NCBI RefSeq assembly: GCF_932294415.1
Contig: NC_065545.1
Coordinates: 19,224,857 to 19,288,856, forward strand
Length of the DNA: 64,000 bases
Direction: 5' to 3'
Origin: Quercus robur
Taxonomy: Eukaryota > Streptophyta > Magnoliopsida > Fagales > Fagaceae
Made by a program: the position numbers and the translations under genes. The first letter of the stretch is position 1, and the number at the start of each line of letters is the position of its first letter. This document shows, one piece after another, positions 1 to 64,000 of this stretch. The notes under the pieces were generated by a model that ran no database searches, was not told the DNA's origin, and was given only the letters and a program-made list of their open reading frames with translations.

Positions 1-49
1 AAAATATATTTTTATATTTAATAATTTTTTTAAAATCAATTGTAGGGAA

Positions 50-88
<39 letters not shown>

Positions 89-390
89 TTAAATATATAT
101 TATATATTTAATAATTTAAAAAAAAAAACAGTTGTAGAACAGTATTTCCTCAGTTCCTTCTACTAATACTAATTTAATATATATAATATATTATATAATT
201 AATAAATTTTTTTAAATAGTTAGTTCTTCCTATCCTATATAAAAGCCAATTAGTTCACACAAATCCTAATAAATTACTATTGTTGTTTAGTCATTAGTGT
301 TGTTTGCTTTTAAAGAGTTACCTTGATACTAATCTTTAGGTTTTTTTAATATTTTAATTTTTTTTTTATACTCAATTTAATAATAATAAT

Positions 391-566
391 AAAAAATGTC
401 AAACCCATGGGTTCAACCCGACCCAACCCGACCCATGTGGGTTGGGTTGGACTTATGTGATGGGTTGGGTTGGGTTGGGTTTTTTTTGACCTGCCATGGT
501 GGATTGGGTCAAAAAATCCCCTCAACCCGACCCAACCCGACCCATGCACACCCATTGCCAAGCATT
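391..566. repeat. Short inverted, telomere-like GGGTTGGGTT/AACCCGACCC repeat in the LEC14B intron
   Basis: Blocks of AACCCGACCCAACCCGACCC flank blocks of GGGTTGGGTTGGGTT in the opposite sense, so the stretch can fold back. Such motif-rich ends are common in non-autonomous hAT-like plant elements, and the right end (CACCCATTGCCA) resembles a hAT terminus. I could not find a clean target-site duplication, so this is called a repeat only. Confidence 0.5.
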
Positions 567-616
567 TAGCTTTGCACAATTAAATTGATTGACGGTAACT
601 TGGTAATTGTTCTTAG

Positions 617-808
617 GTGAGTGGAGCTCAAGTTGCAACACTCAAGCATCATAAATCACCTGTTAGAGACTGTAGTTGGCACCCTTATTACCCTATGCTT
701 CTTAGCTCATCTTGGGATGGGGATATTGTCAAATGGGAGTTTCCTGGGAGTGGCGAAGCACCGACACCCGTGACCAAGAAGAGAGTTCCAAGGAGATATA
801 TTTATTGA
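617..808 (+). CDS. Last exon of a LEC14B-like WD40 repeat protein (5' part outside the window)
   Basis: This exon encodes about 63 residues that end a WD40 beta-propeller protein of the LEC14B/DWD type, thought to act as a substrate receptor for CUL4-DDB1 ubiquitin ligases. The exon starts right after a splice acceptor (TTCTTAG at 610-616). The first codon is GTG, so it is not a translation start and the earlier exons lie to the left of the window behind an intron of at least 616 bp. The peptide holds the final WD repeat (SPVRDCSWHPYYPML, then SSSWDGDIVKWEF) and a basic tail KKRVPRRYIY before TGA at 806-808. Family membership rests on similarity to LEC14B as I remember it. The intron contains a TA repeat near 57-82 and a short GGGTTGGGTT-type repeat. 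A possible poly(A) signal AATAAA lies near 1080. Confidence 0.85.
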   Translation: MSGAQVATLKHHKSPVRDCSWHPYYPMLLSSSWDGDIVKWEFPGSGEAPTPVTKKRVPRRYIY

Positions 809-1451
809 AGACCACTTGCTGTTTGTGCAAGATATGTATGATACTGTTTGGTAAATATTTGTATATGGTTCAAGCTACATTTTTCACTATCAAATAAGGT
901 GCAACTGACGAGCAATATGAACTACAAAAAATTCTCATATTCACCATCTTAAGTTGTACATAAAATACCACTACAAGTGGGGATTGCGATCTTCATATTT
1001 TGTGTAAAAGTCATGGATGATGGTACTGCATATGTATTAATGCAAATACACAGCCAAATGTGTGCTTTTCTGTATTTTAAATAAAAATGAAATAGAATTC
1101 TTTCTAACAAGTTTTGAGAAATGGGTTGCCTATCCCGCATCAGTCAAAACATTTGGACCATTTTTTTATTCTAATGGCATGTGTTTATTATATCTATGAG
1201 TGGCGTGGCAAGATCACAGCCGTCCCATTGAATCCCATTGTCAGGATGATGGACTGAAGTCACTGGACTCCCATGGAGGCATGAAAGCTATGCTCCCTCA
1301 TTTTTTTTTTTTTTTGGGTCTTTTTGCAAATGGTGGTAAGGTATCAAATCAAATGGAATATAGGCTGTGCTCCATCATTATGGTTCTTTTGGGTCTTTTA
1401 GCTCTGCCTCCGGAGAGGCCCAATTCTTTCACCCATTCCATTGTAGTCTGT
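809..1451. other. 3' UTR and flank of the LEC14B-like gene
   Basis: No further coding sequence is visible. The first part is the 3' UTR of the WD40 gene. Short ORFs here have no recognisable domain and contain T-runs. The stretch ends at the TAGTCTGT target duplication of the next element. Confidence 0.5.
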
Positions 1452-4400
1452 TAGGGGTGGCAATTTTTATCCATATCCATGAACCCACCCATTACCCACC
1501 TTATTTGGATAAGTTTTAACCCAACCCATTTGAATATTTGGGTTAAATGGGTAAAGACCCATTTGGTTATTTAATTAGATGGGTCTAAATCGATAATCCC
1601 ACTAAACCCATCTAAAATTTAAATAAACAATATAAAATCTAAATTTCTAAAAAATGATTAAAATACCCCTGAAACCCAAAAAATGACTAAAATACTACCA
1701 AAACCCAAAAAATGACCAAAATACCTCCCAAAACCTAAAAATTACCAAAATACCCCCAAAACCAAGAAAATGACCAAAATATCCCTGAAACCCAGCAAAT
1801 GACCAAAATACCCCAGAAACCTAAAAATTACCAAAATATCCCCAAAATCCAAAAAATGACCAAAATACCTCTGAAATCCAAAAAAATGACAAAAATACCC
1901 CTAAAACCTAAAAATTACTAAAATACCACCAAAACCCAAAAAATGACCAAAATACCCCCGAAACCTAAAAATGACCAAAATACCTCCAAAACCCAAAAAA
2001 TAACCAAAATACCCCTAAAACCCAAAAAATGACCAAAATACTCCCAAAATCCAAAATATGACCAAAATACCTCTGAAACCCAAAAAATGACCAAAATACC
2101 CCTAAAACCTAAAAATGACCAAAATACCTCCAAAACCCAAAAAATGACAAAAATACCCTCAAAACCCAAAAAATGACCAAAATTCCCCCAAAACCCAAAA
2201 AATGACCAAAATACCCCCAAAACCCACAAAATGACCAAAATACCTCCAAAATCTCTAAAATGAGCAAAATACCCCCCAAAACCTCTCAAATGTCCAAAAT
2301 ATCCCCAAAACCCAAAAACTAACCAAAATACCCTCAAAACCCAAAAAATGACCAAAATACCCCCAAAACCCACAAAATGAGAAAAATACCTCCAAAACAT
2401 CTAAAATGAGCAAAATACCCCCCCCCCCCCCCAAAAACCTCTAAAATGTCCAAAATATCCCTAAAACCCAAAAATTACCAAAATACCCTAAAAACCCAAA
2501 AAATGACCAAAATGCTTCCTAAACCTAAAAAATGACTAAATTACCCCCTAAACCTTAAAAATAACCGAAATACCTTTGAAACCTTAAAATTACCAAAAAT
2601 ACTCCCGAAACCTAAAAAATGACCAATAGACCTCTGAAACCTATAAAATGATTAAAATACCCCAAGACCTAAAAAATGACTAAAATAACCCCAAAGCCTA
2701 AAACAATGACCAAAATACCCCAAAAACCTAAAAAAATGACTAAAATACCCCCAAAACCTAACAATTACCAAAATACACCCTAAACCTAAAAAATTACCAA
2801 AACACTCCCTAAACCTAAAAAATTACCAAAATACTCCATGAATCTAAAAAATGACCGAAATACCTCTAAAACCTAAAAAATAACTGAAAAACCCCAGAAA
2901 CCTAAAAAAATTATCAAAATACCCTGAAACCTAAAAAATGATCGATATACCCCCAAAACCCTAAAAAAATTACCAAAATAACCCCAAAACCTAAAAAAAT
3001 GATCGATAAAAACCCCTAAAACCCAAATTATGACCAAAATGCCCCTAAACATGTAAGATGACCAAAATACACCAGAAACATTTAAAATTACCGAAATAGA
3101 GGTTTCAGGGTATTTTGGATGTTTCAAGGATATTTTTGACAAATTAAAGGTTCTAAGAGTCTTTCATTCATTTTATAGGTTTCGAGGGAATTTCGGTAAT
3201 TTTTTAGGTTTCGGGGTTATTTTGATCATCTTTTAGATTCTAAGGGTATTTTAGCCATTTTTTAGGTTACGGAGGCATTTCTGTCATCTTTTAGTTTTAG
3301 GGTTATTTCAGTAAATTTCTAGGGTTCAGAAGTATTTTGGTTATTTTTAGGTTTTGGGGTATGTCAGTAATTTTTTATGTTTCAGTGGTATTTTGGTCAT
3401 TTTTAGGTTTCGAGGGTATTTCGGTCATTTTTTGGGTTTGAAGGGTATTTGGTATTTTTTGAGTTTCGGGGGTATTTTGGTATTTTTTGAGGTTTTGGGG
3501 GTATTTTGGTAATTTTTTGGGTTTCGAGGGTGTTTTGGTGATTTTTAGGTTTTGGGGGTATTTTGGTCAGTTTTTGGGTTTCGGGGGTATTTTGGTAATT
3601 TTTTAGATTTCAGGGTATTTTGGTCATTTTTTGGGTTTCGGGGGTATTTTGGTCATTTTTTGGGTTTTTGAAGTATTTTGGTCATTTTTATGTTTCGGGG
3701 ATATTTTCGTAATTTTTTGGGTTTCAGGGTATTTTGGTAATTTTTAGGTTTTAGGGGGTATTTTGGTCATTTTTTTTTGGGTTTTGGGGGTACTTTGGTC
3801 ATTTTTTGGGTTTTGAAGGTATTTTGGTCATTTTTAGGTTTTGATGGTATTTTGGTCATTTTTTTGGGTTTTGAGGTTATTTTTGGGTTTTGAGGGTATT
3901 TTGGTCATTTTTTGGGTTTTGGGGGTATTTTGGTCATTTTTTGGTTTTAGAGGTATTTTGGTCATTTTTTAGGTTTTGGGGGGTATTTTGGTAATTTTTA
4001 GGTTTCGGGGTATTTTGGTCATTTTTTGAGTTTTGGGGGTATTTTGGTCATTTTTTGGGTTTCAGGGGGTATTTTGGTCATTTTAGTGGTTTTTAAGCAT
4101 ATTTGGTGATTTTAGAGATATCAAGGGTATTTTGGTCATTTTGGTCATTTTAGAGGTTTCATGGGTATTTTACTAATTTTAGAGATTTTGGGGATAATTT
4201 TGGATGTCCAAGGGTATATTGGTAATTTTGGAAGATTAGGGGTATTTGCATCATTTTAGGTATTTATGGGTATTTTGGAAGTCAAGAGGGTATTCAAGTA
4301 GTTTTAGAGGTATTTGGGTCATATTGGGTTAAATGGGTGGGTTACTAATTAAATGGATTGGGTTGGTAATGGATAATTAATTTATATATAAACGGGTCAT

Positions 4401-4467
4401 AAATGGATAAATGGGTAATTATACACCCAACCCATTTATGACCCAACCCGCCCATTTGCCACCCCTA
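1452..4467. mobile_element. 3-kb hAT-like foldback element made of two facing minisatellite arms
   Basis: The left end reads TAGGGGTGGCAA and the right end TTGCCACCCCTA, a perfect 12-bp terminal inverted repeat of hAT type. The flanks are TAGTCTGT (1444-1451) and CAGCCTGT (4468-4475), a degraded 8-bp target duplication with 6 of 8 matches, as expected for hAT. There is no transposase. Nearly the whole interior is a degenerate minisatellite. From about 1640 to 3100 a unit near 29 bp (AAAATACCCCCAAAACCC joined to AAAAAATGACC) is repeated. From 3101 to about 4320 the same unit appears as its reverse complement (GGTATTTTGGTCATTTTTTG). The switch occurs near 3100, so the element is a long imperfect inverted repeat. 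Long ORFs read across it are products of the repeat and not genes. Confidence 0.8.
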
Positions 4468-4874
4468 CAGCCTGTAATGCCCACGGGCCCATCCCCATCT
4501 CACTTCTCTCTTTTCATTGAGATGAGCTGGTACCTTTGGGTCTTTTATTACTTTTCAAAATTTTTTTTTTTTTTTGAGAGAGAGATTACTTTTCAATTAA
4601 AAGTTCAATATTCCAAGGAAGAATCTTGGGATACACACTTCGCCTTTTCTCACAACTTGCACGTGTTCACCAAATAGCAGCGGTGGATTCATGTGTAAAT
4701 CATGTAATTAAATCATAAGTTTACACTTATACAAGTTGTGATAAAGTGTGTGATACAGTTTATAGTCTTAGAAGAATTGTTTTTCAAACCCTGCTCAAAG
4801 GATAAAAAATGAGCTGAATTTTTCACCGAAAAATTTACACATTTACTCATAAGCCCCTTCTTTTTGTGTTATTA

Positions 4875-5032
4875 TGATCACAATCAATTTCATACCAATT
4901 TTCACAACTATTATATGTGGCAAATTGTAATTGGTTGTCTGTTACTTTTATACAGATCCACCATTTTTTTTTTCACCACTCATAGTCGGTTACATCAGAT
5001 AATTGTGAAAATGAGTGTGAATTAATTGTGGT
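4875..5032. mobile_element. Foldback MITE (about 160 bp)
   Basis: The left arm (GATCACAATCAATTTCATAC, then ATTTTCACAACTATTA) pairs with the right arm (ATAATTGTGAAAATGAGTGTG, then AATTAATTGTGGTCC) as an imperfect inverted repeat of about 45 bp around a short centre. Size and symmetry fit a miniature inverted-repeat element. The superfamily is not clear. Confidence 0.5.
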
Positions 5033-7690
5033 CCTTTATTTTTATTTTTATTTTTGTGTTGGTGACTCCAAGTAAGGTGCTATGTGAGCGAAGGTGTGAA
5101 TTTTGGATGGAAAAAAAAAAAAGAAAAAAAAGAAAGAAAAAGTTACATGACTAACATCTCATTATTTGATTCGATGATAGGGCCACTCCAATAATAACCA
5201 TAATATTTTCGGTGTACAGAAAAAAGTAAAAAACAAAAACCAAAAAAAAGTTGGAAGAAGGAATTGTATTCCAAGGAACACAAATGACCCACAAGCTCTA
5301 AATCTAATACTAGTACGAATCAACAGAAGAAAAGCTTCAGTCCTATTTTTCCTGGTCTACTGGAATGTTTGAGTGCCCTAGATATTAAGCAATTATTGAT
5401 GTAAAACTAAATGCTTTTGCATGCCTAGCTTGTGCTGGATTTGCATTCTAATGAAAACCAAAGTACATTTAAGCAATCATATATGATAAAAAAAATTAAA
5501 AATAAAGAACCTAAGCAATCATGTGCCGCATTCGATACCTTATAAAACAATTCTCATCATAACTCCTCTTTTTCCCTCTCCTTCCCCCTTTTTTTTTTTG
5601 GTTTTTTTAGCCTTTATTTTTTCTACCTGCTAAAATCTCTAAAAGAAAATTATGATTTTATTTCACTGGAGGCTCAATGTTTAGGGGATAAAAGAGGGGT
5701 TTAGCCAGAGTAATGTGACCTATAAGCCCAACTCATTAATGTGTCACTAAAATATTTTGTATTTTGAGGTATTGAATAAAATAGAATATCAAATTGAGTA
5801 ATAATATTTTTTGGACATATTTTAAGTGAAAATGAGAATTCAAACCCTTCAAACTTTGAACATTTCCATTGAAGACACTATAAAATATCATTTGACTTAA
5901 AAAGATTGTTGGCAGTTGGCACCATGTATTGATCTTAATTATTCAATTTTCTCCTTCAAGTCCTAGACCATCATCGGTGTAATCCCAAAATTTTGATCCC
6001 ACAAAATTGAGAAGCGTAAAAATTATTGATAAAAAACAAAAGAAGAAAAATCTCCACCATTTGGCTAGTAGCATAGAATATAGATTAGCATCTCTTGTAT
6101 GGTAATCCAAGGCAATTTTCTTAATATTGTATTTTCTTCCAGAAACAGTGATAATCTTCCCTCAAGGAGATGGGTTTAGTATGTTTCCCTTTGGGCAAAT
6201 TACAGTGCTTATTACACATGGTATAGTTTCTTTTTATCAAGCCAAAGGAAGGCTGAATCATTAAAGTCCTAGAAGGCCAAGAACAATCAGTGGCACCCCT
6301 TAGGAGTGGTTGGTTCATCAAACATTTAGGAAGGAGAATTTTCTAAATTAGATCTAAGCTGAAATAAAATTTTTAAAATGATTACAAATGGATTCACCAT
6401 TTTGACTGGCTCAATTGTGTGATAACTATGATGGAAGCTCAGCAACATAGATTAACTGGGGGAGGGGTGGCTTAACATGATGAGGGAACATAAACAATGA
6501 GAGGGACCCTACTTTAGGTGATAGTCAAAGATTTTCAAAGAAGCAACACAAATAAATTAACATAATAATCAATGACGATTCCTACTAGGGAAGTAACAAC
6601 ATGGAGTAGTTAAAGTCGATATTAGGATAATGAGGGAACATAAAAGACAAGGGCCCCCACTTAAAAAGAAGCTTCAAACATTATCTCAGTGGCTTCAAAC
6701 ATAATCTTAAACCCACACTGCCTTTCTGCACGAGCTAATTATGTGTCTCATTTTCATACTCAATTTTCAACCATTATGTATTCTTGCAAACACTTTCACT
6801 AATTTGCATGGAATTCATTTTCTTAGATCAGAAACTTTTGTCCTTGATCTGGGAATTAATCTGTTTCCTAGCCAAAGAAACTCTGAGAAATATGAGATTA
6901 CATAGTTCCCAAAAGCATTATAAAAGACCTAGAATCTTGAAAAAAAAGTGGGTTTGACCTTCGGTTTCAAAAGAAGTCATCATGGACTCATGGGGAATGC
7001 GTTTTTACACCTTTGGCATGTGCTAAGTTGTTCACTCCAACAACCCTAGGCATACAAATGACTGAAATGAGTTTAAAAAGCTTCTTAGATTTGACCTTTT
7101 GCGATTGCTAGTATTTGCTCCCTTCTATATGCCCCAGGCCCCAAAGGCCCCAAACTCACCAAATAATTATCTAACCCCACCTAATCTCATGTCCTTCTCT
7201 TAGGACATAAGAAAGAGATAGATGATCCAAGTTTTTGGCTACACAATATGACCCTTTACCTTGTAAAAGGTCAGTCAAAATCTGGAAATATCATTCATAG
7301 TCTCTTTTGTGATTTAGTTATTTAGCTTTTCTTAGCATATATCAATCTTTTTTTAAATTATAAAAAATAAAATTTGTTTTTATATGATCAAGTGGACCAT
7401 CTGGTTTACAAGCTTACAAGGCACATAAAATAGAAGTGGCATATGAATGTTATAGTTCACTCATCTAGCTGGCCTCAATGATGGTATTCATGCACACAAA
7501 AGCCGTGCATCCAAAAAGCCGAAAAGCATAGGTCCAGCAATGAAAGTTTCCCTACAAACTTTCTTCAGTTCTTCTCAGGAAAAGAAAGGAAATTCTCTAG
7601 AAACAAACAAAAACAACTTTGGGAGCCCATATGTGATAATGTATATCGAAAGCTGCTATACCAGTTGCCAGTGCGCGTACAATTTCATTT
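5033..7690. other. Intergenic, no gene recognised
   Basis: This is AT-rich sequence with homopolymer A and T runs, for example near 5110 and 5590. The short ORFs, such as the one on the minus strand at 6121-6321, show no family signature. I see no RNA gene. Confidence 0.4.
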
Positions 7691-7911
7691 GGCAATTATA
7701 AATCAAGCACAAGCACAAGAGCCTAGCTTATATGCTTGGTTTTGAACTGCAATGAACTTATTTAAGCTTGGTTTTCTGTTAAAAAAAGCTAGTTTAATTT
7801 GGAAATTATAAATCAAGCACAAGCACAAGAGCCTAGCTTATATGCTTTGGTTTTAAACTGCAATGAACTTATTTAAGCTTGGTTTTCTGTTAAAAAAAGA
7901 TAGTTGTTTTT
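7691..7911. repeat. Tandem duplication, unit about 110 bp
   Basis: The block beginning GGCAATTATAAATCAAGCAC at 7691 recurs at 7801 with only a few changes (for example GGC to GGA, an added T, and a G to A in TTTTGAACTG). Both copies end in TTCTGTTAAAAAAAG. Nothing coding is seen in it. Confidence 0.85.
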
Positions 7912-8359
7912 TTTTTTTTTTTGAATGAATGAATCAGATTCAGATGCTTATATTAATTAAAGGCAAGTGAGTTTGGTTTGATCTTTTTATGAAGTTTATT
8001 AGCTTATTTGTTTATAGCTTTTTGAAAACTCTTTTTTTTTCTTCTTAAACATAACTGTACTTTTATCCAATATGAATAGATCAGTCTAAATCACCAAAAT
8101 CAGTCCATGCCCTGTATATATTTTTACAAGAAGACACAGTAGCAGGCTGCTAACTCAAAACAAAAAAACACAAACATTCCCAACAGATAAGATTCTTCCT
8201 AGAAATTACAAAGAAACGGCTAGCTTACAGAAGACAAGTGTTTTACAAATCACTTTGGGACAAATAAAGGATATACCCCATTTATTGTGGGCTACATGAA
8301 TGCTAAAGGACAATCTGTCATGGACAGTTCAATAACTAGAATGTGCTAGGATGAAGCAT

Positions 8360-8649
8360 AATCTGAGCTTAACTTTAATTTAAGCTCCCTCACCATTGGC
8401 TGGTGCTGGTCACAATTATAAGATATCATATAAGTGCTGACAATTTGCATACACAGTACAGCTAGCTCAACAAGTTAACTCTCTTTGTAATAAAATCTCC
8501 ATCTAATCTGAGCTTAACTTTAATTTAAGCTCCCTCACCATTGGCTGGTGCTGGTCACAATTATAAGATATCATATAAGTGCTGACAATTTGCATACACA
8601 GTACAGCTAGCTCAACAAGTTAACTCTCTTTGTAATAAAATCTCCATCT
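8360..8649. repeat. Perfect tandem duplication, unit 145 bp
   Basis: Positions 8360-8504 and 8505-8649 read identically by eye. Both begin AATCTGAGCTTAACTTTAAT and end TAAAATCTCCATCT. With no divergence the duplication must be recent or an assembly artefact. It lies about 400 bp downstream of the LRR gene's stop codon, outside the coding region. Confidence 0.9.
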
Positions 8650-9044
8650 ACATCAAACAACCCATTGATGTCTTAGTTAAAAAAAGACAAGTCTTGAAGT
8701 AAATGTCATCATGTGCTCTCATCAAACAGAAACATAATAAATGCCAACAACACAATATATAATAATACTTTACTTTCTATAAATCAATAACAAAAAATAA
8801 CTCACACTACAATAGCTTACACTATATAGATTAAAAACGTTCTTTTGTAGAGCTTTAACATTTTTTTTTTCTTTTTATCGACAATCTCTCCTTATTCCTA
8901 AAACTTTACCCACTATTCTATATCACAAAAGTAATAAATGAATCAAAAACCCTCCCAAACCCCACAACAAAAATATGATAAAAAACTTATCTTTTTTTGT
9001 CTTTTTCCATTCTGCCCCTGAGATATAGGCATGAAATTCCAAAT

Positions 9045-10244
9045 TTACCCTTTCCACTCGTTACATTGCTCAGTAGGCCTCGTTTTCTGTTTCCCTGACT
9101 TCAACGGACACGGTGTCTGTACGGGTGGGACCATACAATTGTACTGCAAACACAACGAACTGCTTAAAGGAATCTCAGCCGTTGGATTGATCTGAATCCC
9201 AGTTAGATAATTGTGCTGTAAGTACAGTGTCTGTATACTAGCAGCTAGTAACTGGTCCACGAAGCTACCGGGAACTTGACCGGTAAACCGGTTGTTGTTC
9301 AGGTAAAGATTCTGTACGGTCGAGAACGTGGGTGGGATTTGACCGGATAGTCTATTGTAGCTCAGATCAACGGTCTGGATTGTTACCTGATCAGCCGGTT
9401 GAACCGGGCCGGAAAACTGGTTTCTTTGCAATTGGATGTTGTTGATTGGGAAGGTGAAGATTCGGCCTGGGATTGGACCGCTGAATTGATTCATGCTCAG
9501 GTCTAGGTAGTTTAGCCGGTTCATCCGGGTTAAGGCCCGGTCTACTGCGCCGGTGAACCGGTTCCAGGAGAGTGAGAGGTATTGCAGAGAGGGAGGTAGT
9601 GAATCCGGTCCGATTGAACCGGAGAGGTCGTTGTGTTTAAGGTCGAGCCGGGTTAGGGTATGGGAGAGAAACAGAGGTACCGGACCGGTGAGCCGGTTGT
9701 GGCCAAGGATGACGTTGGTTAATTCCGGTAAGGTTCCGATGGTACGAGGGATCTCTCCGGCGAGCTGGTTGAAGCTGAGATCGAGTGTTCGGAGGTTCCG
9801 GAGCTCGCTGAGACTCGCCGGAATTTGGCCGGAGAGGTAGTTCCGGCTGATCGCTAGAAACCGGAGGTTCTTCAGTTGAGACAATGTTTGGGGCAGAGCT
9901 CCGAAGATCCGACCCGGAACGACGGAGAGTTCAGCTAAAGAAGAGAGCTTTCCAATTGCAGGATCAATCCGACCCGATAACCCGGGAGAGCCAGCTCTCG
10001 GGTCGCCAAGATTGAGAGAGATTACCTTATCGGAATCGCAATAAACTCCGGCGAAGTTACATGGGTCGGAGGTGAAATCCCATGAAGCAAAGAAATTCGA
10101 CCCGGGCAAGTCTTCCAAAGCTTTTCGAATCGATTGCAGAGCTAGAAAATCAACTGGGTTTAGAATCGCTAACACTAATAGATTGTACTGAAAAAAACAC
10201 AGACCCAGAAGACCCAAAAGCCTGAAGTCTCTTGGGCTGGCCAT
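9045..10244 (-). CDS. Secreted leucine-rich repeat protein (At4g03010/At1g03440 type)
   Basis: This is an intronless gene for 399 residues, the usual length of this family. The N-terminal stretch of about 27 residues is hydrophobic (LLGLLGLCFF) and looks like a signal peptide. An LRRNT_2 cap follows (about 30-72) with the paired cysteines in CNFAGVYCD. About ten plant-type LRRs run from about 85 to 350, with motifs such as LRTLDLSFNQLAGEIP and VQNLYLNNNRFTGQVP. The C-terminal cap has cysteines in SLCLQYNC and PCPLKSG. There is no transmembrane segment and no kinase, so the product should be apoplastic or wall-bound. Overall wording matches Arabidopsis At4g03010 and At1g03440 closely. Its biochemical role is not established as far as I know; it is similar in plan to DRT100 and PGIP-like proteins. 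The start is the first ATG after a CT-rich leader (CCATGG context). Confidence 0.93.
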   Translation of the reverse strand: MASPRDFRLLGLLGLCFFQYNLLVLAILNPVDFLALQSIRKALEDLPGSNFFASWDFTSDPCNFAGVYCDSDKVISLNLGDPRAGSPGLSGRIDPAIGKLSSLAELSVVPGRIFGALPQTLSQLKNLRFLAISRNYLSGQIPASLSELRNLRTLDLSFNQLAGEIPRTIGTLPELTNVILGHNRLTGPVPLFLSHTLTRLDLKHNDLSGSIGPDSLPPSLQYLSLSWNRFTGAVDRALTRMNRLNYLDLSMNQFSGPIPGRIFTFPINNIQLQRNQFSGPVQPADQVTIQTVDLSYNRLSGQIPPTFSTVQNLYLNNNRFTGQVPGSFVDQLLAASIQTLYLQHNYLTGIQINPTAEIPLSSSLCLQYNCMVPPVQTPCPLKSGKQKTRPTEQCNEWKG

Positions 10245-10295
10245 GGAAGAAGAGATGGGAGTGAGTTTGTGATATGGGTTTTGTCAAAGATTGGA

Positions 10296-10305
10296 TTTTT
10301 ATAGC
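10296..10305 (-). promoter_or_regulatory. Candidate TATA box of the LRR gene
   Basis: On the minus strand the sequence reads GCTATAAAAATCC about 52 bp upstream of the ATG at 10244. A start site some 30 bp downstream would leave a 5' UTR of only about 25 bases, so a different upstream promoter is also possible. A GA/CT repeat lies at about 10447-10467. Confidence 0.35.
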
Positions 10306-10860
10306 AGAGTGAGAACGATAATGTGAGTGAAATGAGAATGCTTTTCCGTGAAAGGAACCGACCGGTTTCTCGTGGGAAACGGCGTGAGAAGGTGAGAGCT
10401 TTTATTAATGGCGGAACTTTCAGCATCAAAAAAGAAAAAAAGAGATGGAGAGAGAGAGAGAGAGAGTGAGTGAGAAAATGGGGTGGCTTGGAAAGCAAGC
10501 TATACTTGAAAACTTTCAATGACGAAGCTTCTTTTTACTTGCTCTACTACTTACTCTCAATAGCTTTGCTTTTTCATTATTGTTTGTGGCTTCTGAGAGA
10601 AGACGCAATGAACTGGTATTGCGAGTGTGTGTGTATTTGGTTTACTCATTACTGTGAAGGAAACACGGTCAGAAATCATTTTTTATTTGTTGGTTTTATT
10701 TTTATTAATTTTATTGGTTTTTTTTCCATGTGGATTCTTGGTTGTATTTGGTTTCTTTATTGGGAAGAGGTTCGGGTGCAAACGGTTGTCCGAGCCTGAG
10801 GTTTGTGGTGCCATGTCATCAGGTTCGGGAGGAGGTGGTCAGGACACTCAGGACGGGGAT

Positions 10861-10933
10861 CACGTGACTGTGATAAAGATGACTGAAGGTGATACAGATT
10901 AAATGTCACTGGCCTGTGATGGGGTGACACGTG
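10861..10933. promoter_or_regulatory. Two G-box motifs (CACGTG) upstream of the LRR gene
   Basis: CACGTG occurs at 10861-10866 (TCACGTGAC) and at 10928-10933 (ACACGTGAG), 67 bp apart and about 620-690 bp upstream of the LRR start codon. G-boxes bind bZIP and bHLH factors and the ACGTG core is shared with ABA-response elements. A functional link to the LRR gene is inference. Confidence 0.35.
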
Positions 10934-13900
10934 AGCAGGAATGTGGGGAAGACTGTGAAGTGGTGCCAGCTAAGCTTTTAAGTGTTATTGTTGTCTCGTA
11001 TTTCATGAAAATGATACTACTAGACTAGTCGTCGTTTCGTTTGCTTTACCTGTAAGTTGTAAGCTGTAAAACTCACAAGGTACTTGTGCAATTTTGGTAA
11101 TGTGGGGTTGGGGACAAGCAAATCAAAAGCGGTTTCTTGTTGAATTGAAAGTCTCTTAATAAGTGAAACTTCAATACCCTTTGTTTTGTGTTTGTGATCA
11201 CTCACTCTAATGATATATCTAGCCAGCTGACCAAAATTGCCCAAATAACCTGTGAGTTAAAATGTATAAACCACTGATGTATTCTGAGAATGAATGTAGT
11301 TCTAATGTTCTTTTGTTGTTGATTTAGACATGGACAATGTGTACCCAAACAAACTTGTTTTTGCTGTTAACCATTATGTTTATATGCTTTTTAGTGTTCA
11401 ATGAAGTTCCTTTTGTACCTTTTGTTTTTTAAAAGTCCCACTCCCAATTGATGCTATACCACATCAATTCCTATGCATTGTTGGATCATGGGCGACTGAC
11501 TGGATGTTTCAAATGCCTTTGTGATTACTCAAAGGATTCATCTCGATGATTATTTGATATTTGCTAAAAAATTAGTAGGATACATTAGGAGTTCAAACAC
11601 CTGATTAGCAAAATAAGAACTAGGAAATTCTGCCAAAAAGAAGGTGTATATCATATAATTGGGTTGTAATTCGGTGTTGGCCACAGGCCCACAGTTACAG
11701 GTTTAATTTTCCTTGTTGGGGTAGGAATGATTAATAGCTACTTAAGGCCACTTTTCCTCTAACACAAACCAAAGGTGATAAAAAGACAAGAAAACTGAGA
11801 CTATTTGGTTACTTGTTTTACTAACGTTGTTTGTATTTTTTGAAAATATGTGTGGGTGAAAAAGTGTGTAAAAATACATGTAATATTGTTTAAAAACTGA
11901 AAAGTGAACCTTACACCCATCCATTGCTCAAAAAAGCTACTCAACTTTTTTTTGAGGGACCTCATGCAAATGGAAAGCTCATGATGAAATGGACAACTAA
12001 AATAAAAGGGAAAGTCTATGCAAACATTAGTCATCAGCTCACGTAATTTTAAAACTAAAGTTTTCAGTGCAAATAAGTTGATGTTACATTATGCAGCTAG
12101 ATTTTTCCATATTTCCTTCGACACTGATGGTTCTGGCCTTTTTCTGGGGGTATGTTGGCCACCAAATCATTGACCCCAATCCAAAATGCACCAACTGTGC
12201 TCAACCATTTGAAGAGCGGCTATAATAACATTATCATAAACAGATTTAAAATAATAATAATAATAATAATAAATAACAGAAAAGAATGGATGTAATAACA
12301 TTAGAACAAATCTTTTTCCCACCACAATTCAGGCATCACTATATCCGTTGTATTTTTTCTCTTCTAAAAGAGGTGTTCGAAAATATCAGTACATTGTACA
12401 TTGAAATCCTAGAGCTCTTAAATTTAACCATTAAGTCTCTTGAAAGGGCATAACTTTAGACCCAGAGTACTAAATTGTTTCACAGTTTTTCCACAATGGA
12501 CTGTTGTGGTATCAGGTGGAGCCAAAAAAACTTGGTAAAAGCCAAATTTTCAGCATTCTGTTGCCATCTGGCACATCCCTTTCTTGGACCCAAAGAAAGA
12601 ACATACACATTAGTACCAAGCAATAAATTTACACTTAAATGCTATACTAGTAAAAGTAAACAAAGAACCGTAAAAGTCAGTTTCTGTAGCACATTCTTCT
12701 AATGCTAATTGTCCACAGTCCACTCTACATTTAGACTTAAATTCGCAAAAGGTCAAAAAGGTACCTCTGAAGAACCTAACAAGCTCTGCCGTGTGACACA
12801 GTCTAAAACGAGGCAAATGACCTTTGAGGAACTTACTCTTCTTTTCTTTTAGTACACATTAGGCTTTATTACTGTAATTGGTTTAAGGGTGTCAAATGTC
12901 AATGGCTAGTAGAACTTGGAAGATTTGTTTCTTGCATCACAAGATTGCTTGTTATTTGTTAAACCACACGATATGTACTTATCTCAACAAAAGCAATAGA
13001 GACTAAACAGTAAAACTATACTTAACTATTATAATTTTTAGGGAGTTTGTTGGACAAATTAAATTGTATCTTGTACTCTAATCTTCAAATGAGCCTCATC
13101 AAAAAATGTGGTTAATCATTAAAGCAAAAGGTAATGAACAATCAGAGAAGCTATTTCTAGACAAGAAAGACTAGACAACTATAAGAGGACAAATACACAA
13201 TAGGGATGTGGTGGAAAGGAATTCATAAAGAAAATGAAACATGATTTGGAGAGAAGAAAAAGTTTCTGCACATAATTATATAAGACCACCTAGAATCACA
13301 ATTGATAACACATATGTCAAAACATAAAGCAAAAACGATCAAAAGCATTTATGTAACACTTGTATAAGTTCATAAGAAAATGTTTCAAGGTTTAGTTCAA
13401 AAATCACATAAAAAATTAGCCTAATGCAGTAAAATATATATAACCAGCTTGTATTACTTTGCAGGTAATTCAGATCAGCAACTTCAACCCCCTCATTTTA
13501 TATCATATGCCCCACCATGTTCAACTTTGCATGGGCATGCGTGAAGATTGCACCAACCCCAACAACCACAATACTCACCTCATCATAGGGATTTTCTGGT
13601 CCATGGTCATGTCCTTGCATTAGACTATTATGGAGTTTTCTGTATGGATTTACACTCTCTTCATCTATGAGACTAGGACCAACATGTGTAATTTATGTAA
13701 CTTGGGTGGGCTGTCTTTTTCATCCACCTAAGCTACCTTCTTTACAACGAACCTCCTTTTAGAGCACATAATTTAGTTCCAATTACATTGTATGGCTTTT
13801 ATACAAAGAAAAAATAACAATTACATTTTATTTATGGATTTGTTATTAATTATCCTTGAAAGTTAATTTATATATTTTTTTTCACAACAGTTGAGGACCT

Positions 13901-13970
13901 TTTTTTTTTTTGGATAAGTTCTTAATCGGTGGAAAATAATAACTGATCAGGTGGTGGATTCATGTAAAAA
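10934..13970. other. Intergenic, no gene recognised
   Basis: No coding or RNA gene is recognised. There is an AAT microsatellite near 12250-12275 and many short shadow ORFs without motifs. Confidence 0.4.
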
Positions 13971-13977
13971 TTAATAG

Positions 13978-14382
13978 ACAAAGTTTAATTATAAATTTGG
14001 TTGTAGCCTAAAACTACAACCTTATTCAATATTTTTTTATTAGAGTTGAATTTCGACAAAGCCGCCATTGGATTCCATTTTCTTCTTATATCCTCTATAC
14101 TTGCAAAATTTCTAGAGAATTAAAGATCAATAGCTATCTCATCAATAAATTGTTTAAATTACAAGTTTTTGTAGTTTAAAATTATGCATAAAATATAATC
14201 TTATAGATCATATAGTAAATAATATTTGATTGGCACAAAATTTGACATGTGTATTAAGAACATAAAGAACAAACAATTCAACGGTTAAATTTTCGAAATA
14301 TGTAATAATTTTAATGATATTGAGTAAAGTTGTAACCTTATGCTACAACTGATTTTGTAGCTAAACTTTTACCAATTCAACA
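13978..14382. mobile_element. MITE of about 400 bp, family shared with 58806-59150
   Basis: The left end (AAAGTTTAATTATAAATTTG, then GTTGTAGCCTAAAACTACAACC) is mirrored at the right end (GTTGTAACCTTATGCTACAAC, then TTTTGTAGCTAAACTTT). These are imperfect terminal inverted repeats of about 50 bp. The interior motif TATAGATCATATAGTAAATA also occurs, reverse-complemented, near 58897, so the family has two copies in this window in opposite orientation. It has no coding capacity. Confidence 0.65.
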
Positions 14383-15658
14383 ATTATGAAAAAAATTATA
14401 AAATTATTGTGCTTGTAGCATTATTCTAAGCTTAATTTTTAAGGATAAATTACATTTTATTTTCTTGAAAATTTTTAAACAAATTACTATCCTTTTTGAT
14501 GCAACAAATTACAAATAAAAATCATATGTCCAACTTTTTGTTCTAACAACTATAATTTATTCACAAATTATAATTCTAAACTGCGTTTGATAAGACAGTG
14601 TCACCACACTTAATGCCAAAAACATTTCATTAAAAAAGAAGACAAAAACATACAAGAATGAGTTGGCAATTCAGGGTAGTTCAAGTTTTTCCAAAAAAAG
14701 AAAAAACGCGTACTGAATTGCTTTTGCAATTATGCAGAATTTAGTGTAACCTTAAATAGCAAAATGATGGAATGTGTCATTTCTCACTTGCTGAGGTTTT
14801 TCAAATTTTTTTTTAATACCCATTGATTAACGTTAGTAATGAATCAATTATGGGGAAAAAATACAAAAAAAAAAAAAAGAATAAAAAAAAAAGCACATCA
14901 TGAACATTGTTTTTTGAAAAAAGAGAACCCCTTGGGGGTAAAGATTTTTATTAAATTGTGCTATATATTTTCAGTACAAAAGTCTGCTTGTATCAAGTTC
15001 AACTGGTCAAATATTTGGGTTATTGTTTCAGACCACACAGTGAAATCATGAGCATTGTTAAGTGAAACTAACTAGTGTATCATAGATGATAGACACAAAG
15101 CATATTTGTAACGTAGATGAATAAATTTAAAGCGCAGTTTTAGATTATCAAAATCAATATTTTGTATATCCCTAATCTTATAGTCATTTTCACTTCAGCA
15201 AAAAATTTGGAGTCATCTACAAGGATGCTAAGTTGTAACTTGTAAGTAATCCTTGGACCATATTAGTATGAGACCTCAGGGTAGCATGAAACCAAATAGT
15301 GAGGCTCATGATTAAAATCCCATGCCCATACAACATCATTTCTCCACGTTCAATAATGAAAGCAGCCTCAAAAATAAATACAAATACAACTTAGTAAATT
15401 AAATTAAATACAATAATGCAAGCTGCAGAGAAGGCTTCCACATAAAGCGTTAGTAAATTAAATGTTTTCAGAGCAATGTTTTGAGAGAATGCTACATATC
15501 ACTCTCAAATCATCTTATCTTTGACATAAATAATGTTGTTTGGATTTTGCTTGCCGCTATGGTATTTTATTTTTTCTATATAGATTTTTCAACTGCAAAT
15601 GTCAGGAGGGCTCAGAGCTAGCTGCACTAATTGTTAATTTTGGGTTTCAAGTTTGGAA

Positions 15659-15681
15659 CCCCCCCCCCCCCCCCCCCCCCC
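15659..15681 (+). repeat. Uninterrupted poly(C) run of 23
   Basis: This is a pure run of 23 C residues. Such a tract is rare in AT-rich plant DNA and its length in the assembly may be unreliable. Confidence 0.8.
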
Positions 15682-16930
15682 ACTGTACCATGTTGTACCT
15701 AAGTAATGTAGCAATCTGCCAATCGAATACAGATCAATTTTCAGGTGTGCTTTATTTTCCAAAAAAGAAAGATAAGACAGTGAAATGGAAAGGAATCTAT
15801 GGCACGGTTGAAATTTTATTTCTTTGAAGTTTAAGTTTACTCCATTTAAAAAAATAGTAGTGTTGCACAATAACTCTACTAGCTGCTTGACCAATATCTA
15901 CCGTACCATAAACAATTTAGGATGCCTATTGGCTTGTGGTTGCTAGATTACATTGTCATTGTGTGAAATTGACGCAAGAAAGGTAGCACGTTAGGGGTAA
16001 CCCAAGTTGAATTGCTCAAATAGTAGAACCAGACTTCACCTTTGCCCGATCCATAAGTTTTAAGTGTGGTTTCGAACCTTAGTTGTTGGGCTCTCCATTT
16101 CATTTGCTCACCAAAGCCGTCTGTATGCTATGCTGGGTTCTCTACTTTATTTGCCCACCAAAGACCAATCCAAAACCAAATATATTTTTATATCTCATAA
16201 CTTGTGTATAGCTTTTATCAAAAGAATGCACAGCATCCACAGCAGTGAAACTAAAAATTTAGCAATTTATCTCTACCAAAAGTTACTTTATCTATTTTAC
16301 CTACACACATGCTGTAGCAGTGGATCTATTTTAGCTTTCAACACAATAAAATAATATAAACATCATAATAAAATAACATATCTACTACAATAAAATAATT
16401 TATCTCACTACAATAAAATAATATATTCACTACATACAACCATCACAGCCACAACCACAACCACAACCACAACCACCACCACCACAGCCCACAACAAAGA
16501 AAAAAAAATCAACCAAACCCACACCCACCAGACCCACCATGAAACCCACTCGAGCCATCACCACGAACACACTGATCTACCGGCAAACCTATCCACAGCC
16601 CAGCCACCCACCGATGGACCTAGCCACCCACCGACATAGATCTACCCACACAACCACAACCATAACCACAACCATCGACGCCGATCTACTCCATTCCTTA
16701 CTAGGTAATATATCCACTGATGTCGACGAACCCAGCCACCCACCGACGCCGATCTACCCACACCACCACACCATAGCCCACAGCAGGGAAAAAAAAGAAA
16801 AAGCAACCAAGTAAGGGCGAAATGGGTTGGCGGCATGGATCGACGGCGTGGGGGTGGGTTGGCAGCGGTGAAGCAGAGAGTAGATGAGGGAGAGAAAAAA
16901 AAGTGAGAAGGAAAAAGGAAGAAAGAAGAG

Positions 16931-17920
16931 TAGGAATGGCAACGGTTTAGGTTCGGGCCGGGTTTTTCCATACCTGGACCCGACCTGCGGACTGGACTCG
17001 GCCCATTTACTAAACGGATTTTTTTTTCCGGGGCCCAAACCCGCCCCCGTCGGGCCCCGTGGGCTCCATGGTCCCATTGGGTCGTGGTACTTCAGGGCCT
17101 ATTTTGTAGCCTAATAAAAAAAAAAAAAAATTTTTGATTGATATTGATTTTCTCAGCAACCAAACAGGAGGGGAAAAAGAACACTCAAGAAAACTCATTA
17201 TTTTCTCAACAACTAATAGATCGGAAACCCTTTTTTTTCGTTACAATATTTTCCCACATCAAAAGTAAAAACAAGAATTAACATACAAACCCTAGGTCCA
17301 AACAATAAGACCCTACAAAATCAAATCGAACAAGCCGATCCTATTCAACCAAAATAGCACTAAAACTAGAAATTACAAATATGATTCTATGAACAAAAAG
17401 AATGATTTTCATTGCAAAAGCTTGAGTTCACAACGAGGTGAGGGAGATGAGAAAGTTGCGGCCTTGTGAGGTGGAGGAGGGCCTGGCGAGGTGAGGGAGG
17501 AGCAGCGATGTCTGCAGGCTGCAGCAAGGTGAAGGAGGCAGGGAGGAAAGACTAGCAAGGTGGAGAATGGAGCGACACCGGTGAGGTGAGGTATGCAAGG
17601 AGCAGCGGCACTGGCAAAATGATCAACAGTGGTCTTGCTCAAGTGAGAGTGAGGGTGAAGGAGAGAATGGGAGGCAGCTTGGGAGAGAATGGGTCTGAGG
17701 GATTTAGGGTTGGAAAAGTGAGTATTTATACTTAGGTTTTTATTTTTATTTTTTATATATATTATATATATGGGTCAGGTTCGGGCTGGGTATGCCTAAT
17801 ACCCAGACCCGACCCGAACCAGCTTCGGGTTTTTTTAATGAAAACCCAGACCTGACCCTAATGTTAAACGGGTCAGGTCGAGTCGAGTACTCACGGGTTA
17901 GGTACATTTTTCCATCCTTA
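16931..17920. mobile_element. Non-autonomous hAT-like element (990 bp)
   Basis: The ends TAGGAATGGCAACGG and TTTTTCCATCCTTA are degenerate inverted repeats of hAT type. The flanking octamers AAGAAGAG (16923-16930) and AAAAAGAG (17921-17928) match at 7 of 8 bases. Subterminal regions carry GGGTCGGGTT/AACCCGACCC-like motifs (GTTCGGGCCGGG, GACCCGACCCGAACC), as in many hAT MITEs. There is no transposase. Confidence 0.75.
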
Positions 17921-18043
17921 AAAAAGAGAAGCTAGAGAGAGAAAAAGAAAGAAAGAGAAAATATTTTTTAAATGAAAGAGAAAAGAGAAATTTAATAAAA
18001 TATTATTATTTTTTTTAGTTCTCAGTTACAGTGCACATCTATC

Positions 18044-19084
18044 TAGGGCTGTAATCGGTTCAGTTCGATCGGTTTTTTTTTATCCGGCCAACCGAAACCG
18101 AAATTTTCGGTTTGTGAAATTCCCAACTGAAACCGACCGAAATAATTGAAAAACCGTCGAATTCAATTTCGGTCGGTTTCAGTCAGTTTTCGGTTTCAAT
18201 CCACATCACAGACTCTCAGTCACAAAAAGAAAAAAAAACAACTCAACATCACATGGGGTAATCGATTTTTCAATAAGAAAATAACAACTCAAATCCACAA
18301 TCACAGATTCACTGAAAATAGCATTGATTTAATATTAAACTTTAAACAAAACCCAAAATACCAAAAAAAAAAAAAAAAGGGTTATCAAGAAATTAAAAAG
18401 AGAGGTGGTCACCGTGAGAATGAAAAGATCAAGTCGCGTGGGGAGGCCGGCATGTGAAGGCGGCAACAGAGGCAGATTTGTGTGGAGTGGAGGCTGTGAG
18501 GCGTGACAGTGAATACGTGTGGGCTGTGGGGTATGTGGAGTAGCTGTGGATGCCAGCGTGCGGAGGCCAGAGTGTGGAGGCCAGTGGCAAATGTCGACTG
18601 ATGGAGGCTGGTGTGTGTGAGAGGGAGTGATGGAAGCTTTGTGTGAGTCTGTGAGAGAGGGAGATGGAGGCGTGACGAAGATGAGGGAGATGTCGTGTAA
18701 ATGAAAGCGAGGTAGGTAGGGTTTTTATTTTCTTTATTTTCAATTAGTTTTTGTTTAACTTAATTAGTTTAAATTGTTTAATTTTAGTTAGTTAATCTAA
18801 CTTATCTAACGGGCAGTGGGCTTGAGTAATATTGGCAAGGCCAAGCCCATGTTTACAAACTTTATATTATATATTTAATATAAAATATAATATAATAATA
18901 TATTTCGGTTCGATTCGGTCGGCTCAGTGCATTCAAATCTGCAACCGAAAACCGAACTGAAATTTTCGGTTTTTTATATAATAAAATCAAAACCGAATCG
19001 AACTAAAACCGATCCGAAATTTTTGCACCGGTTCGGTCAGTTTGAAGCAGTTTTTTCGGTTCGTCAATTTTTTGCACACACCTA
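18044..19084. mobile_element. Non-autonomous hAT-like element (1041 bp) with CGGTT/AACCG subterminal repeats
   Basis: The left end reads TAGGGCTGTAATCGGTT and the right end GCACACACCTA, a degenerate short inverted repeat. The flanks CATCTATC (18036-18043) and CATCAACC (19085-19092) match at 6 of 8. Both ends are packed with CGGTTCGGT / ACCGAACCG words in opposite sense (18050-18200 and 18900-19070), typical subterminal repeats of hAT elements. No transposase is encoded. The ORF at 18429-18743 has no recognised domain. Confidence 0.65.
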
Positions 19085-19092
19085 CATCAACC

Positions 19093-19768
19093 TATAGATG
19101 TGCACTGTAGCAATGAAACTAAAAAAAATTAGCTATAACTCCACTGCTAGATGGTGGTTTATGTGTTTTGGTAGAGTTAAAATAGCTATTTAACTCCACT
19201 GCTGTGAGTGTTCTAAAATAGCTTCTAGAGAATTTTCTGAATCACATCTCCATTCTTTTGGACCTTAAAACTAGAGGTCAATCATTATATCCAAGAATCT
19301 GAGGTAATTGACTCACTATCCTAGCAAGGAACCAACAGAGAAATTGTTACAATCACCTTCATAGAATTTTGCGGTTATGTAAAATTAAACTGCTAACATG
19401 ATCCTATACTTTTGGAGGCTTGTTTAAACTTCATATTAACCCATCAAAGAAAGAAATACAAAATTAACCATTAGCATTAATAGGTAGCAAAAATAACCAC
19501 CAGAAAATTTCAACCATCTAAACAACCAATACAAAAATTTCAACTAGTGAACAGGAACAGCAAAAGGAAACTGTATGTTCTGTATAAAGAAGGTATATTT
19601 ATTCACATTAGCACTTTCCATTTATGTAAGCTCTAGACATAAAACTAGAGAAATCCTCCAGAAAGTCTAGAAGGATTAATTTCAACATCACAAAAACTCA
19701 ATATAGATTATCTATAACATCAATCCTTCATATCCACTCGTTTCTGCCTATAGGAGATGACATCACCA
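19093..19768. other. Right flank of the nested elements and 3' flank of the AHP gene
   Basis: The first 120 bases are the end of the older element. The rest probably contains the 3' UTR of the AHP gene, which is transcribed leftward. No other feature is seen. Confidence 0.4.
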
Positions 19769-21822
19769 TTACACACCAGCGGCTCGGATCTGTTGCTCAA
19801 GCTACAGTGACCAACAAAAGGGAAATAATAAGATTTTACAATAACAACACTATTACATCCAAAACTGACAAGCTAATGGTTAAACAAACTAGATAATTAG
19901 CCAAAGCTACTGCTCAAAGATGTTATTGAGCATCCATTAGAAGGAAGCATTCAAAGCTGTCTCCCATTGTGAGGAGAAACATATTAGATGCCCAACAAAA
20001 AAAAGGGTTGTAGAAGGCCAAAAAGTGGAGTTTCAACATAGATGATAATTTGAAATTTTGAATGCTTATTTTAAACATATAAGGTTATCTTCCCCATGAA
20101 GCAAGCATTGACACTTCATGATAAAAATCATTCTGACAACACACACCACTTCACTTGAATGGAAGTTAATACTTAATAGTTAATACTTACCCTGAATAAA
20201 TATTCGAGCTGATTTTTCAGTACAGAGTACTCATATTGCAGTTTTCGCAAACATCTCACACACCTGCACCAAAACAATCTTGAGTCATTCACACTTTGGT
20301 GCAATAATCATGGTCACAGCCTCTTTCATCATGTTTAGGATTTGTGTAAGTGATCCTTTATCTATAAAATGGAATGTGAAGCCCATAGGTATCTTAGCCT
20401 AGTAATTATTTACAATTATCATGGAACAAATGCTATTGGTTTAAATCAAACCGGAAATACAAACAAAAGTAAAGGGATATGAAGTTCTTCCGGGATTTAC
20501 CTTAATCATGACAACATTCAAGAAGACCTAAATCATATACAAAATATCTTACAGTTTACTTCTATTTATTTCCATCAAAGAGCATCTCTAAGGTTCATAT
20601 GAAAATTGCCCCTCATGATTTCAAGTGAAAAGTCAATGCCAATTAATGTCAGAAAAACTGAATGCTTAAGTCTAGTCCAAATATTGGATAAACCAAAATA
20701 AAAAATCTCCTTATTTGAACTTAAACAAATAGAGTCAGAAGACTAAAACAATTTCTTAAAGACCTACTTAATATTGAACTTTTGGATCATTTTAGCTATT
20801 CTCTAACAAAATTATGATGGCAAGTGTGTTACATAAATTTGGACATCTTGTTTACTAGATTTATATTCTTCATTTAAAACTTCCAAGATTCTTTAATATA
20901 AAAATTTGCTAGAGCCACATCGAGGAATTTAGGATTTGAACATAATTGAGTCAAGATGTACAGAACCATCTGTTTTGTGTAGACAATCATCAAATAGAAA
21001 TTGGTTTAACACTGAAACATTACATCAGATGGGGGAGAAAAAAGAATGAAGATGAACTCACTCTTCAAGGCTCTGGGCCTCGCAATGATTTCTGAACTCA
21101 ATGCACAAGTTTTTAACTCTCATTGCACCTATGCTGTTAGACATAGGAAAGACAAATGTAATCAAACACTTCAAAACATAAAAGATAAATATATAAGTAA
21201 AGCAGACACAAAACCATATTTTCTACATGAGTTAACCTTAATTTCCAAACATAAACAGGTCCAGTTTCAGTTTCTTCCAAGAACCATAATATTAATACTG
21301 ATGCAGCAATAAACAAATAGAGAGTAACAGAGAAAACCCGCAAATACCTGGCACTGCTACCCTTGAACTGATGAACATGGGCATCTACCTGTTTAAAATC
21401 AACAACTTTCTGTTCTCTACAAACGCAATAAAAAAAATAAAATAAAAAAATAAAAACCCTTTTTCTATTAGTGAAATATTTCCTTTTATCCAAAAAAAGG
21501 GGTAATAAACAAACTTTTTCCAAAATCAACCACATAGATAACAAGTACTCACAGAGCTCTGGCCATATTGTTGAGGAGCTTCTCAGAATCATCAAAGAAA
21601 ATAGACACAACCTCAGCAACAAAATCTGGACTGTTCTCATCTTGCAATTTCTGAAGTTGTTCAAACTGGTCATCCAAATATCCCTTTTAATCACCAACAA
21701 AACCCATCAGATTTCCTCTATCAACCCAAATAGATAAAGAAACACATAAAGAAACTAGTACATATTCTATTTGTTTCATTGCAAAATAGGCTAATTTTCA
21801 AGGAAAGTTTTTACTTTTCAAG

Positions 21823-21861
<39 letters not shown>

Positions 21862-22151
21862 TGATCAATATTAAGTCTTTCAACATGGAAAATTCACAGC
21901 ATGTCTTCAATTATCTTCTGGGTAACATCTGATATATCAAAACTTATCCTTTCAAAGAAAAAAACAAACTTTCCCAAGAAACAAATAATTAGGCTTAAAC
22001 AGAACAAACCCACCTAGAGATCCATTTCACACAATCATATCTTGAACAATTTCCAATAACAAACACCCAAAAAATAAATGAAACTGACCTCCTTACGTAG
22101 ATAGGCTGTGTGTTCACGCCACTGTCTCTGCAATTGTGTCATAACATCCAT
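19769..22151 (-). CDS. Histidine-containing phosphotransfer protein (AHP family), six exons
   Basis: The product relays phosphate from cytokinin receptor kinases to response regulators between cytosol and nucleus. Exons on the minus strand are 22089-22151, 21553-21683, 21348-21416, 21062-21133, 20191-20263 and 19769-19801. All junctions are GT-AG, phases agree, and the sum is 441 bp (146 aa plus TAA); AHP1 has 154 aa. The N-terminus is [14 protein letters not shown], then [20 protein letters not shown]. The Hpt motif is [13 protein letters not shown], with phospho-accepting His about residue 80 and the following Lys-Gly-Ser-Ser intact. It is therefore an authentic AHP, unlike the pseudo-Hpt AHP6. 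The C-terminus [13 protein letters not shown] is the usual family ending. The six-exon pattern is typical of AHP genes. The start ATG at 22149-22151 has a G at +4. A TATA-like motif (TTATATCC on the minus strand) lies near 22375. Confidence 0.9.
20408..20462 (+). repeat. SINE 3'-end fragment in an AHP intron
   Basis: AATTATCATGGAACAAATGC and the following TTTAAATC resemble AATTATCATAGAACGAATGC in the longer SINE copy near 26335. Only the 3' part is present. It lies in the intron between exons 4 and 5 of the AHP gene. Confidence 0.4.
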
Positions 22152-22540
22152 GATGGCTTCTTTTGTTGCTCAAAGCTTTGAGCTTTACCACTCAATAGAG
22201 ACTGACCCAGAAAACAAAGTGTGGAGATGAAGCAGATCTTATTATAATCTCTGAGTTTTGACTAAATAGATACAGTACAAGAGTGGTCAATGATGTTGAG
22301 ATAAGGACTGTTTCCCGTGGAAAACGTTCAAGGAGAGTTTTGGGAAATCTAGTAAATGACTTGCCATAAATGGGGATATAACTCATATGAGTATATGACA
22401 GTAATTCAGAACTTAGCTATTTTGGTTTCTGATACTTAAAACCTATTTACTACTATTTCATTTATTTATTTTTTATTCACATTGCAATTTACAGTTTTTT
22501 TCTTTTAACAAATATAAATAAAATACGGGTTAAGTTAACT

Positions 22541-22695
22541 GGTGTCTTTAGGATAATTGTTAATAAATCATATTTAAAAAATTTTTAATATCACTTTTAT
22601 AAAAAATATAAAAAAAATTTCAAAAAACTTAATTGCTATATCATTTTCCCATAAAGTATTTTTAAAAATAGTTTCTAAACCAATATTCTAAGGAC
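22541..22695. mobile_element. Small foldback MITE in the AHP upstream region
   Basis: GGTGTCTTTAGGATAATTGTT at the left pairs imperfectly with AACCAATATTCTAAGGACATT at the right. The stretch is about 150 bp, AT-rich and without an ORF. It sits about 400 bp upstream of the AHP start. Confidence 0.5.
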
Positions 22696-24395
22696 ATTTG
22701 TTAACATTTCTCATAAAAAATTTATAACTTAATAGTTAACACTAGTTAACTAGTTAAGTACAGCTTCAACATGTGTTTTGCTTTAAATTTTCTAATTAAA
22801 TTTAATTATGTGATTTTTAGAAAAAATAAGGCCATCATAAGCCAATAAATTAAATAGTATTTATTCCTTTATAATTCACAAGATAAAGTCACAACTTTTT
22901 GCTGTCTCACATAAGCATATTTATGAAGAAAATAAAAATACCCTTCTAAAGATATACTCCACTTTTTAAATTTTTTGGAAGAATTAAAAAAAAAATTCAA
23001 TAAAACATTTTGTCTCCTCGAATATCTTTTTGACTTTGTCACCATCACTTATGAACTGTTCATTTATATACTTGTTACTTTTATTCAATTTTTGAAGATC
23101 CGAACTCCTAATAAGTAATAATACCTCTCTTAATCTCCTCTTTTCACCTTCTTTGTCTCTATTTTCCGTAATTTGACAATTCTTTTAACTTCATCATCAA
23201 TTTTCTTTTGTTTATGTTTCTTATACTCGTGATAAGAATTTTGAGATCATCCTTTCTGACCAAACCATAATTCATTTTACTAGTTTCCAAATAAAACCGA
23301 AAGACATGCATGAATTCGGAGATAACAGCGTGGATATTTTCTTTAGTTGGATTTTCTAATTGCTAATCAAACATTTTAAGTTTTGACAACCAACAATCTT
23401 CTCTCCAAAAAAAAAAATAATTTAACGACCAAATCTGCAAATGATATATATATTTTAAATATAAAGTAAAAGTTGACGTGTTCACACTTGGAGGAAAAAA
23501 AAAATATACATAACATACTATACATGGTGAAAGTGTGAAACATAGAGTAAAACACTAAAAATTAGACAAATGGTTTCTATTTATTATTCGACAGTTGAAA
23601 TTTATAAGTGAAATATTCGTTTTTCTTTGATTTTATATGTTTGGTTGATTTACTTAAATGTTTTTAATCGTAGAAGTGTTCTAAGTAATAAATGAGGAGG
23701 TAATTGCCTATTCTCCTTTACTAAGGAAAATCTTCCTCTCCACTTGTTATAACAATTAATGTTGTTCCTCCAGTGTGAAACTAGTTGGTTTCGTAGTTTT
23801 AAAATTCTACTAATTCCAAGTAAATTATCATAAAAGTAAAAAATGAATAGAGAAATATGTATTTTTATTTATTTGTTCTCATATCTATAAATTTACGCTG
23901 AAATGAAAATGTCTTAATTTTTCAAAATAAGGAAGTCCATAATTTTATATTCCATCTAACATGATTTAGTGAGCTTTTTATTATATAAAAAATAATATGG
24001 ATTTCCATTTAGATAAAAAGAACAACAATTTTTTTATAATGATAAAAAGAACCATAAAGATCTTCTTTGTTTGCTAACATAAATTCTATTATAAGTAGTA
24101 AGTCTTTTACAAAGTTTATTAAAATCTGTAGAGAAGTTGTAGTTACAGAAAAAGGGGGGATATTCTTTGATTGATAGCATAAATTCTAGCAGAAGTAGCA
24201 AGCATTAAGATCAAGCAATATTCTAATCTCATCTAAGCAAAGTTTATATTTTAATCGGTATCTTATCTTTCACAGAGTTGTTCCAAATCTGAAAGCAGAA
24301 GCAATGGAACTAAAATAGTTAATCATACATTTTTTGCTGAATAGTAGTTAGTTATACCTTATTTTCCTAGTATTTAGTAATGTGACTGTGAAAGA

Positions 24396-24432
<37 letters not shown>

Positions 24433-25744
24433 GGGTGCCAATAAGATTAGAGATGATAAAAATGTTATATTCTAGTTCTACTTGACCCATCTTGCCTTAC
24501 ATTTTGCCTTACATGTTATATTCTTTTATACAATCCTATTTATAAATTATTATTTTTATACCATTCTATTATAATTCCAAAACTCTATCTCTCTCTCTAC
24601 CAGGCTTCCTTTATCTTTCAACTCTACCTTATTATTTATATTAGATTTGAAATTGAAATCACTTCATTACAAATGGCAAAATGCCTTCAATCAACCGACT
24701 TATTAATGTTGAAATTTGAAACCGCTTCATTTTAAATTTGCCCTGTTGCCATCCCTGATGTTTTTACCTAGGCTTGGTGATAACTTAAATAAAGTAACTG
24801 AGGCAATTCTTTGGTTGGAAGATGCTGCACACCACAATCCACATGTAGGATTGGACAATCCACAAAAAATAAGAACCCAATATGTGGTTCTCAAAAACTC
24901 TTGGGAGTAGACCACAAGAAATCCTCCAAGAGGCAAGAGCTAGATGGCGTGTTTCATATTGGACTTTCCCCTTTGATTGCATTTTTCCTCAACGTGAAAC
25001 ACGCCATCTTTTCTTATTACATTTCTTAGCCTCACCATTGTTCACTCGTATTTACCATATTAATTTTCAATTAAGGCCATGGGAGACAATTTTTTATTTT
25101 TAATAATTTGAAAATTGAGCAAGAGAGGATTTGCAAATGTCTCAGTTAAAAACACAAAAAATGTATCAATTAGTTGAGCTAAATGACCCTCATCATGAGA
25201 GACAAATTTAGTTTTTTTTTTTGAGAGAGAGAGAGAAGAAACAAATTTAGTTTCAGTGCATTGTATGGGTTTTTGTAGCCAAAGCTTTCACATGTTTTCC
25301 CCCCAAATCCTAAAAAGTTCTTATTAGAAACTAGAAAGAATGGCTCCACTATAGAGTTTAAAATATTATCCATCCTTTTCTAAATAAGTGATTAGATTTC
25401 CACCCTAAAAAAAAAGGTGATTAGATTTTGTAACAACAAATATCGGCTAATATTATTTCAATATCTATTTTAATTAAACGGTTTCAACATATAGGCCTGC
25501 AAAAGAAAGCCAAATTTCTAGCAAAATAAACACACAACATTAGATATATTCCTCATCCCCACCACTTTAATTTAAGGGTCATCTTTCGAGCACTAAAAAT
25601 TCCGACACATTCTAATGGCTGTGGTATGCAATTTCCACCGGCTATTAAGAAGAAATATTAAAACATCTATGAATACAATGTCCATTAATCGATGTTGTTT
25701 TCATTTTTCCATACTCTGTTACCTCCAGAAGAAAATTTAAAAAG
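22696..25744. other. Intergenic, no gene recognised
   Basis: Very AT-rich, with TA runs near 24400-24420 and a TC run near 24590. Overlapping ORFs around 24716-25103 on both strands show no family motif. A short perfect hairpin lies at 24942-25009 and is listed separately. Confidence 0.4.
24942..25009. repeat. Hairpin with 15-bp perfect arms
   Basis: AGATGGCGTGTTTCA (24942-24956) and TGAAACACGCCATCT (24995-25009) are exact reverse complements with about 38 bp between them. The arms are much more GC-rich than their surroundings. Function unknown. Confidence 0.6.
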
Positions 25745-26144
25745 TTATACAGCTGGAGAGAACCTGTTCACACCAATTCGGCTGTACATACGGTCTACCC
25801 TGAAACTTGAAGACCGAATTAAACTCTACCAAAGAGTTTTTAAACTCACCCCCCCTTGAACGAAACTAGCACCCTGCACAAATTTATGAATTTCCATCTA
25901 CAGAATGTACATGAGAAAGAGAGATAGAGGGAGAGCGAGAGAGAGAGATTAATCACATACGCTGCCAACACTTGCTTAATGTGTTGCCAACATGTCACTC
26001 CTTATTTACACTGCATTACACTTTGATTGTGAAAAGATTATACACCATCCCCACTCTAGAAGGCCTTATTGGAACTTTCTCTTCATCTTAATGAGATGAC
26101 TCCGTAAGAAGGCGCAATCCCAGAAGCTTTCCATAATTTATGCA

Positions 26145-29100
26145 TCAACCTGCAAAAATATATGATAAAAAATGGAAAAGAAAACGATTGCACATAATTA
26201 GTAGTCATAAAATCTAAGTGAGTTTTGGTTAGCTAAACCAGTAAAGCCTCTTATAGTTGGATAAGAGATTTTGATTCAAACTTTAAATCCTACCTACACC
26301 AAATATAAACCCATTGGTGTTTTGTCCTTATGATAAAGAGCAATTATCATAGAACGAATGCCATAGATTTCAAATTCTATCGCATATCTATCAAAAAAGA
26401 AACAATCAGAGAGACAATAGTTTCAGGTTTCTACCTTCTTCAGAAAAGGCAAATATGCCACCAAGCATTTCATCATCTTCCCCATCCTCCCCTGGCTTTT
26501 CCCTCTCACAGTGGTTACTGCTGCTATCAACATCACCAGTATCAACCACAGTTAACCCATCACACCCATTGTCCTGCATTACCTCAAAGTGCCCCACCTG
26601 AATTAATGGTCCAAAATCTACAGCAGGATAGTGCACAGTTGTGTGCCCTTCTTCAAGAATATTCAGATTAGAAGCATGTTGGTCAGATCCTGAAACTGAG
26701 ACTTCACTGATCCCAATCCCACCAGCATTTGGTGATGGGGCATCTCTTGTTCCACAACTGTCAACTTGAGAATCAACAGGTTTTGGATGTTCAGATGGAG
26801 CAGATACAATATTCGATGAGTTCTGCTTCAGTAGGGAAGGTTCAAAAAGGGGTCTTCTTTCCGGGTAAATCTCATTCAAAGTTTGACAACTGTATGCATA
26901 CGACTTCTCACTATTTATTTGATCAAAGTCAGGAAAATTCTCAATTCTTCTTGATGAACCTGACAGGAATTTTGTTCGTAAAATTTAAATAAATACGTAT
27001 TCAAGTGGACTTCAATTGTTGAAGTAAAAGACAAAATCAGAACTGCATGTTGGCTATGCTATTTTGCACATCATGCATTACATTTCAGTGGTTTGACATA
27101 GATTGTTTTCAATCAAGCACAATATTGATGAATGAAGTCTAAATATCATTTTATCTTTCAAGAAAAAAAAAAAAAAAGCCGTTCTTTCTTACCCCCATCC
27201 GAGCTTTCAGTCGAACTAAGTGATGCTGGCTTTGAGTGACAGATGACAGTCTCTTCTGTGATCTTGCCTTCACCTGGATGATGCTCTGCAGATGTAGAAT
27301 TAGGATATCCTCCACTGGAAAGGCCTCTGAATCAAACAACCAAGTAATTACTCCATAAATAACACAAACATTCAGCATAAGATAACAGACACACAGACAC
27401 AGACAGTCTCAGCAGAAGTCAGAAAAATGATAAGACTTTTATGACGTTAGACATATTCTGATAGCATCTGACAGATCATAATTCTATGCTACATCAGAGT
27501 CAACATGACATGGAACCCTTCTTGGCAAATGCCTCTAGACCCTAAGATCATGCATTCACTTTTTATTATTATTTTGGATGAAGTGGAACCTCACCATGGC
27601 AGGACCCTTTGGAGTTTGGACCCACCTCTAGGGAGTAAACCACAGATACATGACCCCACCTGCTAGAACTGGTGTATAAGATAATCCAAGGGAACTCCTA
27701 GTGGGGATCGAACCTAGGATGAGGGTCACACATTTACGTCGCCAAATTACTGTAAATTGTAGCATCCAAGCCATAACATTTATGATGTAATATTATACGG
27801 AAAAATATGGTTGTAGCTACAAAAATAATTATCGATATAAAATTAACTCCAGTAGAAAAAAAAATCTCAAGTAGTTTGGTATCAATGAAAATATGGACCA
27901 ACAACGTGACACCTAGACCTAAAAGTTCAATGTAAAAGTAAAATTTATCCAACACCCGTTCCTCTCTTGCAATAACAACATCAACACAACAATAAAACAG
28001 TTTAATAGAAGTTCTGAAAAGGTTACAGTAACATGCCTTTTTCAATTAACATTACAGTGAAGTATCGCCCACTTCCAACACTAGACAGGCTCAAAACTCA
28101 AAAGCAATATTAATCAGAATATTTTAAAAAGATACAAAGTCTAAAATTTTATGGCAAGAATAAAAAAAACCAATTAATAAAGAGGAACCAAAACCAGAAA
28201 GGAAGTATGGAATAAATGATCATTACCTGCCATTCCAGTCTGATTTTATGCTAAGGAAATGATCAAAAACAGGCAATAATTCCTTCTGCTTTATTTCAAC
28301 TTCATGAATGGAGACCTTTTCAATTTCAAACTCTCCACCAGCAACTGTATCAATTCTTGGAGAATCCATTGTGTAAAAACAGATCTAGAACAATGAAATA
28401 AAGAAATGACATCCAAAATATAGAAGAAGATAATGAGCATTGCAACTTTAACACAAGAAATACCTTAGATTTTTGCCATATTGGTAACCTGCCGGAGCTT
28501 ATTTGCACCTCTGCATTAGACAGGTACCAGTGAGATTTTTCATGAGGCTTTCCAGAATAAGTCCTCGCCATACTTTTCCCCCTGATGCCATCATTTATGT
28601 AAAGAAAATCCACTCCATAGTTATCTCCAGAACCTGATTTATTTTGAATAACATCAGTAGCATCTGGTCCATGAAAATTGGTACCAGAAACAGAGTCCTC
28701 TCTCTCTGGCCAATCAGACCTTCTGCATACATCCCACCATTGAATAGGTTCAACTTTCACTCTTAACTCATCCTCCTGCATATGTACAAATGAAGCTGAC
28801 TGGGTCCTTGAACCACTGTCACATCCTTCAACCCCAACTGATGGCAGAAGTTCGTGCTGAACTACATAACCTGATGGAGTATAAACTAACAGACGCTCCA
28901 AGGTATTGGCCCTTGAGTTAGAATTCTGAAGCCTTTGAGATAATGAATTATGAAAAACAGCAGCAACAGCACCAGATGGCACAAAAACCTTGCCTGTTGC
29001 AGCAGTAGTATTGCTAACTGTATTAAGCCATCCAAAACTACTATATTTTATTCTGCTCACTACCGAGAGGGCAACAGGTGGTGGCGGTGGAAAAGATTGC

Positions 29101-32100
29101 TGATTGGTGATGCAAGATGAAGTAGACCACCAAGGTACAGACACAGCAGGAAAGAGGGAGGGCTCTTCACCTTGCGAACTAAGCATTCTAAAACCCGCAT
29201 CGCCACCAAAAGGAGACAAAACAAAAACATGACAAGTACCCTTGGATGAAACAACTGCAACCCACTGACTATAATGACTAAAGCAAATGTCCTGGATGAT
29301 CTGCATAATAAATAAACACAAGAAAAGGAATATAATAAATACTCACAAGAATCCGGGCCTTACAAGAAAATCAAATCTTAGATACCAATAATCATCTTTA
29401 AATTGAATGTATACTAACAGCTGATGTTATTCCACGATGCAGTTGGTAAAGATGCACATGAGAAGAACCCCATTCATAAGTTTGAACACCTGATCCACTG
29501 CGTGTGCAAGATGGCATTATCCGGAATATATTTATGTTATTCCCATAGACTGAGGCAGTAACCAGAAGGGTCCCACTAGGGTCAAAACATAGTGCAGATA
29601 TTGGACTGGTATGCGCTTTAAATTGTGATATGACAGCTCGGGAAACAAAATCCTTCACAACAACCTGCAATCAAACATTGTAACTGAATTTCACATAGTC
29701 ATAAAACTTCTTCCTTTTCTTCTCCTTTTGACATTGTCATGTTTATAGATTAAATGAATCATTAAGGTTTTACTTCTTGTAATAAGAAAGAAGTTAACAT
29801 TAGTCATTCTCTCCTGGTAGTTTTCACTCCAAATTTAAATTTTAAATTCTGGTCAACAATATCATGAAAATTTTGCATAATATGATAAGAAAGAACCAAT
29901 ACGTTTAGACAGAAAACCAAAAAGTTACATCCCTAAAGTAAAACAGACAGTTGGTTTCCAGCATTTAACATAAGTTTTATATCATCATATAGGAAATCCA
30001 GCATGATGCAAGCACCAAAAACAACAAGGTTGGAAAACAATATTTCCACCATACTATCTGACTTTACTATTAGGGCCCTAACATAGAGATCAACGATGTT
30101 CAAAAAATAAGATGAACTACTTAAAATACTTCATATCCCGAGTGAAATACTAACCGTCCCTGCGTTATCCATATCTGCTCCTGCATGCCTACCAACTTTC
30201 CAGCCTGAATTTGGTGATACTGGAGAGTTAGATCCATCAGGGAGCAGTTCTTGATAGTATTTAGAAAAAGTTTTGTATCCCATGTCCCCCAGGTTGATAA
30301 TTCCAGCAGCCAACTGTTTACTAGACTCCATTGCATAGCGAGCCACCAAACTACCACTGCCAGGTGATGTTGAAGGACTAACTCCTGGAGAAGGAGTGAG
30401 GGTTTGTGGGCTTAAGCGACCAGTGCTAGACACCAGTGGGTTGTTGGAAGCATAAGCTAACCACCTTGGACCTACAGCCATCGGACCATAACCAACATTA
30501 ACCCCACTGCTCCCCTGTCCTGACAACTGAGGAACAGGATAGGTGAGAACACTGAATTTGTTCTCAAGAGTGAGCGCATCAAAGCAGTAAATCTGCCACC
30601 AAATATAAAACAGATTTAGTAAATTGAATGGTAAAAATAATCCTTATATTACAAAGGATGCTGCCTTCAATAGAGTGATATCATGATAGTGCATCACACC
30701 TACAGAGTAAAAATCTACTTCGTCTTCATAAGACCTGACTCCCACAAAGGACTCAGAAAATATAAACCAACTAGTAAGAACTGACTGAAATGCATCACTT
30801 CATTAACAGCCTGAACCTATATCATTAACAGCAGCAGAATTATGCAGAAAAATAAATTCAGATTGCAGACTCATGATAAATGCATGGGGGTTCTCACTTC
30901 AAACTCAACCACAGTTAGATATGTTGGGAGTTTGAAGGCAGATATAAATAGTTAGATACAAAATTTAAAATATATTGGATGGTTAAATATCTTTTGACTG
31001 AGATATCTGTACTTCTAGACTTGTGTAGTCAACCAAATGTCACAGATCAAGCCATCTTACTTGCGTTGCCAGACCAACAGCTACTATTCGAGGACTGCAT
31101 CTAACCATACACACAGCAGACCGGAATCTCAGGACATGAACATAGCAATGAGACCTAAGGGAGTAAAACTGGACAGCAGTAGGACAGTTGGCCGAGTTTA
31201 CAGATCGGGACTCCATATTACCATCTCTGCCACCCAAATGGCTACGATTTTGACCAAGGTTTGAACCATTGGTTTCTTCACCCGCAACAACCAGCAATAA
31301 AGGATGTGATGTCTTGAATCCTTCATAACCATCATTCAATGCAGGGAAGGGCTGAATCTGTAAGAATGAAACCGGGCCATCACGCTTCGAAACAAGTTCA
31401 CTGAAGTTAGAGGCATCCTCCACATCAAGGACTTGAAACCCATTCTGATAACCAAGCAAGAGAACCTGTTTGAAGACAGATGGACCAAGCTCAAGCCTAT
31501 CAAAGCCAGCCCAGGTTACCTGTTCACCCAAAAAAGAAACACATTCTCATAAACACAATCTTAGTAAAAGGGGAGCAGATGCATATGCCATAAAGTTAGA
31601 CTCAAGAATTGAACACCACAAAATGTCTTCAGAATCAAGACATTTAACAAGTTTAAATCCAGTCCACATAAGCCAGGGGAAACACACATCATAAAGCACT
31701 GTGTACTATTATTGATACAATGCAAAACAAAAGAAAGTACCAAACACCATCATATAAAATTAGAAGTCCAGAGAATTGCACGAATGAGAAACGTTTACAA
31801 ATAGTTTTTCTTTCACAAAGTAAGATTATATCTCAAATCCAGCTCAAACAATTTTTTTTTTTTTTTTATAGGTAAGAAAAATTTTATTAATCAAGGCTAC
31901 TTCATACAAGGAGAATGAAGTAGCAAAAATATATTCAAACAAACAAGAAAGAAAGCAAACTATGTACAAATAAGAAGAGAAGCTAAGAACAATGGAATGA
32001 AATCACTAGAAGTGAATCCCCAAGAATGAGACCAGTCAAACAGTGTCCCTGTAAATAATGCTATGAGCTGATCCACCAAATGCTCCTGATCGTCAAAAAT

Positions 32101-32876
32101 GCGACCATTATGCTCCCTCCAAATAATCCACATATTTGAATTGATAGGTCCATTCCATAATGATTGTGTAGGCAGGATTTGATCCCAAGTCCCTCATTTG
32201 ACAACACGAGACTTCACAATCCACTTCTTTATTGTGCAGGCAAGATTCAATCCCAAGTCCCTCATTTGACAAAACAAGACTATACTTACTAGTTGAGCTA
32301 ACTGAAACACACAATGATACAATCAACTTCAAAACACCAATCCAATGACTTCCATTTCCTCACATTTCACCAATCTTTCCAGTAAACCATCACCAAACAA
32401 AAGAAAATTCACTCGGCGCCTCGATTTTCATAACTAGCACCATATAGCTGAGTCAAATACCTAAGCATTACTAAGAAGCTCAGTACTAACAATTAAACAC
32501 AACTGCTCTAAGTTCATATCATGAAAATTTCAATTCTAAACTAAAAATAAATTTCTGTGATACAATTAAACATACAAATACACAGAAACACTATAATCTA
32601 ACTAATTCAGAACCAAAATTTGAGGCTTATATCAAATTAAGACTAAAATTTACACACAGAACGAAAAATCAAAGAGATATGAACCTGATCTTTGTGATCC
32701 TCGGAAGAAGATGAGGAAATGGAAGCAGCGACCGAAGCTCCGGCGGAGCGAACCGTGGAAGCGACGGTGCTGGCGTTGGTGGAAACTGTTTTGAGGCACG
32801 ACGATATGATTCTGAGTGAGTTCGGTAACAAACCGTTGTTCTTTGCCTTTACTTTCTTCATCTTCACCACAACCAT
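26145..32876 (-). CDS. ATG18G: ATG18g-like autophagy protein: WD40 propeller (PROPPIN family) with BCAS3 domain
   Basis: ATG18/WIPI proteins bind PI3P and act in autophagosome formation. Coding exons on the minus strand: 32685-32876, 31061-31519, 30155-30592, 29419-29664, 28464-29300, 28227-28384, 27193-27326, 26435-26959 and 26145-26149. Junctions are GT-AG and phases agree; the total of 2994 bp gives 997 aa (Arabidopsis ATG18g: about 959). The N-terminus KNNGLLPNSLRIISSCLKTV and SVRF-type blocks such as GYGPMAVGPRWLAYAS are family signatures. WD repeats span about residues 65-520 (AHTSPISALCFDPSGTLLV). The PI3P-binding FRRG motif of canonical ATG18 is LHRG here (about 438-441), as in the plant g/h branch. 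The BCAS3 domain lies in exon 5 (SRIKYSSFGWLN, then VYTPSGYVVQHELLPS, WWDVCRRSDW). The last exon codes only for the stop (GTTGA after FAFSEEG). A second ATG five codons in (32861) has the better AAG-ATG context and may be the true start. Confidence 0.92.
26222..26400 (+). mobile_element. tRNA-derived SINE in the last intron of ATG18g (antisense to the gene)
   Basis: A-box-like TTAGCTAAACCAGTAA (26230) and B-box-like TGATTCAAACT (about 26271) lie about 40 bp apart, the RNA polymerase III promoter layout. The body continues CCTACCTACACCAAATATAA and CCCATTGGTGTTTTG, then ATGATAAAGAGCAATTATCA, words shared with copies near 43120 and 36940. It lies inside the intron 26150-26434. Confidence 0.65.
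27555..27760. repeat. Unclassified dispersed repeat in an ATG18g intron
   Basis: The block GTGGAACCTCACCATGGCAG followed by TGGGGATCGAACCTAGGATG has the wording of common plant interspersed repeats. GGATCGAACC resembles an inverted pol III B box. It lies in the 900-bp intron between exons 6 and 7. Identity uncertain. Confidence 0.3.
31846..32168 (-). mobile_element. 5'-truncated LINE (L1 type) 3' end in ATG18g intron 1
   Basis: A T-run at about 31852-31868 is the poly(A) tail of a minus-strand insertion. Reading leftward from about 32168, an open frame of roughly 75 codons ends at a TAG near 31962. It contains MWIIWREHNGRIF, then LVDQLIALFTGTLFDWSHSW, which resembles the conserved end of plant LINE ORF2 proteins after the zinc-binding region. 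Everything 5' of that is missing. It lies in the first intron (31520-32684) in the same sense as the host gene. Confidence 0.65.
32150..32312 (-). mobile_element. SINE with an internally duplicated segment
   Basis: On the minus strand the sequence has A-box-like GTTAGCTCAACTAGTA followed by B-box-like GGGATTGAATCTTGCC. The words TTGTCAAATGAGGGACTTGG and TTGGGAT(T/C)(G/A)AAT occur twice about 65 bp apart, so part of the element is tandemly duplicated. It abuts the LINE remnant, and the border between the two is blurred. Confidence 0.55.
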
Positions 32877-33059
32877 ACAGTAACGGTTACAGTTACAACA
32901 ACAACAACTACCCCCGACTCGCCGGAGCTACTCGGTCCTCCACCTCCTTCCGCCACCTCCACCACCGCCTCCGACGGTAAAACTAATTCCACTTCTGCCT
33001 CCGTCGACGATGAACATCTCCTCCGATCGCTGCTGACGATCGGATATCTCATCCGATTG

Positions 33060-34483
33060 CTTCAGCGCGACAGAAAAAAATATCGCAACACGCACACACA
33101 CACATACACAAACAAACAAAAATTTTCTTCTCCGTTTCTTTTCGGTTTGACTTCGAAACCGAAAATCTCTCTCTCTGTGTGAGAGTTTTTTCAATCTAAG
33201 TTCATTGTACTTTCTCTCGCTTTCTTTCGCTCTCTTTCTCTATCTCTCTCCCTTCACTGAAAATTTAACTCTTTTTTTTCATCATTTTTTTTTAATTTCA
33301 ATTTATATTTTTTGCTTAATTTGTTTTTTGTTTTTTTCAAATGCCGGAGATTAAGGAAAATGGTGGTGTTGGAGTTAAATACAACGGCGCTTAAAAAAGA
33401 ATATCTTTTTTCTGATGCCGTAGCTAATTAACCACTTAGGATTTTTCCTCACACAACCACTTAGGATTTTATAATTTTATAAAAACTATTATAAAAAAAT
33501 TCTTAAATATTAGTTTTACTTATATATATATATATAATGGATATTTCATGTAGTATTTTTTATATAAAAATTATAGAAAAGAAAAAAATTAATTTATTTT
33601 TTATATTTTTTAATAAAAATAGTATTATATATATATATATATATGAGGATTTTGATACTTTAATTAATGTTATATGAGATCATAGATAAGGCTAATTTCT
33701 TTTCATTTATTGCGATGGGACAATTGGATTTTTAATGCTTTTTATTTTTTGTTTTAATTTTTATTTTTCACAAATGGGCCTACACCGATGATAGTTGATA
33801 ATGATATTGGTGGCGTGAAAGGTGTGGCCGTGTGGGCTGTGATTGGGCTGTTCAGTCATTGGCAGGTGTTTTAGTTTAGAATACGGTAATTAATCACTAC
33901 TTTTTGCCTTAATTTTAGTTTAGAATACAGGGCTAATTTAGTGATGAATTATCAGAATGATATCATTTGTGTCCACTTTGCCCAAACTTTGGGTCAAGGT
34001 GACACCATTTTTGGGTTGGAAATTTGCTTTACTTGAGAGACTATGTTACATACCCTAATGTGGAATTGTTGACGTTTTTGATCATTTTTGTATTCGAAGA
34101 ATTCTGTTCTTAATGTGTGTCAATGAATGAATTCATAATGACCTTATTTTTTTCGTAAATAAGATCCTAAAAGAGACAAAAATGATGTCATTTTTGGCAT
34201 GTGGCTGTTTGATTCAACTGAGGGACACAATGGTGTCATTATTACAATGTAATTGTTGGTATTTATGTTTTGTTGTTGGGTGTTTTAAGTAACCAAATTG
34301 TCTTCAACTATAATCCAGAGTTCCAGACAATTTAGATTATTTTCATACCATATTTGGCTATAACTTATTAACCATACTTACCAACAACAAAAGAAAAAAA
34401 CCAAATTCTTAAACCATAAAGTAATTCTTAGATAATTGAGAAGTCTTTAATCATAATTTTCATTGAAGTTATTATGTCCTAAA
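33060..34483. other. Upstream region of ATG18g
   Basis: This contains the probable 5' UTR and promoter of the leftward gene: CA-repeat (about 33088-33105), CT-rich stretches (33165-33250) and TA repeats (33516-33535, 33628-33643). No clear TATA box is distinguishable from the TA repeats. No gene is seen. Confidence 0.4.
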
Positions 34484-35096
34484 TAGGGCTGTAAATGAAC
34501 CAAGCTATTTATAAGCAGCTCGGGCTTAGCTCAATAAAATGCTCGTTCATGTTTGTTTGTTTATAAACAAGTCAAGCTCAAACTTTAGTTTTAGGCTTTT
34601 TAATAAATGAGCTAAGCTCGAGTAAAAAATATTATTCATGAACAAGCTCATGAACAACTAAGGCTCGATACAAAAGTAACAAAACAAGTTGAGGTTAGGC
34701 TTATTTATGAGTTTGGTAATAAAATTGATATGAGCTTGACCAGTAAACTCATATTCTTTTAAGACTTTAATTAATTATAAGTTGAAACCACTCATCCAAA
34801 CCAAATAGGCTAGATAATAAACTTGATACAGGCTTGATAATATACTTGTTTTGGATCTCAAGCTCAAAAGCATGATATTGAGCTTGAGTCTAGGCTTGAT
34901 ATTGAGCTCGAGCTTGGCTTGACTAATGAACCAAGCCAAGTCGAGCTCAACCTTTTATACTTTATAACGAGTTCAAACTTGAACATTATTTTTGGGCTCG
35001 TATCAAGTTTAAGTCAAGTTTGAACATTCTACTTTTGCTATTGAGCAGAGCTTGAACATTCACAACTCGACAAAACTCGGATCGTTTACAGCCCTA
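34484..35096. mobile_element. hAT-like MITE (613 bp)
   Basis: The ends TAGGGCTGTAAATGA and TCGTTTACAGCCCTA are nearly perfect inverted repeats. The flanks GTCCTAAA (34476-34483) and GTCCCAAA (35097-35104) are an 8-bp target duplication with one mismatch. The interior is full of AAGCTCG / CGAGCTT words (GAGCTTGA, AGCTCGAG) in both senses. No ORF with a transposase signature. Confidence 0.85.
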
Positions 35097-35335
35097 GTCC
35101 CAAAGGATCCAAACCTTATTTTGTTAAGCTAAAACAAGCTCCAAGCCAAAGATTTGTGATTGGTTTTGGTCAAAACATCCATAGATGTAAGGGTATGCAT
35201 TAAACCCACCAACCCAAAGATTTTCATAGGTCAGTAGGTTGGAATTTTATTTTGAATCTTGAGTCGAGTTGATAATTTTTTTCAATCTAACTTATCCCAC
35301 CATGTATATAAGTTTTTTTTTTTTTTTTTACTTAT

Positions 35336-36152
35336 TGTAAGGACTAGATTTGAATTCTTAACCCAACAGATAGATGGACTGAGACCCAAAATGCTCAAAA
35401 CAATGAATTTGTAAAGAATGGGTTGGAAAATTGGGCTCTAATGAATCAAACAAACACAAAAGTAGATTTAGATGACAAGAAGATGTAAATGGACAAGTTT
35501 ATAATGAAGAAAATCATCATCGGCAAAGTCCGAGGAGATCTGTTCTTATATATTTCTTTCAGATTTGATTACAAAGTCAATTCTTGATTCTATAGTAATT
35601 TTCTCTTTGTTTCTTCCTCTCTTACCCATGGAGGATTTCTTACATTAGATAGTTCCCTTTGAACGATCTTGATCCTATACTTGTTGATCATTTGAGCCAC
35701 TACTTGAGTGCTTGTCCCATTAGACATCCTCTCTGGCCTTTCTGTGAGTTGTGATAGCCAAGGTAGCACTGTTAAGAGGTCTTCTTCACATAAATACGGC
35801 CAGAAAGTTAGCTGCAGGACATTCAATGCGGTGGTAGCAGCTTTCCCTTTAGATATTTTAGGACACCTCTCTGTCTTGTGTTCCTGTAGTGCCTATCCGT
35901 ATCAGCAGAGTGTTCATGGGACGTTCTCCCGGACGACAAACCACCTCTACGGACCCCCGGCCTTGGTTAGCCGAGGATGCTCTCATCCTTGGCCCAACCC
36001 CTTGTGCCGTTATGATCAAAACTGACTTCTCTATCTACTAACATGGGCTCTTTTGATAACGTTTACCCTCCTCGGACGCCTTCAGTCCTTGGCTTGGGCC
36101 TTAGGTCCATTATATACCTAAATAATGGGATCCAGGGCCCAATGCCCCTACA
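35336..36152. mobile_element. Solo LTR (817 bp)
   Basis: The segment starts TGTAAGG and ends CCCTACA, that is TG...CA with short inverted ends. It is flanked on both sides by CTTAT (35331-35335 and 36153-36157), a perfect 5-bp target duplication. There is no internal retrotransposon sequence, so it is what remains after recombination between two LTRs. Its GC content is higher than its surroundings (for example GACCCCCGGCCTTGG near 35950). Orientation and superfamily are not decided. Confidence 0.8.
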
Positions 36153-38033
36153 CTTATATAGTCTTATTTTAATTTTTAGTTTAATTGATATTTATATTTT
36201 GATGAATTTGAAATATAATTTAAGTATATTATGTAGATTGTAATAATTTATTGAAAATTTTAAAAAATAATTAATAAAAACCTAATTTTTTACAAAGAAT
36301 AAAATATTAATCCATTAGTTGGGTTGAGTTAGGTTGATTGACCGTTGCACACCTTTACATAAAGGTTACACATATTCATGTCCATCTCTAATTGGGCCTC
36401 TATAGCCCATCAAAACTAGTGATAAATTAGATAGGGTTATATTGGGTGCAAAGCCCACCTATAATGTATTCTTCAATGTTGGTGGCTTAGTGCAACAAAA
36501 AAAAAAATGTTAAAAAACATGTGGAATTCAATTCATTTTCTATTTCTAGTAAGGAATATTAAAAAAAAAAAAAAAAAAAAAACCTTCGACATGAAGAAAA
36601 TAGAAAAATAAATTGGCAAATTACATATACTTTATACTTTATACTCTTCCCATTACTTGTCAAAGTCTCCAAGATGGGATTGATAAAAGGAATAGCTGCC
36701 ATGATAGAAATTTTCACAAAGGTCTAGTTGAAATTGAGCTCTATGGGTCCCCATTTGGCCATTCCCCACTTCCAAAATTTATAAAAAGTAAAAATGCCAA
36801 CAACAAACGTAAATGGCAAACATCTATCTTAAATAAATAAATAAATAAAAACTAAGGACTAGAGGCCCTTATTTATTTATATATATATATATATAGAGAG
36901 AGAGAGTTTCAACTCATGACGTTCGCTCCTGATGATAAAAAACTTGACCAATTGAGTTAAATGAAACCTACCCAACAACAAAACATAAAGGTCATGGACC
37001 AATTGACTTTTTATATAGGCGGAGATTGAATTTTAGATTTTTGTACAATAAAAAAGTTGATTTTAGATGAATAGAAACTTTGTGATGTGTGATAGATAAT
37101 TAAAGACATTACCATTGATAAGATTTAGAGAGGTTAGACTGTTTGAGTACTGAGAAATAATTAACGGGCAAGATTATCTATTTGGTCCATTCATACTCAT
37201 AGTAGCTGATACTTGGTTGGTACCTTTATAAAGTGAGGCTTAAACTAAACCTCAATAAAGTAAGGCTTAACCTAACTTAGCCCATACATTCCTCCACCCC
37301 CACTATATCAATTATAGATGATATTGACCTCCTATCAATCAAATTTTCTTCATTAAAAAAAGGTAATTTTAGCTTACCCAAAAATATATATTTGTGTATT
37401 TGGATTAACTTTATTTTTCGCTCATAGCATATTTTATTATCTTATTTGATAAGATTGGATAAAACTACATTTGTACCTAGAAAGATAAAGCTTTAGAAAA
37501 CTGTATATAAGCAAATAAACTAAATAAACCAGAAGAAAATAAAGTTAATCAATCGCACTTAATTATTAATCTTTATTTTTTTGGTACATCATTATATGGT
37601 AAATAAACCCAAATGGTAGCTTGATGTAATAACTAATAACAAACATCTCTAGGGAGAGAGGTGCAATTGTAAATAACCTTAACAGAAGTTTCCCTAACTT
37701 CCTCCAAGTAAAACTGTACAGAGAATTCATTACAATATAAGTTAATTTAACATTCTCAGGTTTTGTTACCTAATCTCTTTTATGTACATAGGTTCAAACC
37801 CGTTGTCATTCTTTCCTTTTGTTCTTTAACATTTTCTTCTGAGTACATAGGTGAAAAGGCATAATCATTCCTTTCTTCTGGGACCAACATACTAAAATTC
37901 TTGATGGGGCAAGATCATTTAAGCTTCAATGTCCTAAATCTTTGTTTCATCATATACATGATGGTGGACAATGAGTTATAATCATATTTGGAATTATACA
38001 TGGAACCCATATATTGATGCTCATTAGTATCAT
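36153..38033. other. Intergenic, no gene recognised
   Basis: AT-rich, with an A-run near 36560, an AAAT repeat near 36835 and a TA/GA repeat at 36875-36907. A SINE fragment is listed separately. The last few hundred bases may be the 3' UTR of the kinase gene. Confidence 0.4.
36895..36975 (-). repeat. SINE fragment
   Basis: On the minus strand TTTAACTCAATTGGTCAAG resembles a degenerate A box. ATCATCAGGAGCGAACGTCA followed by GAGTTGAAACTCTC matches the 3' body of the SINE family near 26335 and 43140. The B-box region is missing, so the copy is internally deleted. Confidence 0.45.
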
Positions 38034-40419
38034 CTAAGTCTTAATTGGGTTGCACTCTTCTGCACCAATAAACTCTTCATGGAAAGCTCTCTGGAAGAAT
38101 GCTGTTCGACTGCTTTTCATGCATTTCAAGCAGCTAAGGTCGCCATTAAGAAGCTGTAGAACCTGCTACATTTTCAAGTGCAAACAGTGAAAATTGTTAC
38201 TATAGAGTTCTTTAATGTTAAACTAATTACTATTGATTATGGGGAAAAAAAACTAATTACTATCACAGATCAGTTTATACCTAGTAGAGAAGAGAGGAAA
38301 TAGAGTAAAAATGACATGTTTTGGTTATAAAATTGAAGTCCTGCCAGACTATCAGAAATGAAATACCTTGTTGCACTTCAGAATTAGACAATGATGAAGC
38401 AACAACTGGCATAAAAAATTAAAGTATTTCTCCTAGACCCTACATTATCTTTGGATATTTAATTATATACAAGTTCAATAAATACATAGTCAATCCTAAC
38501 TAATTTGTTGAGGATACATAGTTGATCCCAAAATTTTGGGACTAAGGTTTTGTTGTTATTGCAACAAGTTCAGTCTTTTAGCATTGGGGGAAAATCTCCA
38601 AAGCTTAACCATTGAGTCAGGCTCAACTTTGACCTGAAAGTCTCTTCTTAATTGTATTATCACTATACTCAAATATTATTAGCTGTGCTAGAACAGAACA
38701 TGCCTGACTCATAGAAGGCCGTCGAATTGATGACTGTTGTATGCATAAAGAGGAAACCAAGAGCACAAGATTCAACTGTCGAGAGTTGTAGTCATCAGAT
38801 AGAGCAGGATCAACAAGCTCCCTAATGTGATTCTTCTTCAGCAAGGGTTTTGCCTGATACATTTAACAAAAAGAAATTATCAGTAGCCATCTCTATGAGA
38901 TGTACACTTAACATACAAGTCTAAACCTGCACATGGGAATATAATTAAGAGATATACCCACAAAACAACGCTTTGCTGTGAGTAATCTAGTGCTCGGCGT
39001 CCTGTGACTAGTTCCAATAACAGCACACCAAAAGCAAAGACATCAGTTTTTTCATCTACTATCCCATGCAGTAAGAACTCAGGAGCAAGATACCTGCACT
39101 TCAACAATTAATGGCTTCAGTCTATAAACAATTCTTTGATTGATAGTCAGGAAAAAAAATAAAGTTAAGCTGGTTAACAACCCAAATGTGCCTTCAAATT
39201 TTGAAACAGTATGATGAGTCCACTCCTTTGGTAGCCATTTTGCAAGTCCAAAATCACATATCTGTTACAAAATAGGCATACTAATTGAAGTCCACACTAC
39301 TGAAAAATTACATATAAAGTGCATTGGGAAGTAATCAAAAAACACTTGACCTAAACTTCATGATTGAAGCATGAACTTCTTCACAAATGTCCAAGCATAG
39401 GTTGCTTATATTTGTATGTCTTAAGTCACTAAAATGGTACCTGAGGCTCATACTCCTCTGTAAGCAAAATGTTTGCAGCTTTAATGTCTCTGTGGATGAT
39501 TCTTTTTTGACAACCCTCATGAAGATATACTAAACCTTTAGCTGTCCCTAATGCAATCTTATACCTAATACCCCATCCCAGCTTTTTCTTTGAACCTATA
39601 TATAGGCATTTTCCAACAAGGAAAAGAATTAATAAAACAGGATACATTGAATTATAGTCTCTAAATTTTGAGATATAGTAACCCCAAAATGGAAACTGAC
39701 CATAAAGCAGAGAAGCTAAGCTCCCATGTGGAGATAGTTCAAGAACAAGGTGCATTCCTCCTTCAGTCCCATAGCCAATTAACTTGGCAGTATTTGGATG
39801 GTTCACATGGGCCATTATACCAAGCTCAGATAAGAAGTCCCCTATAATCTCGTCAGCTGTTCCCTTTGTTTGACGTTTGATTGCTACAAGTCTTCCATCT
39901 CGTAAACACCCCTTGTAAACTTCAGCATAACCACCCTTTCCAATCAGGTTTTCTACACCAAAGCAAAGCCGAAAATTCTATCATGGCATGTCATAATTAA
40001 ATTATAAGTAACAGATTACTAAATTTGAAATTAAATACTGAAGCATACTACAAACCATGACTGAAATAGTTGGTTGCAGTTTGTAGCTCATACAAGGTAA
40101 AATTCTTCCATGGTAATCCAGTATAGTTCAAATCAGTATCTGCACAAAAGCTTGGAAACATAGCTTTGGCCTCCCTCATACTACCACTAATTCTTCTTGA
40201 GAGCTTCATGACACTGAGAGGATGCATTGTGGCCAGTGATTTTTTGGATCTACTTCTTAATAATTGGACAAATCCATGCCAACGAGAAGTGGGCTTTGAG
40301 TGTTGTTGCACTTCATAGTCTACATTGTGTTCTTTTGAAGAACATGTTTCAGATTCTGAGCTCTTAAAATAGTCCTCAAGAACTCCAACAGGAGAAGAAT
40401 AATCTACCTTCTTTTTCAT
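38034..40419 (-). CDS. Receptor-like cytoplasmic kinase, RLCK class VI (RBK1/RBK2 type)
   Basis: A soluble Ser/Thr kinase with no signal peptide or membrane segment. RBK-type members bind Rop GTPases. Coding exons on the minus strand: 40056-40419, 39701-39952, 39441-39595, 39182-39261, 38958-39093, 38704-38853 and 38034-38162, phases consistent, 1266 bp, 421 aa. Kinase motifs: glycine loop GKGGYAEV, VAIK lysine, catalytic HRDIKAANILL, DFGLAKW, activation end GTFGYLAPEF and DVFAFGVLLLELVTGRRAL. All key residues are present. The C-terminal tail FFQRAFHEEF is typical of class VI. The sixth coding intron starts GCATGT after ATGAGTCAG, a GC-AG intron; if unspliced, translation would end about 26 codons later. 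The start is the ATG at 40417-40419, giving MKKKVDYSSPVGVLEDYF. A 5' UTR intron lies at 40437-41183. Confidence 0.88.
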
Positions 40420-40421
40420 AT

Positions 40422-41220
40422 TCAAAGAACAGAAACCTACCAAGAAAGGAAAATATTGCAGCATGTTAATGCTAGGAATGGTAATTGAGAATGAACAGTT
40501 TGAAATAGATGAGTGAGTGAAAAGATGGAAACTTTTACCTTATGTTGAATCAAAGGCAGCATAAATAGCATTTGATTTTCTTATGTTGTTTCAGTCAATT
40601 ACCCAAATGTTTTTGTTCTCTCTACAAATATGGTTCCCAGATAATGATTAGAAGCCAAAACATGAACAGAAAAAGTCATTACAATTAAATCTTTATTAAT
40701 AAGAGGAAAATTTAGATATATATATATAGATGAACAAAAGTGAACAACATATGAAACAAACACTAACGTAGATACAAAGGAATTGAACTGATGGGACAAT
40801 GCAGAAAAGAATGGTATCTTAGAAACAAAGTAGAATTACAAAACAAGTTGGATGAGAAAACTAGACATTGAAACAAAAAATTATAGCCAAAAGATTCCAA
40901 ACCACAAAATTTTGATAAGCCATTGAAATACCATACCCGAAAAAAGAACATTTCAAACTTACAAATCAATGAAACAGGAAGAAGAAGCATAGCCCAATAT
41001 GAAAAAAAAACACATGGAAGAATTCCAGAACAGAGAATAAGCAACAAAAAGCAAACTTGATGCCATACAATCACATATGAACACAAATTGCAATAAACCC
41101 ACAAAATAAAAAGTGCATAAAGCCAAAATATAGTACTAAATTTAAAATTACTAGAACAAAAACAAACTTGGATTTGGACATACCATGAGGAGAAACTGAA
41201 GGCTGTCATATATTTTCCAT
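40422..41220 (-). promoter_or_regulatory. Two tiny uORFs in the spliced 5' UTR of the kinase gene
   Basis: In the leader exon (from about 41280 down to 41184) an ATG at 41218-41220 opens a four-codon ORF ending TGA at 41206. A second ATG is the last codon of that exon (41184-41186). After splicing to 40436 it gives five codons and a TGA ending at 40422, two bases before the main ATG. Such uORFs can lower or gate translation. Whether these do is inference and depends on the splice sites (CATG|GTATGT and TTGGTAG|GTTTCT) being correct. Confidence 0.5.
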
Positions 41221-41299
41221 GCAAACACACAGAGAGAACAAATAAGAGAATGAATAGAGAAAAGACAGATGAAAGAAGAAGAAGAAGATGTGGGCTTTG

Positions 41300-42950
41300 A
41301 TTTCAGGGTGTCCTCTAAGCTCTTCAACAAACACTGCCTTTTCTATGTTTCCTGGGCTACTGTTCACAATTAATATTTTTTTGGTGCAAGTTACTGTTAA
41401 CAATATATATATTTTTTTGAAAATAAAATATACAAAATTTTTTTTTTTTTTTTTTGAAAATAAAATATACAAAAAATTATAAATACAAAAAAACAGGTAC
41501 TAGATTATGTTATTGTATTCTACTATTCTTCAAGACAAGGTCCTAAAGATTCTTATTGATCTTATCAGGTAACTTCAATGGTCAGAGAGTCAGAGACGGC
41601 TCTATTTGGCTGCTTGGTTTGCTTTGGGAAATGTCATGTGGTGTTATATAGATCATGTGAATTAGACACTAGGCTTTATGGATCAAACTGTGTCATATTC
41701 AATGGACCATGCATAAATAATATGTGGAGGATGTACCAGTTCAAAGTCAGAGAGAGTTACATTTTTGAATTGTTCACTTCATTGATTCCTATAGTTATAG
41801 GAAAAAGTTGAATAGACAATTAAGTTGGACATGAATCCATACTAGTTAGGAGGAATGTATTAAGTATTAAATGGATGAGGATAATTTTTTTAAAAAGCTG
41901 TCATTAAAGCTTGAAAGGTAAAGTTTGATAATAATAGATTTTAAGGCTATTCTCAAAATTGTTTTCATTTTAATGACTTGTGGGGAACTCTCTTTTATGT
42001 AAAATAGAATATGTTTAGCTTGTAACTTTCTCTTGCCCAATTAAAAAAGAAATAAAATTAGTATGAGGGTATGAATTAATTCAACTCAATTAAGTTTTAA
42101 TTCCAATTAATCTTAAGATAAGACTCTATAGAGCTTCATCAACTAATTGAAATCAAATTCACTGAATCCATAAAAGATTTCTTCACATTAGTTGACTAAT
42201 TTTACATTAATTGTCGACTTACTAAAAAGTAAAAATCTCTCTTTTTTTTTTAAATCTTTTCTTTTCTTTTTTTTCCTTTTTTTTGGCTCAAGACTAACTG
42301 TGTAGAAAATTAAAATAAACATCAACACAAGTATAATTTTTAAAATTATGAATAAATGGTAATTAAAATTGAATTGACCTAATGTTTGTTTCTTTGGTCT
42401 TTATGCCTTGGATTAAGTAAAAATTGAGACAATATATGGGGTTTAATATTTCGATTTTTTTTTTTTTCAAAAAATTCGCAAATGATTATGAATGAATATG
42501 TATATTAGCTCCATGAGTCACATCTACTCAAATTATCATTATTACTATTTTAATCACTAAGTAGCAAGTATCATCATTACTATTATAATGTGAAATCAAG
42601 ACTTTATACCGATGCACGATTCCCCTTGGGTACGTTATGTTGCAGGTATGATATATTACTAGATTTTTTCAACCTTTTCCACAGACATACGACAAGCCAA
42701 TGGCTATTATTTATTTGGACTTTTAATCGATTGCGTTGTACTAACAATTCCTTAACAATTTAACATTCTTCATAGCAATTATAAATACTTGCTTCATAAT
42801 CATTCAAACGTAACTCACACATTCACTAAGTATAAAAACCAAAACCCCCTTGCAAGAAATTGAGATTATGCATATGATTAAGATTAATCAAAATATTGTG
42901 CCGACTATAGTGTACCATTGTACCAATTGAAAGATTTATTATATTGAGTG
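41300..42950. other. Upstream region of the kinase and intergenic DNA, no gene recognised
   Basis: It contains a local duplication of TGAAAATAAAATATACAAAA (41417 and 41455) separated by a T-run. No coding motif. The ORF at 41578-41811 shows no family signature. Confidence 0.4.
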
Positions 42951-42954
42951 TTTC

Positions 42955-43200
42955 AGTTAGTTTAATTGGTAAAATTTCGTCAAGAGTCTTGTATCTGAAT
43001 TGATGCCTCCCCATGCTTAGCTTAACTGGTAGAGCATATTGTAATAATTTCTATAAAAAAAATAGTAAAGTCTATGACAGTTGAATAAGAGATTTGAGAT
43101 TTAAATCTTATTTACACTAAAAACCGATTGGTGTCTTAATTTGATGATAAAAAAATACAATCATGTAGACATCATAGGTAGGTTGAAACTTTATTAAAAA
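42955..43200 (+). mobile_element. tRNA-derived SINE, possibly two overlapping heads
   Basis: Two A-box-like words occur: TTAGTTTAATTGGTAAAA (about 42958) and CTTAGCTTAACTGGTAGAGC (about 43017). A B-box-like GAGATTTAAATCTT follows near 43096. The body then reads ACCGATTGGTGTCTTAATTT and a degenerate TGATGATAAA...CATCATAGGTAGGTTGAAAC 3' end before an A-run. The body is shared with the copy in ATG18g. The double head suggests one SINE inserted in another or a partial duplication. Confidence 0.6.
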
Positions 43201-43214
43201 AAAAAAAAAAAATT

Positions 43215-43900
43215 TATTATACACTTCATTGCTTTTGTCCAACATGTAGTTTTTATACACTTTATTGTTTGCTTTTTTCACAAGCTTGCTGATAATTAAT
43301 TCAAAAAAAAAAAAAAAAAAAAAAAATCTTGTAGATAATTTGGGACTTGGGAGTATGGGATTTCGAGGAATCAATTAAGAGTGTAGTTAAATTATTAAAA
43401 AGACACTTTAATTCTGGCTTTGATTCAGATATAAGCAGTGTCAACATCGATTTGTTTTTGGTTGGTGGCTTATTTCCATCTTACATTAAAAGCAGATCCA
43501 TATTTGTTGAGATTGGTGTGTTATGTGTCAACCACCTTCATCTATTTTCCATTACTGTTGAAATATATCAAAAATATATTAGTATTATGTTTTCTATTGT
43601 CTTTGTTAGATCATTGGCTGTCGACTTGTACACCCATGTAAGCCCAGGCCCACTGGCTTTTATTTCTACAACACTTTACTGAGTGTATCTATGAGACTAT
43701 GAATTGGTTTCCCGTCTATAGTTTTACACAATAGTTATTTAACGCTAGATTTAGACAGTAGACGGTAAATTAATGCAATTATTTATTTATTTTTTCATTT
43801 TACACATAATTGAGTAAATTGATAGTTTGGGAACATAAAAAATAAATTGAAAATTCAGGATGAAAAAATGTAATTCCATCACCCTTTTTTTATTGAGAAA
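43215..43900. other. Intergenic, no gene recognised
   Basis: The ORF at 43347-43682 (+) is open for 111 codons but has no recognisable domain and is flanked by A-runs. I do not call it a gene. Confidence 0.35.
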
Positions 43901-43902
43901 TA

Positions 43903-44072
43903 CTATATTCACAACATTTTTACAACGCTTTTACAATAAATTTTAAGTGACAGATTATTATTAGTTGTTATAGGTGGAAAAAAATAATTTAAATTATGAA
44001 TTCAAATTAGAACTAATAACAACTTACCACATATAATTCGTTATAAAAGTATTATGAAAATGTTATGAACGT
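43903..44072. mobile_element. Foldback MITE (about 170 bp)
   Basis: ATTCACAACATTTTTACAAC at the left pairs with GAAAATGTTATGAACGTAGT at the right. Further in, TTTTACAATAAATT pairs with AATTCGTTATAAAA. This is an imperfect hairpin over the whole length, a common plant MITE layout. Confidence 0.55.
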
Positions 44073-44474
44073 AGTACTTTTTTTTTTTTTTTTGAATACT
44101 TGCTTTGAATGGGAGTCCATTGCCATTGGGAGTCAATTCTTAATTTAATTCCTCAATGCTCCTCTCATACTTGTAATCATATTTGACAAAAAGACCTTTA
44201 TGAGTTTAATAAAATAACTAACATAGTGGTTGTCATGAAGTGGAATTTCAAGATAATTCACCACTAAACAAGAAAGATTGAGAGAAAAGACCTTCTAACT
44301 TCTATGTTCTAAGGTCAAAATGAAAGCTTCATGAACCAAAGTCTCGGTTTCCATGAGTGAAAGTTTAGACCAAAAATCTTGCATTGACTTATAATCTTAA
44401 AGCTTTAAAAAAATGATATCAAGAAGACTCAGGAGTGAAAATGAGGGCTATAGTATGGTACTAAAGATTTCTTT

Positions 44475-44585
44475 ATTTTTTATTTTTTAATTCGATAGTC
44501 GAGAGATAAGGGGATTTGAACTTTAGATATCTTAGAAACACTTAAAACTGCCTACAAGTTGAGCTATAAGAGTCTTACTAATATT
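44475..44585 (-). repeat. SINE head with a well-kept B box
   Basis: On the minus strand TATAGCTCAACTTGTAGGCA (A box) is followed about 45 bp later by AAAGTTCAAATCCCC, whose GTTCAAATC fits the B-box consensus exactly. It then runs into AT-rich sequence. It is too degenerate elsewhere for a functional tRNA. Confidence 0.5.
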
Positions 44586-45651
44586 ACATCGATGATTGAG
44601 GACCTTAATGGTGACCATTACACATTGAGTTTAATATTTCAGGAGTAAAATCAAGACTTAAAAGGAGGGTGCAAATTAAAATAGAAATCATATTTATAAT
44701 GACATGTTACGTGATAAATCTACATAATATATATAAATCATATTTCTTTTAATGGATTTTGTTTTATTCTTTCATGAAATTTTGCTCTACAATTGGGTTG
44801 ATGAGTTTATGTATTCTTCACAAGTCCACTTTTAATTGATATGTTTTAGTGTTTTGTTATTGCGTTTCTTTAATTCTCCATCACATATCCCCTGTCTCCC
44901 TCTTACGACTTTGGCTAAGTGAAATTTGTTAATGGTTAAAATATCTATTTGCTAAGTCGTTCAGTTTTTGAATTTAAATGTCTAATCAATTCTGTTAATC
45001 CTTCCATGACTTATTCGTAATATAAACCAATCAACTTACCAATTATAGAGTTTGGTGACAGTTTAACTAGCAAGTGGCAATTGCAGTCAATATATAACTT
45101 CTTCTTTTTCCACAAAATCTTGTGAGCATTAAAAAAAAAAAAAAAAAAAAAAAAAACCTAGAATATCTGCACAAACACTAACTCTCACTTACGACTTCAA
45201 CTGAAACCCAGTAAAAGACTATAATTTTCATGTTTGGTGGTCTGACTGTGTTCAAAACTTCAAACACAATCATCATTTGATAGAATTTTTTTATTTATGG
45301 ATGGTATGTTAGGTCAAAGTGGGCATTGATTTTTGATGCCTGCTAAGATCACCTATTGGCTAGGTAAAGGGTCTGCACCTAACAGGTTGTGATAGAAAAA
45401 CATATTGATTTGAGCCATATAATCATGGGATTTGGGATATTCTACCAAACACAAAAGATACTTGTAATCAATATTACAAACTATATTACGCTAAAGTTGA
45501 TGGAAAATCAAATAGTCAATGTGTATGCTTGAGGGCCAAGACATGCAAATATGGCTCTCAATTAGCACAGACACACCGTGCCTGTTTAAGCATAGTTTAT
45601 TTTTTCAATTATTTAAAAAAAAATTATATCTAGAAAAAAGAAAAAGGTTTT
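44586..45651. other. Intergenic, no gene recognised
   Basis: AT-rich DNA with an A-run of about 27 near 45130. It ends at the GTTTT target site of the retrotransposon. Confidence 0.4.
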
Positions 45652-46295
45652 TGATGGTACCGAAAACAATACCACCAATGAGTCACACGTTCCTCGCACG
45701 ATCACTAACGGCACCTGCACAACGAAAAAGAATAACCTAGCGGGGAGTACCGGTGTGGTACCGGCCAAGTACCCTCCGAAGGTCAAATTAGAATTATTCT
45801 CACTGCTCTAGAGTGCTAGAGAGGGTAAATTACGCGTACCTTGGTTTGTGAGGGTGCTTGGGTTTTTATAGTAGAGAGGGCTGACCCTCTTTTCCTTGGA
45901 GTAGAAGTCTTTTCCTTATCGGAGTCTTCCTGGGCGTATTTTACGGGATCCTTTCCATATAGGAGTCCTTAGGTTCCATGAAACGTGGGGAGCAAGTTAT
46001 TTATTTGTACATGCAAATGTGTAGAATAGGCGTTTCATAGACTGACGCCGTCAGTCTATGAATCCCGTCAGTCTACACATATCCTATGACCTTCAGGACG
46101 TTCGTCTTTGTGTCCTTTTGCCTTAGGTCACCGTCAGCCTAGAAGGTATGCTGACGGCAATAACGTCTCGTCACCATTGCAAGGCATTCACCGTCTCCTT
46201 TGTTAAGTATGTGCCGTCACCTCTTTTTAGGTCTTCACCGTCGCTCTTGTCCGTTATGTACCGTCACGCTGGCCAGCATAATTTTATCCTCATCA
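45652..46295 (-). repeat. 3' LTR of the Tat element
   Basis: A 644-bp LTR at the left end on the plus strand, one base different from the other LTR. On the plus strand its last 270 bp carry about eight CGTCA/TGACG words. Confidence 0.95.
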
Positions 46296-46310
46296 TTTGC
46301 CCCCTACTCC
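46296..46310 (-). other. Polypurine tract
   Basis: On the minus strand GGAGTAGGGGGCAAA lies directly upstream of the 3' LTR, where plus-strand DNA synthesis of the element would be primed. The purine run is broken by one T and one C. Confidence 0.6.
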
Positions 46311-46477
46311 ATAACTCCGTCACCCTCTGTACTGACGGGCTATGGAGTTTGTTTTTCAAAAGAGGCAGAAACATCGTTTGCGTGGATCCGAGCATTTAAT
46401 GCCTTGGACAGGTGGCTCGTTCCCATTGGCCTCACTTCTGACGAGATGTCGCTTCGTCTTCCGCGCCATTTTTTCCA

Positions 46478-46485
46478 TATATAAA
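46478..46485 (+). promoter_or_regulatory. TATA box of the antisense gene
   Basis: TATATAAA lies on the plus strand in the context CCATATATAAACAGCG. A start site about 30 bp downstream would fall near 46510, ahead of a 5' UTR intron (donor CCG|GTAAGT at 46622, acceptor TAG or CAG at 46711-46719). TGACG words occur at about 46332 and 46439, close upstream of the box. Confidence 0.6.
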
Positions 46486-46719
46486 CAGCGTTTCCAGTCA
46501 CTTTTTTCACTATTTCATCCTTGCTGAACTTGTGGAGAGACAGACCGTCGATCACCTTCCGTCAGCTTTAACTTCCGTCAGCTTATCCGTTGCTGTAGCC
46601 GTCCAGAGGGCTTCCATACCGGTAAGTTTTCATCCTCTCTCCTTCTCTTTATTTTTGCCTCATTAGTGAGGCCGTCAGCCTAGGTACTTAGTTTGAACCC
46701 GTCACTTGTAGGTAGTCAG

Positions 46720-48929
46720 ATGTCGAGTGACGCGTCTTGTGACGAGTCGTCAGTCCGCGAAGGAGCGGGCTACGACGAGACCTTTGGTTCCGGAAACGAG
46801 TCGGACTTCTCCCTCCCGTCAGAGAGAGAGTCGTCAGCCCAATCTCCTGACGGCAATGAGAGTTTTGCTGAGGGAGAAGATGAGGGAAGAGGGGATGAAA
46901 ATGACGGGGGTGGAATGGATATTGACGGAGGAAATAGTGACGGGGAGGAGAGATCCAGTGAAGGAACCTCGGAGGGTACCGTAGATAACCGTCCCTTCAT
47001 TCTTCCTGAGGATTGGGCCGTCAACAAATTTTTGCCTGGGATGAGTGGTAAAGTTTTTAGGGAGTTACGGATCCGTTATCAGATCCCAGACCACATCCCC
47101 CTCCGTCTCCCTAGAGAGGGTGAGAGGTGTTACTCCGGGCGGACAGCGGACGTTGGCATGTATGACGCCATGTTTGCTGCCGGCCTGAGGTTACCGTTGA
47201 CGGCTCTTCACCGTCAACTAGCTGACTTCCTTGGAATATCCGTCACCCAGGTTGCCCCAAACGCCTGGAGGACTTTTATAGGAGCTGAAATCCTGTGGGG
47301 CAGCTTTAGTGGAGGGCACCGTCAGCTTACACTCGGAGAATTTTTTTATTGCTATAGGCCTCATCACATTGCCTCGTCTAAGGGGACTTATCATTTTAAT
47401 GCCCGAGAGAAAGGGCTACGGTTAGTGTCAGATATGCCTGACTCAAATAGGAACTGGAAGAGTAGGTATTTTTTCGTTGAGGGGACGGACTGGGTGTGCC
47501 GTCAGGAGGAGTGGGCGACGATGCCCAGTGGTTACTTTGACAATACCTGGGCCTTTGTCAAGGATTCAGGTTAATCCCGTCACCCATGAGGTTCGTGCGT
47601 TTTTTGAAGTGACGGTGCTAACACTTGTTATTTTTTCTTTTTCCAGCTTATACCCGTCCGCATATAACTGACGAGCAGGAGGAGTTCATCCATCGGATTC
47701 TAGAAATTCCTTTGGAGGACCGTAAGTGCAGGGATTTGATTACCCTTGACACCCTCCATCTATACTGTGGGGGCCCAAATCCGTCAGCGGAAGCTCGTAG
47801 GTTGGAGGAGTTTGCGCGACGGCGTAAGTAGACTTTTATTTTTCCGTCAGTTTCATTATTTCCGTCACTTTTCCTAAAGTGTTTTCTTTTGTGTTGTAGA
47901 GATGGATTCTGCGAAGCAAAGGATACGGGCTGCCGCAGCTCGTCAGAAGGAGGAGAGGAAGGCCAAGGAAGCAGGGGGGGAAGCCTCGTCAACCCCCACG
48001 GCCGTCGCCAAAGTGGCGAAGAGGAAACCTGACGGGAGTGACGGCCGTCCCTCAAAAAAGCCTGCCGTCACTCCGTCAGTCGAACCATTGAAGGAAAAGT
48101 CCCCTCCGACGTCTGGCCATGGTGCGGGAAAGGGGGTGATGACTTCTGCTGGTCCCGTCACTGAGGGTCCGTGCCGTCTCCTAACCCACAAAGAATATGC
48201 CGTCGGGGAGGTTGAGTCCCTGATAAAACCAACGGACATGGAGCCCTGTGATCAAGTAGGGACGGAGGATTTAGGGGCGTCGGCCCTCTTTGATCTCTCC
48301 AGGGTAAGTTTCTCACATTTTTGGGTTGAACATACCGTATCTTGTTTTGGCGTACTTTTTATCTGACGGAAATGCTCTTTCAGGCCTTGGTTCGTGTCAA
48401 AGCCCTCCGTGACCGTTGCGTGGCGAAGGAGGGGGTCGTCAGTCGAGTTCGCAGCCATAACAAGAACTTGCTGAATCAGCAGGCTCAGTATAAGGAAGCC
48501 GTCCGTCTTCTTAACCAGGAGCTGCAGGAAGTCAAGGAGAAACTGACGACGGTCAGTGGCGAGAACGTCAAGCTCCAAGGAGAGGTGACGGCTCTGGAGG
48601 AGAAGTTACAGACGGCGGGGGCTGACGCGATTGGACACTTCAAAACGTCGCAGTCATTTATTGACTCATGTGGTCAATATTACGGCACTGGGTTCGATGA
48701 CTGCCTTCGACAGGTCGCGTCGGCCTTCCCAGAGCTGGACTTATCTGGGATTTCAATGGATGATGGAGACGACGTCTCTCTTCAACCAGAACCCACTCCG
48801 GAGCGTGACGGCTCGGTAGTCCTGGCTCAGCCTGCTGCTAATCCTACAGCTTCAGATTCTCCAACCGTTATCGTGGATGTTGAAGATCATCAGGCTGACG
48901 GAAATCCTGCTGACGCTCCTCCTGCTTAA
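46720..48929 (+). CDS. Antisense accessory gene of the Tat element: Transposase_28-like, coiled-coil protein
   Basis: Four coding exons on the strand opposite gag-pol: 46720-47569, 47647-47823, 47900-48303 and 48384-48929. Junctions are GT-AG (CAG|GTTAAT, GGC|GTAAGT, AGG|GTAAGT; acceptors CCAG, GTAG, TCAG). Phases are 1, 1, 0 and the frame stays open for 658 aa. The N-terminus is acidic and Ser-rich. Residues about 90-285 (FILPEDWAVNKFLPGM, IPDHIPLRLPREGERCY, LADFLGISVTQVAPNAW) recall Pfam Transposase_28, 'putative gypsy type transposon'. Exon 3 encodes a Lys-rich, disordered, possibly nuclear-targeting part (AKVAKRKPDG). Exon 4 starts with a coiled coil (QELQEVKEKLTTVSGENVKL) and ends in a Pro/Asp-rich tail. 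The start is the ATG after the 5' UTR intron acceptor. Extra antisense ORFs are known in Tat elements; their function is unknown. The domain name rests on memory of the family. Confidence 0.82.
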
Positions 48930-48956
48930 CCATGGCTATGTAAAAATTTTTTGAAA

Positions 48957-49075
48957 ATAGTTGTAATCTTTAGACGGTTTTTTGGAGAACAGTTGTAATT
49001 TTTTAAACAGTTGTAGTTTTTAAACAGTTGTAATTTTAAACAATTGTAGTTTTAAACAATTGTAATGTTTAAGTG
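48957..49075 (+). repeat. Short tandem array of (AAA)CAGTTGTAATTTTT, seven or so copies
   Basis: Units of about 16-18 bp containing TTGTA(A/G)TTTT follow the stop of the antisense gene by about 30 bp. The repeated UGUA word is typical of plant far-upstream polyadenylation elements, so the array may form the 3' end signal of that transcript. The role is inference. Confidence 0.55.
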
Positions 49076-49235
49076 CCCTTGACGTTTATGCATAGTTGCG
49101 CGTATTTCATTTCCGTCGCTTTTATCTCTATCTCAGACAAATGTTGGAAATTCCCGTCTGCTTTTAATACGTCGGCTTTTTAAACTGTTTGAATACCTCG
49201 TCAGCTTTGAGACCGTCAGTTTACAAGTGTTATCT

Positions 49236-49690
49236 TTTGACATCCTTGTTGGTCCGTCAGTTTTGAGGACCTTGCCTCAAAGATGGTTATTCCACCTTAT
49301 CGGACCGTCAGCCCTTAGGCTGTTAGTCTTTTTTGGGCCGTCACCTTCTTGGCCTTGGCCCTGATGTCGTTTGACATCCTTTTGGTCCGTCAGTTTTGAG
49401 GACTTTGTCCCTACGATTGTTACTCTATCTTGTTTGACCGTCAGTCTTTTGGCTTTTAGCCTTTTTGGGCCGTCACCTTCTTGGCCTTGGCCTTGATGTC
49501 ATTTGACATCGTTTTAGCCCGTCAGCTTTTTAGGTGTTGATGTCTTTTGACATCTTTGTTGATCCGTCGGCTTTTTAGCCTTTTCGGACCATTGTTCTCT
49601 TGGCTTTTTTAGCCTTGATGCCTTGACATCTTTCATTAATCCGTCAACTATTAAGGCCTGGGCCCTGTGATGGTTACTCCATCTTATTGG
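49236..49690. repeat. Tandem repeats of about 133 bp in the spacer between the antisense gene and integrase
   Basis: Units begin TTTGACATCC at 49236, 49370 and 49502, then shortened units follow near 49546 and 49623. Each holds GGTCCGTCAGTTTTGAGGAC, GGGCCGTCACCTTCTTGGCC or a variant. No ORF. The CCGTCA words recur once or twice in each unit. Confidence 0.75.
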
Positions 49691-49962
49691 ACCGTCGGCT
49701 TTTTCTTTAGTCCGTGTGTTATGGACTTAGTCGTTTTTTGGGCTGCAAACTTAGTGGTCCGTCGGAAGGAAAATACACTTCAGCAATTTCTGAATAAAAC
49801 TCCTCTTATTGCCATGCATTTAAATAAAAGCAATTAAAACCAAATCCTGCCCTTTGGGCTAAAAAAAGTTGTTGCGAAAAAACTAAAATAAACGATAAAT
49901 CTGAGGAGTTAAACTATAATTTGCTGAAAATATAAAAGGAGTTGGTCTTCATGCTGCTGCTC

Positions 49963-51288
49963 CTATTGGTAGTATTTCCGTAGGTGCTCGGTGTTCCACG
50001 GATGTGGTAGTTTCTGTCCCTCCAATGTTTCAAGGTGGTAAGTACCTTTTCTCTGCCACGACGAAACTCGGTAAGGACCTTCCCAATTGGGGCCGAGCTT
50101 CCCTTGGGTAGGGTCCCTAGCGGCGCCCATGACTTTTCTAAGAACAAGGTCTCCGACTTGGAAGTCTCTGTGTCGGACCCGAGAGTTGTAGCATTTGGCC
50201 ATGCGATCCTGGTACCTAGCGAGCCTTTGTTCTGCTGCTGCCCTGATCTCGTCCACTAGGTCGAGCTGTAGTCGCATAGCCTCGTCGTTTTTGCTCTCAT
50301 CGTGGTTGTGTACCCTGTAGCTTGCGAGTCCAACTTCGGCCGGGATGACTGCTTCGCTTCCGTACGTCAGGCGGAACGGAGTCTCTCCTGTGGGTGTTCT
50401 TGCCGTCGTTCTGTATGCCCATAGTACACTTGGCAATTCTTCGGGCCATATACCTTTTGCCCCCTCGAGCCGAGTCTTGATGATCTTTAGCAAGGATCGG
50501 TTCGTGACTTCGACCTGTCCATTAGCTTGAGGGTGGGCGGGGGAGGAGTAGTGGTTCTTTATTCCCAACTGTGAGCAAAAGTCCCGGAAGTGATCGTTGT
50601 CGAACTGTCTCCCGTTATCCGAGACAAAGACTCTAGGAATGCCAAACCTGCATACGATGCATCTCCAGACGAAGCTCCGAACGTTTTTCTCCGTAATCGT
50701 GGCTAAAGCTTCGGCTTCCACCCATTTCGTGAAATAGTCGATGCCTACTACCAGGAATTTCAGCTGCCGTATAGCTGTAGGGAATGGTCCCATAATGTCT
50801 AATCCCCATTGTGCGAACGGCCATGGGGCTGTCATTGGGGTCAGCTCTTCGGTCGGTTGTCTGATGATATTGCTGAACCGTTGGCATTTGTCGCAGGTCC
50901 TGACATAGGCTTCGGCGTCCTTCTGCATGGTGGGCCAATAATACCCTGCTCGTACAAGCTTGTGTACCAATGATCTGGACCCTGAGTGGTTTCCGCAGAT
51001 TCCTTCATGTACTTCTCTCATGATGTAGTCTGCTTCTTCCGTACCCAAGCACCTTAGATACGGTCGGGAGAAACCTCTCTTGTATAGGACGTCTTTTATC
51101 AGGACGAACCTTGCCGCTTGGACTTTAAGTTTCCTTGCGGCGTCCTTCTCGTCTGGTAAGACCCCGTCTTTTAAGTACGAAACTAACGGTGCTGCCCAGC
51201 TGCTGTCAGAACATATTTCCTGCATGTTGCCGAGATCTATTAGCGGGGAAAGCTGTACAAAAGAGAGTACATTACCAGGGATGACCAT
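49963..51288 (-). CDS. Integrase part of pol (downstream of the in-frame stop)
   Basis: This segment has 441 codons from the first ATG and is in the same frame as gag-pol, from which it is separated by one TAA and 23 sense codons. A zinc-binding region (about 94-135) has His94 and His101 and ends CDKC (Cys132, Cys135). The catalytic core shows LDIMGPFP (Asp164), VSDNGRQF (Asp224) and NGQVEVTNR (Glu260), a complete D-D-E set. A C-terminal domain follows (FQVGDLVLRK, GPYRV). With no promoter of its own it was presumably part of the polyprotein in the parent copy. Confidence 0.9.
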   Translation of the reverse strand: MVIPGNVLSFVQLSPLIDLGNMQEICSDSSWAAPLVSYLKDGVLPDEKDAARKLKVQAARFVLIKDVLYKRGFSRPYLRCLGTEEADYIMREVHEGICGNHSGSRSLVHKLVRAGYYWPTMQKDAEAYVRTCDKCQRFSNIIRQPTEELTPMTAPWPFAQWGLDIMGPFPTAIRQLKFLVVGIDYFTKWVEAEALATITEKNVRSFVWRCIVCRFGIPRVFVSDNGRQFDNDHFRDFCSQLGIKNHYSSPAHPQANGQVEVTNRSLLKIIKTRLEGAKGIWPEELPSVLWAYRTTARTPTGETPFRLTYGSEAVIPAEVGLASYRVHNHDESKNDEAMRLQLDLVDEIRAAAEQRLARYQDRMAKCYNSRVRHRDFQVGDLVLRKVMGAARDPTQGKLGPNWEGPYRVSSWQRKGTYHLETLEGQKLPHPWNTEHLRKYYQ

Positions 51289-51357
51289 TTGCTCAGCTGA
51301 AGCGGCCTTCGCAAGACGGTCGGCTCTCTGATTTTCTTCTCTGGGAATCTGGACGAC

Positions 51358-51360
51358 TTA
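51358..51360 (-). other. In-frame stop codon splitting pol
   Basis: TAA here interrupts an otherwise continuous frame from 55197 to 49963. No frameshift is needed to continue. The codon lies in the second RNase H domain. Confidence 0.85.
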
Positions 51361-54300
51361 GGCTTCTAGGTCTCCCACCCTTGTCTTTACTTCGCCAAGG
51401 TACCTTTTCATCTTTTCGCCCTTGCAATCGTAGTCTCCGTTTATTTGGTTAGTGATGACCTGTGAGTCGCAGTAGATGACTACCCTGGCGGCTCCTGCTG
51501 CTTTGGCAAGGTCAAGTCCTGCTATCAGAGCCTCATACTCTGATTCATTGTTGGTGGCAGGGAAGTCGAAACGGACCATACATTCGATGGTGTCTCCTTC
51601 GGGCGACAGCAGCACGATGCCGGCCCCTGCGGCTTGTCTGTTGGACGATCCGTCCGTATACATGCTCCATTGAGGGGACTCTGCTGCCCCCTCATCTTCC
51701 CCATGGGTGAACTCAGCTATAAAGTCGGCGACGATCTGTCCCTTGATGGCGGTCTGCGGGCGATATTGAATGTCAAATTCGCTTAGTTCTATGGCCCAGA
51801 GTGCTAATCGTCCTGCCGTCTCAGGGCTGCTCATCGCCCGTCGTAGGGGCTTGTCCGTTAGGACGTTTATAGTATGAGCTTGGAAGTATGGCTTGAGCTT
51901 ACGGGCTGCCGTAATCAATGCGAAGGCAAGTTTCTCCATGGGCGGGTATCTCTCTTCGGCACCGTGAAGCGCTCGGCTTGCGTAGTACACGGGTTTCTGC
52001 ACCTTCTCTTCCTCTCTGACCAAGGCCGCGCTAACGGCTGCGGGGGAGACGGCTAGATAGAGGAAAAGTTCCTCTCCTGGCTGCGACGGGCTTAGCAGTG
52101 GTGGGGAGGAGAGGTAAGCCTTCAATCTTTCGAACGCTTGTTGGCACTCGTCAGTCCATTCGAAGGATTTCTTCAATGTTCGGAAGAAGGGCAAGCATTT
52201 GTCCGTCGCCCTTGACACGAACCTATTCAGTGCCGCTATCTTTCCATTGAGGCTTTGCACCTCCTTCACACTTCTTGGTGGTGCCATATCCATAATGGCC
52301 CGGATCTTGTCCGGGTTTGCCTCGATCCCTCTTTGAGACACCATGAATCCCAAGAACTTTCCGGCCGTCACTCCAAAGGCACATTTCCCCGGATTGAGTT
52401 TCATGTTGTAAGAGCGAAGGGTGTCGAATGTTTCTTTGAGATCTCCTAAATGATCTTCCTCCCTTCGGCTTTTGACTAGCATGTCGTCTACATAGACCTG
52501 GACATTCCTCCCAATTTGTTGCGCGAACATTTTGTTCATGAGCCTTTGGTATGTTGCGCCCGCGTTCTTCAGGCCGAAGGGCATGACCTTGTAGCAGAAT
52601 AGGCCTTGGCTGGTCACGAACGACGTTTTCTCCTGGTCGGCTTCGTGCATCCGGATTTGGTTGTATCCTGAGAAAGCGTCCATGAAGCTCAGCAACTGAT
52701 GTCGGGCCGTAGAGTCTACTAGGACATCGACCCTGGGGAGGGGGTAGCTGTCCTTGGGGCAGGCCTTGTTAAGGTCGGTGAAGTCCACACACATTCGCCA
52801 TTTTCCGCTCGCTTTCTTCACCATCACTACATTTGCTAACCAGTCGGGATAGTACACTTCCCTGATGAAGTTTGCATCCCGTAGTTTTCTGACTTCCTCT
52901 GCTATGGCTCGGTCCCGCTCCGGGGCAAACACCCTCTTCTTTTGTCTGACAGGTGAAAAGGCGGGCGACACATTCAGCTTATGCACCATTATTGAAGGAT
53001 CTATTCCTGGCATATCTTCATGACCCCATGCGAATACGTCTTGGTTTTGCCTAAGGAATGTTATGAGCTCTTGGCGGGTCGTGGTGTTAGCGAGTGTTCC
53101 AATTCTGGTCGTTCGGCCAGGATCGGAACTGTCAAGGGGTATCTCTTCTAGCTTCTCAACCGGCTCCGTTACCGTCCGGTGCTCTTCTATACTTAAGGTC
53201 TGAACCTGATCCTCCATTTCCACCATGGCTATGTAACATTCGCGCGCGGCCATCTGATTCCCGCGCAACTCCCCTACTCCGTAGTCAGTTGGGAACTTAA
53301 TCATCAGGTGGTAGGTGGAGGTTACTGCCTTCCATGAGTTGAGCGTGGGTCGCCCGAGGATAGCGTTGTAGGCTGATGAGCAATCAACAACCAAGAATGT
53401 CACGTCCCTGGCTATCTGTTGGGGGTAATCACCCACAACTACGGATAAGGTAACTGCGCCCAGTGGGAATACTCGGCTCCCACCGAAGCCGACAAGCGGG
53501 GCATTTGTCGGGATCAGTCGCCCCCTGTCGATCCTCATCTGCTGGAACGCGGTGTAGTATAAGATATCTGCTGAACTGCCGTTGTCGACGAGCACCCGGT
53601 GCATATTGTAATCTCCTACACGCAAGCTGACGACGAGTGCGTCGTCATGGGGATGGTGAAGGCGTCGTGCGTCTTCTTCTGAGAATCCGATCACGGGACC
53701 TTCTCTCCTTGCTATCTTCGGCACGGCTCCCGTTAGTTGAACATTCTGTATCAGCCGGAGATAGGTCTTACGGGCCTTCTTGGATGACCCGGCAGCGGTT
53801 ATCCCTCCTACGATCATCCTTATATCCCCAATTGGGGGCCTTGGTCGCTCATTGTCCCGTCGGGGGTGCTGGTCTTGTGCGGGGGGATCCGCCCTTTCCT
53901 TGCTAACGAATCTCTGCAGCTTTCCTTGTCTAATAAGGGCTTCAATCTGCTGCTTGAGGTCATAGCAATCTGCTGTGTCGTGGCCGTGGTCGCGGTGGAA
54001 TCGGCAGTACTTATCTCGTGAACGTTTGTTGGGGTCACTCTTCAGCTTCCCTGGGAACGTCAGCGATTCCTCGTCCTTGATCTGCATAAGGACTTGATCT
54101 ATCGGGGCTGTTAGCGGAGTGAAGCTTGTGAACCTTCCCCCCAGGGGCTTAGGGCGTCTTTCGTCCCTTCGGTCCGCGGTTCTTGCCTTTTTTCGGCTTT
54201 GGTCCTGCCGACCGTCTTCCTGCCGTTCTCTTTTTCTAGGCCTCTCTTCCCGAGCTAAAAGTGCATCTTCAGCGTTCATATATTTTGTGGCACGATAAAG

Positions 54301-55197
54301 TACTTCTGACATGGTTTTTGGGTCGTTTTTGTATATGGAAAACAAAAACTTGCCCTTCTTCAAACCATTCGTAAATGCCGCGACAAGTATCTTGTCGTCC
54401 GCTTCGTCGATTGAGAGCGCCTCTTTATTGAAACGGGAGATGTAGGCTCTTAGAGTTTCGTCTTCTCGCTGCTTCATACTCATCAAGCAAGCCGTAGACT
54501 TCTTGTACCGATGGCCTCCAATAAAGTGTGCGGTAAACTGAGCGCTGAGTTCCTTGAAGGTGCTGATGGAGTTTGGGGTCAGTCGACTGAACCAAATTCT
54601 TGCCGCGCCCTTTAGCGTTGTAGGGAAGGCCCTACACATGATGGCGTCCGCTACTCCTTGAAGGTGCATTAGGGTTTTGAAGGTCTCCAGGTGGTCCAGT
54701 GGGTCCTTGACCCCGTCATAACTGTCTATCTGCGGCATGCGGAACTTGCTCGGCAACGGGTAGGAGTTGACGGTTGTGGTGAACGGTGAGTCCGTTCGGT
54801 TGACAAGATCGTCAAGGTCGCTCGATACTCGTCCCTTGAGAGCATTCATCATAACCTCCATTTGTTCCTTCATGGCTTGCATCTCCGCGAGGACGAGGGG
54901 CGGAGTGGTTTCCGCGAGGGAGGGGATGCTCGTGTTCTGTCGTTCAGGTTTGCTCGGGGCGTTGCTGGCCTGGGGTCCTTCCTGGTTTCTCCTGTCAGCG
55001 CTGGTTCCTTCCTGCTCTGCTCCTTGGTTATTGGGAGCTGCATTCTTCTGTCTCAGTTGCTCTTCTAGGTCGTGATTTTGCTTTGTGAGGCGCTCCACGG
55101 CGGCGGCGAGCGTTCTCACTTGTCTTTCAAGCGCGGTTGTAGGGGTTTCTTCTTCCTGAATGTCGTTGTTGGTCGCCATTGAGCGAGTGAGTACCAT
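51358..55197 (-). CDS. Gag-pol polyprotein (Gag, protease, RT, RNase H), ended early by an in-frame TAA
   Basis: An open frame of 1279 codons. Coiled coil about 22-52; Gag about 150-300 (DPLDHLETF, GAARIWFSRL); zinc knuckle of the CxFHxxxGHxTxxC kind about 398-411; aspartic protease with VDNGSSADIL (Asp538); reverse transcriptase about 765-955 with WRMCVDFTDLNKACPK and YVDD (902-905); first RNase H about 1045-1165; second RNase H with MYTDGSSN (Asp1180), ESEYEALIAGL (Glu1219) and YCDSQ (Asp1244). The TAA at 51358-51360 falls before the last catalytic Asp of this second domain, which is read in the same frame further on. The start ATG (55195-55197) lies about 60 bp after the 5' LTR. With a single LTR difference, the stop is probably a recent point change, unless it is read through. 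Confidence 0.93.
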   Translation of the reverse strand: MVLTRSMATNNDIQEEETPTTALERQVRTLAAAVERLTKQNHDLEEQLRQKNAAPNNQGAEQEGTSADRRNQEGPQASNAPSKPERQNTSIPSLAETTPPLVLAEMQAMKEQMEVMMNALKGRVSSDLDDLVNRTDSPFTTTVNSYPLPSKFRMPQIDSYDGVKDPLDHLETFKTLMHLQGVADAIMCRAFPTTLKGAARIWFSRLTPNSISTFKELSAQFTAHFIGGHRYKKSTACLMSMKQREDETLRAYISRFNKEALSIDEADDKILVAAFTNGLKKGKFLFSIYKNDPKTMSEVLYRATKYMNAEDALLAREERPRKRERQEDGRQDQSRKKARTADRRDERRPKPLGGRFTSFTPLTAPIDQVLMQIKDEESLTFPGKLKSDPNKRSRDKYCRFHRDHGHDTADCYDLKQQIEALIRQGKLQRFVSKERADPPAQDQHPRRDNERPRPPIGDIRMIVGGITAAGSSKKARKTYLRLIQNVQLTGAVPKIARREGPVIGFSEEDARRLHHPHDDALVVSLRVGDYNMHRVLVDNGSSADILYYTAFQQMRIDRGRLIPTNAPLVGFGGSRVFPLGAVTLSVVVGDYPQQIARDVTFLVVDCSSAYNAILGRPTLNSWKAVTSTYHLMIKFPTDYGVGELRGNQMAARECYIAMVEMEDQVQTLSIEEHRTVTEPVEKLEEIPLDSSDPGRTTRIGTLANTTTRQELITFLRQNQDVFAWGHEDMPGIDPSIMVHKLNVSPAFSPVRQKKRVFAPERDRAIAEEVRKLRDANFIREVYYPDWLANVVMVKKASGKWRMCVDFTDLNKACPKDSYPLPRVDVLVDSTARHQLLSFMDAFSGYNQIRMHEADQEKTSFVTSQGLFCYKVMPFGLKNAGATYQRLMNKMFAQQIGRNVQVYVDDMLVKSRREEDHLGDLKETFDTLRSYNMKLNPGKCAFGVTAGKFLGFMVSQRGIEANPDKIRAIMDMAPPRSVKEVQSLNGKIAALNRFVSRATDKCLPFFRTLKKSFEWTDECQQAFERLKAYLSSPPLLSPSQPGEELFLYLAVSPAAVSAALVREEEKVQKPVYYASRALHGAEERYPPMEKLAFALITAARKLKPYFQAHTINVLTDKPLRRAMSSPETAGRLALWAIELSEFDIQYRPQTAIKGQIVADFIAEFTHGEDEGAAESPQWSMYTDGSSNRQAAGAGIVLLSPEGDTIECMVRFDFPATNNESEYEALIAGLDLAKAAGAARVVIYCDSQVITNQINGDYDCKGEKMKRYLGEVKTRVGDLEA

Positions 55198-55239
55198 GTA
55201 ACTCTCTTGTCTTGAAAGCGAGAACGTGCTAAAGCGTTT

Positions 55240-55257
55240 TTCCCACAGACGGCGCCA
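55240..55257 (-). other. Primer-binding site
   Basis: On the minus strand TGGCGCCGTCTGTGGGAA begins two bases after the 5' LTR. The leading TGGCGCC would pair with a tRNA 3' end (...GGCGCCA). I do not assign the tRNA with certainty. Confidence 0.75.
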
Positions 55258-55259
55258 AC

Positions 55260-55903
55260 TGATGGTACCGAAAACAATACCACCAATGAGTCACACGTTC
55301 CTCGCACGATCACTAACGGCACCTGCACAACGAAAAAGAATAACCTAGCGGGGAGTACCGGTGTGGTACCGGCCAAGTACCCTCCGAAGGTCAAATTAGA
55401 ATTATTCTCACTGCTCTAGAGTGCTAGAGAGGGTAAATTACGCGTACCTTGGTTTGTGAGGGTGCTTGGGTTTTTATAGTAGAGAGGGCTGACCCTCTTT
55501 TCCTTGGAGTAGAAGTCTTTTCCTTATCGGAGTCTTCCTGGGCGTATTTTACGGGATCCTTTCCATATAGGAGTCCTTAGGTTCCATGAAACGTGGGGAG
55601 CAAGTTATTTATTTGTACATGTAAATGTGTAGAATAGGCGTTTCATAGACTGACGCCGTCAGTCTATGAATCCCGTCAGTCTACACATATCCTATGACCT
55701 TCAGGACGTTCGTCTTTGTGTCCTTTTGCCTTAGGTCACCGTCAGCCTAGAAGGTATGCTGACGGCAATAACGTCTCGTCACCATTGCAAGGCATTCACC
55801 GTCTCCTTTGTTAAGTATGTGCCGTCACCTCTTTTTAGGTCTTCACCGTCGCTCTTGTCCGTTATGTACCGTCACGCTGGCCAGCATAATTTTATCCTCA
55901 TCA
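55260..55903 (-). repeat. 5' LTR of the Tat element
   Basis: A 644-bp LTR at the right end. In coding orientation it starts TGATGAGG and ends ACCATCA. It should hold the promoter for the genomic RNA. Confidence 0.95.
55468..55479 (-). promoter_or_regulatory. Candidate TATA box for the retrotransposon genomic RNA
   Basis: The minus strand reads CTATAAAAACCC inside the 5' LTR, leaving about 180 bp of R-U5 after a start some 30 bp downstream. The same box occurs in the 3' LTR at about 45861-45871. Confidence 0.55.
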
Positions 55904-55984
55904 GTTTTAAAATATTGTATTTTGAAAAAAAGTGTGGAAGGTTTGTACATGAATTTTATTTTTTTTCAATGAAAGAAAAAAAAA

Positions 55985-56560
55985 TTAAAGCATTAAAATT
56001 AAGTGATCGAGAGCAAAGTTACAAATATCTTGCCACCCAGTTTTAGAGGGAAAAAAAAAAAAATCAAGGCTGAAGTGAAGACTACCAAATACATACATTT
56101 CCTTAAAGTCCATTTGTGATTTGACTAGCCAGTGAGCCACTCTATTTGCACTTCTAGTCTTAAGGTCCATTTGACATGATCTAGAATCAGTTTTCTATGA
56201 TAACTTTCTTTAGTTGTTTATCCTTAGCCAGTTAAAGAGTCTATGATAACTTTCTTTAGTTGTTTATCCTTAGCCAGTTAAAGAGCCCAAAAGTTTCAGC
56301 AATATACATAAGATTTGAATTTTGAGCCCAAAAGATGGCTTTGGCCTATGCTGCTTCAACCTTCAGGTTGCATTTTGGAATTTGTGTAGCCCAACCCTAC
56401 CTGATTCTGTCACTCCAATCACCAAGCACAGCTGTGATACCTGCCTTATTGACTCCAATGCTGCATCACAGTTTGACTTCCAAAATTTCTCACGTGGCTT
56501 GGCCCAATCTCATACTAGGCATTGCTATGATTACATTCGAATCAAAATTCCTTAGGTGGA
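55985..56560 (-). pseudogene. Degraded LINE RNase H fragment
   Basis: Reading leftward, the minus strand gives a broken RNase H-like block with a WAKP motif and NCDAA (near 56460-56520), then stops and frame changes. RSANRVAHWLVKSQ follows near 56100-56150, the typical end of a plant LINE RNase H. The two parts are separated by a 46-bp tandem duplication (56194-56285). There is no usable ORF. Confidence 0.5.
56194..56285. repeat. Perfect 46-bp tandem duplication
   Basis: TCTATGATAACTTTCTTTAG through GCCAGTTAAAGAG occurs at 56194-56239 and again at 56240-56285 without a mismatch. Confidence 0.9.
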
Positions 56561-56684
56561 TTACATTAAAAAAAATGGATACATCTATATCTATATAATA
56601 TTTAAAAGTTAAAGTGTAGCATTTATTCTTACTACACTCCTATTGAGCCACGTCACTACATCAACATAGCATTTTAGTTCACTT

Positions 56685-56826
56685 AGTCTATTTCGGTCCA
56701 CTAGGTTTATTTGGTCCATCTCAGTCTATTCGGTCTACTTCAGTCCAATTAGGTCCACCTTGGTTCATTTCAGTCCACTTTAGTCTACTTCTGTCAATTT
56801 GATCCACTTCAGTCCATTTCAGCCCA
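56685..56826. repeat. Degenerate 9-10 bp minisatellite (TTCAGTCCAC type)
   Basis: About fourteen diverged units of TTCAGTCCAC/TTCGGTCTAC follow each other. The sequence just before (CTATATCTATATAATATTTA) is also a frequent plant repeat word. No ORF. Confidence 0.6.
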
Positions 56827-57279
56827 ATCCCTACGCATTTCACAGGTTAGAGACTAATTACATATATTGCCATCAAGATTTAACCACAATTTTGAAATTT
56901 CATTATATTCATCGCATCACATGATTTCTTGGGCCTCGTCTTATTATTCTTAGGGCCATTTGTCATCTCGTCTATCTTAGGAGGATGTATCTCTTGGATC
57001 AACTAGGTCCGGTCCCAAAGTCTCTAACTGTCCTTTTGTTTCTCTGTTTTAATATTTCATCCAACTTTTAAAGCTCTTATGATAGAGGAACGTGTGATGA
57101 TCACTACTAAATCTCTTTACCATTTCGAGTGTTTTCGCAAATTATAATGAATAGTGATTTGAAGTTTAGATTAATAAAAAAATTTGAACAATGAATTATA
57201 GAGTTTTTCCCCTCTCTAACAGCTCCAAATTTCAACTTTAGCCTTAAAGATGTTTACAATGTTTGACAATTTGTGCTAA

Positions 57280-57590
57280 GAGAGCTTTAAGGATCTTAGA
57301 ACACTTTTCTGGTTGTGCTAATGCACCACCAGAGGCACCCTATATGTGTTAAAAAGAGTTTTAAGGCTCTTAAAGCACTTTTTTGGCAGTACCAGATACA
57401 GTATACGTTGCAAATGTTTTACTACTAAAAGAGATTTAAGGATCTTAAAAAAGAACCTTTTCTGGCTATGCTAATGCACTACCAGAGGCACCCTATATGT
57501 TCTAAAAGAGTTTTAAGGCCCTTGAAGCACTTTGTTTTGACAGTGTTCATATATATACACACGCTATATTTTAAAAGTTTTACTATTTAC
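57280..57590. repeat. Four-unit array with A-B-A-B order, unit about 75 bp
   Basis: Units start near 57283, 57357, 57431 and 57508 with (A)G(C/T)TTTAAGGATCTTA or GTTTTAAGGCTCTTAAAGCA. Units 1 and 3 share CACCAGAGGCACCCTATATG or a one-base variant. Units 2 and 4 share AGTTTTAAGG followed by AAGCACTTT and lack that block. So a 75-bp unit was duplicated, diverged, and then the pair (about 149 bp) was duplicated again. Confidence 0.7.
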
Positions 57591-57599
57591 GTACACAAG

Positions 57600-58805
57600 G
57601 TGTTTAGTTGCATCCAAAGCTTCAAAAAATGAATACTATTTATTTATTTATTTATTTTTTTGAGAAAGAATACTAGTATTTATTTTGGTAATTTATTATT
57701 TGCACGTGATAATAATAGACGAACCCAATGTAAACTTCCTTAACATTAATGCATATACAGAGAAGAAGTCATTTTGATACATGATTTTAAAAACATAGAT
57801 AACAATCACTTAAATGAAATAGTATATTTTCCTCAAAGAAAAAAAAATAGTCTAGAATTAGAAAGAAACTGTGTAAAGTAGTTGCTTCCAATGTTTGACA
57901 AACTTTTTTTCTTTTTTTTTGGATAACCCAATGTTTGGCAAACTTCATTCTTTGGCAAAATAAAAAGAAATAACTCCTAAAAATACATTCCTTAATTTGG
58001 CAAACAAAATAAAGACGGTAAGGGAGATTTAAAATAAATAAATAAATCAATAAAAAACATGGATAGGATTTGGGGAATAGGATTGAAAACCTCAATAATA
58101 ATTTTTGTGGCTAAATGGCTGTGTGAAAAGCCTTATTATTTATTGTTTGGCAAAGTTTATTTCCTTTAATAAAATTCCCTTACACGATAACTTGTGGGCG
58201 TATGCAATTGACCACTAAAGTAATTGGAATCATTGTTGGCATATCTTATTGAAATAATAGTTTATTATGTGGAGTCGTGGAAAGGATAGCACGATGGTTA
58301 TATACCCTATTTCCTTCTCCAATTAATTACTTAGCCAATAGCAATCATACAGTGAATATTATTATAAATCATAATCAAATAATATAATCTTAAGAGATAA
58401 AAATAAAAAATAAAAAATAAAAAGTCCGCATGCAATGAGTCTTTCATCAATAACACCTATCTCTGTTGGTATTTTATAAATAAATTTTCAACTGAATAAA
58501 GTATATATGTATAATTTAAACATCTAGTGTTTAAAACGTGAAAATAAAAATGAATTATTAATATTATGTGTTGTCGTGTAGACGTACGGTAATATGATAT
58601 ACATGGACTCGAGTCATATATGCTAACCTTGGTACTGGGTAGCTACTAGCTAGCCAACGTATAGAACTATTATTCCCTGTAGAAAAAAAGAAAAAACAAG
58701 TTGTAAATAAATAATGTTTGACTTTGAGTGTGTTGATTTGACTGATGAAAATGATGGATTTATTGAAATAAATAACTTAAAAAAAAGAAGAAGGTATTTT
58801 TGAAT
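57600..58805. other. Intergenic, no gene recognised
   Basis: AT-rich with short AAAT and TTTA repeats (57640, 58035, 58400). No coding signature. Confidence 0.4.
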
Positions 58806-59150
58806 GGACAAAATTTAGATACAAAATTATTTATAAGCAAATTAAATGTTACAATTTTACTAAATAAATCAAATTTTGTGTAAATTGATATTATTTACTA
58901 TATGATCTATAAGTTATTATTTTATGTATAATTTTAAATTATAAAAACTTGTAATTTAAACAATTTATTAATGACATAGTTATTGGTCTTTAATTTTTTA
59001 GAAATTTTGCGAGTATAGAAGATATAAGAAAAAGATGTAATCTAATAGTGAATTTGTCAAAATTTACATTCAATAAAAAAATATTAAGTAAGGTTATAGT
59101 TTAAGATTACAATTAATTTTGTAACTAAATTTTATTCTTTTTTAATATGA
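58806..59150. mobile_element. MITE, second copy of the 13978-14382 family, reverse orientation
   Basis: TTTACTATATGATCTATAAG near 58897 is the reverse complement of a block in the first copy. The right end (GTTATAGTTTAAGATTACAA, then TTTTGTAACTAAATTTT) matches the reversed left end of that copy. The left end (AAATTTAGATACAAAATT) matches its reversed right end. It is more eroded than the first copy. Confidence 0.55.
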
Positions 59151-59241
59151 AAAAAATGGAACATTGAAACTGATCCTATAGCTTAAAGGATTGATTACTT
59201 AAACTCTAAAGTTTATGAGGGGGCAAAACCGATCCAATAGC

Positions 59242-59340
59242 AAATTGGGCTAGGCCATGCTCAATGCAAGTTGTCTCTACCTTCTCTACCAAATTGGGCT
59301 AGTCCATGCTCTATGCAAGTTTGCCCTACCTTCTTAGGCC
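59242..59340. repeat. Tandem duplication, unit about 49 bp
   Basis: AAATTGGGCTAGGCCATGCT at 59242 recurs as AAATTGGGCTAGTCCATGCT at 59291. Both copies continue with (C)TATGCAAGTT-like and CTACCTTCT words. Confidence 0.75.
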
Positions 59341-59370
59341 CTTTTTGTTGTAACAAACTTTCCCACCTTA

Positions 59371-60102
59371 GGGTCCGTTTGGTTGGAGAATTGGAAAAGT
59401 GGGAGGATATAAAAGATTTAGTTTTCCCTTATGTGTGTTTTGTTGGAGGGGTGAAAAGGTAGGAGGGTGGAAAGCTTTTTTGTTTGGCTGGAGAGAAAAA
59501 GGGAAGGATGGAAAATGTAGTTTATATAAATTGACTATTATGTCATTGTTATATAATATATAAGAAATATATATATTTACACTCATTAAATAATATAAAA
59601 ATTAACACAAATATATGTAAATTTATATTAATTATTTTATTATTATAATAATTTAAAATTTATGGCTCGGCTTATTACCTAAGAAGACAATTTCAACCAA
59701 AAAATAAAAAACAAAATAGAATGACATAACAAACAACTATTGGTTTGGACTTTTTGTGTCTATTGTTTAGTTATATTATATACGTGCTGTGTGAAGACAT
59801 TTGTGAATAATGGAAAAAATAATAATAATGATCATTCACAGGTGAGATGAATAAAGTGAGAGGTAGATGAGATGAATAAAGTGAAAGTATTTGTGTAAAG
59901 TACATCATTTAGTACTTTTTCCTCTCTATTTTCCTCTCAAATTGGGAGGATAAAGAAATGTGGGCTCGGAGGGAAAATTTTCCTCCCCATTTTCTCTCTC
60001 TTATTTTCTTTCCTAAACCATACAGTGGAAAATGCAATTTTCCACCCTATTTTCCTCTCCCTCTTTTCCATCCTCTTTGTTTCACCCCAACTAAACATAC
60101 CC
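59371..60102. mobile_element. PIF/Harbinger-like (Tourist-type) element, 732 bp
   Basis: Left end GGGTCCGTTTGGTTGG and right end CCAACTAAACATACCC are imperfect inverted repeats of the GGG(C/T)CTGTTTGG type. TTA is present directly outside both ends (59368-59370, 60103-60105), as expected for the 3-bp target of this superfamily. Subterminal GGGAGGATAAA/TTTTCCTCCC words also face each other. No transposase ORF. Confidence 0.7.
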
Positions 60103-60114
60103 TTAGTTTATTTT

Positions 60115-60345
60115 ATGCCACACACATCAAATCTCTCTTCCAAGTTTATATCACAAATATTGTGTCACAATGATATATTAAATTTCTCTTACAAGAAAGT
60201 GGGTATATTTAATATATCACCGGACACATCAATTCTCTCTTGCAAATCTATGTCACAAATATTGTGTGACTTGTATCATAATGATATATCAAATTTCTCT
60301 CATAAGAAAGTCGGTATATCAAATCTCTCTCACAAGGGAGATTTA
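60115..60345. repeat. Two-copy tandem repeat of about 105 bp
   Basis: ACACATCAA(A)TCTCTCTT starts units near 60122 and 60224. Both contain TCACAAATATTGTGT and ATGATATAT(T/C)AAATTTCTC. A third, partial unit (TATATCAAATCTCTCTCACA) follows. No ORF. Confidence 0.6.
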
Positions 60346-61837
60346 ATATATCACTGTGATTCTAAATACTTGTTACTCCTTCTAGAGGCTCCTATATTGG
60401 GAGGCTGCATAGGAGGCTCTAGAAGGTTGAGAGGGTTGATTTTTCAAGCATTATTCAATAATAGTTGAGTTGCCAAAAAGGGGGGAAAGGGATAGATTTC
60501 CTGGAAGGGACCTCCTTGACTGGTGTATGATGTGCGGTGTGCCCGCCTTCACTCACTAGTCAAATGTCAAACTTGCTGGCTGGGCTCAAAGCCCTAGCAA
60601 AGAGCAATCAAGCTTCAGACTCCATAGATTTTTGTCAACTACCAAAAATCCCACTCTCAATACCTACCCTCTCCTGATCTCACACCTGCTCTAGAAACTA
60701 TTCCTAAGAAACAAACACCCATCACTTTCCAATCTCGTCTCCCTCTCCACCAACTACCTAGACTCTTCTTTCATGGTTTCTTGATCAAAGTTCCCATAAA
60801 CATATGATGTTTATAATCATGTACCTGGGGATCGATCTGCATAGTTTTATTTTGTATTTTGAAATCTACATCATAGTTGAGGTTGTTATAGGACTTATGG
60901 CCATAACACTTAGTGGGGGTGGGTTTAATTATTAATCAATCAATATAATATCATGGATTGGAATCAAAGTTTGCAAATCGTGACAAGACAAAAGTTGGAA
61001 ATGAATGAAAGCTTTCTCCTTTTACTTCGTTGGGAAAGTCTTTCAGAAATCTTGAATTTTGACCCATATAAATTAGCCGACAGAATTAAAGTTTATTAAT
61101 CAAAATTATCTAGCAACCATAGGTTAATTTATTTAAATCATGAATTAACAATTCAATTATCGTTATCTCACGTTTTAAACACATGGGGTATTTTCTTTTA
61201 TTTAATTAACCAAGATATCCTAGCATCATGAAGGGATAAAGCAATTCACAATTGGAAACTTAGAAATTTTATTTTTTCAATTTACTAGTTGACTTGAGTT
61301 TCTCACCTTCTTGATGTAATTCTGAAGAAAACAGCCTTCATAGTTTTGATACAATGAATTGGACGTATATTCAAATTGAGTATTTATTGTAATTTACATT
61401 TTACAAAAATAGTTTGATGTTGACAAATGAGAAGATGACAACCAAGAGATCTAAACAATTTAGACATGAGCATAAAATGACGTCACCATGTCATCACAAC
61501 ATATGTCTAGATGCATGTTAGAAATAACTTTGTTAACACCGCCGTCGGGAAGAAAATATACATATGAACTCTGAATCACGACTTTTGGTTGACCGAAAGC
61601 TCTATTTTTTTTTTTGGTCCACTTATAATTCACATAATATTAGTTTTTTAATTTTAATAATTAGACAAACCTTATGTGAATTCTTATATTTTGGTTAATA
61701 TAGACTTATAAAATAATTCTTGAAAAAATATTAAACTTTTGAGTTTGTTTTGTACTGATTCTTTTTTTGAGAAGATGTACTCATTCTTACATATTCTTAT
61801 ACACACATTTACGTGAAAATAATAAATTATTACATTA
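60346..61837. other. Intergenic, no gene recognised
   Basis: No coding motif or RNA gene is seen. A slightly GC-richer stretch at 60480-60780 reads like repeat-derived DNA but I could not classify it. Confidence 0.35.
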
Positions 61838-62037
61838 GTGTCTGTTTAAGAACAACTTATTTAATTAAAACTGAAAATTTTTTATTGAAATTACCATAGA
61901 TAAAACTAAAAAGTAGTTAAAATAGTATAGTAAAACCCATAAATAGTACCAAAAAGTGTAATGAGACCCATGAATAGTAGTAAAAATAAACTAAATGATA
62001 AAAAAACAGGCTTTTTAAACCAATGCCAAACGCATAC
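61838..62037. mobile_element. Tourist-like MITE, 200 bp, copy 1
   Basis: The ends GTGTCTGTTTAAG and GCCAAACGCATAC are degenerate inverted repeats flanked by TTA (61835-61837) and TAA (62038-62040). The interior words AAAACCCATAAATAGTACC and GAGACCCATGAATAGTA recur in reverse complement in the copy at 62816-63015, which has the same length. Confidence 0.65.
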
Positions 62038-62815
62038 TAAAAATTTGTGCTCCTTTTATTAATTTTAAATATATATATATATATATATATTTATCACTTT
62101 TGAAATGTTATAATAAGTTATTTTTTCTCTTAATTAAAACTCTTGCTTTCTATATTTTTATTTATTTAAATTATTTACATTTGATTGCCTTTTATAGATT
62201 TTTAGTCATTAAAAGACATTGATAAAATAAAAAGAAATATTTATTTTATTTAATGAAGTGTAATAATAACATATTAATTATGATATAAATCATAAAAGAA
62301 TTATGTAAAGAAAATCCATTAAAAAGAAAAGAAAAAAAAATTAAGGAGAGAGAGAGAGAGAGATTTATTATCAATCAAAGGGGTATATGAATTTTGGGTG
62401 GAGGACAATTTCCCATCCTTAACCCTTAACTTCGTCCTTGGTTGGCTTAATGGTTCTGAAACGAGGTCTAGCTAGGATTGTTAAAAGACTCGTTCGAAAA
62501 ACCATGTGCTCTACTCAAATTGACCTATCAAGATTTGAGTAGTTTTGATGATATATTGTGGTTGGCATTGGATTGAAGTCTCCAAAAATTGATCCTTTCA
62601 ATTTGAGTGTTGATTTTCTTGTAGTGAAATATGATGCAACTGAACCAATTGGCAAAGATCTTAAAGGGCTTTCAAATTAGGTGGAGGTCTCTTGTTACCC
62701 TTCGTTGTCCATCATTGTCGGTTTTTGATTGAATTTGACCACCACACATGAAAGACCAAACAATTGTGATCATGGTTGTTTGTGGTGAATTGTGATTTTT
62801 GCTATTCTCCACTTA

Positions 62816-63015
62816 CACACTGTTTGGCAAAAATTATTTTTGCCAACTTATTTTACTATTCAACTTATTTTTGCTACTATTTATGAGTTCTACTGTACTT
62901 TTTGGTACTATTCATGGGTCTCACTGTTCAATTTTAGCTAACTTTTACCTTTATCTACAATACTTTAGCAAAAAATTTTCAATTTCAGCAAAATAAGCAG
63001 ATCCCAAACATACCA
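62816..63015. mobile_element. Tourist-like MITE, 200 bp, copy 2 (inverted relative to copy 1)
   Basis: The ends CACACTGTTTGGC and CCAAACATACCA are flanked by TTA on both sides (62813-62815, 63016-63018). The interior TACTATTCATGGGTCTCACT is the reverse complement of the matching block in copy 1. Confidence 0.7.
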
Positions 63016-63424
63016 TTAACCAGGTTGGTTTGAGATGCAACTTAAGACCTAAACCACCTTGACTTAAAGCTTTCAAGAGATTCCTCCCTATCATACAAGA
63101 CTATATACTATGCATCGGATGTATGTTTCCTCCCTATCGTATGGGGACCACCTCTATGTAAGAGGAAGGAAACATGCATTCAATATGATATATTTTATTG
63201 TTATAAAGGATGGGAGCCACATACACCTAAGGAATAATGAGATGATTTTAAAAGTTTGACCAACAAAAATAATTGAATTTTTGCTCAATAGTTTAAATAG
63301 ATAATATCATAATAGTATACCAAATTATCATTTAACTTGTACTAATGTAATGAGGCCAAATTGGCCATTTACTACTTTTCGTGGAAATTATTAGTAACAT
63401 ACCACTGTTTACAAAATAAGTAGC

Positions 63425-63750
63425 AATATACAACTTTTTTGAAACTCAAGTTCATGAAACTCGAGTTTGTTATGTAAATCGAGTTTTAAACACTCGAGTT
63501 TCATAAAAAAATCTTGTGTTGATGTGGATTTTTTTATTGAAAAAATGCCACATGGAACTCAAGCTTGGTAAACTTGAGTTCCATGCAACACAATACTCAA
63601 TCTAATCAAGCTCGAGTTATCTGTAAATACAAAACTTGAGCGTAATGCTCTTCTTCTTTTTTTTCTTTTATGGTACTCGAGCTTACCACGCTTAAGTTCC
63701 TTGTAATATGGAACTCAAGTTTCGCAAGCTTGAGTTCCTTATACTTTTTT
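63425..63750. repeat. Cluster of CTCGAGTT/AACTCAAG palindromic words
   Basis: About a dozen variants of ACTC(G/A)AGTT in alternating sense occur in roughly 320 bp, for example CATGAAACTCGAGTTTG, CACTCGAGTTTCAT, GGAACTCAAGCTTGG and AACTTGAGTTCCAT. Neighbouring units can pair with each other, giving several possible stem-loops. Confidence 0.6.
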
Positions 63751-64000
63751 TTTTCAATAATCAACAAATAAACATAAATATAAAAATAAGTAATTTTTTT
63801 TCATTTGAATGCACAAACATATGTTTTTATTTATTTAAATGGAAGAATTATAAAATATATAAATTTTAATTTCAAAATATTAATTTTTAGGCCACTCATA
63901 CCCCTTGTTCATTCATTTTTAACACACTCATCAATTTCTAACTTCTTGGACGCGTTATGGTCAAATTGGTTAAAATATTGGGGGTTAGAATGAGAAATTA

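Follow-up and report, generated by a model that had tools for sequence, protein, structure and literature searches.

Why is one part of an oak retrotransposon filled with a single short word, in coding and noncoding DNA alike, and what could read it? The window, a stretch of 64,000 nucleotides from Quercus robur, contained 40 CGTCA and 24 TGACG between positions 46020 and 49650. These 64 words compare with a mean of 6.6 in 300 dinucleotide-preserving shuffles (z 23), and the initial annotation, which had estimated by eye about 60 where about 7 would occur by chance, was thereby confirmed. In an unbiased k-mer ranking, made without pre-selection of any word, the top hexamer was CCGTCA (46 against 1.8 expected) and the top heptamer CCGTCAG (24 against 0.4 expected).

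The region belongs to a young Ty3/gypsy retrotransposon of the Retand/Tat type on the minus strand, classed by its gene content. Gag, RT, RNase H and integrase follow each other in gypsy order with LTRs on either side, and an antisense ORF with Transposase_28, hereafter the antisense TRP28 gene, is placed between pol and the 3' LTR. The two LTRs are 644 bp long with one substitution between them. Scans of viral contigs (with a TRP28 exon and with RT) and of genome contigs (with RT) gave no relatives. The parts of the element are as follows.

45652..46295, minus strand: 3' LTR, with TG...CA ends and a 5-bp target duplication, GTTTT
46020..46295: U3 half of the 3' LTR, with 8 CGTCA/TGACG; the U3/R border at about 46020 is a probable placement
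46296..46310, minus strand: putative polypurine tract, minus-strand reading GGAGTAGGGGGCAAA
46296..46719, plus strand: promoter, 5'UTR and 5'UTR intron of the antisense gene, with 7 motifs
near 46477, plus strand: TATA-like ATATATAAA; the TATA, TSS and 5'UTR intron are putative, placed by eye
46720..48929, plus strand: antisense TRP28 gene, 4 predicted exons, 658 aa
47167..47355, plus strand: Transposase_28 (PF04195) stretch, from a domain match
48930..49780: spacer from the antisense gene to pol, with 11 motifs, 10 of these in 49191-49780
49236-49534: 133-bp tandem repeats in the spacer
49963..51288, minus strand: integrase ORF (Integrase_H2C2, rve), motif at chance
51358..55197, minus strand: gag-RT-RNase H ORF, motif at chance
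55240..55259, minus strand: putative primer-binding site region adjoining the 5' LTR, GTTGGCGCCGTCTGTGGGAA
55260..55903, minus strand: 5' LTR, with the same 8 motifs on its U3 side (55628-55903), upstream of gag-pol

Every feature type was raised, as had been claimed for LTR, UTR, exons, introns and spacer. The U3 held 8 motifs, the promoter 3, the 5'UTR with its intron 4, the exons 33, the introns 5, the T-rich stretch at 48930-49190 1 and the spacer repeats 10, and each single exon and each single intron was raised. The U3 was the densest feature (28.8 motifs per kb) and includes a 29-bp palindrome at 46034-46062 with two motifs head to head. No motif was found in the outer LTR half (R-U5) or in 49781-49962. 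The integrase contained 1 motif against 2.2 expected and the remaining gag-pol 8 against 6.5, near chance as originally noticed. The right-hand LTR repeated the picture, with 8 identical motifs in U3 and none in R-U5; since the element is in minus-strand orientation, what had been called the inner half of the LTR is its U3 side.

Coding frame, which the word had been said to ignore, was disregarded by CGTCA (4, 6 and 6 in the three exon frames) but not by TGACG, for which 14 of 17 lay in one frame, 3 in a second and none in the third. Part of the exon excess could therefore reflect Asp codons. Synonymous-codon shuffles, however, keep the protein constant, and none of 2000 reached the 33 exon motifs (mean 11.7, maximum 22). 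Codon choice is thus biased towards the word.

The word of the window's family is best written (C>T)CGTCA. Of the 18 one-letter neighbours of CCGTCA that were compared, CCGTCG, TCGTCA, CCGTCT, CCGTCC and GCGTCA were raised (z 3.4-6.8) and the other 13 had z values of at most 1.5. TRP28-free controls consisted of five copia loci, the flanks of the window and the window family's own gag-pol. Four of the copia loci had no CGTC excess; the exception was locus L080, with CGTC at 9 against 4.2 and TCGTCA at 4 against 0.5.

All copies and families compared came from one genome, and the six loci L063-L068 were outside the analysed set. CCGTCA was the top XCGTCY word in 28 of 28 loci, the window's own element being one of these, so the pattern recurs in sister copies. 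Other TRP28 families had the CGTC core in common and differed in its flanks. Family B had an excess of TCGTCA and family C an excess of TCGTCC; in one representative of each, this extended to noncoding DNA. In pol, again of one representative each, TCGTCA reached 11 against 3.4 in family B (maximum 9) and TCGTCC 12 against 2.2 in family C (maximum 8; 1000 synonymous shuffles in both cases). Because these families are enriched in their own word within pol, the absence of an excess in pol is a peculiarity of the window's family; the confinement that the initial annotation described is correct for that family's gag-pol and does not extend to B and C. The assignment of words was not perfectly sharp. 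TCGTCA was the top word in 17 of 21 family B loci, and family B noncoding DNA also uses CCGTCA. CCGTCC was raised as well in family C pol (8 against 1.9), TCGTCC was mildly raised in the window family's gag-RT-RNase H ORF (7 against 3.6, with 36 of 1000 shuffles as high), and locus L071, in the window's TRP28 clade, has TCGTCA. On a tree of 23 TRP28 proteins the dominant word changed 4 times, where the minimum is 3, and none of 200 label shuffles gave so low a number. The family-specific flanks follow the TRP28 tree.

These words bear on the origin first suggested for the array, a set of stress-factor sites of the TGA/bZIP or methyl-jasmonate type. TGACG is known as the core of plant cis-elements, and this, with the concentration of the words in U3 and about the divergent promoter, would suit an array for a host transcription factor, of the TGA/bZIP or another family, accumulated for stress- or tissue-specific expression. 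TGA factors prefer an ACGT core, but the ACGT-core hexamer ACGTCA was at chance (2 against 1.7), and an as-1/TGA bZIP array was rejected because the TGACGT/ACGT core was not enriched. The family C word TCGTCC contains no TGACG. Furthermore, the flanks vary by retrotransposon family inside one host genome, which a shared host factor does not predict, and the sites fill exons, introns and the pol of families B and C, which is unusual for promoter sites. We regard a host-factor array as unlikely.

Twenty copies were aligned, and conservation was followed in the 7 that had diverged most. In noncoding DNA 162 of 217 motif cells were intact, against 87 of 217 for CG controls of the same composition and 612 of 1225 for other CG pentamers. 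The gap between motif and control was widest in U3, where 45 of 56 motif cells were intact compared with 37 of 210 for other CG pentamers. CGTC columns were 97.5-98.2% conserved and adjoining columns 78-95%; the copies keep the word while adjoining bases change. Eight distant loci (64-80% nucleotide identity) retained 16-42 of the 64 motifs against 4-18 of 81 controls, and 10-20 motifs were present at new positions, so the array turns over. In the exons, the single most diverged copy gave no significant difference between motif and other CG pentamers (p 0.17). At fourfold sites in the core 0 of 26 had changed, against 40 of 272 at all other fourfold sites (p 0.03; p 0.06 in a second copy) and 4 of 45 at CG-context fourfold sites (p 0.29).

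A mutational cause, raised as an option in the initial annotation, is contradicted by this preferential conservation. Tandem duplication, conversion or CpG-related mutation might have spread the word, and the 133-bp spacer repeats do hold several motif copies. However, the flanks of CGTCA share almost no information beyond one base on the left and about four on the right, codon choice is biased, and the CpG-decay products of CCGTCA were not raised (CTGTCA 0, CCATCA 2). Moreover, at 65% nucleotide identity one distant locus had kept 30 of 64 motifs against 9 of 81 controls of the same composition, with gains elsewhere. We concluded that such an artefact is highly improbable.

Orientation was informative as to the molecule on which the word acts. 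In the spacer CCGTCA has one orientation in the window's family (9 to 0) and in family B (6 to 0), as might be expected of a signal in genomic or antisense RNA for packaging, splicing or small RNA. The family C spacer, however, has the opposite orientation throughout (0 to 7), the exons hold 10 words one way and 10 the other, and introns, U3 and exons are all alike in enrichment. With both orientations occurring, an RNA-level signal was rejected and is given very little probability. The view that the pressure acts on DNA and not on protein was borne out by the rise in all features, the synonymous bias, the two exon orientations and the sister copies. No 10-11 bp helical period was present among 304 pairwise spacings of up to 300 bp.

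The antisense gene itself has predicted exons at 46720-47569, 47647-47823, 47900-48303 and 48384-48929; two open splice solutions were found within the boundary ranges tried, differing at the exon 2/3 junction. The predicted protein has an acidic N-terminus, the TRP28 domain, a basic stretch and a coiled coil. Its Pfam matches were Transposase_28 and generic coiled coils, the former at 22.1-23.1 bits, under the curated cut-off of 26.2; 23 of 24 aligned members matched PF04195 at E ≤1. Whole-gene dN/dS was 0.12-0.18 in 9 comparisons, and that of the TRP28 part was 0.04-0.09 in the 7 more diverged comparisons; the 2 with least divergence gave 0.21 and 0.38. Purifying selection acts on the antisense protein. 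Predicted TRP28 structures were of low confidence (pLDDT 54.9 and 50.6); with the first of these models Foldseek gave no solved-fold match under E 0.001, and a sequence search of the PDB gave 3 matches (best E 0.046), none relevant. The structure models and the Foldseek result were accorded no weight. In the main-text parts of the literature considered, TRP28 is predicted to bind DNA (PMC11963269), and it is stated that no role is known for the antisense proteins of the TRP28 type that plant retrotransposons encode (PMC11963269, PMC7264820).

We consider it probable that the many CCGTCA words are sites, maintained by selection, at which double-stranded DNA is recognised, and that the array they form co-evolves with the element's antisense TRP28 and is most likely read by it. 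The array would mark the U3 promoter, the antisense gene and the spacer, and its reader would be the protein from the element's own antisense gene. Array and protein would change together, the CGTC core being kept and the bases on either side changing with each TRP28 family; each protein would then mostly affect elements of its own family. If TRP28 works as VANC does, its binding would keep two promoters open or unmethylated, or else regulate them: U3, which serves gag-pol, and the divergent promoter of the antisense gene. We infer the binding of the word by TRP28, an effect of this binding on chromatin or transcription, and the direction of that effect.

TRP28 could also bind the array for a structural task, such as packaging cDNA, bringing the integration complex into the nucleus, tethering to chromatin or integration. 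Since exons contain sites, as does pol in B and C, the protein could coat the DNA copy over its entire length, and a review suggests, in the part considered, a role in retrotransposition and nuclear import for such proteins (PMC7264820). The gag-pol of the window's family, however, has no excess, and promoter regulation fits better with U3 being both the densest feature and the one with the widest conservation gap. We judge a purely structural task to be rather improbable.

Extending the recognition array to the lineage, we tentatively propose that Retand-type LTR retrotransposons might possess an autonomous, sequence-specific anti-silencing system, in which TRP28 would read CGTC words with family-private flanks, even in genes, and co-divergence would separate families from one another and from the host; with a CpG inside the core, binding might itself sense or counteract CG methylation. 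If this proposal is right, sequence-specific self-recognition of the VANC kind arose in retrotransposons too, which would help to explain continued Retand amplification in methylating hosts and would provide a series of proteins whose specificities have diverged around CGTC. The result supplies a predicted target word per family for TRP28-type proteins.

Among known systems, En/Spm TnpA and the Ac transposase are transposon proteins that bind many short subterminal words, and TnpA has been linked to activation of methylated Spm. Unlike the element here, En/Spm and Ac are DNA transposons with sites only in subterminal positions. HTLV-1 HBZ, a bZIP protein, comes from an antisense gene expressed from the 3' LTR, and the retroelement antisense gene adjoining the 3' LTR resembles the present one; we know of no saturated word for HBZ. 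Antisense genes of HTLV are mentioned in parts of PMC7264820 and PMC11963269. No saturated Retand word is described in the main-text portions considered of the literature, including PMC11963269, PMC5735166, PMC10398659, PMC7264820, PMC12859917 and PMC12844716, and CCGTCA itself was absent from the ten best-matching of 2,374 papers on retrotransposon LTR motifs. The Retand lineage, as presented in the main text of PMC11963269, shares with our element the long region between pol and the 3' LTR, the antisense TRP28 gene and the tandem repeats, and a regulatory role of TRP28 is proposed there; it differs in that no target word or saturation is described in that portion.

A close likeness in kind is to the anti-silencing VANC/VANDAL system of Arabidopsis Mu-like DNA transposons, for which co-evolution of protein and target has been published (PMC5735166, PMC10398659). 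According to the parts of these papers considered, an additional transposon gene, multiple occurrences of one short word along the element, different words in related families and spread of the word by tandem repeats are common to both. As there, a family-specific short word saturates the element. There, a DNA transposon carries VANC; here, an LTR retrotransposon carries antisense TRP28, and the word has a CGTC core with a CpG. Whereas VANC sites are, in those same parts, noncoding, the word here is also present in exons and in the pol of families B and C.

The motif-rich region lies within a minus-strand insertion of a Ty3/gypsy LTR retrotransposon, the features of which are given below.

Features of the element (positions within the window)
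45652-46295 and 55260-55903, minus-strand element: LTRs of 644 bp, with one substitution between them
GTTTT, flanking the element: target duplication
55197-51358, minus strand: gag-RT-RNase H
51288-49963, minus strand: integrase
46720-48929, plus strand: antisense gene between pol and the 3' LTR, four predicted exons, 658 aa

Because the element lies on the minus strand, the motif-rich half of the LTR is its U3 (promoter) side. In the first exon of the antisense gene a match to Transposase_28 (TRP28) was detected below the cut-off (22.1 bits vs 26.2). The predicted protein has an acidic N-terminus and a TRP28 domain, together with a basic stretch and a coiled coil, a layout that would resemble a dimeric regulator. 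The same gene arrangement, an antisense TRP28 gene between pol and the 3' LTR, has been described for Retand elements (PMC11963269). Directly outside the element, short tandem repeats were observed at 56194-56285, 56680-56826 and 57272-57518, with units of 46 bp (a perfect duplication), about 20/49 bp and 74 bp.

The initial annotation had estimated about 60 CGTCA/TGACG words in 3.6 kb where about 7 were expected, and we counted 64 in 3.63 kb (46020-49650) vs 6.6 in shuffles. In an unbiased k-mer ranking CCGTCA was the first hexamer and CCGTCAG the first heptamer. Word density ranged from 11 to 29 per kb across U3, the promoter, the 5'UTR and every exon and intron, and was 17 per kb in the spacer repeats. 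Only 1 word (3.8 per kb) occurred in the T-rich stretch 48930-49190, and none was detected in 49781-49962 or on the R-U5 side of the LTR. Gag-pol, earlier described as near chance, was indeed so, with 0.8 per kb in integrase (1 vs 2.2 expected) and 2.0 per kb in the remainder (8 vs 6.5). Against synonymous shuffles, 3 CCGTCA were counted in the gag-RT-RNase H ORF vs 2.1, and 0 in integrase vs 0.6; TCGTCC was mildly raised in the former (7 vs 3.6, 36/1000 shuffles as high). Elsewhere in the window no excess of CCGTCA was observed (1 vs 4.6 in 1-45651, 0 vs 0.5 in 55906-64000), and CGTC was found 46 times vs 54 on the left and 13 vs 7.7 on the right. The exons contained 33 words, more than in any of 2000 synonymous-codon shuffles (mean 11.7, maximum 22). 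The word had been thought to ignore the coding frame; this held for CGTCA, found in three frames, but not for TGACG, which was mostly in one (14/17).

Among the 18 single-letter neighbours of CCGTCA five were raised (CCGTCG, TCGTCA, CCGTCT, GCGTCA and CCGTCC), all differing from it at the first or last letter only. Neighbours changed inside CGTC, both CpG-decay products included, were near or below chance (z <=1.5). The flanks of CGTCA shared almost no sequence past one base on the left and about four on the right; a longer copied repeat thus does not account for the sites outside the spacer. By these patterns, the word resembles a binding site. A 29-bp palindrome in U3 (46034-46062 and 55642-55670) holds two CGTCA sites head to head and may form a hairpin or bind a dimer with high affinity. 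It adjoins the inferred U3/R border.

Counting the window's own, at least 40 copies of the stretch from U3 to exon 1, sharing 84-100% identity, were found in the 785.7 Mb genome. The pattern was present in the sister copies: all 28 loci examined (a set of 8, among them the window's own copy L001, plus 20 of the 32 others) had 15-18 CGTCA per kb. Intact motif cells were counted in the 7 most diverged of 20 aligned copies, which are related, so that cells are not independent. Noncoding motif cells were intact in 162/217 cases vs 87/217 for same-composition CG words and 612/1225 for other CG pentamers; in U3 the counts were 45/56 vs 37/210 for other CG pentamers, and in exons 208/231 vs 246/350 and 1612/2177, respectively. 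The four core columns were 97.5-98.2% conserved and adjoining columns 78-95%. In one copy alone (L028) the difference from other CG pentamers gave p 6e-5 (noncoding) and p 2e-4 (U3), and in exons p 0.17. No fourfold-degenerate core site had changed (0/26 in the copy L024, 0/25 in L028) vs 40/272 (p 0.03) and 39/268 (p 0.06) outside the core; core sites were not distinguishable from CG-context fourfold sites (4/45 and 4/44 changed). The antisense protein is under purifying selection, with a whole-gene dN/dS of 0.12-0.18 in 9 pairwise comparisons; in the TRP28 part the 7 pairs with more divergence gave 0.04-0.09, and the 2 with least gave 0.21 and 0.38. In the six most diverged comparisons the first 90 codons (46720-46989) had a dN/dS of 0.18-0.61, above the TRP28 part; the two least diverged had the reverse order.

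A protein search, in which 150 TRP28 matches of 77-100% identity were scored, provided eight hand-picked, more diverged loci of 3.9 kb each. CCGTCA, TCGTCA or CGTCAG was among the top words in all eight, and CCGTCA was the dominant XCGTCY word in seven (22-35 each). At 64-80% nucleotide identity 16-42/64 motifs were intact vs 4-18/81 same-composition controls, and each locus had 10-20 words at new places. Word density is maintained by conservation and turnover together. In the eighth locus, L071 (G000:C37:19202364-19206264), TCGTCA dominated (16 vs 8 CCGTCA), possibly a recent switch of specificity. Its protein is 81-82% identical, within the window's TRP28 clade.

In a PF04195 search 150 of 4149 candidates were scored, and the 30 loci listed comprised clusters B (21) and C (7) and two singletons; TRP28 domains of the aligned loci were only 26-32% identical to the window's. 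The top XCGTCY word was TCGTCA in 17/21 family B loci (TCGTCT in 2, TCGTCC in 2) and TCGTCC in 7/7 of family C. The TCGTCT of L054 and L039 (family B) is possibly a further variant word. In one representative of each family (L034, L046 and neighbouring pieces) its own word was enriched in the gene and ahead of it, and likewise in spacer and pol, the B spacer containing mainly CCGTCA; at a distance of 1.5-3.6 kb on the upstream side of the TRP28 match, counts were near chance. Family B had six sites in the last 110 bp before the apparent, inferred LTR end. B pol contained 11 TCGTCA vs 3.4 in synonymous shuffles (max 9 of 1000), and C pol 12 TCGTCC vs 2.2 (max 8 of 1000), with CCGTCC also raised (8 vs 1.9). 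The pol of B and C (L060, L062) is saturated with the family word beyond codon choice and that of the window family lacks its own; the latter family may have exchanged pol by recombination or been retargeted later. On a TRP28 tree of 23 proteins (L029 left out; strong support for 3/20 inner branches only) the dominant word changed 4 times, the minimum possible being 3, and 0/200 shuffles were as low, a clustering helped by near copies. In copia controls CGTC was without excess in 4/5 loci. The fifth, L080, had an unexplained 9 CGTC vs 4.2 and 4 TCGTCA vs 0.5.

The region had been proposed to be an as-1/TGA bZIP or methyl-jasmonate array, on account of the TGACG core. As ACGTCA was at chance and the family C word lacks TGACG, we disfavour this idea.

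Excess, bias beyond codon choice, conservation and family-specific flanks are settled by computation in this genome. As the simplest reading, we propose that each element would label its own DNA with the word and that its own antisense TRP28 protein would read the label; reading by this protein is rather probable. TRP28 is predicted to bind DNA, and a regulatory role has been suggested (PMC11963269). Anti-silencing, activation, repression and packaging are candidate effects; the specific anti-silencing version, argued by analogy, is tentative and less probable than not. It is compatible with a study of sunflower, in which Retand elements are reported to show locally reduced CG methylation and high CHG methylation (PMC12844716).

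VANC proteins, encoded by Arabidopsis VANDAL transposons, bind short repeated words that differ between related families and strip methylation (PMC5735166, PMC10398659). Neither modelling nor matching gave a fold for TRP28, which counts against a strict VANC copy; unlike in such a copy, the sites of TRP28 elements run through coding DNA and their core contains a CpG. With repeated short words differing by family in both, VANC is the nearest working model.
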